Shown here one piece after another: positions 1-39,326 of a stretch of 39,326 nt of DNA (positions are counted from its first letter, which is position 1; each line of letters starts with the position of its first letter). Origin of the DNA: an uncultured Bacteroidales bacterium (GTDB lineage Bacteria; Bacteroidota; Bacteroidia; Bacteroidales; Paludibacteraceae); contig CACXCA010000054.1 of the NCBI GenBank assembly GCA_902766045.1, positions 1-39,326 of the forward strand. The letters run 5' to 3'. Below the pieces are notes generated by a model. The model was not told the origin of the DNA. It did no database searches and worked only from the letters and a program-made list of their open reading frames with translations. A program made the translations under genes and the position numbers.

Positions 1-1
1 A

Positions 2-1444
2 GGCAAAACTGACGAAGAGATTCAAAAGAAGTTGGATCAACTTTGGAATCACTATTTCAAAGGTAACGACAACCAAAAAGTATATTACGACAAAGGAAGC
101 GAAGCTTATATCCTTGACACAGGAAATAATGATGTTCGTTCCGAGGGTATGTCATACGGTATGATGATTTGTGTGCAAACCAACCACAAGGAGGAGTTTG
201 ACAAACTTTGGAAGTTTGCTAAGACCCACATGCGCCATACGTCTGGACAATGGGATGGTTACTTCAAATGGCAATGTAACCCTGATGGTTCTGCTCAGGA
301 TTCCAACTGTGCTCCTGACGGTGAAATGTACTTCGTAACCGCCTTGCTTTTGGCAGCAAACCGTTGGAATGATCCTTCTTATAGGGAAGATGCACAATAC
401 AGCTTGTCAAGATTCTGGAAGAATGGTAATGGATCTTTGTTCAACGAAAACGAGATGGTTATCACATTCCAACCTTATAACTGCTCTGATTTCTCAGATC
501 CATCTTACGACTTGCCTGCTTTCGTTGACTTGTTCTCACGTTGGTCAACTTCCAACCAAAGCAAGTGGAAAACAGCAGCTCAAAAGACTCGTGACCACTT
601 ATACAAGTCATCCAACACAAAATCTGGTTTGTTCTCCGACTATAACAACTTCAACGGAACACCACATGATGGCTTTAACGGCAACCGTTCAGACAGATAC
701 CTATACGATGCTATGCGTTGTGCAATGAACTTCGGTATGGATTATTATTTGTTTGGCGTAGATGCTGAAAGACAAGAAGTGATGGCAAAGAGAATCATTG
801 ATTTCTTTGAAAGCAATGGATACAAGAATGCTCGTTTCGATTGGGATGGTTCAAACCCTAGTGAGTCATACACTCTTGGTGAAACAGGTGCCAACGCAGT
901 AGCTTGCTACGCATTGGTAAACGATCCAAGTTACGAATCTAAGATTAAGACCAACTTGAACAAAGCATGGAGCGCAAGCTTGATGACAGGTCAATACCGC
1001 TACTACGATGGTTTGGTTCATTACTTGGCAATGCTTCACTTGTGTGGAAGCTTCAAGATCTATAAGCCTGCTCCTAGCATAGAAGAGAAGACAGAAAACT
1101 CAAATACTTACAACGGTATTACATACGAAAAAGAGACCGTCATCGAATCATTTGAGAATTGTCAACTCTACAGAGTAACGATCAAGGGTGAATCAAACAA
1201 TGTTGACGAGACATTAGGCGACAACGACGCTATCGTTCTTGTACCAAACCCTGCTGAGAACTACTTCGTAGTGAAGAGCGCAAAAGAGATCAAAGCTATT
1301 GAGTTGTTCAATATCGCTGGTCAAAAGGTATTAAGTCAAAACAATGGCAGCACAGTTGAAATCAACCTTCCAGCTGGTTCATACATTGTGAAGATCCAAA
1401 CAACTGACGGAAACTTTATTGTAAAGAAACTACAAGTTAAGTAA
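2..1444 (+). CDS. GH8 family glycanase with T9SS sorting domain (5' end outside window)
   Basis: The frame is open from the first bases of the window, so the N-terminus, including any signal peptide, lies upstream; 480 residues are visible. The motif RSEGMSYGM (Glu at partial residue 48) matches the general-acid region of GH8 enzymes, and APDGEMYF (Asp near residue 106) matches the second conserved GH8 motif. GH8 members hydrolyse beta-1,4-glucan, chitosan or xylooligosaccharides by inversion. The exact substrate cannot be decided here, and reducing-end exo-oligoxylanase is an alternative to endoglucanase. The last 70 or so residues (VPNPAENYF, then ELFNIAGQKV, then LPAGSYIVKI) are a type A T9SS C-terminal domain, so the enzyme is probably exported across the outer membrane and attached to the surface or released. 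A strong hairpin terminator follows. The GH9 gene near 28-30 kb carries the same kind of sorting tail, which suggests a shared cellulose or hemicellulose lifestyle. Confidence 0.9.
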   Translation, partial: GKTDEEIQKKLDQLWNHYFKGNDNQKVYYDKGSEAYILDTGNNDVRSEGMSYGMMICVQTNHKEEFDKLWKFAKTHMRHTSGQWDGYFKWQCNPDGSAQDSNCAPDGEMYFVTALLLAANRWNDPSYREDAQYSLSRFWKNGNGSLFNENEMVITFQPYNCSDFSDPSYDLPAFVDLFSRWSTSNQSKWKTAAQKTRDHLYKSSNTKSGLFSDYNNFNGTPHDGFNGNRSDRYLYDAMRCAMNFGMDYYLFGVDAERQEVMAKRIIDFFESNGYKNARFDWDGSNPSESYTLGETGANAVACYALVNDPSYESKIKTNLNKAWSASLMTGQYRYYDGLVHYLAMLHLCGSFKIYKPAPSIEEKTENSNTYNGITYEKETVIESFENCQLYRVTIKGESNNVDETLGDNDAIVLVPNPAENYFVVKSAKEIKAIELFNIAGQKVLSQNNGSTVEINLPAGSYIVKIQTTDGNFIVKKLQVK

Positions 1445-1466
1445 TCCGCTTGTTGATCTAATCATA

Positions 1467-1500
1467 AGGAGGGCATATCAAAATGATATGCCCTCTTTCT
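1467..1500 (+). terminator. Rho-independent terminator after GH8 gene
   Basis: A 12-14 bp stem with a 3-base AAA loop (left arm ends GGGCATATCA, right arm begins TGATATGCCC) is followed by TCTTTCT. It lies 22 bases after the GH8 stop codon. Confidence 0.85.
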
Positions 1501-1544
1501 TGTTATCACACGCCACCTTGCTTATGGGTCCTGAATCATGATAA

Positions 1545-1564
1545 AGACGCACGGCCGTGCGTCT
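1545..1564. repeat. Dispersed palindrome, copy 1
   Basis: This is a 20-base perfect palindrome with core ACGCACGGCCGTGCGT. The same core occurs at 21431-21460 and 27231-27258, and variants with the same outer arms occur at 11810-11835 and 32545-32572. All five copies are intergenic. It lies in the gap between the GH8 terminator and the CotH gene. Confidence 0.85.
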
Positions 1565-1652
1565 CTGCCGCGTGTATCATGTTTATCTATATACCTTGTG
1601 TGATTATTCATTACCAGTATTCCTCTCATTTCAATCTTTCAAATAAAATAGA

Positions 1653-1660
1653 TACCTTTG
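1653..1660 (+). promoter_or_regulatory. Candidate -7 box of the CotH gene
   Basis: TACCTTTG fits the Bacteroidetes -7 consensus TAnnTTTG. The GTG start lies only 15 bases downstream, so the leader would be very short. No clear TTTG is present at -33; TTTC at 1629-1632 is the best match, with a 20-base spacer. Confidence 0.4.
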
Positions 1661-1675
1661 CAAAAACTCAGATAA

Positions 1676-4129
1676 GTGAAACAACGTTCGACCATCACAT
1701 ATCTCCTTCTCTGGATATTCATTGCACTATATTCAGCGCAATGCAACGCTCAATTCATCATCAGTGAAGTCATGATATCCAACAGAAGCTATCTCGACTC
1801 AGAAAACGATTTACCTGAGTCATGGATTGAACTATACAACACAACAGACCAACCCCTCTCGCTATATGAATACCAAATCACGTGCGAGAAACACAACCAC
1901 TTCCTCTTTTCAATCGATACTACCATTGCTCCGAAATCATATATTATCATTCCGTGCGATGAAAAAGATTACGATCTTCACACAAACTTCAAACTTCCCT
2001 ATACCAAAGACTTTGATCTCACACTTCTTTCTCCTGCTAATGAAATAATCAGCCTCCTTACAATTCCAGAAAAAAAACAAAACGACATCTCTTATGGCAT
2101 AGATTCTCTCAACCGTCAAGGATGGATGCTACCCACGCCAATGTCCGACAACACATCTATATACACACAATTCCTACAACAGCCTACACTCTCGAAACAA
2201 TCGGGTATATATCACCAACCTTTCACAGTCAACCTAGCAGCAAACAGCAAAGAATCAGTCACTTACTACACTACGAATGGTTCAATACCAACAGAGAAAG
2301 ATTCTATATTCGCAGATAAAATACAAATAAAAGAGACCTCCGTCATACAATTACGCTCTTTTGCAGACAATCATATTCCCTCTGAAGTCTCCGCATATAC
2401 GTTTTTACTTCCAGACCATGACATAACACTTCCTGTGATGTCTATCATAACCGATGAAGAAAATCTATATGATGAAAAAAGAGGCATTTATGTGAAGGGA
2501 AGCTTCAATGATACTTTCAACTTCGCACACAACTGGCATCGTCCCATACACATAGATTATCTGGACACTCAAGGGAACCTCCTATTGAATCAACCTGCAG
2601 AAATGCGCATTGCAGGTGCCACATCGAGATTTCATCCTCAGAAATCACTTGCCATATACAGTAAAAAAAGATATTCCGGAGATGATTTCTCTTATCCTTT
2701 TTGGGAAGAAAAGCCTTATGTCAAAAGCACACACTCCTTTCAGCTAAGAAATGCCGGAAACGATTTTCTCATCGCTCATCTACGAGATGCCATCGTTCAA
2801 ACATACATAGGAAAAACGCTACCTCACTTGGATTATCAAGCCTACCAACCAGTCATCACCTATATCAACGGGAAATACAACGGACTGATGAACCTACGGG
2901 AACGCACCAACGAGGACTATCTCTCATCAAACTATGGCATAGACAACGTCGATATCATAGAGAACTGGTTCTCCCTGTCAAAAGGAACCTGGAGTGATGC
3001 TATTCATCTCTATAACGTACTAAATCACAAAAATCTGTCCTACCAGGATCTAGACAGTCTTATAGACATGAACCAATTTATGGATTATTTCATTGCAGAA
3101 ACCTATTTCGGCAACGCAGACTATCCAGACAATAATATTGTGATGTGGAAAGAGAAGAAAGAGGGAGCCAAATGGAGATGGATACTCAAAGATCTTGACA
3201 TGACACTCGATTATCAATTCACACGGACCGACCCTCCGACATTTAGCACCACCAATTTCTTTGATCAGATACTAAACGAAGACTACGTTACTCAAACTAG
3301 CCTTATGTTGAGTTTTCCTTCCAAGCTCATGAGAAAATTATCAAGAATGGAACCGTTTAAGGAACCATTCATCGACCGTCTCACAATCTATATGGGAGAC
3401 TTCCTACACCCTCGCTACATCCTCCCTCATATTGATAGTTTAGCGAATAAAATTGAATATGAATTTCCCTTCACCTACAATCTATATGCCGACTACCGAA
3501 AAGACGATTATGCAGAGTGGTACAGAGAGATTAATATCATAAAAGAATCCGTATCCAAACGAAATTGGGTCAACATAGCCTCTCTACAAACTTTTTATGG
3601 ATTGGGCGATCCGTTCCATATCATCATCAACGACCCATTTGAAAAAGACTTACCTTATACATTGACAATCAACGACATCCCATTGATTCACACCTCATAC
3701 GAAGGATATTACTTCAAAAACAGGAAGATGGTTATTCGTGCAAAACCCAAGGGAGAAAGCACTCCAATAAATGTATGGAAAATAACAAAGACAACAAGCG
3801 ATGCCACAGCCATCGGTTATCTATTCAACGATTCAATTGTCATACAGATACCGCCAGAAGAAGATGTGACTTCCATCCAAATCAAGATGATTACCAATTG
3901 GGATGAAATAAAGCCTCAACAAGAGACCGCCTATTATACAGTTCTCAAAGGAGGCATTCAACTATATAATCTAAGCAAGCACACTCAGATATCGCTTCAT
4001 GACCTTTTAGGCAGACTCATCTGGTCAGGAGACGGGAGCACACACGACAACTATTTCCTTCCCATCGGACATGAAGGTTGCTACATTTTAACAATCAACT
4101 CGGAAACACATAAAATAATTATTCCATAA
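1676..4129 (+). CDS. Secreted CotH-kinase/lamin-tail domain protein
   Basis: The protein has 817 residues from a GTG start. The N-terminus (LLLWIFIALYSAQCNA) is a signal peptide, with cleavage likely after CNA. Domains in order are a lamin-tail domain (about 27-160; FIISEVMISN, then ESWIELYNT), a chitobiase/beta-hexosaminidase C-terminal-like beta domain (about 170-245; TYYTTNGSIPTEKDS), and a CotH-type kinase-like domain (about 250-600). The CotH part shows NGLMNLRERTNEDYL and WRWILKDLDMTLDY; the latter resembles the metal-binding Asp region of CotH proteins. The C-terminus (LYNLSKHTQISLHDLLGRLIW, then GCYILTI) looks like a degenerate T9SS-type tail. In Bacteroidetes this domain set occurs in large surface proteins, sometimes beside polysaccharide-degrading enzymes. 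Kinase activity on a secreted target is inferred from the family only. Confidence 0.8.
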   Translation: MKQRSTITYLLLWIFIALYSAQCNAQFIISEVMISNRSYLDSENDLPESWIELYNTTDQPLSLYEYQITCEKHNHFLFSIDTTIAPKSYIIIPCDEKDYDLHTNFKLPYTKDFDLTLLSPANEIISLLTIPEKKQNDISYGIDSLNRQGWMLPTPMSDNTSIYTQFLQQPTLSKQSGIYHQPFTVNLAANSKESVTYYTTNGSIPTEKDSIFADKIQIKETSVIQLRSFADNHIPSEVSAYTFLLPDHDITLPVMSIITDEENLYDEKRGIYVKGSFNDTFNFAHNWHRPIHIDYLDTQGNLLLNQPAEMRIAGATSRFHPQKSLAIYSKKRYSGDDFSYPFWEEKPYVKSTHSFQLRNAGNDFLIAHLRDAIVQTYIGKTLPHLDYQAYQPVITYINGKYNGLMNLRERTNEDYLSSNYGIDNVDIIENWFSLSKGTWSDAIHLYNVLNHKNLSYQDLDSLIDMNQFMDYFIAETYFGNADYPDNNIVMWKEKKEGAKWRWILKDLDMTLDYQFTRTDPPTFSTTNFFDQILNEDYVTQTSLMLSFPSKLMRKLSRMEPFKEPFIDRLTIYMGDFLHPRYILPHIDSLANKIEYEFPFTYNLYADYRKDDYAEWYREINIIKESVSKRNWVNIASLQTFYGLGDPFHIIINDPFEKDLPYTLTINDIPLIHTSYEGYYFKNRKMVIRAKPKGESTPINVWKITKTTSDATAIGYLFNDSIVIQIPPEEDVTSIQIKMITNWDEIKPQQETAYYTVLKGGIQLYNLSKHTQISLHDLLGRLIWSGDGSTHDNYFLPIGHEGCYILTINSETHKIIIP

Positions 4130-4161
4130 CCGTAATAAAAAAAACAATTATTAAAAACTTG

Positions 4162-4193
4162 TTTGAAATTATCTGTATATTTGGATAATTTTG
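4162..4193 (+). promoter_or_regulatory. Promoter of the TMEM43-HerA operon
   Basis: TTTG at 4162-4165, a 20-base spacer, and TAATTTTG at 4186-4193 match the Bacteroidetes consensus exactly. The start codon lies 38 bases further on. Confidence 0.75.
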
Positions 4194-4231
4194 TAGTAAT
4201 TATGTAACGTTTATCTATAACAACAAAAAAA

Positions 4232-5464
4232 ATGGCATATCAAGAAACAACATCGACCAGCTACGGTTCAAGAGTTGGCAATTCTATCAAAAACATTTTA
4301 GTCGGTATTATTTTATTTATCGGAAGTACGGTTCTATTATGGTGGAACGAGGGTCGCACAGTGAAAACATCTGATGCAAATGAAGCTGCTTATGAAGAGA
4401 CGATTCCAGTGAGTGACATCTCCGTACTCAACAGTCAGTTGAACGGAAAAATGATCCATGCAAATGGTGAAGCCATCACTCATGACTCTCTTATCGACAC
4501 TCAGTTTGGTATCGGTACAACTGCAACGAAACTTATCCGTGAAGTAGAATATTATCAATGGGAGGAGAAATCCTCTACCAAGACAGAAGACAAGTTTGGT
4601 GGAAGAGAAGAAAAGACTACAACTTACACATACGACAAGAAGTGGGTGTCTGCACCTATTAATTCATCAAATTTCAAGGATCCTTCTTATACAAACAAGA
4701 ATTTTGTCGTTTCAACTGTCGAAAGCGAAATATTTACAGCTAGCGATGTAGATTTCGGCGCATACAAGCTTCCTCCATTTCTCATCAGCCAGATATCAGG
4801 GGAGCAAGACTTTTATTTCACCCTTCCAGCTGACATAAAGAAATCACTAAATAATCAAGTAAAAAATGCGCTGCAACTCAAAGGATCCATTGCAGAAGCA
4901 GCTCTTCAGCCAAATGCTGAATATGTTCATGTCAATGGCAACACCATCTACCTAGGAGCAAACCCTGACGTACCACATATCGGTGACGTGCGTATCACCT
5001 TTAGCAAGGTTTTACCATCCAACACTGTCACTGTATGGGCAAAGGTAGTCAACAACACCTTTGAGCAATTCACTTGCAAAAATGGCTATACCGTTTCCAC
5101 TCTTAACATGGGAACACAATCACTAGATGAGACATTCCAGAACGAACAAGAAGCGAACTCTACGCTAGCATGGATCCTCCGTCTCGTAGGTCTCGTTCTT
5201 GTGTATATTGCCTTGCGACTTATTTTCGAACTTCTCACAACAATTCTCAAAGTGGTTCCATTCATCGCAAACATTGCCGATTTTGGAAGCACAATTGTCT
5301 GTGGAATTGTCGGATTGGCATGGACCTTAATCGTAATCGCATTGGCATGGATATTCTATCGTCCAATACTCGCAATCTTGATACTTGTAGCGGTCGCAGC
5401 ATTAATCGTACTCTTTGTCAAAAAAGCAAAGGCCAAGAAAGCTAACTTGTCACAAAACGAATAA
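4232..5464 (+). CDS. TMEM43 (LUMA) family membrane protein
   Basis: This 410-residue protein matches the TMEM43 family, known from animal nuclear-envelope/ER proteins and from bacteria. It has one N-terminal membrane segment (about residues 19-38), then [10 protein letters not shown], a large soluble region (about 40-300) containing the conserved [11 protein letters not shown] and VEYYQWEE motifs, and three or four closely spaced membrane segments at the C-terminus (about 305-400) ending in a lysine-rich tail. The biochemical role of bacterial members is not known to me. The next gene, a HerA-like ATPase, starts 11 bases after this stop, so the two are almost certainly co-transcribed. Family assignment is secure; function is open. 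Confidence 0.85.
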
Positions 5465-5475
5465 TATATCGCAAA

Positions 5476-6963
5476 ATGGTTAACAACGATAATAAACTTT
5501 ACGTTGCACATTCTGACCACCCATTGGTGTTAGAGCCTAAAATGGCCAATCGGCATGGACTCATTGCCGGTGCAACAGGTACAGGAAAGACGGTTTCCCT
5601 ACAAGTACTAGCTGAATCATTCAGCGACTTAGGTGTTCCTTGCTTTATGGCTGACATGAAAGGGGATCTTTCTGGCGTATATAAAGCAGGTACGCTTACC
5701 AAGTTCATCGAGAAACGTCAGAATGAATTTGGCGTCACATTTGACTTCCAGCCCTACCCTGTCCAATTCTTTGATGTCTATGGAGAACAAGGTCACCCTA
5801 TGCGTGTGACGGTCAAAAGCTTCGGAGTTCTATTGTTCTCTCGTATCATGTCACTTACCGATACGCAAGAGGGTGTGCTAACAGCTGTATTTCGCATCTG
5901 TGAAGACAAGAACCTGCCGTTGGACGATTTAAAAGATCTTCGAGCAGCCCTCAACTATATAGGCCAGAATGCAAAAGAGTTTCAAACCGATTACGGAAAC
6001 ATTTCCTCTGTATCCGTAGGTGCTATTCAACGAAATCTATTGGCATTGGAAGAACAAGGGGGAGATCAATTCTTCGGACTTCCAGAGTTCAAGATAGACG
6101 ACTTCTTTGTAACAGAAAGAATGCACGACATCAAAAAGGGTATGATTAACATACTTGCAGCCGACAAATTGTACAACAATCCAAAGCTGTATTCTGCCTT
6201 CCTGATGTGGTTATTAACCTCCATCTACAACAAACTACCAGAAAAAGGAGACCAGGACAAGCCAGAGTTCATCTTCTTCTTTGATGAAGCTCATTTATTA
6301 TTTGATGATGCCTCCAAAGCGTTGTTGGATCAAATAGAGAAAGTGGTTCGTCTAATCCGTTCCAAAGGTGTAGGAGTCTATTTTATCACACAAAATCCAA
6401 TGGATATTCCTGAGAACGTCCTAGGACAATTAGGTAATAAGATACAGCATGCCCTACGTGCTTTCACACCAAAAGATCAGAAATCAATCAAAGCTGTTGC
6501 ACAATCCTTCCGAACGAATGAGGCTTTCAACACAGAAAAAGCTCTGCTTGAACTAGAGACAGGAGAAGCACTCATCTCATTCCTAGATGAAAAAGGTGCG
6601 CCAAGCATCGTTGAACGCGCCAAAATGCTCTGTCCACAGGGACAGATCGGCCCCATCACCGATGAGGAGAGAAAGAAAGCTATCAAGGAATCGGGATTGG
6701 AAAGAGAATACCGTGAGACAGAAGATCGCCGTTCTGCATACGAAATGCTAATCGACGAGGCAAAAGAAAAAGAGAAGGAGAAAGCAAAGGAACAAGCCGC
6801 AAAAGAAGAAGAGAAAAGGAAAAAAGAGGAAGCTAAGGCTTCATCTAAAGTAACTAAGAAAAGCAGCAACGGAATATTCAATAAGATTCTGGTTCCTGTC
6901 ATCAAAAGTTTCTTGAACAAATGGCTCAACAACTTTTTGAAAACCAATAAGAAGAGAAGATAA
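5476..6963 (+). CDS. HerA-like ATPase (DUF853/YjgR family)
   Basis: A 495-residue cytoplasmic P-loop ATPase of the HerA/FtsK-related DUF853 group. Walker A is GATGTGKT (residues 32-39), Walker B is FIFFFDE (265-271), and [16 protein letters not shown] is the conserved sensor region, followed by the family's [14 protein letters not shown] stretch. [11 protein letters not shown] near residue 60 is also typical. The final 90 residues are a lysine/glutamate-rich coiled coil ending in a basic tail. Family members are often annotated as putative DNA translocases, but their substrate is not established. The gene lies 11 bases after the TMEM43 homologue, which suggests a membrane-linked complex (inference). 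Confidence 0.88.
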
Positions 6964-6984
6964 ACAGATAGATGTCATCTATCA

Positions 6985-7022
6985 AAAAATCCCCCGAAAG
7001 CCTCAACGACTCTTGGGGGATT
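6985..7022. terminator. Hairpin between convergent genes
   Basis: The arms AATCCCCC (6988-6995) and GGGGGATT (7015-7022) pair perfectly. On the minus strand the hairpin is followed by ATTTTTTG, so it serves the thioesterase gene best. On the plus strand it follows the HerA-like gene by 24 bases with a weak T tract, so it may act in both directions. Confidence 0.75.
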
Positions 7023-7049
7023 CGTTTATCATCTTATAGCACAAATGGA

Positions 7050-7442
7050 TCAACCGAACAAGGCCTTGTCAATTTTTTCAGACACGCCAAGTCGTCCATT
7101 GATGACAGAAACGATTTCAAACTTTCCCTTTGTACATAGCTGATTGTCTGACAAACGATAGATATCCTCATAGAAAACATAGCGAATACCTTCCTTCTGA
7201 ACATTCAGACGACATACAAACTTATCATTACTCTTTAACGGCTTCTTGTATTGAAGTTCAGCCTTCGCCACCACCAAAATAACACCTTCGTTCGTCAGTG
7301 TCATGAAATCGAGATTCAGTGTCTGAATATATCGATGACGAGTATGTTCCATATAATGCTGATAATTAGCATTATTCACGATTCCCTGCACATCACATTC
7401 ATAATCTCTCACTTCAAACTCATATTCAAATATATATTCCAT
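7050..7442 (-). CDS. Acyl-CoA thioesterase, 4HBT hotdog family
   Basis: The 130-residue length is typical of single-domain hotdog thioesterases (YbgC/FadM type). The motif YECDVQGIVNNANYQHYMEH carries the conserved Asp of the D-x-x-G-x-V-x-x-x-x-Y active-site signature at about residues 16-26, and QYKKPL is the usual strand following it. The enzyme would hydrolyse an acyl-CoA or acyl-ACP thioester in the cytoplasm; the acyl chain is unknown. The gene lies 33 bases downstream of NudC on the same strand, so they may share a transcript. Confidence 0.85.
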   Translation of the reverse strand: MEYIFEYEFEVRDYECDVQGIVNNANYQHYMEHTRHRYIQTLNLDFMTLTNEGVILVVAKAELQYKKPLKSNDKFVCRLNVQKEGIRYVFYEDIYRLSDNQLCTKGKFEIVSVINGRLGVSEKIDKALFG

Positions 7443-7475
7443 ATATCAACGCATTAAACTATTAACAATCATTTA

Positions 7476-8252
7476 TTATATCTCATTATGAATTAACTTA
7501 TAGGCCACAGAACCTGGCTGTGGTGTAGTCGGACAATTATCTCTGTCAAACCACTGAGCATCCGCTATTTCATTTTCTTGAAGTTTTATTTCACCACTCT
7601 CATATTCTGCCGTAAAGGCCAGCATCAACTGGTCTGGGAACGGCCAGCTCTGACTCCCTCTGTACTGGATATTCTTCACGTGGATCCCGACTTCTTCGAA
7701 CACCTCTCTTTTCACTGCACACTCAGCTGATTCTCCCACCTCAATAAATCCAGCAATACACGCATACACATCCTGGTTACGTTGAACATGACGGGCCAAC
7801 AACACCTTATCACCCTTACGAACCAGCACAATGATGCAGGGCTCTATGCGTGGGAAATAGAGCTTCTGACAGCCTGGACATACTCTTGCGGTAAAATCCT
7901 TATGATCGGACAAAACAGCGCCACAGCAGCTACAAAAATGATAATCTCGTCGCCAAGAAATCAAAGCACGAGAACGCGCCAATTGAAAATTTGTTTTCTC
8001 ATCATGTTCTGAGAAGAACTGACGGATTGTTTTCACCTCGTATGCATCAGGAATATTCTCCTTGTTTTTCAAGCTTAACGCACAAATATCAAACGCTTTT
8101 TCCTCAAAAAAATCTGTCGTTTCCAACATACTTTTCAGTTCACACAAATCATCAAAAGATAACATGGAGTTATCTTTTTTCATCAATAATTCCTTCCCTA
8201 CTATGGCAAAACATGCACCATTCGAACGAACTGGATTTTCTAAAATAGACAT
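7476..8252 (-). CDS. nudC: NAD(H) pyrophosphatase / deNADding Nudix hydrolase
   Basis: I place the start at the ATG at 8252 (MSILENPVRS, 258 residues). An upstream in-frame start exists at 8354, but a good -7 box at 8270-8277 lies between the two, so the longer form would not be transcribed. The protein has a zinc ribbon (CxxC at 107/110 and 125/128), a full Nudix box GFIEVGE-x7-REVFEEVGI (168-190), and the NudC signature region SQSWPFPDQ, where the usual Pro is Ser. NudC enzymes split NADH to NMNH and AMP and can remove NAD caps from RNA. It is cytoplasmic and Mg/Mn dependent. Confidence 0.9.
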   Translation of the reverse strand: MSILENPVRSNGACFAIVGKELLMKKDNSMLSFDDLCELKSMLETTDFFEEKAFDICALSLKNKENIPDAYEVKTIRQFFSEHDEKTNFQLARSRALISWRRDYHFCSCCGAVLSDHKDFTARVCPGCQKLYFPRIEPCIIVLVRKGDKVLLARHVQRNQDVYACIAGFIEVGESAECAVKREVFEEVGIHVKNIQYRGSQSWPFPDQLMLAFTAEYESGEIKLQENEIADAQWFDRDNCPTTPQPGSVAYKLIHNEI

Positions 8253-8269
8253 TCTTATTGTTTTTCTTA

Positions 8270-8300
8270 CAAAATTACATAGGAAAATTGGGATTACAAC
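8270..8300 (-). promoter_or_regulatory. nudC promoter
   Basis: On the minus strand TAATTTTG (8277-8270) is preceded by GTTG (8300-8297) with a 19-base spacer. It gives a leader of about 11 bases before the ATG at 8252, which decides the start codon. Confidence 0.65.
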
Positions 8301-8502
8301 AGAAATTTTAAAATATAACACAACATTAGGATCAAACATTTTCCTCCTCATCACATGAAAAAAGGAACACAGAAAAAAAGGTTAGAATTATTAATACGAT
8401 TCTGTTCATACTCTATTTTGTTAATATTTTAAAATAAAATATAGCATTATACATACCGCAATACCTTCTTTCTGATTCATCCAACCAGTATTTATTAATT
8501 CA

Positions 8503-9224
8503 TCATACACCTTCTCTTCTCATAGAATCATCTAAATCAGAACGTATAGGCGGCGTGACAGAACTTGCAGAAGGCAGTTCAGCCTCAATCGTCTTCGTGA
8601 GTGTTTTACCACCCTCAAACGTGACGGTAATGGTGAAATTATAGGTTCCTGACTGTTCTGGATAAGGGAAAATAACTTCACATCTATCGCCATACCAAAG
8701 ACTTCGCTCTGCTTTTGTCATATCTTTAAATGCTTTTTTGACATTCTTTAGCGGTTCTTGTCCGATAGGATATTTCCATAATACAAAATCCCCCATGATT
8801 CTGCAGAGACAGTAGCCTTTTCTATTAAATTATTTCCTGCTGGATAAGATGAATCAAAATCCTTATCTGATAGAATCTGAATGCCATTAACTGTATATGC
8901 GACAGCCTCTCCGCTAAAATCGCTTTTACGATTCCATGAATTGTCATTGTATAGCGATGATATGGAATCAAACAATGGATCTTGTGGATAAAATTCGGAA
9001 GCATCATCTCCTGAAAAAACTCTATTCCCTGCAAACTCGATTACAATACAAAATCCTACTGGCTCTTTGTAGAATCTTAATTCTAGTGAGTCAGGAATAA
9101 GGTAATTACAAATTAAGTGTTTTGATTGCCATGAAGGTGGGGGACCACTTATTATTTCTTCCTTATTACAAGAAAAAAGCAATACAACAAAAATCAAATG
9201 AATTATCAATACAATTTTTTTCAT
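8503..9224 (-). pseudogene. Lipoprotein next to C10 protease, split by a frameshift
   Basis: The first frame (9224 to 8748) begins MKKIVLIIHLIFVVLLFSC, a lipoprotein signal with lipobox LFSC, and runs through NGIQILSDKDFDSSYPAGNN before terminating. The second frame continues the protein as GDFVLWKYPIGQEPL and then a beta-rich tail (CEVIFPYPEQSGTYNFTITV) to 8503. The two join by a -1 frame change at a run of five G on the coding strand (8790-8794), giving about 240 residues. The site is not a standard slippery heptamer, so a one-base deletion in the G tract, or a sequencing error there, is the simplest reading. I do not recognise the family. Its position 22 bases after a C10 protease fits the known pairing of Bacteroides C10 proteases with small inhibitor-like partners, but no inhibitor motif is visible. 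Confidence 0.6.
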
Positions 9225-9246
9225 AATCTAAATTAAATGAATTTTA

Positions 9247-10676
9247 TTATCGCCATATAATTTGTAACTTTATCTTATATTTAAAATTTGGTTGCTCTTT
9301 AGGTACAAAAGAATCGTAACTCGTAGCACTTCTAATGTCAAAGCATCCGGCTGCATAATAGCCATCTCCTGCTCCATCCCATCCCCAATTTATATGTAAC
9401 AACGTATTATCATATTTTGTACTGATAGCTTCGCAAAAAAGAATTTCACTAGAGGATGTAACATAATAATAGTCTTGTAATATAGTTGCAGAATAGCCAT
9501 CTACAATCCACGCATGTCCACCAGAATAAGTATAGATAAGCCCGAGAAAACGATTTTTCCAATTTTCATATCCTGTCATGACGACAGGTTTTTTATAATC
9601 AAGTAACGTTTTTATTATATCGAAATTATAATCTTGTGTTTCTCCAATCGTATATCCTATGTTTCTCATATATGACGATACATTTGAAAAATCAGTACCA
9701 CTTCCTTCACATCCATATTCCATTTTTACGTTCTTGCCAATATAATAAAGTAATTGACTTACTTGAGACATATAGTTATCCTTTAAGTCGTTAGCTTTTT
9801 TTGTTCCTTAATTCCTTGCCATTCTAAATTTACAATTGTTATTGATGAACCATCATTATATTCCACTTTATTAGGAAACGTATAATATGCCATTATTTGA
9901 GACAAAGCCGTTGCCCAACATCCCGTAGGTGCATGAAGACTTATATTATTTGGACAATCAATTGTTAGATTATTATATGGATAGTTCTGTCCCCAAGTGG
10001 TAGGCAAAAGTGGGTTCACTTCGCTCGATGTCCAAAGCGTAAAAGACCCTTTATAAAGATCTTTTTTCAGTCGGCTATTTTTAGATGTAATTTTCTTCTG
10101 TAGTTTTTCCTCTGCCACTATTTTAAGAGAATCTTTCTCTTTTTCAAATTTTAGTATAGATTGCTCAATAAAACATTGTGCATTTTCAAGGAAAATAGAC
10201 AAGCCAGGATTATCCACTGTATCACCTAATGTTCCATTATCCACGCATGCAAGGATAGGACACCCAACACGATCGTCTGCACAGATAATAGCAAAACCAG
10301 CGCTGTCGGCAAAGTTACAAACATAGGCCAAAGTGTCTGGAAATATTGCATTTGCGGTTGAACGAAGGGATGCGCCATTTCGCATCAATACTTTCCCATT
10401 CATTACCCTTCTAGGGGCATACGAGCGTAGAGCTGCATTTGAATTATTACCAAAACAATGCTTTGCAGATTCTTCTGCATAGTTTACCGCATCCTCCCAA
10501 CTCATAGTATGGTGTTCGGAATATAAAGCTCTATAATTGATGAATGTGCTATCACTCTCATTCTCTCCTATTGGATTTCCCTCTGCCATCTGAGCAGGCA
10601 ACGGCTCCTCCATCTCATCACAACCCATATATAATGGAGTAACACACATAAAAAAAATTAGTGTCCTTTTCATCAT
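9247..10676 (-). pseudogene. C10 (streptopain-like) cysteine protease, split by a -1 frameshift site
   Basis: The first frame (10676 to 9783) is a lipoprotein precursor (LYMGC lipobox, Cys19) with a C10-type propeptide (YVCNFADSAGFAIICADDR) and the catalytic cysteine in TGCWATALSQIM (Cys253). The second frame supplies the catalytic histidine in GGHAWIVDGY and the conserved HINWGWDGAGDGYY segment, ending at 9247. The frames join exactly by a -1 slip at A AAA AAG (9801-9795), giving a protein of about 476 residues, normal for the family. It could be a recoding site, a deletion in the A7 tract, or a sequencing error. If read through, the protein would be an outer-membrane-anchored or secreted protease activated by propeptide removal. 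Without the slip the product lacks the catalytic His. Confidence 0.75.
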
Positions 10677-10717
10677 TGAAACTATTGTCTGTTTAACAAA
10701 ACGTAACTTTAATGTTG

Positions 10718-10725
10718 CAAATATA
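10718..10725 (-). promoter_or_regulatory. Candidate -7 box of the C10 protease gene
   Basis: TATATTTG on the minus strand lies about 42 bases upstream of the protease start. No convincing -33 box is visible. Confidence 0.4.
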
Positions 10726-10814
10726 TAAAATAATTAATATTGCTTAATTTAATTTGATATTAGAATATGATTTATCGTGGATAAGTGAATTTTATATCAA
10801 CTCTTTTTACAAAC

Positions 10815-10850
10815 AAAAAAATAGGGATGCATCCTCCGACGCATCCCTAT
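10815..10850 (-). terminator. Terminator of the serC-serA operon
   Basis: Perfect 10-bp arms ATAGGGATGC (10821-10830) and GCATCCCTAT (10841-10850) enclose a 10-base loop. On the minus strand the hairpin runs directly into a T7 tract. It lies 18 bases after the serA stop. Confidence 0.92.
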
Positions 10851-10868
10851 AACTATTATATGTGAGTA

Positions 10869-11786
10869 TTATTTATTTACTCTGAATTTCTCGTTACCGT
10901 TTTTGATGAAGTCAACGATTTGCTTAGCAGCTGCGATACCAGCATTTGTGTTAGCTTCTGTTGTTTGAGCACCCATCTTCTTAGGAGTTGAGAAGTAACG
11001 TCCCTCAAATTTTGCGAACTCATCATTTGCAGCTGGCATGATATCTGTAATATATTTCAAATCCTCACGTTCAGCCAACAACTTGATTAAGCCAGCCTCA
11101 TCAATCACCTCTTTACGAGCAGTATTAACCAAGATACCGCCCTTCTTCATTTGATTTACCATCTCATAGTTGATGCTATTCTTCGTTTCTGGAGTAGCAG
11201 GAATATGAAGAGATACTATATCACAAGTCTTAAACAAGTCATTTTGAGAAGCAACAGCCTTCACACCAGCAGATTCGATGGCAGAAGCAGGACAGAATGC
11301 ATCATAAGCATAAACCTCCATACCGAAGCCTTTTGCAATACGTGCCACATTACGGCCTACATTACCGAATGCCAACAAACCAAGTTTCTTACCCATCAAC
11401 TCAGAACCAGACTTACCATTGTAGAAATTACGAACGGCATATACCAACATACCGAACACCAATTCAGCTACGGCATTTGCATTTTGACCTGGTGTATTCA
11501 TCACACAAACATTGTGAGCTGTAGCAGCAGCCAAATCAACATTGTCATAACCTGCACCGGCACGAACAACGATTTTCAACTTCTTAGCCGCATCAAATAC
11601 TTCAGCATCTATCACATCACTACGGATGATGATAGCCTCAGCATCAGCTGCAGCATCAAGTAATTGTTTCTTCTCTGTATATTTTTCCAAAAGGACCATG
11701 TCAAAGCCTGCAGCGTCCAATTCTTTTTTTATACCGTCGATAGCAACCTTAGCGAACGGCTTTTCTGTAGCAACTAATACTTTCAT
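10869..11786 (-). CDS. serA: D-3-phosphoglycerate dehydrogenase, short lysine-type
   Basis: This 305-residue enzyme oxidises 3-phosphoglycerate to 3-phosphohydroxypyruvate, the first step of serine synthesis. It has only the catalytic and nucleotide-binding domains and lacks the ACT/ASB regulatory domains of the E. coli enzyme. RAGAGYDNVD (75-84), FGNVGR in the Rossmann fold (140-145) and the substrate Arg in NTARKEV (Arg224) are present. The usual catalytic His of the T-P-H-x-G-A motif is replaced: the sequence is STPKKMGAQTTEAN, with Lys269/270. This matches the lysine-type PGDH described for Entamoeba histolytica and related to Bacteroides enzymes. It lies 70 bases downstream of serC, with a dispersed palindrome between the two. 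Confidence 0.92.
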   Translation of the reverse strand: MKVLVATEKPFAKVAIDGIKKELDAAGFDMVLLEKYTEKKQLLDAAADAEAIIIRSDVIDAEVFDAAKKLKIVVRAGAGYDNVDLAAATAHNVCVMNTPGQNANAVAELVFGMLVYAVRNFYNGKSGSELMGKKLGLLAFGNVGRNVARIAKGFGMEVYAYDAFCPASAIESAGVKAVASQNDLFKTCDIVSLHIPATPETKNSINYEMVNQMKKGGILVNTARKEVIDEAGLIKLLAEREDLKYITDIMPAANDEFAKFEGRYFSTPKKMGAQTTEANTNAGIAAAKQIVDFIKNGNEKFRVNK

Positions 11787-11809
11787 AACTATCTTGTTTT
11801 TAATGATGA

Positions 11810-11835
11810 TAGAGACGCAGCACGCTACGTCTCTA
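11810..11835. repeat. Dispersed palindrome, variant copy between serC and serA
   Basis: Outer arms TAGAGACG and CGTCTCTA pair perfectly, as in the copies at 21431 and 27231, but the centre (CAGCACGCTA) is different and unpaired. It is intergenic within the serC-serA operon, so it is transcribed. Confidence 0.7.
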
Positions 11836-11856
11836 CCAACTGAATTTATATTCTAA

Positions 11857-12942
11857 TTATTTAAATTTTGCTTCATATTCATCGATGCAATCAACCAAAG
11901 CCTTAACACTTTCAAGTGGCAAAGCATTGTAGCAAGATGCACGGAATCCACCAACAGAACGGTGTCCCTTGATACCAACCATACCCTTTTCTGTTGCAAA
12001 TGCCATGAAGTCTTTTTCGATCTCCTCTTTTCTATCAAGAAGCTCATCCTTCAAGACGAAGCAGATATTCATGTATGAACGGTCGTTCTTATCAGCGATA
12101 GTTGGCTTGAAGATCTTGCTGTTGTCAATCTTGCTGTAAAGCAAGTTAGCACGCTCTTCTGCACGACGTTGCATCTCCTTCACACCACCTTGTTTCTTGA
12201 TCCAACGAAGGTTCAACAATGCAGTGTAAACTGGCAATACTGGAGGTGTGTTGAACATTGAACCGTTTGCTACGTGTGTACGGTAATCCAACATAGTTGG
12301 GATAGAACCCTCTTCCTTCGTAAGAGCATCCTCTTTTACAATAACGAAAGTAACACCGGCAGGAGCCAAGTTCTTTTGCGCACCACCATAGATGCAATCA
12401 TATTTTGCAACATCGATTGGACGAGAGAAGATATCTGATGACATATCAGCGATCAAACGTACAGGAACGTTTGGATCAGCATGCAACTCAGTACCATAAA
12501 TAGTATTGTTGGTAGTGATATGCAAATAATCAAGGTCTGCAGGTACAGTATAACCTTTTGGCAAATAGTTGTATGTAGTATCTGCACTAGATGCAACTTC
12601 AACAACCTCACCGAAACGTTTTGCCTCCTTCATGGCTTTCTTTGCCCATACACCAGTATTTACATAACCAGCCTTTTTATGAAGGAAGTTATATGGAACC
12701 ATGCAAAATTCCAAACTAGCACCTCCACCCAAGAAAAGAACTTTATAACCATCAGGAATAGCAAGCAACTCCTTGAACAATGCCTCTGCTTCATCAACCA
12801 CAGGTTGGAAGTATTTAGCGCGGTGACTAATCTCTAGAATTGAAAGACCATGACCTTCAAAATCTAAAACAGCTTTTGCAGTATCTTCAATCACCTCACG
12901 TGGAAGGATAGAAGGACCAGCATTGAAATTGTGCATTTTCAT
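11857..12942 (-). CDS. serC: Phosphoserine aminotransferase
   Basis: A 361-residue class V PLP enzyme that transfers the amino group from glutamate to 3-phosphohydroxypyruvate; it also acts on a pyridoxine precursor in some bacteria. [11 protein letters not shown] at the N-terminus is the family hallmark, LGGGASLEF (71-79) binds the PLP phosphate, and the PLP lysine is Lys190 in [12 protein letters not shown]. The C-terminal [15 protein letters not shown] is also typical. Length matches the E. coli enzyme. It is the first gene of the serC-serA operon on the minus strand. Confidence 0.96.
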
Positions 12943-13275
12943 ATCTTTAATAATTAGTTTATATGATTTATATTTTTAACTTGTTTCAAAATTACCACAC
13001 TGTCCAAAAAAGAAATGTGATGCAAAATTAATATAAATTCTATTACAAAAAACTTTATTTGCGCTTTTTTTAGTTTACAAAAAGAATGTATAACCCTTTG
13101 AAATTAACGATATTCTACTGTTTTTATATCATTTTGTATTGAAATATTAAAGTTTACTTTCTTTTTGATATTTTAAATTCAGATACAAGCGATTTGACTT
13201 ACAATTTGCCAAAACGATATTTTTTTTCATATCTTCGCAATCTATATCTTTTAAAAACGAAATTATTAAACATCC
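12943..13275. promoter_or_regulatory. Divergent AT-rich promoter region between serC and the plug-domain gene
   Basis: This 333-base stretch holds no gene. On the minus strand TAATTTTG occurs at 13030-13023 and again at 12994-12987; either could be the -7 box for serC, but neither has a well-placed -33 TTTG. On the plus strand TTTG (13205-13208), a 21-base spacer and TATCTTCG (13230-13237, one mismatch to TAnnTTTG) form a plausible promoter for the gene at 13276. Confidence 0.5.
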
Positions 13276-13992
13276 ATGAGAAAAATCATTTTTCTTCTTT
13301 GCTGCACAATTTGGTGTCAGGTTCTCCTTGCAGACAACATATCAGGTAACTACTCCATACTTACCAATTCACAACAAGAACCGGCCACAAAAGTTTCCAT
13401 CTCCGTCAAAGGCACAAAAAAAATTATTCACCCCGGGAAAAATGGAAGTTTCACATTAAAGAAAGTAAATCCTTCCACCGATTCAATCCTGATAGAATCC
13501 CCCAACTTCGGCTCCCCGATTGTCTTGCCATCGGTTTTTCCTCAGGGCAACGGAATTAAATATACATTATGGATTGTGGAGAATTACACGAAAGACAGTT
13601 GCATAATAGATATCACTTACAAGCCTACCCCAATGCAAATAGAAACGCTCTACGGAGGCGTCATAATTAAAAAAGAGGAGTTGGAAGCCACTGGAGAGCT
13701 GACAGTATTACCAGCCATCAACATTAAATACCCACAAAAATCATTTACCACCTTTACAGGAAGTTCGGATCCACTATTCTATGTCGATGGTGTTCTGGTA
13801 CTCGACATCGACAACTTCCCTATAAGTGAAATCGCCTACGTGGAATACGTAAGTGCCAACAATGCTGCCAGTGCTTCATTAGGTTCCCGCGGAGGAAATG
13901 GCGCTATATTGATAACCACACTATCCAAATTTCAAAGCTCTCATGGCAAACAAGACAATGTAGAGGAAGTACACATTCGGTTTAAAAGATAA
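13276..13992 (+). CDS. Exported stand-alone TonB-receptor plug-like protein
   Basis: A 238-residue protein with signal peptide MRKIIFLLCCTIWCQVLLA. Residues 25-85 resemble a carboxypeptidase-regulatory-like or CarboxypepD_reg beta domain (KVSISVKGTKK). The C-terminal half resembles the plug of SusC/RagA receptors: DPLFYVDGVLV, then EIAYVEYVSANNAAS, then LGSRGGNGAILITT, which corresponds to the usual Y-G-x-R-G-A-N-G-V-I-L-I-T-T. There is no beta-barrel; the frame ends 25 residues after this motif. Such barrel-less plug proteins may interact with TonB or receptors, but the role is unknown. It is flanked by core metabolic genes, with no SusD nearby. Confidence 0.7.
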   Translation: MRKIIFLLCCTIWCQVLLADNISGNYSILTNSQQEPATKVSISVKGTKKIIHPGKNGSFTLKKVNPSTDSILIESPNFGSPIVLPSVFPQGNGIKYTLWIVENYTKDSCIIDITYKPTPMQIETLYGGVIIKKEELEATGELTVLPAINIKYPQKSFTTFTGSSDPLFYVDGVLVLDIDNFPISEIAYVEYVSANNAASASLGSRGGNGAILITTLSKFQSSHGKQDNVEEVHIRFKR

Positions 13993-14157
13993 AATAACAC
14001 TGTGGTCACACATTAGCAGGATGTGTCCACAAAGAATATTCATTTTGTTAAAACGGTGAATTTACAGAACTTACCTTAATCGGTTTCCACTGATTGTCAG
14101 TGAAAGTAGAAAAAAAATATATTCGTTTTCAACCTACTATTTTTTATTTTTTTGTTG

Positions 14158-14165
14158 TATCTTTG
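14158..14165 (+). promoter_or_regulatory. -7 box of the PEP carboxykinase gene
   Basis: TATCTTTG matches TAnnTTTG exactly. The leader to the ATG at 14245 is about 73 bases long. No good -33 TTTG is seen in the T-rich stretch upstream. Confidence 0.6.
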
Positions 14166-14244
14166 CACCGTTTTTTGAGCAGGTGCTTTTTTCGAAGCAC
14201 GGATAAGGTGGATTTGAATTACAATTACATTATACATTAAAGTT

Positions 14245-16089
14245 ATGATTAACACTAAAAATGCAAAATTGAACGCATGGGTTAAGATGTGGGCAGATAT
14301 CTGTCAACCAGAGAATGTATACCTATGCGACGGCTCCGATGAGGAGTTCACTCGTTTGATGGACGAGTGTGTAGCAAACGGTTTGGCTAAGAAGTTGAAC
14401 GAGAAGAAACGTCCAAACAGCTACTATTTCCAATCAGATCCAAGTGACGTGGCTCGTGTTGAGAACCGTACTTTCATCTGCTCTAAGAAGCAAGAAGATG
14501 CAGGTCCAACCAACAACTGGATGGATCCTGTTGAAATGAAACATATTTTGATCAACAAATACAACGGCTGTATGAAGGGTCGTACTATGTACGTTATCCC
14601 ATTCTCAATGGGTCCATTGGGTGGTCCTATCAGCCAGTTGGGTGTTGAGCTTACTGACTCTGCATACGTAGTTGGTTCTATGAAGATCATGACTCGTATG
14701 GGTAAGAAAGCTTTGGAATTGATCGAGAAGAGCGGCGAATTCATCCCTTGTATCCACTCTGTAGGTAAGCCATTGCCAGCAGGTTTGAAGGATGCTAAGT
14801 GGCCTTGCGCTCCAATCGATGAGAAATACATCGTACAATTCCCTGAGGAGCACGAAATCTGGACCTATGGTTCTGGTTACGGAGGAAATGCTTTGTTGGG
14901 TAAGAAGTGCTTCGCTTTGCGTATCGCTTCTAAGATGGCTCAAGAAGATGGATGGTTGGCAGAGCACATGTTGATCCTTCGTCTTACTAAGAAGGCTACT
15001 AACGAGACTAAGTATGTTTGCGCTGCATTCCCATCAGCCTGTGGTAAGACTAACTTGGCCATGTTGATCCCTACTATCCCAGGATGGGACGTTAAGACTG
15101 TAGGTGACGATATCGCTTGGATGAAGTTCGACGAGGAGGGTAACCTTCGCGCTATCAACCCAGAGGCTGGTTTCTTCGGTGTAGCACCTTATACTTCAGC
15201 TAAGACTAACAAGAACGCTCTTGATTCTTGCTGCAAGAACACTATCTTCACTAACGTAGGTTACACTCCAGACGGTGATATTTGGTGGGAAGGAATTGGT
15301 TACGATTGTCCTAAGGGCACAATCGACTGGAAGGGTAACATCGTAGACGACCCTGCTTCTCGCGACGCTGATGAGAACCCAGTTGCTCACAAGAACTCTC
15401 GTTTCGCAGCTCCTGCAGCTAACTGTCCTGCTATCGACCCAGATTGGGAATCTCCTAAGGGTGTAAAAGTTGACGCTATCTTGTTTGGTGGTCGTCGTCC
15501 TAACACTGTACCATTGGTACACGAGGCTGAGGATTGGGCACACGGTGTATTCATGGGATCTATCGTAGGTTCTGAGGTTACCGCTGCTGCTATTGGTTTG
15601 AAGGCTGGTGTTCGTCGTGACCCATTCGCTATGTTGCCATTCTGCGGTTACAACATGGGTGACTACTTCCAGCACTGGATCGACATGGAGAAGTTGCCAC
15701 AAGCTAAGGGTGGTAAGAACTTGCCTAAGATCTTCTTCGTTAACTGGTTCCGTCGTGACAAGAGCAACAAGGCACTTCCAGGTGGATTCTTGTGGCCAGG
15801 TTACGGTGACAACAGCCGTGTATTGGCTTACATCTTCGACCGTTGCGACGGTAAGGGTGAGACAGTTGACACTCCAATCGGAAAGGTACCTGCTAAGGGC
15901 GCTATCAACATCGAGGGTCTCGACTCTTGCTGGAATGAGAAGACGATGGAGCAAGTACTTGCTGTTAACGTTGACGAGTGGAAAGAGGAAGTTGGACGTA
16001 TCGAAGAGCACTTCGCTAAGTTCGGCAAACACCTTCCTAAGGAGCTCGTTGCACGTCTTGACACTCTCAAGAAACGTCTTGGTATGTAA
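14245..16089 (+). CDS. pckG: Phosphoenolpyruvate carboxykinase, GTP type
   Basis: A 614-residue enzyme interconverting oxaloacetate and PEP with GTP/GDP. The family P-loop with reactive cysteine is FPSACGKTN (262-270), GDDIAWM (287-293) carries the metal Asp, and YVIPFSMGPLGGP (116-128) and the FGGRRPNTVPLV region are GTP-type hallmarks. It shows no resemblance to the ATP-type pckA. Codon use is strongly biased (GGT, CGT, AAG, AAC), much more so than in the neighbours, which suggests very high expression. In fermentative Bacteroidales PEPCK usually runs toward oxaloacetate, feeding succinate or propionate formation and CO2 fixation. The long open frames antisense to it are artefacts of that codon bias. 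Confidence 0.97.
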   Translation: MINTKNAKLNAWVKMWADICQPENVYLCDGSDEEFTRLMDECVANGLAKKLNEKKRPNSYYFQSDPSDVARVENRTFICSKKQEDAGPTNNWMDPVEMKHILINKYNGCMKGRTMYVIPFSMGPLGGPISQLGVELTDSAYVVGSMKIMTRMGKKALELIEKSGEFIPCIHSVGKPLPAGLKDAKWPCAPIDEKYIVQFPEEHEIWTYGSGYGGNALLGKKCFALRIASKMAQEDGWLAEHMLILRLTKKATNETKYVCAAFPSACGKTNLAMLIPTIPGWDVKTVGDDIAWMKFDEEGNLRAINPEAGFFGVAPYTSAKTNKNALDSCCKNTIFTNVGYTPDGDIWWEGIGYDCPKGTIDWKGNIVDDPASRDADENPVAHKNSRFAAPAANCPAIDPDWESPKGVKVDAILFGGRRPNTVPLVHEAEDWAHGVFMGSIVGSEVTAAAIGLKAGVRRDPFAMLPFCGYNMGDYFQHWIDMEKLPQAKGGKNLPKIFFVNWFRRDKSNKALPGGFLWPGYGDNSRVLAYIFDRCDGKGETVDTPIGKVPAKGAINIEGLDSCWNEKTMEQVLAVNVDEWKEEVGRIEEHFAKFGKHLPKELVARLDTLKKRLGM

Positions 16090-16113
16090 TTCATTAAGAA
16101 TTCATTATAGAAG

Positions 16114-16144
16114 AAGCCGCATCCATTGGGTGCGGCTTTTTTTG
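16114..16144 (+). terminator. pckG terminator
   Basis: Arms AAGCCGCA and TGCGGCTT with loop TCCATTGGG are followed by T7. An identical 26-base core including the loop recurs at 18902-18927, after the UDG-like gene. Confidence 0.92.
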
Positions 16145-16152
16145 TTTAAAGA

Positions 16153-16184
16153 TTTGGAGGATTAGGGGGCAAGATATAAATTTG
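16153..16184 (+). promoter_or_regulatory. Promoter module copy A, upstream of the MNT gene
   Basis: TTTG (16153-16156), a 20-base spacer and TAAATTTG (16177-16184) match the Bacteroidetes consensus. The surrounding 40 bases, including TTAGGGGGCAAGATATAAAT, are nearly identical to 21549-21589 upstream of the membrane-protein gene at 21624. Confidence 0.75.
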
Positions 16185-16211
16185 CATAGATACAAGATAA
16201 AAGATTAGTCC

Positions 16212-16502
16212 ATGAATGCAAATGTCAGAAATATCATCGTCAACTATTTCAGAAATCAGCCGGTAGAAAAGGTATGGATTTTTGGCTCCTATTCGCGCGG
16301 AGAAGAAAGGGAGGACAGTGATGTAGATATATTAGTGACATTCAAAAAGGATGAGCGGATAGGCTTGAAATACGCAGCTATGGTTTGCGACCTCGAAGAT
16401 CTTTTGCAAAAAAAGGTGGACATGGTGGTTGACGGCACGTTGTTGCCTTTCGCTCGAAAGAGTGCCGAACATGATAAGGTTTTGATTTATGAGAGACAAT
16501 AA
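16212..16502 (+). CDS. MNT-domain nucleotidyltransferase (MntA-like antitoxin)
   Basis: The 96-residue protein carries the minimal nucleotidyltransferase signature: GSYSRGE (25-31), then SDVDILV with Asp37 and Asp39, and a third acidic residue in KKVDMVV (Asp70). MntA proteins AMPylate the HepT toxin encoded directly downstream. Here the expected hepT start overlaps the mntA stop at 16490, as usual, but that frame closes after 16 codons. The gene is therefore an orphan antitoxin, or a stand-alone member of the family. All catalytic residues are kept. Confidence 0.85.
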   Translation: MNANVRNIIVNYFRNQPVEKVWIFGSYSRGEEREDSDVDILVTFKKDERIGLKYAAMVCDLEDLLQKKVDMVVDGTLLPFARKSAEHDKVLIYERQ

Positions 16503-16540
16503 AACAATTACATTAACGAGCAATAGTCGAAGGAGGTAAT
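16490..16540 (+). pseudogene. HepT N-terminal stub
   Basis: An ATG overlapping the end of the MNT gene opens a frame reading MRDNKTITLTSNSRRR and then stop. The first residues resemble the common MRDxK start of HepT proteins, and the overlap geometry is that of MntA-HepT pairs. Nothing further downstream looks like HepT, so the rest appears lost. The assignment rests on position and a few residues only. Confidence 0.4.
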
Positions 16541-16600
16541 ACAGAAAGAGTTATAATTTATACATAACATAAAAATTTGAGCTTAACGCTCTTATTCTCG

Positions 16601-16757
16601 AACTGTAAAATCCGCCAAATTTTCAAACGAGAGGATAAGCGATGCGGGAGGTTCACGCCTTAGGGTGTGAACCGTTTCGTGCTTATTTATCGTTACCGGT
16701 TCTTGGCGGAGCCTTCAGTTCTAAATAAGCAATTAACGAACGGTTCACGCTTTTTTT
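16601..16757 (+). ncRNA. Structured attenuator-like leader of the XRE gene
   Basis: Two sets of pairings compete. Set 1: TCCGCCAA (16611-16618) with TTGGCGGA (16703-16710), AACTG (16601-16605) with CAGTT (16716-16720), ATAAGC (16635-16640) with GCTTAT (16681-16686), and GGTTCAC (16650-16656) with GTGAACC (16667-16673). Set 2: GTGAACCG (16667-16674) with CGGTTCAC (16741-16748), enclosing GCTTATTTA (16681-16689) paired with TAAATAAGC (16722-16730). Set 2 is followed at once by a T7 run (16751-16757) that ends at the ATG of the downstream gene, so it resembles an intrinsic terminator. The sequence has no convincing reading frame. The ligand or signal is unknown, and it could also act as a free small RNA. 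Confidence 0.55.
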
Positions 16758-16967
16758 ATGCACATTGGCAAACACATAGAATTTATTTTTCGGGACCAAG
16801 GGAGGAAAGTCTCTTGGTTTGCAGAGAAACTTTGCTGCGACAGAAGAAATATCTACAAGATTTTTGAGAGAGAGAGCATCGACACCGCTCTACTCATGAA
16901 AATATCCAAACTACTTGGACATGATTTTTTGAAAGATCTTTCGGAAGAAATGCATAAGAACAAATAG
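16758..16967 (+). CDS. Small XRE-like helix-turn-helix protein
   Basis: A 69-residue protein from the ATG directly after the T7 tract. MHIGKHIEFIFRDQGRKVSW, CDRRNIYKIFER and IDTALLMKISKLLGHDFLKD follow the layout of small XRE-type HTH proteins common in Bacteroidetes, with the recognition helix around residues 28-40. It probably binds DNA. Because the leader contains three GGTTCAC/GTGAACC elements, autoregulation at DNA or RNA level is possible (inference). Confidence 0.75.
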   Translation: MHIGKHIEFIFRDQGRKVSWFAEKLCCDRRNIYKIFERESIDTALLMKISKLLGHDFLKDLSEEMHKNK

Positions 16968-17067
16968 TTCACAATACGGGAAAATATCAGGCACACAAAA
17001 TGTCACTCTCGACATTATACAACGAATATATTTGTAAAAAAATAACACTCAGTAAATTGATTTGATT

Positions 17068-18078
17068 ATGGGTTCATACTGGAAAGATAAGGAGAATTAC
17101 GAACGTAAGAAACGCGAAGATGAAACAAACCAGGCGATATTAAAATTTATACTAGCCGCAGTTGGAGGTATACTAACTTTTATTCTCTCGAAATTATTGG
17201 CACCGATAGTTTCTAAATATCCTGTTGCCTCAGTTGTTGTTTTCTTAGCGATAGGTATTGGTTGTTATTTTTACTTCGCCAATGATAAAGAATCTTCAAA
17301 AGAAACTAAAGTTGAAAACTTTGAAGCTTTTGCAAATAAATTTTCTCAAGATGAAAACTTCTGTAAACAACGCTTAAGCAAGATTGTCGAGGCAGAAGGA
17401 TACAAAAAAAAGTCTTACAAGGCGACTGAACTTTCAGCCAAGAAAATCATGGCTTCAATCATTAGCAATGAGCCACAAAACTATACAGGAGATGATGTTG
17501 AGAATGAATTGTGTTATGGCAAATTCTCAAATGTTTCGGAGGATAAATATGCATATCAATTAATTAAGATGTCTGACAACTCCCTTATTAAATTGTATGA
17601 GTTCACACTTGAAAAAACAGAATGGTATCTGACGAAAATACAGAAAGGTGGCAATGCAATAGAGACAATCTCAGACAATGATTCTGCAACAAACATTCCG
17701 AACAGTTCTAACGACAGCGAAACAGACTACATTCATGTTGAAGGCTTCAACATTTACATTCCCAAGGATTTTGTTGAACACCCGAAAATGATTAACACGT
17801 ATGTTTTACCTGATATTAGTGGAGGTGATTCCATGTACTTTAGTTATGAAGTTCTATCCGACCCTAAAGGTCCATGGGATTTGAACCCAGATGCCTGCGA
17901 AGCTGATTATGTGGGTAGTGAAAATGAATTACACGTTTCTAGGAAAGGAGAGGAAAATGAGTATTCTTCTATTTGGCGCGAATACAAAAAAAACGGCAAA
18001 TGGTGTGTATTGTCAGTTGATTATGTTGACGATGATAAATATAGAGACATCTGGGAATTTTTGGATAAATCCAATTAA
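17068..18078 (+). CDS. Unknown two-TM membrane protein
   Basis: I use the ATG at 17068 (336 residues); the frame is open back to a TTG two codons earlier. A charged N-terminus (YWKDKENYERKKREDE) is followed by two membrane segments (about 24-46 and 51-70), an internal region of about 130 residues, a Ser/Asn-rich linker (NDSATNIPNSSNDSETD) and a C-terminal domain from about residue 225 containing VEGFNIYIPKDFVEHP and GKWCVLSVDYVDDDKY. I do not recognise a family. TATATTTG at 17027-17034 is a plausible -7 box. The next gene starts 13 bases after the stop, so the two probably form an operon. Confidence 0.7.
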   Translation: MGSYWKDKENYERKKREDETNQAILKFILAAVGGILTFILSKLLAPIVSKYPVASVVVFLAIGIGCYFYFANDKESSKETKVENFEAFANKFSQDENFCKQRLSKIVEAEGYKKKSYKATELSAKKIMASIISNEPQNYTGDDVENELCYGKFSNVSEDKYAYQLIKMSDNSLIKLYEFTLEKTEWYLTKIQKGGNAIETISDNDSATNIPNSSNDSETDYIHVEGFNIYIPKDFVEHPKMINTYVLPDISGGDSMYFSYEVLSDPKGPWDLNPDACEADYVGSENELHVSRKGEENEYSSIWREYKKNGKWCVLSVDYVDDDKYRDIWEFLDKSN

Positions 18079-18091
18079 TCAAAAATGTTGT

Positions 18092-18877
18092 ATGAAAGGA
18101 GAACTAAATAAAATATTTGAAGAGTGGAAAGAGAGAATGAAGAGGAACGGAGATGGAAACTTTTTCACCAAAGATGGCATCTTGCGCCAAAACAACAAAT
18201 CAGACGAACAAATTGAGCAAAAATGGTTTTCCTCTTCAAAACGAATTCTTTTTTTGTTAAAAGATCAAGATCAAGTCGGAGAAACCAAATGGGACGAAGA
18301 CATTCGTGATTGGTTGAAAGACACAGAAAACGACAATGAGAAAGCATTAGAGCAGAAGAGGAAGAATCGTAATCTAGAAATACTTTTCACCAAAAGATTA
18401 GCCTATCTTCTATGGGGACTATCAAAGGCAGATAAAAACTGTGATTGGTGGTACGACGAAGTAACCCAACATATCGAAGATGTAAAAGTCCTTTTCAACA
18501 CACAACCATTTGCTTTAGTTGAATGTAAAAAAATGCCAGGAGGAGGATCTCTTAAAGATAAAATCTTAAATAGGCACCTTAGTAACTATGGTGATCTTCT
18601 AAAAAAGGAGCTTGATTTGCTAAAACCGAACATCATAATATGTACAAGTGTATTCATTTATGATTTTGTTGTTTCTTCCTATTCAGAGGATTCCATACAG
18701 AAAATAGAAGGACACAACAGCATCCGAATCATTCGGAATGACAACCATACAGAAACTCTGATTTTTTGTTCTTATCATCCGAGTGTCTTTGGCAAAAAAA
18801 AGGACTTTTTCTATGAAGGAGTAATGGATCATTATAGAGCTTTCTTGAAAAGCAAATACAACGATATAGACGCATGA
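18092..18877 (+). CDS. Uracil-DNA glycosylase-like superfamily protein
   Basis: A 261-residue protein from the ATG at 18092 (MKGELNK), chosen because the longer frame back to 17891 overlaps the previous gene out of frame. The order of motifs recalls UDG-like folds: RILFLLKDQDQ (51-61), FALVECKKMPGGG (140-152), a helix with KKELDLLKPNIIICTS (171-186), and CSYHPSVFG (226-234), where HPS stands where UDG-like proteins have their C-terminal catalytic His loop. The residues needed for uracil excision are not clearly conserved, so activity is uncertain. Alternative: a distant family with the same fold acting in defence or stress. It ends 24 bases before a terminator. Confidence 0.55.
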   Translation: MKGELNKIFEEWKERMKRNGDGNFFTKDGILRQNNKSDEQIEQKWFSSSKRILFLLKDQDQVGETKWDEDIRDWLKDTENDNEKALEQKRKNRNLEILFTKRLAYLLWGLSKADKNCDWWYDEVTQHIEDVKVLFNTQPFALVECKKMPGGGSLKDKILNRHLSNYGDLLKKELDLLKPNIIICTSVFIYDFVVSSYSEDSIQKIEGHNSIRIIRNDNHTETLIFCSYHPSVFGKKKDFFYEGVMDHYRAFLKSKYNDIDA

Positions 18878-18901
18878 ATTAAATGGTTTTAATTCCATAA
18901 G

Positions 18902-18930
18902 AGCCGCATCCATTGGGTGCGGCTTTTGTT
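18902..18930 (+). terminator. Terminator identical in core to that of pckG
   Basis: Arms AGCCGCA (18902-18908) and TGCGGCT (18918-18924) with loop TCCATTGGG are followed by TTTGTTTG. Stem and loop are identical to 16115-16137. Confidence 0.85.
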
Positions 18931-18969
18931 TGTTATTTTGCCATCCTATTCTAGTTGGAAAATTTTACC

Positions 18970-18977
18970 TACATTTG
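18970..18977 (+). promoter_or_regulatory. Candidate -7 box of the first DUF1016 gene
   Basis: TACATTTG fits TAnnTTTG and lies 38 bases upstream of the ATG at 19016. No TTTG at the right distance was found. Confidence 0.4.
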
Positions 18978-19015
18978 CATATTATTAATTTTTGCTTGTT
19001 TAATTATTTGCATTT

Positions 19016-20158
19016 ATGAAAAAAGAACATCCTGTCATACCGCTTTCACGGGCGGTGGAGACAATCAAAACAGCTATTCTGCAAAGTCAGGCACGTGCGG
19101 CCAAAATGATTAGTGGATCACAATTGTCGTTGTATTTTGGTGTGGGACTATATGTTTCAGCCAATTCTCGAGAAGGCACATGGGGAACTGGGGCAATCTA
19201 TACCATTAGCGAACAATTGCACAGAGAATTGCCTGGATTGCGGGGATTCTCCATTCAAAATATCCGAAATATGCGTCAGTTCGCAGAATTTTGGCAACCT
19301 TTTTTAATTCGCTCGCCGTCGGCGAGCGAATTAAAAACAGAAAATTTACGTAATAGCATTGAGTACGACAGACTCGCTTTAGAAAAATGGTCGCCTACGA
19401 CGAGCGAAATTAATCGCGACGAGTTTTTGGGCATCAGTTTCTCTCACCACATAGAGATTCTCCACAAAACAAAGAACATTCAAGAGGTGCTAAACTGCAT
19501 CCACGAGGCGGTTGTCCACCAATGGGATAAATACACGTTGAGGGACGTACTAAAAGCTGGCATTCCACAGCCAGAACATACCGCACCTAACAATTTTGCA
19601 CAAACAATGCCGACAGTGAAAGCAAGCATGAAAGCCATCCGCATGTTCAAAGACGAATATTTGCTGGATTATATCAACGTAGAAGAATTAGACGCAGAAG
19701 ATGAAGATGTGGATGAAGCGGTCGTCGAACAGCACATCATACAGAACATCAAACGGTTTATCATGACGTTGGGACGCGACTTTACATTTGTTGGCAACCA
19801 ATATCATCTGGAAATTTATGGAGAGGAGATGAAAAGCGACTTGCTATTCTTTAATCGTGAACTGAATGCCCTTGTAGCCATTGAGTTAAAGAAAGGGAAA
19901 TTCAAACCTGCATATCTAGGTCAATTATATGCTTACATGCAAGTGCTGGATGACAAGGTAAAAAAGCCCCACGAAAATCCTTGCATTGGCATCGTGCTTT
20001 GTAGAAGCGCCAATCAAGCTTATGTGGAATATGCAGTACGCGACTACAACAAGCCTATGGGAGTGTCAACGTACAAAACACTTTCTGACATGCCCACAAG
20101 TATGCGTGAGATTCTTCCAGACGTCAAAGAAATGATGAAGTTGTTGGATGAAGAATGA
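19016..20158 (+). CDS. DUF1016/YhcG-type PD-(D/E)XK nuclease-domain protein, copy 1
   Basis: The 380-residue protein has an N-terminal DUF1016 domain (about 10-100; LSLYFGVGLYVSANSR, then LPGLRGFSIQNIRNMRQF) and a C-terminal PD-(D/E)XK-like domain (about 240-365). The nuclease motif is DLLFFNRELNALVAIELKKG, with Asp and E-x-K; QYHLEIYGEE precedes it and IGIVLCRSAN follows. YhcG-type proteins are associated with nucleic-acid binding and defence or recombination loci, but their role is not settled. A 37-base palindrome inside the frame (19301-19337) encodes part of the linker after the first domain. The first 70 bases are almost identical to those of the next gene, a paralogue. Confidence 0.85.
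   Translation: MKKEHPVIPLSRAVETIKTAILQSQARAAKMISGSQLSLYFGVGLYVSANSREGTWGTGAIYTISEQLHRELPGLRGFSIQNIRNMRQFAEFWQPFLIRSPSASELKTENLRNSIEYDRLALEKWSPTTSEINRDEFLGISFSHHIEILHKTKNIQEVLNCIHEAVVHQWDKYTLRDVLKAGIPQPEHTAPNNFAQTMPTVKASMKAIRMFKDEYLLDYINVEELDAEDEDVDEAVVEQHIIQNIKRFIMTLGRDFTFVGNQYHLEIYGEEMKSDLLFFNRELNALVAIELKKGKFKPAYLGQLYAYMQVLDDKVKKPHENPCIGIVLCRSANQAYVEYAVRDYNKPMGVSTYKTLSDMPTSMREILPDVKEMMKLLDEE
19301..19337. repeat. In-frame perfect palindrome in DUF1016 copy 1
   Basis: Perfect 18-bp arms with a one-base loop; the left arm is TTTTTAATTCGCTCGCCG. It lies inside the coding frame and adds FLIRSPSASELK-like residues between the N-terminal and middle domains without breaking the frame. Confidence 0.9.
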
Positions 20159-20177
20159 TATTATTTATACAGAAGGA

Positions 20178-20211
20178 TTTTAAATCGGTCGTTGCGACGC
20201 ACGATTTAAAA
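20178..20211. repeat. Intergenic palindrome between the two DUF1016 genes
   Basis: Arms TTTTAAATCG (20178-20187) and CGATTTAAAA (20202-20211) pair perfectly, and GTCG and CGAC pair inside them. It begins 19 bases after the first stop codon and lacks a T tract, so it is more like the in-frame palindromes than a terminator. Confidence 0.75.
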
Positions 20212-20240
20212 GTACACAAACAACAAAAAAAAGAATATTT

Positions 20241-21410
20241 ATGAAAAAAGAACATCCTGTCATACCGCTTTCACAGGCGGTGGAGACAATCAAAACAGCT
20301 ATTCTGCAAGGGCAATACGAAGCCCTAAAGGAAGTTAATCGAGTACAGCTCGCTGTGTATTATGCCATCGGAAAGTATCTGTCGAAGAACACGCGCAGTC
20401 TTGCTTACGGGTCAGGCGGAATCAAGACAATCAGCGATCAATTACGCAAAGAGATGCCAGGCCTTAGAGGCTTTTCGGCAACGCAACTCAAGGACATGCG
20501 CCGGTTTTACGAAGCTTGGGAAATATTGGATTCCAACAATACAGAAACATCAAATGAAGATTCGACGGTCACAACCGTCGAATCTTATTGCACACAAAAT
20601 CAAATAGATATACGACATGCGATCACGATTCCAAATCTCACAGATTTTCCTGTCGAGGATTTCTTTAATGTGCCTTTCACCCATCATTCAAGGATCATAA
20701 ATCTTTGCAAAGATGTTCATGGAAAGTATTATTATATTCACCGCACAGCACAAGAAAAACTATCCGTTGAGAATCTAGAGAAACTCATCAAAAGAAAAGC
20801 CTACGAAAACCAAGATCGACTACCTAACAACTTCGCCCAAACCATATCCGACTCCTTCATGGCTCGCAAAGCGGTGATGATGTTCAAAGACTCATACGCC
20901 TTACAATTCATTAATACGGAGGAAATTGGAGAGAGGGATAAACAAGATATCGACGAAAAAGTCATCGAACAGAAGATTGTTCAGAACATAAAGAACTTCA
21001 TCATGACCTTTGGCAATGATTTCACTTTTGTCGGCAACCAATATCACCTTGAAATATATGAAGAAGAATTTTTCCCCGACTTGATTTTCTTTAATCGCGA
21101 ATTAAATGCGCTGGTGGTGGTTGAACTGAAGATGGGAGATTTTAAACCAAGCTATCTCGGACAACTGACAACATATTTGAAAATATTGGACACAAAAGTT
21201 CGCAAACCGCATGAAAGTTCTTCGATTGGTATTGTTCTCTGCAAGTCTGCTAATAAAGATTTTGTGGAATTTGTCATACAAGATTATGACAGACCGATGG
21301 GTGTCGCCACCTATTCCACCGCAGAAGAAATGCCTAATCGCTTGCGAAAAGCATTGCCAGACGTTGAAGAACTGAGAAAAATTATGCGTAAAGGTATTGA
21401 CGGAAAATGA
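20241..21410 (+). CDS. DUF1016/YhcG-type PD-(D/E)XK nuclease-domain protein, copy 2
   Basis: A 389-residue paralogue of the preceding gene with the same layout: DUF1016 N-terminal domain (VQLAVYYAIGKYLSKNTR, then MPGLRGFSATQLKDMRRFYE), a variable linker, then LPNNFAQTISDSFMARKAV and the nuclease motif DLIFFNRELNALVVVELKMG. The first 23 codons are nearly identical to copy 1 at the DNA level, then the genes diverge abruptly. The linker also carries an in-frame palindrome (20557-20586). The tandem arrangement 82 bases apart suggests duplication, or arrival together, followed by partial gene conversion. Substrate and partner are unknown. Confidence 0.85.
   Translation: MKKEHPVIPLSQAVETIKTAILQGQYEALKEVNRVQLAVYYAIGKYLSKNTRSLAYGSGGIKTISDQLRKEMPGLRGFSATQLKDMRRFYEAWEILDSNNTETSNEDSTVTTVESYCTQNQIDIRHAITIPNLTDFPVEDFFNVPFTHHSRIINLCKDVHGKYYYIHRTAQEKLSVENLEKLIKRKAYENQDRLPNNFAQTISDSFMARKAVMMFKDSYALQFINTEEIGERDKQDIDEKVIEQKIVQNIKNFIMTFGNDFTFVGNQYHLEIYEEEFFPDLIFFNRELNALVVVELKMGDFKPSYLGQLTTYLKILDTKVRKPHESSSIGIVLCKSANKDFVEFVIQDYDRPMGVATYSTAEEMPNRLRKALPDVEELRKIMRKGIDGK
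20557..20586. repeat. In-frame palindrome in DUF1016 copy 2
   Basis: Arms AAGATTCGACGGT and ACCGTCGAATCTT (13 bp, perfect) with loop CACA. It is in frame, at the same place in the protein as the palindrome of copy 1, but unrelated in sequence. Confidence 0.88.
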
Positions 21411-21430
21411 AAAGAGGAAGAGACGAGGAA

Positions 21431-21460
21431 CGTAGAGACGCACGGCCGTGCGTCTCTACG
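21431..21460. repeat. Dispersed palindrome, copy 2 (longest)
   Basis: A 30-base perfect palindrome beginning CGTAGAGACGCACGG. It lies 20 bases after the second DUF1016 gene. It shares its core with the copies at 1545 and 27231. Confidence 0.9.
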
Positions 21461-21556
21461 TTTGTGCATTCCTACGTCCATGCGTTCCTACAACGGCCTG
21501 TCATATCACAACAAAACCGATTTCAATTAGTGTGTCTTCCATTTTTGGTTTAAAGA

Positions 21557-21588
21557 CTTGGCGATTTAGGGGGCAAGATATAAATTTG
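21557..21588 (+). promoter_or_regulatory. Promoter module copy B, upstream of the membrane-protein gene
   Basis: CTTG (21557-21560), a 20-base spacer and TAAATTTG (21581-21588). About 40 bases around it differ from 16145-16184 at only a few positions; AGGGGGCAAGATATAAATTT is shared. Confidence 0.7.
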
Positions 21589-21623
21589 CGCAAACACGGA
21601 ACCAACTTCACAATCTTATCGAG

Positions 21624-22619
21624 ATGAAGTATAACAAAATCTTTACTATTTGCGTATGGATTGTTGCGACTTTGTTCTGCAACGTACTTCCATCCACGGC
21701 AAACATGTCTGCATATGTTCAAAATTTCGGAAGTGGAATAATATCTGGTCCGAAAGAGTTGGGAGAATTCTGTGTAGCTTATTATCATGACGGTAAACTC
21801 TACAACGAGATTGATTACAAATGGGATCTACCTGACAGAAAGGGAAATGCTACAGAAAGAGAACTTGATACTATTCCTTTCAAAGGGGAACTCTCGCAAA
21901 CATCAGACCTAATAGATGATTACAAAAGCGATGACACTATCTCTGACTCTCAAGAAGACTCTTCCATAGGACAAGAACCAACTGATTCGGATATCATCGC
22001 TATGGCAAAGAGTTTTGATTTTGAAAATTGCTCACAAGATCAAAAAATTCATCTCTACGATGGAGCACATTTTTTTCTCCATTTCAAATTTGTCGTTTAT
22101 TACCCCAACACAAATTTATACTATATCAGTCCGAACACAAACACGACACAGTACACCAAATACTCCATTTCCTATAATGATGGAGAAATAGGGATACAAG
22201 AGAATGACTATTCTTTAATCCTGACAGTTGCAATGCTGATATTGGTAATGCTTATAACCGTCAGTTTGGAATTAGGAGTGGGTTGGTTGTTTTCTTATCG
22301 CTCGAAAAAGGATGTATGTATAATTGCCATAACCAATGTTATAACAAATCTACTAATGAACGCCTTTGTTTGCCACGAATATATAGATGGGAATTCTCAT
22401 AGTCTTGAATTAGCCATTGCATTCTCTCTTATCCTTTTAGAGCCATTGGTATGGATAATCGAAAGCATTGTGTATCTATTTACACTGGAGAGGAAGGCCG
22501 AGCACTACAAGCTGAGAGCGTTTGGTTTTGCCTTGGTTGCGAATGTTGTATCATTTGTTATCGGCCTTGTCATCATCTCATTTATTAAAGATTTGATTGT
22601 TAGCTTTTTCGGGTTTTAA
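21624..22619 (+). CDS. Unknown exported/membrane protein with C-terminal TM bundle
   Basis: A 331-residue protein with an N-terminal signal segment (IFTICVWIVATLFCNVLPSTA), an extracytoplasmic region of about 170 residues rich in Asp/Ser/Thr, and four hydrophobic segments in the last 140 residues (LILTVAMLILVMLITVSLEL, then VCIIAITNVITNLLMNAF, LELAIAFSLILLEPLVWII and VANVVSFVIGLVIISFI). I do not recognise the family. It stands alone, between its own promoter module and a terminator, which fits a mobile single-gene cassette (inference). Confidence 0.7.
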   Translation: MKYNKIFTICVWIVATLFCNVLPSTANMSAYVQNFGSGIISGPKELGEFCVAYYHDGKLYNEIDYKWDLPDRKGNATERELDTIPFKGELSQTSDLIDDYKSDDTISDSQEDSSIGQEPTDSDIIAMAKSFDFENCSQDQKIHLYDGAHFFLHFKFVVYYPNTNLYYISPNTNTTQYTKYSISYNDGEIGIQENDYSLILTVAMLILVMLITVSLELGVGWLFSYRSKKDVCIIAITNVITNLLMNAFVCHEYIDGNSHSLELAIAFSLILLEPLVWIIESIVYLFTLERKAEHYKLRAFGFALVANVVSFVIGLVIISFIKDLIVSFFGF

Positions 22620-22702
22620 TCCATGATAAACCAGTTATGATTTAGTCTATGATGGTAATATATTCCCTTAGATTTTTATAGCTCAATCGCACATCTAAAA
22701 AG

Positions 22703-22728
22703 AATTGCACCACGAAGGTGCAATTTTT
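22703..22728 (+). terminator. Terminator after the membrane-protein gene
   Basis: Arms AATTGCACC (22703-22711) and GGTGCAATT (22717-22725) with a 5-base loop, followed by TTT. A smaller hairpin (TGCACT/AGTGCA) follows at about 22739-22755. Confidence 0.75.
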
Positions 22729-22821
22729 GATGCTTTTCTGCACTTTTGTAGTGCAATTTGCAAGGTCAGACTAATTATTAAATTCATTTCTCACACATGT
22801 CCTCACCTTATCTCGATCCCC

Positions 22822-22974
22822 TCACAGCAAATCCTTAGCCGGCACCTCAATAATCTTGCCGTCCTTATCTGAGAGGATGATCGTCTCATTGTTGGCTGCC
22901 TTCTTCTCGAGAAATTCCTTTTCGGCGATTTTTAGGGCAGCTATGATTTTATCTAAAGTTTTGTTCTCGTCCAT
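22822..22974 (-). CDS. Small 50-residue protein coupled to the BspA-like gene
   Basis: The ATG at 22974 lies two bases after the BspA-like stop codon (TAG at 22979-22977), so translation is probably coupled. The product begins MDENKTLDKIIAALKIAEKE and ends IILSDKDGKIIEVPAKDLL. It is a charged helical start followed by a short beta-like segment, with no signal peptide, so it is likely cytoplasmic. Codon use is normal and the frame has no internal interruption. I do not recognise a family. Confidence 0.65.
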   Translation of the reverse strand: MDENKTLDKIIAALKIAEKEFLEKKAANNETIILSDKDGKIIEVPAKDLL

Positions 22975-22976
22975 GT

Positions 22977-25637
22977 CTATTTCTCTATCGCCTTAATCTT
23001 ATCCGCATACTTGCTCCAACCTTTTGCGGTTTTGTATTTTTCCACACTTTCTGCAGGGACGTAGATGGTTTGAATAGGAGTTCTAAAAAATAGTTCCTCT
23101 ACAGTCGGCGGTTCTTCGTTTTCTATCGTGATAGTTTTAAGAGAAGAACACATTGAAAATGAATAATTTCCTATACTGATTACTGAATTAGGAATTACAA
23201 CGCTATCAAGGTTACAATTATAGAATGCACAAGTTCCAATCTTAGTCACACTTTGGGGTATCGACACTTCTTTTAATGAGGATCTATTAAATGCGTCATT
23301 CCCAATTTCCTTTACACCGTTTGGAATCTCAATACTGGTAATATCAGAATCAAGAAAAGCTGCCTCACCAATATGTGTCACGGTGTTCGGAATGGTGCAA
23401 GTAACTCTTTTGGTCGGGAAAAACAGCAATGTGTCTTTTGCCTTGCTGAACAATACACCATCGGCTGAAGAGAAAAACTTGTTTTTGGATGCCACTTCTA
23501 TTCTTTCAAGGCTATAGCACTCCCAGAAAGCCTCCTTGCCAATCTTATTCACACCGGAAGAGATGGAAACGCTGCTAAGGTTGTTACATTCCCTAAATGC
23601 CCTATCACCAATCGAAGTCACACTACTAGGAATAATCACGGCAGTAAGTTTCCTGCTGGCTTCAAAAGCATGATTTTCAATCATTGTCACATGATACTTC
23701 TTCCCATTGTATTCTACTTTGTCTGGAATGGTGATTGTGTCTGTATATCCCACATATTTAGCCTCTTTTTTAAATCTCACAGCAGCGGTTTTTGTTTCCT
23801 CATTAAGTTTGTACCAGATTGTATCTCCGTCGCGGTTTGCGATACAGGTGTCAATGGCCGTTGCATTATGAATCCCAGAAAGATCACTTTCTTTCTGGTT
23901 TTGTTGTTTCTTTCCTACAATTTTAATTCTCGGACATTTTTTGAAGACTTCTTCCCATTTCCCATTCTCAGAATCAGGCACTATCACTGTTGTTTCTTTC
24001 CCTGGTTTTTTTATTTGTGTTTTAGGCTTATAAACCTTTTTATTGCATTCTATATTGGAAAACCAGCTTTTTTGCAAAACTACTTCCCTCAGGGAACAAG
24101 TTATGCGGTACGCTATTGTCTTCTTATCATCTTTCTTTTTTAATTCTGAATGTAAACTAAGATCCTGTGAATATTCTGTTCTGTTGAAAGCGTCCGATCC
24201 AACATTGGTGACGGAATTTGGAATCATCATACTATCTAAATTAATACACCCTATAAAGGCAGAATCGGCAATGCTGCGAACGGACTTTGGAATCTCTAAA
24301 TTGGTAAGAGTTTCACAACAAGCGAAAGTTCCTTTATTTATGCGGTCAACTGATTTCGGAATCGTAACGCTGTCTAATTTTACGCAACCTACAAAAGCCC
24401 AATCTTCGATGTCAGTCACAGACTCTGGAATTGAAACTGTTTTCAGTCTGTCACAATCTGTAAATGCAAATTCCCCTATAGTCTTCACTCCTTTTGGAAT
24501 CATCACACGTTCTAAACTGACACAACCTAAAAAAGCGGCCATCCCGATCCTATTCACAGATTTTGGAATTGACACATTCTTCAGACTACTACAATTTGCA
24601 AAAGCGAAGTCATCTATCTCCTTCACACCTTGAGATATAATTACACTTTCTACAGTACTGAACCTAAAAGCAAACATTCCAATATTCTTTACTGTTTTGG
24701 GGATCGTTACACTTTTTAGGTTTTTACTATAAAACGCATTTGGCAGAATTGTCCTCACTGATTTTGGAATTTCATAGGCTACCTTTTTATTGTTTATGGG
24801 GAATGCAAGTAATGTGTCCTTTGCTTTGTTAAACAACACGCCATCTTCTGACGAATAGAATTTGTTGTCGGGTGCAACCTCTATATTTTCAAGATGAGTC
24901 ATGTACCATAATGCAAGCGATTTAATCTGTTTCACTGTGTTAGGGACAACATAGGACAAATTTTTCTTTTCCATGGAAAATGCAATCAACGTGTCCTTCG
25001 CTTTATTGAACAACACTCCATCTTCTGACGAATAGTATTTATTGCCAGCCGCAACCTCTATGTTTTCAAGATGACTGATGCTGCGCAATGCTAGCCATTC
25101 TATTTGTTTCACCGTGCTAGGGACAACATAGGACAAACTTTTCTTTTTCTCTGGGAATGTGATTAACGTGTCCTTCGCTTTATTGAACAGCACGCCATCT
25201 TCTGACGAATAGAATTTGTTGTCAGTTGCAACTTCTATTTTTTCAAGTTCAGGACAATCTCCAAAAGCTTCTTTATCGATACTGTTTAGAGTGCCGGGTA
25301 GGATAATGCTTGCCAAATAGCTATTGAATTCAAAGGCATCTTTAATGATACTTGTCACCTTATAAACTTTCCCATCAAAAGTGACCTCCGAGGGGACTGT
25401 CACATTACCTGCGGGTCCCGAATAGAGGGTGTCTCTGGATTCTACTCCAGCTATTACTTTAAAAGATGTCTCCCTAGTAGGATTTTCTTGTTTTATTACC
25501 GCAACATCTGTTTCTGACATGATTTGATATTTCAACGTCTGACCCTTGTAAGCAAACTCAAATGTCTTATCTTCCTGTGCTTGCACAAAACTTGTGAAGA
25601 ACAATGCGAATAATAAAATGTTAAAAATATTTTTCAT
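22977..25637 (-). CDS. BspA-like leucine-rich-repeat surface protein
   Basis: I start at the ATG at 25637 (886 residues, MKNIFNILLFALFFTSFVQA signal peptide). The upstream in-frame ATG would place 38 non-signal residues in front. Two blocks of BspA/LRR_5 repeats (consensus like VTIPKSVKNIGMFAF) are separated by a lysine-rich non-LRR region at about 525-650. The first block contains three nearly identical 60-residue units with KFYSSEDGVLFNKAKDTLI and YVVPSTVKQI. The C-terminus TIYVPAESVEKYKTAKGWSK is the usual end of such proteins; no T9SS tail or LPXTG is seen. Family members bind host proteins such as fibronectin or fibrinogen in oral Bacteroidetes. The ligand here is unknown. Confidence 0.88.
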   Translation of the reverse strand: MKNIFNILLFALFFTSFVQAQEDKTFEFAYKGQTLKYQIMSETDVAVIKQENPTRETSFKVIAGVESRDTLYSGPAGNVTVPSEVTFDGKVYKVTSIIKDAFEFNSYLASIILPGTLNSIDKEAFGDCPELEKIEVATDNKFYSSEDGVLFNKAKDTLITFPEKKKSLSYVVPSTVKQIEWLALRSISHLENIEVAAGNKYYSSEDGVLFNKAKDTLIAFSMEKKNLSYVVPNTVKQIKSLALWYMTHLENIEVAPDNKFYSSEDGVLFNKAKDTLLAFPINNKKVAYEIPKSVRTILPNAFYSKNLKSVTIPKTVKNIGMFAFRFSTVESVIISQGVKEIDDFAFANCSSLKNVSIPKSVNRIGMAAFLGCVSLERVMIPKGVKTIGEFAFTDCDRLKTVSIPESVTDIEDWAFVGCVKLDSVTIPKSVDRINKGTFACCETLTNLEIPKSVRSIADSAFIGCINLDSMMIPNSVTNVGSDAFNRTEYSQDLSLHSELKKKDDKKTIAYRITCSLREVVLQKSWFSNIECNKKVYKPKTQIKKPGKETTVIVPDSENGKWEEVFKKCPRIKIVGKKQQNQKESDLSGIHNATAIDTCIANRDGDTIWYKLNEETKTAAVRFKKEAKYVGYTDTITIPDKVEYNGKKYHVTMIENHAFEASRKLTAVIIPSSVTSIGDRAFRECNNLSSVSISSGVNKIGKEAFWECYSLERIEVASKNKFFSSADGVLFSKAKDTLLFFPTKRVTCTIPNTVTHIGEAAFLDSDITSIEIPNGVKEIGNDAFNRSSLKEVSIPQSVTKIGTCAFYNCNLDSVVIPNSVISIGNYSFSMCSSLKTITIENEEPPTVEELFFRTPIQTIYVPAESVEKYKTAKGWSKYADKIKAIEK
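24826..25245 (-). repeat. 180-bp tandem repeats inside the BspA-like gene
   Basis: Three units with a 180-bp period share the block encoding NKFYSSEDGVLFNKAKDTL (around 24826-24865, 25006-25045 and 25186-25225). The identity is much higher than between ordinary LRR units, which indicates recent duplication. Confidence 0.85.
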
Positions 25638-25658
25638 TGCAGCTGATATTAATGAAGA

Positions 25659-25666
25659 CAAAAATA
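25659..25666 (-). promoter_or_regulatory. Candidate -7 box of the BspA-like gene
   Basis: TATTTTTG on the minus strand, 21 bases upstream of the chosen ATG at 25637. It supports that start over the longer frame. No -33 box is evident. Confidence 0.4.
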
Positions 25667-25855
25667 CCGAAATTTTCTGTTTGGCTGACGATTTCTGCAA
25701 ATTTTCAAAAATCACCGCCCCATTAGTTATTCGACGGAATCTATGCCCCAAACAAATTCACAACGACTTTCCTTGTGTTTTTTTGTGAATCAGTCAATGA
25801 AATATCCCCTGATTTAATTAAATCTACTTTTCCTGACTGCCACATTAAGCTGGTC

Positions 25856-25907
25856 ATTCCGTTAAAAAAATGTATAGTTTAATAGAATATTCCGTTAAAA
25901 AAGTGTA
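25856..25907 (+). promoter_or_regulatory. Two-copy operator-like array (array i) before the broken ATPase
   Basis: ATTCCGTTAAAAAAATGTA at 25856-25874 and again at 25889-25907 with one mismatch (period 33 bp). The second copy ends five bases before the ATG at 25913. Confidence 0.7.
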
Positions 25908-25912
25908 AGGTT

Positions 25913-27220
25913 ATGATTAGAATTTTATACAATGAATTGAAAATGTGATAATTATCTCCAAAATGTAAGCCTTTAGTTTTATTAGGAGCAAGACAGGTTG
26001 GAAAAACTTGGTTGCTTGAGGAGTTTGGCCGTAATGAATATAGCAAGGTCGCTTTTGCTAGTTTAGATCGCAATGAAGCGGTGGCAGATTTACTTCGTAC
26101 AGAGAAGAATGTTGATAGAATATTAAGAGGATTATCTGCATTGCTATCTGTGGATATTACTCCAGGAGACACATTGATTATTTTGGATGAGATTCAAGAT
26201 TGTCCTGAAGCACTGGAACGTATGAAAGTGTTTTGTGAGGATGCCACCGAATTTCATGTTGCAGTTGCAGGAAGTTTATTGGGCATCAGTCTTCATTCGG
26301 GAGTATCATATCCCGTAGGCAAGGTGGATGAACTTACACTTTATCCCATGACATTTGAAGAATTTATCGTGGCAAAGGGTAAGGAGGAGATGTGTAATAT
26401 TCTCAGGACTCACGACTGGAATCTCATAGCATCTATTAGCGACGAATATATCGACTTGCTACGACAGTATTATTATGTAGGAGGAATGCCTGCAGTCGTG
26501 AAAACATATATTGAAGGAATGGGATTACAAGCCGTAAGAAATGAACAGAAAAGGATCATATTCGACTATGAGAATGACTTTAGTAAGCATGCATCTGCAC
26601 GTATAGTTCCTCGTATTCGTATGGTTTGGCAGAGTCTCATTTCCCAATTGGCGAAGGATAATAAAAAGTTTGTGTATAGTGCCTTGAAGAAAGGGGCAAG
26701 AGCGAATGACTTTGAAGAGGCGATACAATGGCTTATAGATGCAGGTATTGTCTATAAGGTTCGACGTGTGACATCTGTCGCCATGCCCTTGAAATTCTAT
26801 GAAGATTTGGATGCTTTCAAACTTTTTATACTTGATGTTGGTCTTATGGGAGCAATGGCAGATGTGCCTGCAGAGTTGGTGCTTGTAGGAAACAACATCT
26901 TCAAGGAATACAAAGGCTCTTTTACAGAAACATACGTATGTACACAGCTGGTTGCTGCAAAAATACCTTTGTATTATCATACAGTAGAGCAGTCGCGCAT
27001 TGAACTTGATTTTGTCATTCAACTATCGGATAATGTTTATCCGGTAGAAGTAAAAGCTGAGGAAAATGTAAAAGCAAAATCCATGAAAATATTTATCGAC
27101 AACCATCCTCAATTGTCGGGTATTCGGTTATCTATGAAAGATTATATCAAACAATCATGGATTGAGAATATTCCGTTATACGCATTTTCTCCCTATTTGA
27201 AGGAACGAAATTTGATGTGA
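25913..27220 (+). pseudogene. AAA ATPase with DUF4143 domain, interrupted by two stop codons
   Basis: From the ATG at 25913 the frame reads MIRILYNELKM, then TGA TAA (25946-25951), then LSPKCKPLVLLGARQVGKTW, so the natural N-terminus is separated from its own Walker A motif (GARQVGKT, 25985-26008) by tandem nonsense codons in the same frame. Downstream it is intact: LIILDEIQDCPEAL is Walker B, VAVAGSLLG follows, and the C-terminal DUF4143 domain has IELDFVIQ-x8-PVEVKAEE, a PD-(D/E)XK-like Asp and E-x-K. No good start exists between the stops and Walker A. A TTG at 26012 would give a product lacking the P-loop, so it is probably non-functional unless stop codons are read through. The family is linked to defence or toxin-antitoxin-like loci, without a known mechanism. 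Confidence 0.75.
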
Positions 27221-27230
27221 TTCGATATGA

Positions 27231-27258
27231 GTAGAGACGCACGGCCGTGCGTCTCTAC
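27231..27258. repeat. Dispersed palindrome, copy 3
   Basis: A 28-base perfect palindrome beginning GTAGAGACGCACGG, 10 bases after the ATPase stop codon. It is followed by a half copy, CGCGTCTCTACACC, at about 27269-27282. Confidence 0.9.
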
Positions 27259-27312
27259 ACCCATATATCGCGTCTCTACACCTATATATCAGTTTATCTA
27301 TATGCCAATTGT

Positions 27313-27750
27313 CTAGTATTCCTCCTCCTCTTCAGGACACTGCTTTACTGTAAGCTCAACATCTCCTCCTTTTTCTGCCTTTATAGATAAAACGGTCGCA
27401 TTCTTAAGAGAAAGTCCAGATGTTATAAGTATATCCGCACCAGGGTCCTCAGCCGCTGCCACCAACAAATCTGCCAAGTTTTCTTCATGCTCTCTATCAT
27501 ACACAACATAGACATACTTTCTCTTTTCACCAAGCTTATTACAATACGTATGCTTCTTACTAATATTATCTCGCATAGAGAAGGTATATTCTGCCAACTC
27601 CGAATAGGTGTACTTCACAGTTGAGGTCACACATCCCTCTGAATCTGGACCGTTATATTCGTCCAAATCGTCTCCACATGCATTAAAAAGTGAACACATC
27701 GTCACAATGGACAATGTAAGAAGAAGAATGAATTTAAAATTTTTTTTCAT
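27313..27750 (-). CDS. Small lipoprotein of unknown function
   Basis: I start at the ATG at 27750 (145 residues, MKKNFKFILLLTLSIVTMC). The lipobox is LFNAC with an acidic +2 region (GDDLDEYN), which in Bacteroidetes may favour surface exposure. The mature part includes KYTYSELAEYTFSMRDN, an alternating segment YVYVVYDREHEENLADLL, and an acidic C-terminus PEEEEEY. The longer frame from 27846 lacks a signal at its start. No family recognised. It lies downstream of GH9 on the same strand but is separated by about 250 bases and has its own promoter candidate. Confidence 0.7.
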   Translation of the reverse strand: MKKNFKFILLLTLSIVTMCSLFNACGDDLDEYNGPDSEGCVTSTVKYTYSELAEYTFSMRDNISKKHTYCNKLGEKRKYVYVVYDREHEENLADLLVAAAEDPGADILITSGLSLKNATVLSIKAEKGGDVELTVKQCPEEEEEY

Positions 27751-27835
27751 ATTACTCTTTTTATGAGTCCAACATTCAATACAATCATTCTCTTCTGGTA
27801 GGACTCGTTTCTCCAAAAAAGAAGTGTTTTCAAAA

Positions 27836-27843
27836 CAAAGATA
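27836..27843 (-). promoter_or_regulatory. Candidate -7 box of the small lipoprotein gene
   Basis: TATCTTTG on the minus strand, 85 bases upstream of the ATG at 27750. The leader holds a weak GAGTCC/GGACTC stem. This excludes the longer start at 27846. Confidence 0.5.
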
Positions 27844-27997
27844 CAAGATAAAGAATTATATTGGAAATCAAAAGGATCTCTTCCTTATATTTTGTTTTTT
27901 TCATCGATTACACCCGTTAAAATTAAACACGAAGGTGAGTCAAAATTTAATATTGGCTCACCCTCATCCTCTATTATTTCAGTCAACAGACTTATTT

Positions 27998-29845
27998 TCA
28001 CTTCTTAACAATCTGTTTCGTATAGCTTTCTCCGCCTGAAATAACTCGTACAAGGTAGATACCCTTGCTAAGTTCTTCCAAATTGATACTATGGCTGGAT
28101 TTGCCATAAACCTCTTCACTTACATGAACGGAACCCATCATATCAATCACCTCTATTGTAACCTTTTCTGCAGACTTCTCATCAAAGTAGATGTTCAGAT
28201 AATCTTGCACTGGATTAGGGCTGATTACACATCCCAACGCACTGGCAATCGCCTCTGGAGACGCAACATCTATATTAACTGGATTGACCTTGGAATTAAT
28301 ATAGGCTAAAGCACCAACCAAACCGGCATTGTAGTCGATTCCACCCTCAGTTCCTGAATAGTTGTTGACGTCATCTTTATATTCTCCGTTATTACGGGAA
28401 CCACCAACCAAGTAGCCTAATTGAGCGAATTTATAGTTATCATCTATTTTTGGCAATTTAGCTTGTTCTTTCTCCAAATCATTGAGATCTACTCTGTAAA
28501 GATTTCTATGGTGAGAATATGCAGGGTATTTATCTCCGAATCCTACGATGTAGGAGAAGTTATTACCGTTGTGTCCCATAAGATAATCCACCGTAGTATA
28601 GATATACTGACTGAGTTTGTCCTCTCCCGTTAATTTATCGTATAATGCGCAGACAAAAGCTTGATTAGCAGGGAAACGAAGAACACCCCATGGTTCTCCC
28701 CCACGCCAATCTTTTCCTGGCAGTTTGTTTAAAAAGTAACCAGAGCTCGGAATGTACATGGTATCTGCATAAAATTTCAGCACCTTGAGTGCTTTTTCTC
28801 CATAAGATGATTCGGAGCCAATAGACGCCATGGCGTAGGCAGCCAAGTCTTCTCTATGGTCATAGCAAAGGGTGTAGTTGTAATTGTATTCTTTGCGATT
28901 ATCCATCCATGAACAATTCTCCTCTGCCTTTTTCAGGTATTTTGAATCCTTCGTGGTCTTATAGAGTTCTGCATACATAGCGACCATATCATGTATGTAA
29001 CGGTCTCCCACAGGGTATTGAGGAGCCGTGGTGGTTCCCTTCGCAGTGTTCTCCACAAATTCGCAAGCGACCTTAGCTTTCTCGAGACATGCAGCAGCAT
29101 AGTCTTCATCATATTTGGCATAGACACGTGCCATAACGGCAAGGGCGGCACTAGCTTGTGAAGCCATGGCAGTAACATAACCAGTAGCTTTCGATATTGG
29201 ACGAGTACCATCTGCCTCGCCACCTAATTTTATTGGAATGGCAGATTTGACCGTTGACGTACACCATACCTTATGGTCCATGTCACCATCTCCCTTTTGG
29301 TAGTAGAAGGTACGGTTGTCACGCACTGCCTTCAATATATAATCTGTTGCATATTTCACTTCGTTCAGGATGTCAGGGATACCGTCTGGTTCACCCTTTC
29401 CTCCTTCCCATGTGTAATCATCAGAATCGATGTAACCATGATAGTCTTCCGAGTAGAAATCCGGATAACCTTCTGGGAATGCAGAATATCCCAGCAACAA
29501 CATGTAGGAAGAGTAGAAGAAGGTCTGACCGAAGAGCACGAAGTCACCACAATCAAACCAACCGCCAGTCAGGTCATAATCCCCATCAGCATCCTTCAAA
29601 TAGGATTTTCCTTTCACAAACTTGCTACGATCAAACTGAATCTGATTACTTACATTATTGGCTTCATGAGTTGCAACAAGCCAATTTACACCTTCGCCCA
29701 TGCGCTGAGCTCCATAGAAACGCGTGGTCATCCATAACGCTTTTTGATATTGTTCATTATCAAATGATAACTCAAATTGCGCCAAAACGTTACTGCACAT
29801 AACACTGCACAGGAAACCTGCTACTAAATACTTTAATTTTACCAT
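27998..29845 (-). CDS. GH9 cellulase (endoglucanase) with T9SS sorting domain
   Basis: A 615-residue protein with a signal peptide (cleavage near VLA-Q, residue 22). The GH9 catalytic domain spans about 25-530: LTGGWFDCGDF carries the catalytic-base Asp pair (98, 101), AYSHHRNLYRVD is the substrate-binding His/Arg motif, and NNYSGTEGGIDYNAGLVGAL holds the general-acid Glu. GH9 enzymes invert beta-1,4-glucan linkages in cellulose and mixed-linkage glucan. There is no N-terminal Ig-like domain and no recognisable CBM. The last 75 residues (VISPNPVQDYLNIYF, then VIDMMGSV, then KGIYLVRV) form a type A T9SS tail, as in the GH8 gene at the left edge, so both are probably surface-exposed or released. 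Confidence 0.94.
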   Translation of the reverse strand: MVKLKYLVAGFLCSVMCSNVLAQFELSFDNEQYQKALWMTTRFYGAQRMGEGVNWLVATHEANNVSNQIQFDRSKFVKGKSYLKDADGDYDLTGGWFDCGDFVLFGQTFFYSSYMLLLGYSAFPEGYPDFYSEDYHGYIDSDDYTWEGGKGEPDGIPDILNEVKYATDYILKAVRDNRTFYYQKGDGDMDHKVWCTSTVKSAIPIKLGGEADGTRPISKATGYVTAMASQASAALAVMARVYAKYDEDYAAACLEKAKVACEFVENTAKGTTTAPQYPVGDRYIHDMVAMYAELYKTTKDSKYLKKAEENCSWMDNRKEYNYNYTLCYDHREDLAAYAMASIGSESSYGEKALKVLKFYADTMYIPSSGYFLNKLPGKDWRGGEPWGVLRFPANQAFVCALYDKLTGEDKLSQYIYTTVDYLMGHNGNNFSYIVGFGDKYPAYSHHRNLYRVDLNDLEKEQAKLPKIDDNYKFAQLGYLVGGSRNNGEYKDDVNNYSGTEGGIDYNAGLVGALAYINSKVNPVNIDVASPEAIASALGCVISPNPVQDYLNIYFDEKSAEKVTIEVIDMMGSVHVSEEVYGKSSHSINLEELSKGIYLVRVISGGESYTKQIVKK

Positions 29846-29920
29846 TTTAATGTGTGTTTATCATGAATATACGTATTTTCATAAACATTTATACTTTATA
29901 TCGACTTTAAAAAAGTCGCA

Positions 29921-29928
29921 CAAATATA
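29921..29928 (-). promoter_or_regulatory. Candidate -7 box of the GH9 gene
   Basis: TATATTTG on the minus strand, about 75 bases upstream of the start. A hairpin (CGACTTT/AAAGTCG) lies in the leader just downstream. Confidence 0.45.
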
Positions 29929-30020
29929 TAATTAATTATCGTATCATATAATTATTTTCAATAAAATTACTGATTCCCACTCTACTAAACAGACCATGAA
30001 TCCTGATAGGAAGGTCTATC

Positions 30021-30809
30021 CTACCATGGTTTATGCGATTTCAAAAAGGATTCTTTTTGTTCTCTCGGAAAGACTTGCGGACCAATAGCTCCTCCACCAA
30101 ACTCAAAGACGACCGTCTCGCTGTATGGAATATACTCCATCTCTTCCATATAATACTCTTTATTCTCTTCGCTCATAGGCTCGTCATACAGGATGTATGA
30201 ATACAATCCCATGGCTACCCTGCGAAACCATATTACACATGAGGCTCTGTCTTTTTTGGTACTAATGCCAATACAACCTACCTCATCAAGACGGTCCTGT
30301 ATCTCTTCCAACTCATCGGTGGTAAGTCCCACCAACGCCATAATAGAATCCTTCTTACCCTCAGCATCCTTGTCCCAACGCTCCGACCATGAAACATTCT
30401 TGGAGGAAACATGGAAAATAGAGATATCACCATGCTTAAACTCCAACTGAATGGTAGCCGAATCATCCAATGCCTGATTCGTATATTGAACCAACTCCTT
30501 CATTTTCACCGCGTTCTTCTCATAATGCTCCGCCATTATATCCGGATCACAAACAGTATTTGGAGCCTCAAACACATTGTAAACAACCACAAGGAGTATA
30601 TCAATGACTCCCCATACGAAATAGACCTTCCAACTAGTATTTGCAAAAGAAAAAGATTTTATAAAAAGAACGATTGAGACAACAATAACAGGAAGAACTA
30701 TAAAAAAGAGGAATAAGCAGATCAAATCTGCCATGAATTTATCATAGAAATATAGCAAAATAATGATTGTCGTCGCCAGCAACGGAATAAACTTCAAAGC
30801 ATCCTTCAT
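30021..30809 (-). CDS. Unknown membrane protein with C-terminal soluble domain
   Basis: A 262-residue protein. Three hydrophobic segments occupy residues 5-22, 28-52 and 62-82, followed by a soluble domain of about 175 residues (VQYTNQALDDSATIQLEFKH, then LTTDELEEIQDRLDEVGCIG, then EFGGGAIGPQVF). There is no cleavable signal. I recognise no family. It is separately placed between GH9 and the divergent beta-lactamase-like gene. Confidence 0.7.
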   Translation of the reverse strand: MKDALKFIPLLATTIIILLYFYDKFMADLICLFLFFIVLPVIVVSIVLFIKSFSFANTSWKVYFVWGVIDILLVVVYNVFEAPNTVCDPDIMAEHYEKNAVKMKELVQYTNQALDDSATIQLEFKHGDISIFHVSSKNVSWSERWDKDAEGKKDSIMALVGLTTDELEEIQDRLDEVGCIGISTKKDRASCVIWFRRVAMGLYSYILYDEPMSEENKEYYMEEMEYIPYSETVVFEFGGGAIGPQVFPREQKESFLKSHKPW

Positions 30810-30937
30810 ATCTAAAACATAATCAATTCATAGTTCAAAAATAAATAGATTTTCTCAATATATAACACCTTGCTCCATAAAACTGTTATAGACAGCTACT
30901 CTCTGCCTATTTTTATTTATCTCTCTTCGATTCATGT

Positions 30938-30969
30938 GTTGTGATGAATACGAAGAAATCTTAACTTTG
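30938..30969 (+). promoter_or_regulatory. Promoter of the beta-lactamase-fold gene
   Basis: GTTG (30938-30941), a 20-base spacer and TAACTTTG (30962-30969). The ATG at 30998 lies 28 bases downstream. Confidence 0.65.
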
Positions 30970-30997
30970 GATCTGTTTTCTAACCAAATGATGAGCC

Positions 30998-32497
30998 ATG
31001 ATCATAAGGAATGTTCTTTTCTATATTTTTCTATGGGCAATGGCAGGTGTTGTCAATGCACAAACGGGCGATCTCCCTCGTGTGTCTCCCGAATCTCAAG
31101 GTGTATCTTCCTCCGATATAAAAACCTATTTTGACAACATGCTCTCTTGTCCCACAGGCGAACCGCATGGTATTATGATTCTCCGACATGGTAAAGTGGT
31201 TGGCGAGCTGTTTCCCAAACCGTTCGACGCCTCCTATCCGCAGATGCTCTATTCAGTTGCCAAGTCTTTTGTAGGAATAGCGGTTGGTCTGGCGATCGAA
31301 GAGAATCGGCTAAGACTGACGGATCGTGTGGTGACATTCTTCCCCGATCTGTTACCCGATACGGTATCAGACAATTTAGCTACAATGACAGTCCGAGATC
31401 TACTAACCATGACCTCCGGCATCCATCCCGACCCACAGATACGTACGACAGGAGCGGAATGGATACAACGATACCTCGCCAAACCCGTTGGGAAACCAGG
31501 TGAAGTATTCCACTACGACTCGATGTGCTCCTATCTACTGTCTGCTATCGTGCAACAAGTGACGGGACAGAAACTGTTGGATTATCTGATGACAAGGATC
31601 TTCATTCCGATGCATATCTCAGTTGTTGAATGGGAAGAGAGTCCCGAGGGAGTCAACACAGGCGGCTGGGGAATACGTATGCAGGTGGAGTCGATGGCAA
31701 AGATCGGTCAACTGCTGCTGAACAAAGGCAATTGGGAGGGCAAGCAACTCATCTCATCCGACTGGGTGGAGGTGATGACCTCAGCGCTGCAGGAGACAGG
31801 CATGACAGACATGTATGGTTATCACATGTGGCAATGTGATTATCCGAACAGCTACCGAGCCGATGGGGCCTTTGGGCAATATATCATCGTGGCCCCTAAC
31901 GAGGATATGGTCATAGCCATCACGCAGGCGAACTCGAGCAACGGTGTGGCAGAGCGACAACTTGTCTGGGAGCTACTCCGCAAGGTAAAAGGAACACCGC
32001 TTCCAGAGCGTGACGACCATACAGATCTACAAAAAGCACAAAGCATCTATATGTTGCCAGTTGCAACGGGGAGACGCTCATCCAACTACCTGAGGAAACT
32101 GGCTAATAAGAGCCTCACACTCGAAGAAAACGGATTGGACTGGAAGGTCATGCAATTAAAAAAACAAAAGGACACCCTACAGATCATCATCACAACCGCA
32201 ACGGGCGAACACTACACGATATTAGCAGGACACAAAAAATGGCTCACCACCCCAACCGACGTCTATCCGCCCTACAGCATCCGGGCCGTAGGACGATATC
32301 AAGGCATCCACGCTCCTTTCTACGTAGCGGGCTGCTATGGAGGAACCCGCTCCGGACTAGACCTCAAGATACGATTTACCAATTGGGCAAACGGAGCAGA
32401 CCTGCATTTTAAACGAACCCGAGGACCTCTATCCCTACAAATCAAAGAAAGCAGCAAACGAAAAGCGTATGATGTCAAGGTCTCTGCAGACAAATAA
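30998..32497 (+). CDS. Secreted serine hydrolase, beta-lactamase/AmpC-like fold
   Basis: A 499-residue protein with a signal peptide (FYIFLWAMAGVVNAQ). The beta-lactamase-type domain covers about 28-350: S-x-x-K is SVAK (Ser86, Lys89), the Y-x-N equivalent is HYDSMCSY (Tyr173), and the third motif region is RADGAFGQYIIV, with no standard K-T-G. TMTSGIHPDPQ is typical of the class C-like esterase/peptidase group (EstB, D-aminopeptidase, Pab87). A further 130-residue beta-rich domain follows. The likely activity is an esterase or peptidase in the periplasm, and resistance to beta-lactams should not be assumed. It is a single gene with its own promoter. Confidence 0.85.
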   Translation: MIIRNVLFYIFLWAMAGVVNAQTGDLPRVSPESQGVSSSDIKTYFDNMLSCPTGEPHGIMILRHGKVVGELFPKPFDASYPQMLYSVAKSFVGIAVGLAIEENRLRLTDRVVTFFPDLLPDTVSDNLATMTVRDLLTMTSGIHPDPQIRTTGAEWIQRYLAKPVGKPGEVFHYDSMCSYLLSAIVQQVTGQKLLDYLMTRIFIPMHISVVEWEESPEGVNTGGWGIRMQVESMAKIGQLLLNKGNWEGKQLISSDWVEVMTSALQETGMTDMYGYHMWQCDYPNSYRADGAFGQYIIVAPNEDMVIAITQANSSNGVAERQLVWELLRKVKGTPLPERDDHTDLQKAQSIYMLPVATGRRSSNYLRKLANKSLTLEENGLDWKVMQLKKQKDTLQIIITTATGEHYTILAGHKKWLTTPTDVYPPYSIRAVGRYQGIHAPFYVAGCYGGTRSGLDLKIRFTNWANGADLHFKRTRGPLSLQIKESSKRKAYDVKVSADK

Positions 32498-32544
32498 CCC
32501 TTCAATGCATTATTAATTATTCACCGGTTGAGGTGTTCCACCTT

Positions 32545-32572
32545 GTAGAGACGCAATGCATTGCGTCTCTAC
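32545..32572. repeat. Dispersed palindrome with variant centre
   Basis: A 28-base perfect palindrome: the arms start GTAGAGACGCAATG and the centre is AATGCATT instead of ACGGCCGT. Both halves changed together, so the pairing is preserved. It lies after the beta-lactamase-fold gene. Confidence 0.88.
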
Positions 32573-32647
32573 GGGGGACATACCCATGCGTTATATATCC
32601 TGAAAACAAATTCATACGAAAGGTATTTATAGGATCCATCTGAATAA

Positions 32648-32744
32648 TTTCGGTTATAACCGAAAATTATGTCTATTTTGAAAAAAAATCGGTTATAATA
32701 GAATTTTTGTGTGTTTTTTGGAAAAGATTCGGTTATAATAGAAA
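32648..32744 (+). promoter_or_regulatory. Three-copy operator-like array (array ii)
   Basis: TCGGTTATAA occurs at 32650, 32689 and 32729 (periods 39 and 40 bp). The first copy extends to the perfect palindrome TTTCGGTTATAACCGAAA (32648-32665); the others read TCGGTTATAATAGAA. The array is followed by an apparent ATPase C-terminal stub rather than a complete gene. Confidence 0.75.
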
Positions 32745-32851
32745 CTTTTCCCAAATTCGTTGTAACCCTAGATAAATTCCAACGTCCCATCAGAAACGGT
32801 ATCGTGCATGTACTGGCACCAGAGTTTCATAAGGTGTTGGAGAGGGTGTGA
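32741..32851 (+). pseudogene. C-terminal stub of an AAA/DUF4143-type ATPase
   Basis: An open frame without a start codon reads TFPKFVVTLDKFQRPIRNGI and then VHVLAPEFHKVLERV, stop. The pattern (VVTLD, then a short turn, then GI-hV, then an Fxx-L end) resembles the last strand and helix of DUF4143-type proteins. It begins right after array ii. Weak on its own; the stubs after arrays iv and v make it more credible. Confidence 0.3.
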
Positions 32852-32883
32852 TTAGCAGATTCCACAAATTCACACATTATTAA

Positions 32884-33031
32884 TTGGCGCAATCTTAATC
32901 TTTTGTGCAGATTGCGCCAAAGTATAACATTATTATTTGCGCAATCTCATATTTTTAATCACTTTGCGCCAAAATATAATTTATTTTCTGGCGCAATCTT
33001 ATATTTTTATTAACTTTACGCCAAAATATAA
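32884..33031 (+). promoter_or_regulatory. Three-copy inverted-repeat array (array iii) before the ATPase_2 gene
   Basis: Three units with an exact 52-bp period: GCGCAATCT at 32887, 32939 and 32991, and the inverted partner (GCGCCAAA or ACGCCAAA) at 32914, 32966 and 33018. Unit 1 is a perfect 12-bp inverted repeat (TTGGCGCAATCT with AGATTGCGCCAA). The last unit ends 10 bases before the ATG at 33042 and includes TAACTTTA, a near match to the -7 consensus, so a bound protein would cover the promoter. Confidence 0.85.
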
Positions 33032-33041
33032 ATGAAGTAAG

Positions 33042-34502
33042 ATGGAAAATTCAATTATAGGTCGCGAAAAAGAGATAATAGAACTGAAGAAATATCTTTC
33101 TTCGGAACAGTCGGAGTTTATAGCTGTCTATGGAAGGCGACGTGTTGGTAAGACATTTCTTATAAAAGAGCTTCTAGAAGGGCAATTCTGTTTTAGAATG
33201 ACAGGCAAGGAAAATGCACGTCTTGGAGAACAGTTGCTAAATTTTTCGTATGCGCTATCGGATTCGTTTAATGATAACCGTGTACCTCAGAATTGGACAG
33301 AGGCATTTCGTATGCTCTCTAAAAATATCGAGAACCAAGGGGATGGTGCAAAAATCATCTTCATTGATGAACTTCCGTGGCTTGACACGCAGAAATCCAG
33401 ATTCCTTGGGGCGTTGGAACATTTCTGGAACAATTGGGCATACTATCGGAAGGACATAAAACTAATCGTCTGTGGTTCTGCCACATCATGGATGCTAAAT
33501 AAACTGATTAACTCCAGAGGTGGGTTACATAACCGTGTAACTCACAAAATGCTGATTTCCCCATTCTGTCTTGAAGAAATGGAACAATACTTCCAGAGCA
33601 GAGGCTTCAACTATGAGCGTCCCGAAATGATAGATTGTTACATGGCTGTGGGTGGTGTCGCCTATTATTTATCTTTGTTTGACAAAGACAAAAGTGTAGC
33701 AGAGAACATCAATAAGTTATGTTTCACTAACGGTGGAGAGTTGACAGATGAGTTTAACAGGCTCTATGACTCGTTATTCAAAAAGGCGGACAACCATATT
33801 GCTGTTATAAATGCGCTTAGCATCGCACGGAAAGGCATGACACGTCTCGAGTTAATCAACAAGACGAAACTACAAAACAATGGCAATTTCAGCACATTGC
33901 TCAAAGAACTGGAAACATGTGAATTCATTCGTTCATACTACTCATTCGACAAAGAGAAGAAGGACAAAATGTATCAACTCACCGATCAATTCTCGCTATT
34001 TTATCTTCATTTTATGAAGGATAGAAGCAATGTCGGGAAAAACTATTGGCTTCAGAAGATAGGCACCCCTGAGTATGCAGCATGGTCTGGTTATTCTTTT
34101 GAGACGGTATGTATGCACCATATAGAACAAATCATTGACGCTTTAGGCATCAGCGGAACAATCCATTCGGCATGTTCATGGTCGTATCGTCCATCAGAAG
34201 CTGTCCTTAATGATGCGGATGCGGACGAAGACATGAAGAAGGGCGGTCAGATTGACTTGCTTATCGATCGGAATGATAAGACAATAAGCGTATGTGAAAT
34301 GAAATATGCAAGCGGAGAATACGAGATAACAAAAGCCTATGCCAGCCATGTAGAGCAAAGGCTCCGCACATTCAGGAAGGTTACCTCCACCAAGAAATCT
34401 TTTTCAATAGTTTATGTAACACCTTTCGGTCTTTACAATAATATGTACGCAAGGAATGTCAACAAACAGATAACAGCAGACGATCTATTCAGGAAAGTAT
34501 GA
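33042..34502 (+). CDS. ATPase_2 (archaeal-type) with C-terminal DUF234 nuclease-like domain
   Basis: A 486-residue protein. Walker A is GRRRVGKT (31-38), Walker B is IIFIDE (105-110) with LPW following, and GSATSWM is the sensor region; these are hallmarks of the ATPase_2 STAND-related family. A winged-helix segment follows at about 265-320 (NALSIARKGMTRLELINKTK). The C-terminal DUF234-like domain carries GGQIDLLIDR-x8-CEMKYA, a PD-(D/E)XK-like Asp plus E-x-K. The cellular role is unknown; similar proteins are abundant in Bacteroidetes and archaea. It is an intact gene preceded by array iii, and is flanked on both sides by remnants of related genes. Confidence 0.85.
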   Translation: MENSIIGREKEIIELKKYLSSEQSEFIAVYGRRRVGKTFLIKELLEGQFCFRMTGKENARLGEQLLNFSYALSDSFNDNRVPQNWTEAFRMLSKNIENQGDGAKIIFIDELPWLDTQKSRFLGALEHFWNNWAYYRKDIKLIVCGSATSWMLNKLINSRGGLHNRVTHKMLISPFCLEEMEQYFQSRGFNYERPEMIDCYMAVGGVAYYLSLFDKDKSVAENINKLCFTNGGELTDEFNRLYDSLFKKADNHIAVINALSIARKGMTRLELINKTKLQNNGNFSTLLKELETCEFIRSYYSFDKEKKDKMYQLTDQFSLFYLHFMKDRSNVGKNYWLQKIGTPEYAAWSGYSFETVCMHHIEQIIDALGISGTIHSACSWSYRPSEAVLNDADADEDMKKGGQIDLLIDRNDKTISVCEMKYASGEYEITKAYASHVEQRLRTFRKVTSTKKSFSIVYVTPFGLYNNMYARNVNKQITADDLFRKV

Positions 34503-34551
34503 TTGTTTCCGAGTATGATTCTCATACACATGGATTTGTGCATTTCTTTTA

Positions 34552-34635
34552 ATGACAACACAAATAAGAATAGAAACACACCCCATACGTATTGCCGATC
34601 ACCTCTTCCAACCAAACACCTTCTTTGGGATATAA
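34552..34635 (+). other. Possible gene fragment of 27 codons
   Basis: An ATG-initiated frame reads MTTQIRIETHPIRIADHLFQ and then PNTFFGI, stop. It lies between the ATPase_2 gene and array iv. The composition looks protein-like, but it is too short to assign and may be a remnant or chance. Confidence 0.2.
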
Positions 34636-34640
34636 ATGCT

Positions 34641-34705
34641 TGAAAATTCGCAGTACTACTTCACATTTTCAATGAAAATTCGCAGTAGTGTTGCGAATTT
34701 TTAAG
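34641..34705 (+). promoter_or_regulatory. Two-copy repeat with inverted partner (array iv-a)
   Basis: TGAAAATTCGCAGTA at 34641-34655 and 34673-34687 (period 32 bp), followed by an inverted partial copy GTTGCGAATTTTTA near 34690-34703. It resembles arrays i and v in spacing but has no gene directly behind it; array iv-b follows 10 bases later. Confidence 0.65.
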
Positions 34706-34714
34706 GTAAGGATT

Positions 34715-34800
34715 GGTTTTTGCTCTGTTTTTTATTAAAAATCGGTCGGTTTTTGCTCTGTTTTTTATTAAAAACAGGCGATTTTTTGCTCTATATTTTC
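34715..34800 (+). promoter_or_regulatory. Three-copy repeat (array iv-b)
   Basis: TTTTTGCTCTGTTTTTTATT in full at 34715-34741 and 34748-34774, and a degenerate third copy (TTTTTTGCTCTATATTTTC) at 34782-34800, period 33 bp. Each full copy ends in TTATTAAAAA. An ATPase C-terminal stub follows within four bases. Confidence 0.75.
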
Positions 34801-34803
34801 TCA

Positions 34804-34887
34804 TCCTTTGTCCATAACGGCAACACTATCAAGGTTGTACCGCTGTATGCATTGTCTTCTATATACAAGGGGGGAATAAAATTGTAA
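34804..34887 (+). pseudogene. C-terminal stub of an AAA/DUF4143 ATPase
   Basis: The frame without start reads SFVHNGNTIKVVPLYALSSI and then YKGGIKL, stop. NTIKVVPLYALSS is close to the C-terminal strand of AAA/DUF4143 ATPases (compare ENIPLYAFSPYLK in the protein ending at 27220). It begins four bases after array iv-b, so most of the ATPase body has been lost while the array and the last 25 codons remain. Confidence 0.5.
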
Positions 34888-35156
34888 TCTACCAAACCGA
34901 GGACGGACAATCACAGATTGACGTCCGTTTGGAAAATGAAACCGTGTGGTTGTCGCAGGCTCAGATGGCTGAGTTGTTTCATACCGATCGAACATCTATT
35001 GTTCGTCACATCAACAACATCTACAAGTCAGAGGAATTGAACAGGAATTCAATTTGTGCAAAAATTGCACAGGTTCAAATTGAAGGCAAAAGGGCTGTTA
35101 AACGTACTGCCCTACTCTTTAATTTGGATATGATTATTCCCCAACCTGTGCCATGA
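34875..35156 (+). pseudogene. Truncated RhuM-family gene
   Basis: The frame reads NKIVIYQTEDGQSQIDVRLE, then TVWLSQAQMAELFHTDRTSI, then VKRTALLFNLDMII, all typical of the N-terminal domain of RhuM/virulence-associated proteins (normally about 330 residues). It stops after PQPVP at 35154-35156, with the C-terminal three quarters missing. No ATG precedes the conserved start; an AAGGGGGG stretch lies just upstream. It overlaps the ATPase stub at its 5' end. It was probably displaced by recombination near 35135. Confidence 0.75.
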
Positions 35157-35340
35157 TTTGACGCAGGTTGTGTTTTATTTTGCGGTCGAATGAATGATTA
35201 ATATAGCGGCTGATGGTTGAAAACAGCGTCCCGAAGGTGAGTTGATAAATATTAATAAATTGGGCGGGTAAAAATGTTTGGACGATGAGTTGTGGGTGTT
35301 GATTGTTTTGGATATATTTGGGAACTAAACAACAAATTAT
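35134..35340 (-). other. Non-coding or remnant stretch with an open minus-strand frame
   Basis: Between the RhuM remnant and the McrB promoter there is no complete gene. The minus strand is open for about 66 codons without a start, ending LFSTISRYINHSFDRKIKHN and then LRQIMAQVGE, stop at 35136-35134. I do not recognise it. It could be the 3' end of a lost gene whose junction with rhuM is near 35134, or chance. Confidence 0.25.
35289..35320 (+). promoter_or_regulatory. Promoter of the McrBC-PLD operon
   Basis: GTTG (35289-35292), a 20-base spacer and TATATTTG (35313-35320). The leader contains a 9-codon frame (ATG at 35353, MSKVFKLWI, stop at 35380-35382) that overlaps the mcrB start at 35373, which would allow translational coupling or interference. 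Confidence 0.65.
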
Positions 35341-35372
35341 AAAAATTAGAATATGAGTAAAGTATTTAAATT

Positions 35373-37136
35373 ATGGATATAAGCTCACTATCATTCAAAG
35401 ATTTGGTTGATAAAATCAACAAAGACTTAGGAAACGATTTTTGTGATACGTTTCGATATAAGCGCAAAGAACTCAGCAACTCTGGACGTGCATCTTCATA
35501 TGGTATTTTATTCAAATTCGTAAAAGAAGGTCGTGATTGGGTTATAAACGAAGGAGGAGGAACAGAAATTCAATTCCATCTATATTACCGAGAAAACACA
35601 ATAGGTTATGGGTTGGGATTCAATGCTCAATATATTCGCTTTGCTACTAACGAAAAGGCTGCTGTTGAATACATTATACCTTTCGTTAAAGCTTTTTTAT
35701 CTTTGAAAAGCCAAAAGGACGAAGCTATATCGTCTTTAGAAAAAGATGGATTTTCTTTAATAGAAGGGGATTGGGAAGGATTAAAGAATATCGCTCCCGA
35801 TGAATATTACCTATTTGGAAAAGAAATTCAAATTCATAATGACATTCTTCCTGATAGTGAATATAATCGGATGATAGAGAATATTAAGAATGATTTATTT
35901 AAATTATATGTGTCAGTCTGGAAAGAAAAAAATGAGATGGAAAAAAGATTAGAAACAATAGAACAATATACGAACTTATTAACAAAGAATCACAACTTAA
36001 TCCTCACCGGTGCTCCCGGCACTGGTAAAACCTATTTAGCAAAAGAAATTGCCAAAGGCATGGGTTGCTCTGATGACGAAATAGGATTTGTACAATTCCA
36101 CCCTTCATACGACTATACTGATTTTGTGGAGGGTTTACGTCCTAAACAAGATGACAACGGGAATGTTGTCTTTGAGCGAAAAGATGGTGTGTTTAAAAAG
36201 TTCTGTAAAAAGGCTATTGCCAAGGAGACCACTGAAGAAAACAAATTTGATGAGATATGGGATAAATTTATAGCTGACATACGAGTTAAGTTATCCAATG
36301 GAGAATTAACAAAAATTGGCAATTGGGAATATGGATTGTCAACAAAAGATTCATTAAAATACTCGTCAATAAATACCCCGTCACAATATTCATTCACAAT
36401 AACTAAAAAGAACATTTTGGATACCTACTGTGGTAGACAAGCACGTCCATCAGGAGCCTTCCAAAAAGATATGCTTGATATTGTTCAGCATTTAAAACAA
36501 ACATACAATTTGTCGGACAAACCGGAACAGACAGATAGTGGTGATAAAACGACAAAACAATATGTTTTCATCATCGACGAAATCAACCGTGGAGAAATCT
36601 CTAAAATATTTGGAGAGTTATTCTTCTCAATTGACCCAGGATACCGCGGCACAGATGGAAAAGTTAAAACTCAATATCAAAATCTTATAGATGAAGACGA
36701 CGAGTTTTTCGATGGTTTCTACGTCCCCGAAAACGTCTATATCATCGGCACCATGAACGATATCGACCGTAGCGTGGAGAGTATGGATTTCGCATTCCGT
36801 AGGAGATTTGCCTTTAAAGAAATCAAAGCAATAGATAGGATTGAAATGTTATATGATGCAGAAACCGGAATTGGAGAGTATGCAGAAAAAGCTAAAAATA
36901 GAATGATTCACTTAAATGAAGAAATTGAAAAAATAGAAGGTCTTTCTTCTGCTTATCATGTTGGACCTGCCTATTTCCTAAAATTAAAGAATTATAATGG
37001 AGATTTCAACCAACTTTGGGAGTATCACCTCGATGGGCTTTTGCGTGAATATCTGCGAGGAATGCAGAATGTGGACGATAGTATGGGAAAACTAAAAACC
37101 GCATACGAAAATGAGAATCCAACTGACGGACAATAG
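35373..37136 (+). CDS. mcrB: McrB-like AAA+ GTPase of a modification-dependent restriction system
   Basis: A 587-residue protein. Residues 1-150 form an N-terminal domain, probably the target-recognition part (KFVKEGRDWVINEGGGTEIQ). The AAA+ motor follows: Walker A GAPGTGKT (213-220), the McrB-typical VQFHPSYDYTDFVEGLRP, Walker B YVFIIDE (397-403) with INRGEISKIFGELF, and MNDIDRS (461-467), corresponding to the McrB MNxxDRS motif. A long insertion (about 285-395) separates Walker A from Walker B. The C-terminus ends in a helical region (LLREYLRGMQNV). With McrC it should translocate on DNA and cut near modified sites. The N-terminal domain does not look like E. coli McrB's, so the recognised modification is unknown. 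It overlaps mcrC by 26 bases. Confidence 0.9.
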   Translation: MDISSLSFKDLVDKINKDLGNDFCDTFRYKRKELSNSGRASSYGILFKFVKEGRDWVINEGGGTEIQFHLYYRENTIGYGLGFNAQYIRFATNEKAAVEYIIPFVKAFLSLKSQKDEAISSLEKDGFSLIEGDWEGLKNIAPDEYYLFGKEIQIHNDILPDSEYNRMIENIKNDLFKLYVSVWKEKNEMEKRLETIEQYTNLLTKNHNLILTGAPGTGKTYLAKEIAKGMGCSDDEIGFVQFHPSYDYTDFVEGLRPKQDDNGNVVFERKDGVFKKFCKKAIAKETTEENKFDEIWDKFIADIRVKLSNGELTKIGNWEYGLSTKDSLKYSSINTPSQYSFTITKKNILDTYCGRQARPSGAFQKDMLDIVQHLKQTYNLSDKPEQTDSGDKTTKQYVFIIDEINRGEISKIFGELFFSIDPGYRGTDGKVKTQYQNLIDEDDEFFDGFYVPENVYIIGTMNDIDRSVESMDFAFRRRFAFKEIKAIDRIEMLYDAETGIGEYAEKAKNRMIHLNEEIEKIEGLSSAYHVGPAYFLKLKNYNGDFNQLWEYHLDGLLREYLRGMQNVDDSMGKLKTAYENENPTDGQ

Positions 37137-38442
37137 CTGCAAGCCATACTCTGAGATTAAGGATTTCAAGGATTCGGACAAGGGCAATTTGCAGAAAATA
37201 GCCAACGTGGCGATTAAAAAATTGTCCTTAGATGATAATCTTAATCTTTTGGTCTTCCCCCGTGATTTGAATCACTATGGCGACGATATTAGCGAAGGCC
37301 GTATTATCGAATTGCAGGGCGACCAAATCATTACGGGCAACATCATGGGCTTCGTCGGGGTCAACAACACGCAGATAGATATCCGTTCACGCTTCGCGAA
37401 AGAGGATGGGAACGACTATTTCCTGCACTACATGTTGCAGAGAGTGTTCGCTATCAACTTGTTCGACATCAAACACACCACCGACAAAGAACAGGTGTTC
37501 GATTTCCTGCTCTATCTTTTTCCCCACTTCCTGCAAAAGGCGTTGGGGCAAGGGCTTTACAAAAAGTACCGTCGATTTGAGTACAACGACGCCAACATCC
37601 GTGGGCCGATCGATGTGAGCCGACATATCCGCCAGAACATCCCTTTTCGAGGTACCGTGGCTTATTCCACGAGGGAGCATAGCTACGACAACGAGGTGAC
37701 GCAACTTATCCGCCACACGATAGAGTACATCAGGACGAAAGCCCATGGTGCACACATCTTGAGCAATAACAAAGAGACGAAAGAGGCTGTCAGCCAAATC
37801 GTTATGGCCACGCAAACCTATAACGTCCGGGAGCGTCAGAAGGTCATCAACCAGAACCTCCGACCCGTCAGACATCCCTACTTCTCAGCCTATACGGAAC
37901 TGCAAAAGATTTGTCTGCAAATCCTTCGCCACGAATCCCTCAAGTACGGGCAGGAGAAGGACAAGGTCTATGGCATTCTGTTCGATGGCGCATGGTTGTG
38001 GGAGGAGTATCTGAATACGATTCTGCAGAAATATGGATATACGCATGCAGAAAACCTAAAGGGTAAAAATCCGATTACCTTGTACACTGGGAATCCCCGT
38101 TATCCTGATTTTTATAAAACTGAGCAAATAAAAAATTTCAAATATGGGGATACTATCCCTGACGGGAATGACATCCTTGATGCAAAATACAAACCATTGG
38201 ATTCAAAATCAGACCGTGATGATATACACCAAATCATAACGTATATGCACATTTTGCCATCTAAGAGTAGCGGATTGCTATATCCATGCAGAGAAACAAT
38301 TCCTCCCAAAGAATATAAAGTATATGGTATTGGTGGTACAATTCGCAATATTGGTTTAAATGTAATTCATATTTGCGATGATTTTAATAGCTATGTAGAA
38401 GCAATGAAGAAAGAAGAATCTAATTTAATCGACAAAATATAA
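37111..38442 (+). CDS. mcrC: McrC-like nuclease subunit
   Basis: A 443-residue partner of McrB. The N-terminal part has NIMGFVGVNNTQIDIRSRF, where the beta-rich domain binds McrB, and FEYNDANIRGPIDVSRHIRQ, a McrC hallmark. The C-terminal PD-(D/E)XK nuclease is visible as ILFDGAWLWEEYL, then RYPDFYK and NDILDAKYK (the catalytic Asp and D-x-K core), then HQIITYM. The start ATG lies inside the end of mcrB, so translation is coupled. A change of codon use and GC content is seen: 37.1-38.1 kb is clearly more GC-rich than mcrB, then AT-rich again to the end of the gene, hinting at a mosaic history. Confidence 0.9.
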   Translation: MRIQLTDNSCKPYSEIKDFKDSDKGNLQKIANVAIKKLSLDDNLNLLVFPRDLNHYGDDISEGRIIELQGDQIITGNIMGFVGVNNTQIDIRSRFAKEDGNDYFLHYMLQRVFAINLFDIKHTTDKEQVFDFLLYLFPHFLQKALGQGLYKKYRRFEYNDANIRGPIDVSRHIRQNIPFRGTVAYSTREHSYDNEVTQLIRHTIEYIRTKAHGAHILSNNKETKEAVSQIVMATQTYNVRERQKVINQNLRPVRHPYFSAYTELQKICLQILRHESLKYGQEKDKVYGILFDGAWLWEEYLNTILQKYGYTHAENLKGKNPITLYTGNPRYPDFYKTEQIKNFKYGDTIPDGNDILDAKYKPLDSKSDRDDIHQIITYMHILPSKSSGLLYPCRETIPPKEYKVYGIGGTIRNIGLNVIHICDDFNSYVEAMKKEESNLIDKI

Positions 38443-38448
38443 TCCGTC

Positions 38449-38961
38449 ATGCTCACCTACCTCCCCAACCAAACCCACTACACCACATTGTTCTCCCGCA
38501 TCCAATCCGTGAAGCACACGCTATGGATTGGCACCGCCGATATCAAAGACCTCTATGTGGAGGTGGGCGGTGAGAAGAAACCGTTTCTGGCACTGATCGC
38601 TCAACTCATCCGAAGGGGTGTGGAGGTGAGACTGATCCATGCAAAAGAACCGGGACCGAACTTTCGTGAGGACTTTGATAAATACCCCGTGTTGTACGAC
38701 CGACTGGAGCGAGTGCTCTGCCCAAGAGTTCACTTCAAGATGTTCGTATTCGACTGCAAAGAGGTTTACGTGGGTAGCGCCAACCTTACAGGCGCTGGCA
38801 TCGGCATGAAAGCTGAAACAACTCGCAACTTCGAAGCTGGAATACTGACCGACGACCCGCAAATCGTCGAACAAGCTATGAACCAGTTTGATGAAGTATG
38901 GATAGGCAAACACTGCAAAACGTGCAAACGGAGGGAGTATTGCGGGGATCCGATTGGGTGA
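38449..38961 (+). CDS. Phospholipase D-like protein with C-terminal Cys cluster
   Basis: A 170-residue protein with a single HKD-type motif: RVHFKMFVFD (His95, Lys97, Asp102), then VYVGSANLTGAG (109-116). One HKD implies a dimer, as in Nuc-type nucleases. The C-terminus (KHCKTCKRREYC, Cys156, 159, 165 and perhaps His155) looks like a small metal-binding knuckle. Members act as DNases or phosphodiesterases. It follows mcrC by six bases, so it belongs to the same operon and is likely an additional effector or DNA-end-processing component (inference). Confidence 0.85.
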   Translation: MLTYLPNQTHYTTLFSRIQSVKHTLWIGTADIKDLYVEVGGEKKPFLALIAQLIRRGVEVRLIHAKEPGPNFREDFDKYPVLYDRLERVLCPRVHFKMFVFDCKEVYVGSANLTGAGIGMKAETTRNFEAGILTDDPQIVEQAMNQFDEVWIGKHCKTCKRREYCGDPIG

Positions 38962-38994
38962 ATTTCAAAGGGGGATATTATTCCCAATAATCTC

Positions 38995-39070
38995 GAAAAG
39001 ATGTAATTTTACATCTAATATAATCTTGAAAAGATGTAATTTTACATCTAATATAATCTTGAAAAGATGT
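38995..39070 (+). promoter_or_regulatory. Three-copy operator-like array (array v)
   Basis: GAAAAGATGT at 38995, 39028 and 39061 (period exactly 33 bp). The first two copies extend into the near-perfect palindrome AGATGTAATTTTACATCT. The third ends 10 bases before the ATG of the ATPase N-terminal stub at 39081. Confidence 0.85.
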
Positions 39071-39080
39071 AAATATACTT

Positions 39081-39191
39081 ATGAAAAGAAAGATATACAG
39101 CAAGTTATTAGAGTGGAAAGGACAACGAAATGGTTCCACAGCTGTACTGATTAGAAGGTATATGAAGGTATCAAGGTACTTTTCAGTATAG
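39081..39191 (+). pseudogene. N-terminal stub of an AAA ATPase
   Basis: From the ATG, MKRKIYSKLLEWKGQRNGST and AVLI match the typical start of the AAA_14/DUF4143 family, just before where the Walker A strand and loop should follow. Instead the frame runs into RRYMKVSRYFSV and stops at 39191. The ATPase body is absent; the next gene starts 23 bases later. Array v directly precedes it. Confidence 0.6.
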
Positions 39192-39214
39192 GTCATCACA
39201 GGCATTCTCATTTT

Positions 39215-39326
39215 ATGAATAAAATGTCCAACATCTTCCTCTCCCGCATCACCAACACCCACGTTCCGTGTGAAAACGATGGGTATCCCTTCTCCATCCC
39301 TGCGATAAAAGCGCTGAAAACCATGG
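39215..39326 (+). CDS. 5' end of a predicted ATPase gene (COG3910-like), cut by the window edge
   Basis: The frame from ATG at 39215 is open to the end of the window (37 codons): MNKMSNIFLSRITNTHVPCE and then DGYPFSIPAIKAL. This resembles the N-terminus of ABC/SMC-related predicted ATPases, where such a start precedes the P-loop strand. An in-frame ATG at 39224 is an alternative start. Too little is visible to be sure. Confidence 0.45.
   Translation, partial: MNKMSNIFLSRITNTHVPCENDGYPFSIPAIKALKTM

Follow-up and report, generated by a model that had tools for sequence, protein, structure and literature searches.

In the genome of an uncultured Bacteroidales bacterium (Paludibacteraceae; GCA_902766045.1), short rows of DNA repeats stand directly in front of AAA ATPase genes or their remnants, raising the question of whether these rows are a general feature of such genes and, if so, which protein reads them. 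The window analysed, i.e. positions 1-39,326 of contig CACXCA010000054.1, holds six such arrays, all of which were confirmed in the sequence and lie on the forward strand. Array i (25853-25909) has two copies starting at 25856 and 25889 (period 33 bp) and precedes gene i (25913-27220), an AAA_14/DUF4143 gene. Array ii (32648-32745) has three copies (32650, 32689 and 32729; 39/40 bp), and was not called by TRF at score 40. Array iii (32885-33031) consists of three dyad copies (32887, 32939 and 32991; 52 bp) in front of the intact ATPase_2-type gene iii (33042-34502). Array iv-a (34641-34707; copies at 34643 and 34675, 32 bp) is followed by array iv-b (34715-34799; copies at 34717, 34750 and 34783, 33 bp), and array v (38987-39072) has three palindromic copies (38995, 39028 and 39061; 33 bp). 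The neighbourhood also includes an McrB-like AAA_5 gene (35373-37136) and McrC (37111-38442).

The first-pass annotation, which placed each of arrays i, ii, iii, iv-b and v close to the start of an ATPase gene or of a surviving fragment, required some correction. Gene i carries two adjacent in-frame stops after codon 11 and is a pseudogene. Stub ii (32747-32851), directly behind array ii, is not a gene start but the last 34 residues of the cognate ATPase (91% to residues 398-431 of the intact gene L126_1, whose array is similar to array ii). Likewise, stub iv-b (34801-34872) represents the last ~24 residues (92% to residues 421-444 of the intact gene L139_0, whose array is similar to array iv-b). 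Only stub v (39081-39155) is an N-terminus, comprising the first ~25 residues of an AAA_14-type ATPase (62% to residues 4-29 of L037_0) before it breaks. Array iv-a is a solo array; its gene is absent here but present in another genome, G002 (locus L123), where the same array stands on both sides of an intact gene. Finally, gene iii, labelled ATPase_2/DUF234 in the annotation, hits ATPase_2 in Pfam, while DUF234 was not listed at E ≤ 0.01.

Profile searches matched gene i (514 bits) and gene iii (642 bits) to the PADLOC phage-defence candidates PDC-S01 and PDC-S27, respectively, and the PDC-S01-type proteins L195, L004 and L006 scored 551-643 bits. No PDB relative was found by sequence, and NCBIfam gave nothing over its cut-off for four proteins. 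A viral scan recovered 28 loci from 2.9 million contigs, so this is mainly a cellular family.

The arrays generalise beyond the window. Of 14 strong family matches in this genome, 13 have 2-4-copy upstream arrays and one has a palindrome. In sampled same-order relatives, and after omission of 12 family ORFs without P-loop or Met and of identical upstream regions, 104 of 143 family genes have a tandem array at score ≥14, as compared to 12 of 152 neighbour genes and 2 of 429 dinucleotide shuffles; a first, cruder run gave 47/82 versus 14/144. The remaining 39 genes lack an array at this threshold, albeit some of them have one palindrome. Inverted repeats alone separate less well (score ≥12: 39/143 family genes, 13/152 neighbours and 3/429 shuffles). 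Clustered at 60% identity, 51 of 78 clusters carry an array in at least half of their members. It is noteworthy that three of the control hits (L035 twice, L048) are the solo array of a lost gene of the L105-L107 type. In a broader scan of the best 80 of 554 matches, with two partial loci (L213 and L224) left out, arrays were present in 45/49 Bacteroidota homologues and 15/29 homologues from other phyla, all 60 with periods of 32-33 or 65-67, and later sets gave 37/51 and 53/63; one further search gave no new locus. In the PDC-S01 type most periods lie near multiples of 11 bp. Conversely, the PDC-S27 type has dyads, with 52-54 bp repeats where repeated. Here, a dyad or array was found in 19/22 loci versus 12/220 shuffles, after 7 of 29 loci had been left out and without a neighbour-gene control.

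The annotation described the repeats as unrelated between loci; more precisely, they track the protein subfamily. Units are alike in 110/110 pairs of proteins at ≥70% identity, but in only 1-12% of pairs below. One subfamily keeps TTTACCCTTACTTTGTTACAAA every 33 bp in several phyla, and array iii is kept in a 54% identical homologue of another family (L329). Array v, however, was found in 1 of 16 genus genomes searched, i.e. only in this one. One unit checked genome-wide occurs only at its own locus, counting a copy about 0.9 kb downstream. The repeats are also under purifying selection: in 62 pairs at 68-95% identity, 83% of repeat-core positions are conserved, as compared to 48% of other array positions, 54% upstream and 65% downstream.

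The identity of the reader was addressed via covariation. An initial comparison of identity profiles between same-unit and different-unit pairs over the whole family revealed no hot spot, and the following result is consequently shown for one PDC-S01 subfamily only. In 137 gene-array pairs, the top three of 9,842 residue-base couplings join K360 to base 10, G361 to base 8 and D358 to base 15. Set 3 alone ranks the first two couplings 1 and 2 of 9,778, and set 2 alone ranks 360-10 second of 9,242, whereas 358-15 weakens in sets 2 and 3 together without set 1 (rank 269), and set 2 could not test it. The rule that K or R at residue 360 goes with C at base 10 had been noted beforehand, and held in both later sets (13/16 versus 0/12 in set 2 and 15/20 versus 0/15 in set 3; 28/36 versus 0/27 together). 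Tree contrasts were 11:0 in sets 2 and 3 and 17:0 in all sets together, although set 1 alone gives 8:1 and set 2 alone only 3:0 (4:0 on another tree). A tree-corrected scan of residue classes on sets 1 and 2 likewise ranked 360-10 first of 2,474, but 11:0 alone would not survive correction for that many tests, and the weight rests on the prior prediction and its replication. The rule is not absolute, as 15 of 68 K/R360 proteins do not have C10 and 2 of 51 others do. D/E361 went with C8 in 8/10 versus 1/30 cases in set 3, while a third prediction, that Q361 excludes A8, failed in that set. These analyses left out 3 short proteins, 5 loci with more than 6 undecided motif bases, 28 of 65 set-2 and 16 of 63 set-3 proteins without two phased motif copies, 7 of 70 set-3 loci without a usable frame, near-duplicates, and undecided bases in each table; 14 set-2 starts were estimated.

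The three coupled residues fall in a loop beside the conserved PD-(D/E)XK core (motif assignment following PMC12988326). In an AF2 model (pLDDT 93.2) this loop lies between predicted strands 353-356 and 365-372. Within the subfamily, D367 and K382 are present in 95/95 proteins and E380 in 94/95, and the Walker residues K32, D91 and E92 in 95/95.

In combination, these observations support the proposal in the first-pass annotation that the architecture is conserved, that the sequence is private and that each ATPase or a partner binds its own array, and the covariation points to the ATPase itself. Our favoured explanation, held with reasonable though not full confidence, is that each gene of PDC-S01 and PDC-S27 is a one-gene unit: a private operator array, a promoter, and a gene for an AAA+ ATPase, followed in the PDC-S01 type by a winged-helix-like region and a PD-(D/E)XK nuclease-like domain. 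In the PDC-S01 subfamily studied, the loop just before the catalytic strand (residues 357-364; 360 and 361 most clearly, then 358) would read bases 10, 8 and 15 of each 22-bp site. Sites repeat every 33 bp, near three helical turns, so 2-6 subunits could line up on one DNA face. Binding is strongly inferred from sequence, in the absence of any binding, repression or phage data. In about a third of the Bacteroidota promoter boxes examined a copy would cover about -35 to -14, so the bound protein most likely represses its own promoter, and foreign DNA or infection might relieve this and free the nuclease. However, repression rests on position only, as a sigma-70 test in non-Bacteroidota did not set the last copy apart from earlier ones (4/18 versus 9/35, and 23/360 in shuffles). 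Likewise, a role in defence is inferred only from PADLOC candidate status and literature.

Among the alternatives, the least unlikely is that the array is mainly a recombination or mobility site, with the gene travelling or being lost as an array-bounded cassette, the nuclease domain acting on the array in a homing-like manner and regulation being secondary. Indeed, 10 of 99 genes (9 in the same orientation) have a copy of their own unit within 1.5 kb downstream, against 9 of 1,193 for mismatched units, and in several of these loci (L111, L114, L116, L123 and L137) the copy stops at the array end. In G002 (L123) array-gene-array stands where the window has one array, with a right flank that is 96% alike and a left flank similar by eye, and arrays ii and iv-b are fused at their 3' ends to the C-terminal tail of their own genes. 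Still, about 90% of genes have no downstream copy, and the ten include orthologues (L110-L113; L114 with L116), so independent cases are fewer. The two solo sites in L035 and L048 break inside the first ~10 bases of the gene rather than at the array, and ordinary recombination between 70-80 bp repeats would explain L123. Moreover, occupied loci keep intact, repeated arrays, whereas insertion of a homing element would be expected to disrupt its recognition site.

The remaining alternatives appear considerably less probable. Arrays and genes are co-inherited, which by itself could give shared units among close orthologues if a separate host regulator or nucleoid protein bound the arrays. However, base changes in the array follow residue changes in one loop of the ATPase across separate branches, the same motif goes with the same protein subfamily in several phyla, and each gene would need its own regulator, yet no neighbour family recurs in more than 9 of 68 loci. 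An action in RNA, via leader hairpins or attenuation, is conceivable for the PDC-S27-type dyads, which could fold. Nevertheless, PDC-S01 units are mostly direct repeats, and in 66 of 89 array genes with a TAnnTTTG box the array ends upstream of the box or at most 7 bp past its start, so much of the array is probably not transcribed. Finally, a nuclease-like protein with a private cis site near other defence-like genes could suggest an addiction element, in which loss of the gene exposes the array to damage and kills the cell. This reading, also raised in the annotation, is disfavoured: five of the six arrays in the window (i, ii, iv-a, iv-b and v) stand without a working gene, as do arrays in genomes G009 and G010. 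No recurrent partner gene was found either, a downstream same-strand gene within 60 bp being present in only 12/62 cases.

A more far-reaching and tentative possibility, which we consider less likely than not, is that the array serves as a heritable self-address on which the nuclease docks through the loop code (360-10, 361-8 and 358-15) and is held inactive with its own promoter shut, until ATP- or invader-triggered release fires it. As address and loop would change together, each genome could host a dozen or more mutually orthogonal copies, explaining how one of the commonest candidate defence families multiplies within a genome.

PDC-S01 has been described as the fourth most common defence across prokaryotes, with 29,494 bacterial and 9,986 archaeal instances detected, and validation is pending for most such candidates (PMC12988326). 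The array would give most copies a visible, sequence-specific DNA ligand, with a loop code that predicts which base a protein prefers, and offers a rule for pairing arrays with genes and for spotting lost ones. The published account of PDC-S01 and PDC-S27 gives prevalence, descent and an ATPase fused to PD-(D/E)XK, and no description of the arrays was found there or elsewhere in the literature searched, which included no bioRxiv preprints and few subscription papers. The best PDB fold matches of the L195 model are the archaeal AAA+ ATPases PABY2304 (2qen; E 7e-8) and SSO1545 (2fna; E 4.7e-7), but these are partial (TMq 0.44-0.45). Foldseek placed Cdc6/Orc1 on origin DNA (2qby) third. The archaeal Orc1/Cdc6 initiators share AAA+ plus winged helix, and the regulator Orc1-2 binds a motif on its own promoter (PMC9738581). 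However, the TM-scores are only 0.28-0.34, no Orc1/Cdc6 family was among the Pfam hits of genes i and iii, and these initiators appear to lack a PD-(D/E)XK domain, whereas the strongest specificity signal here lies in the nuclease-like domain and each paralogue has its own array. Plasmid Rep-iteron modules typically also have helically phased direct repeats beside the gene of the protein that binds them and represses itself; the present arrays are on chromosomal-type contigs with no replication function indicated, and an AAA+ nuclease-like protein takes the place of Rep. Operators in front of defence genes are likewise a feature of restriction-modification controller (C) proteins and similar repressors (RptR, PMC12255303), but there a separate regulator would generally read the operator, whereas here the effector itself appears to read it.

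The contig examined here, C54 of a 3.35 Mb genome, holds six repeat arrays. One precedes an intact ATPase gene (gene iii, 33042-34502) and one a pseudogene (gene i), whereas two (arrays ii and iv-b) are fused directly to the C-terminal tails of their own lost genes, one (array v) is fused to an N-terminal stub, and one (array iv-a) stands alone. PADLOC profiles assign gene i to PDC-S01 (514 bits) and gene iii to PDC-S27 (642 bits), and the corresponding Pfam matches are AAA_14 with DUF4143 and ATPase_2. It is noteworthy that the contig carries further defence-like genes, namely two consecutive DUF1016/YhcG PD-(D/E)XK genes (19016-21410) and a small nucleotidyltransferase (16212-16502). Other repeated elements were also observed: a 177-bp tandem repeat (2.5 copies, 24802-25247) lies inside a 924-aa ORF on the minus strand (22977-25751), and short palindromes, GTAGAGACGC..GCGTCTCTAC, occur at 27231-27258 and 32545-32572, with imperfect relatives near the family loci L008 and L065, as for a REP-like scattered element.

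A search of this genome gave 22 AAA_14 matches, of which the 14 strongest (loci L001-L014, genes i and iii among them) were taken for analysis. Thirteen of these have a 2-4-copy array and one has a single perfect palindrome. One weaker match (L020), which passes the cut-off only when its stretches are summed, shows no 9-base repeat upstream. In two divergent ATPase genes (L009 and L012, about 16848-19404 of contig C1 of this genome) the shared intergenic region holds two different arrays, one per gene, made up of 33-bp direct repeats and 75-bp-spaced palindromes. Extending the analysis to 143 non-redundant family upstream regions, 104 score ≥14 for a tandem match, as compared to 12 of 152 neighbour genes and 2 of 429 dinucleotide shuffles. 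The family set contains orthologues; still, when clustered at 60% identity, 51 of 78 clusters carry an array in at least half of their members, and at 40% identity 16 of 24 do so. The periods (n = 104, score ≥13) are 33 bp in 48 cases, 32 in 23, 31 in 3, 21-23 in 13, 64-67 in 7 and 44 in 1, while the other nine (40, 52, 53, 56, 59, 75) are off this rule. The PDC-S27 type differs in that 18 of 22 usable homologues have an inverted repeat (8 of 220 shuffles) and 6 of 22 a 52-54 bp repeat (5 of 220), with 19 having either (12 of 220); these counts were compared with shuffles only, and in the tandem-repeat survey, where a slightly shorter loop limit was used, 15 of 152 neighbour genes reach the same palindrome score.

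The repeat follows the protein. Among the 104 array genes, all 110 pairs at ≥70% identity share the unit, whereas at 60-70% identity it is shared in 12% of 24 pairs and below that in 1-10%, against 1% by construction of the threshold. In 62 pairs of 68-95% identity, repeat-core positions are 83% conserved, as compared to 48% of other array positions, 54% of upstream and 65% of downstream positions. Within one genome the arrays differ: 1 of 55, 1 of 91 and 0 of 15 pairs are alike in three genomes (with 11, 14 and 6 genes, respectively), about the chance rate, as expected for paralogues this distant. The one unit searched over the whole genome with up to 2 mismatches, that of L006, was found as four copies in its own array and as a fifth copy (1 mismatch) about 0.9 kb downstream of the gene (contig C8 of this genome, 11675-11694), and none was found elsewhere. 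A scan of named genomes with five proteins from this genome was then performed, and the best 80 of 554 matches were kept, 78 of which were usable. Arrays are present in 45 of 49 Bacteroidota and in 15 of 29 others (among them Spirochaetota, Desulfobacterota, Acidobacteriota and Marinimicrobia; the labels are record titles, mostly of metagenome bins), as compared to 2 of 390 shuffles, and all 60 have periods of 32-33 or 65-67 bp. An EM motif derived from these is TTTACCCTTACTTTGTTACAAA; 62 of 75 loci have at least two copies, and of 152 adjacent spacings 110 are exactly 33 bp and 18 are 32 bp. Thus, one subfamily carries the same operator type into different phyla.

The identity of the reader was further studied via covariation. 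Mutual information with average-product correction, computed on 57 of these loci between every protein column and every motif base, placed residues 360, 361 and 358 (numbered as in the L004 protein) with bases 10, 8 and 15, respectively, as the three top pairs of about 9,900. Three predictions were recorded before more loci were retrieved. In a second set of 33 independent loci (set 2), K/R360 was accompanied by C10 in 13 of 16 cases and other residues in 0 of 12 (p = 1.5e-5). Likewise, in a third set of 42 loci (set 3) the counts were 15 of 20 versus 0 of 15 (p = 4.8e-6), and the second prediction (D/E358-T15) gave 26 of 29 versus 1 of 5 (p = 0.0035). However, the third prediction, that Q361 excludes A8, failed. 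When corrected for descent with edge-disjoint tree contrasts, the K/R360-C10 rule gives 8:1 in the initial set (set 1), 3:0 in set 2, 5:0 in set 3, 11:0 in sets 2 and 3 together (p = 0.0005) and 17:0 over all (p = 8e-6), albeit the pairing is greedy and depends on the set, and the D/E358-T15 rule gives 6:0 over all (p = 0.016). In set 3 alone, 360-10 and 361-8 rank 1 and 2 of 9,778 pairs, and over all 137 the three pairs rank 1-3 of 9,842 (Z 18.9, 10.7 and 6.7), although 358-15 drops to rank 269 in sets 2 and 3. A further rule, D/E361-C8, was visible in set 1 (4 of 5 versus 3 of 53) and held in set 3 (8 of 10 versus 1 of 30; contrasts 7:0 over all). Residue order runs opposite to base order, as for a loop lying along a groove. 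Residues 250, 251 and 264, in what we take to be the winged helix, come just below the top three, mixed with others such as 343, 450 and 229. An AlphaFold2 model of the protein of locus L195 (47 sequences, pLDDT 93.2, pTM 0.91) puts residues 357-364 between strand 353-356 and strand 365-372, which carries E365/D367, with E380 on the next strand and K382 just behind it. D367 and K382 are conserved in 95/95 sequences and E380 in 94/95, and the Walker residues K32, D91 and E92 in 95/95. The nearest PDB folds are the archaeal AAA+ ATPases 2qen and 2fna, followed by Cdc6/Orc1 on origin DNA and RuvB.

No recurrent partner gene was found. A TAnnTTTG box, which probably corresponds to the Bacteroidota -7 box, lies within 110 bp of 120 of 143 family starts and of 72 of 152 controls. 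In the motif subfamily this box starts 26-29 bp after the start of the nearest upstream copy in 15 of 43 boxes, while 10 of 43 lie inside the motif itself and are probably due to chance. A copy 26-29 bp upstream would cover about -35 to -14, and protein bound there should block RNA polymerase. Autorepression is the simplest reading of this arrangement, but activation is not excluded, and the conserved catalytic core suggests that binding is not the whole job. A Thermus AAA_14/DUF4143 gene (TT_P0211) is listed with a value of 6.6 in the section on expression changes with plasmid DNA (PMC4406477), which fits derepression by foreign DNA but is a single line in a table.

It is noteworthy that arrays outlive genes. 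At locus L123 of genome G002 (2405-3861) the iv-a array stands on both sides of an intact gene, whereas the corresponding stretch of the window (34600-34872) has one such array with a similar left flank, followed by the same iv-b array and stub at 96% identity: a filled/empty pair. In genomes G009 and G010 the array of the L105-L107 gene remains, and homology stops within about the first 10 bases of the gene. Of 99 genes, 10, several of them orthologues, have a downstream copy of their own unit, nine in the same orientation, as compared to 9 of 1,193 for mismatched units; downstream unit copies are seen in loci L110-L114, L116, L137, L013, L009 and, inverted, L065. Recombination between flanking arrays, in which the nuclease may or may not take part, explains the solo array iv-a. 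Two deletions in the window (32745-32747 and 34799-34801) begin at the 3' end of an array and end near the C-terminus of the cognate gene, which could hint at breaks at the array (n = 2).

In comparison with known systems, the genes belong to PDC-S01/PDC-S27. PDC-S01 has been called the fourth most common defence, and both are stated to fuse an ATPase to PD-(D/E)XK (PMC12988326); it is also reported as the most frequent individual locus in rumen genomes (PMC13356809). In its mode of action the family would work like Orc1/Cdc6-type and iteron-Rep proteins, which appear to bind repeats beside their own genes. What is new here, in a literature search that did not extend to preprints, is one private, helically spaced array per gene and, as inferred from sequence alone and for one subfamily, a specificity loop in the nuclease-like domain.
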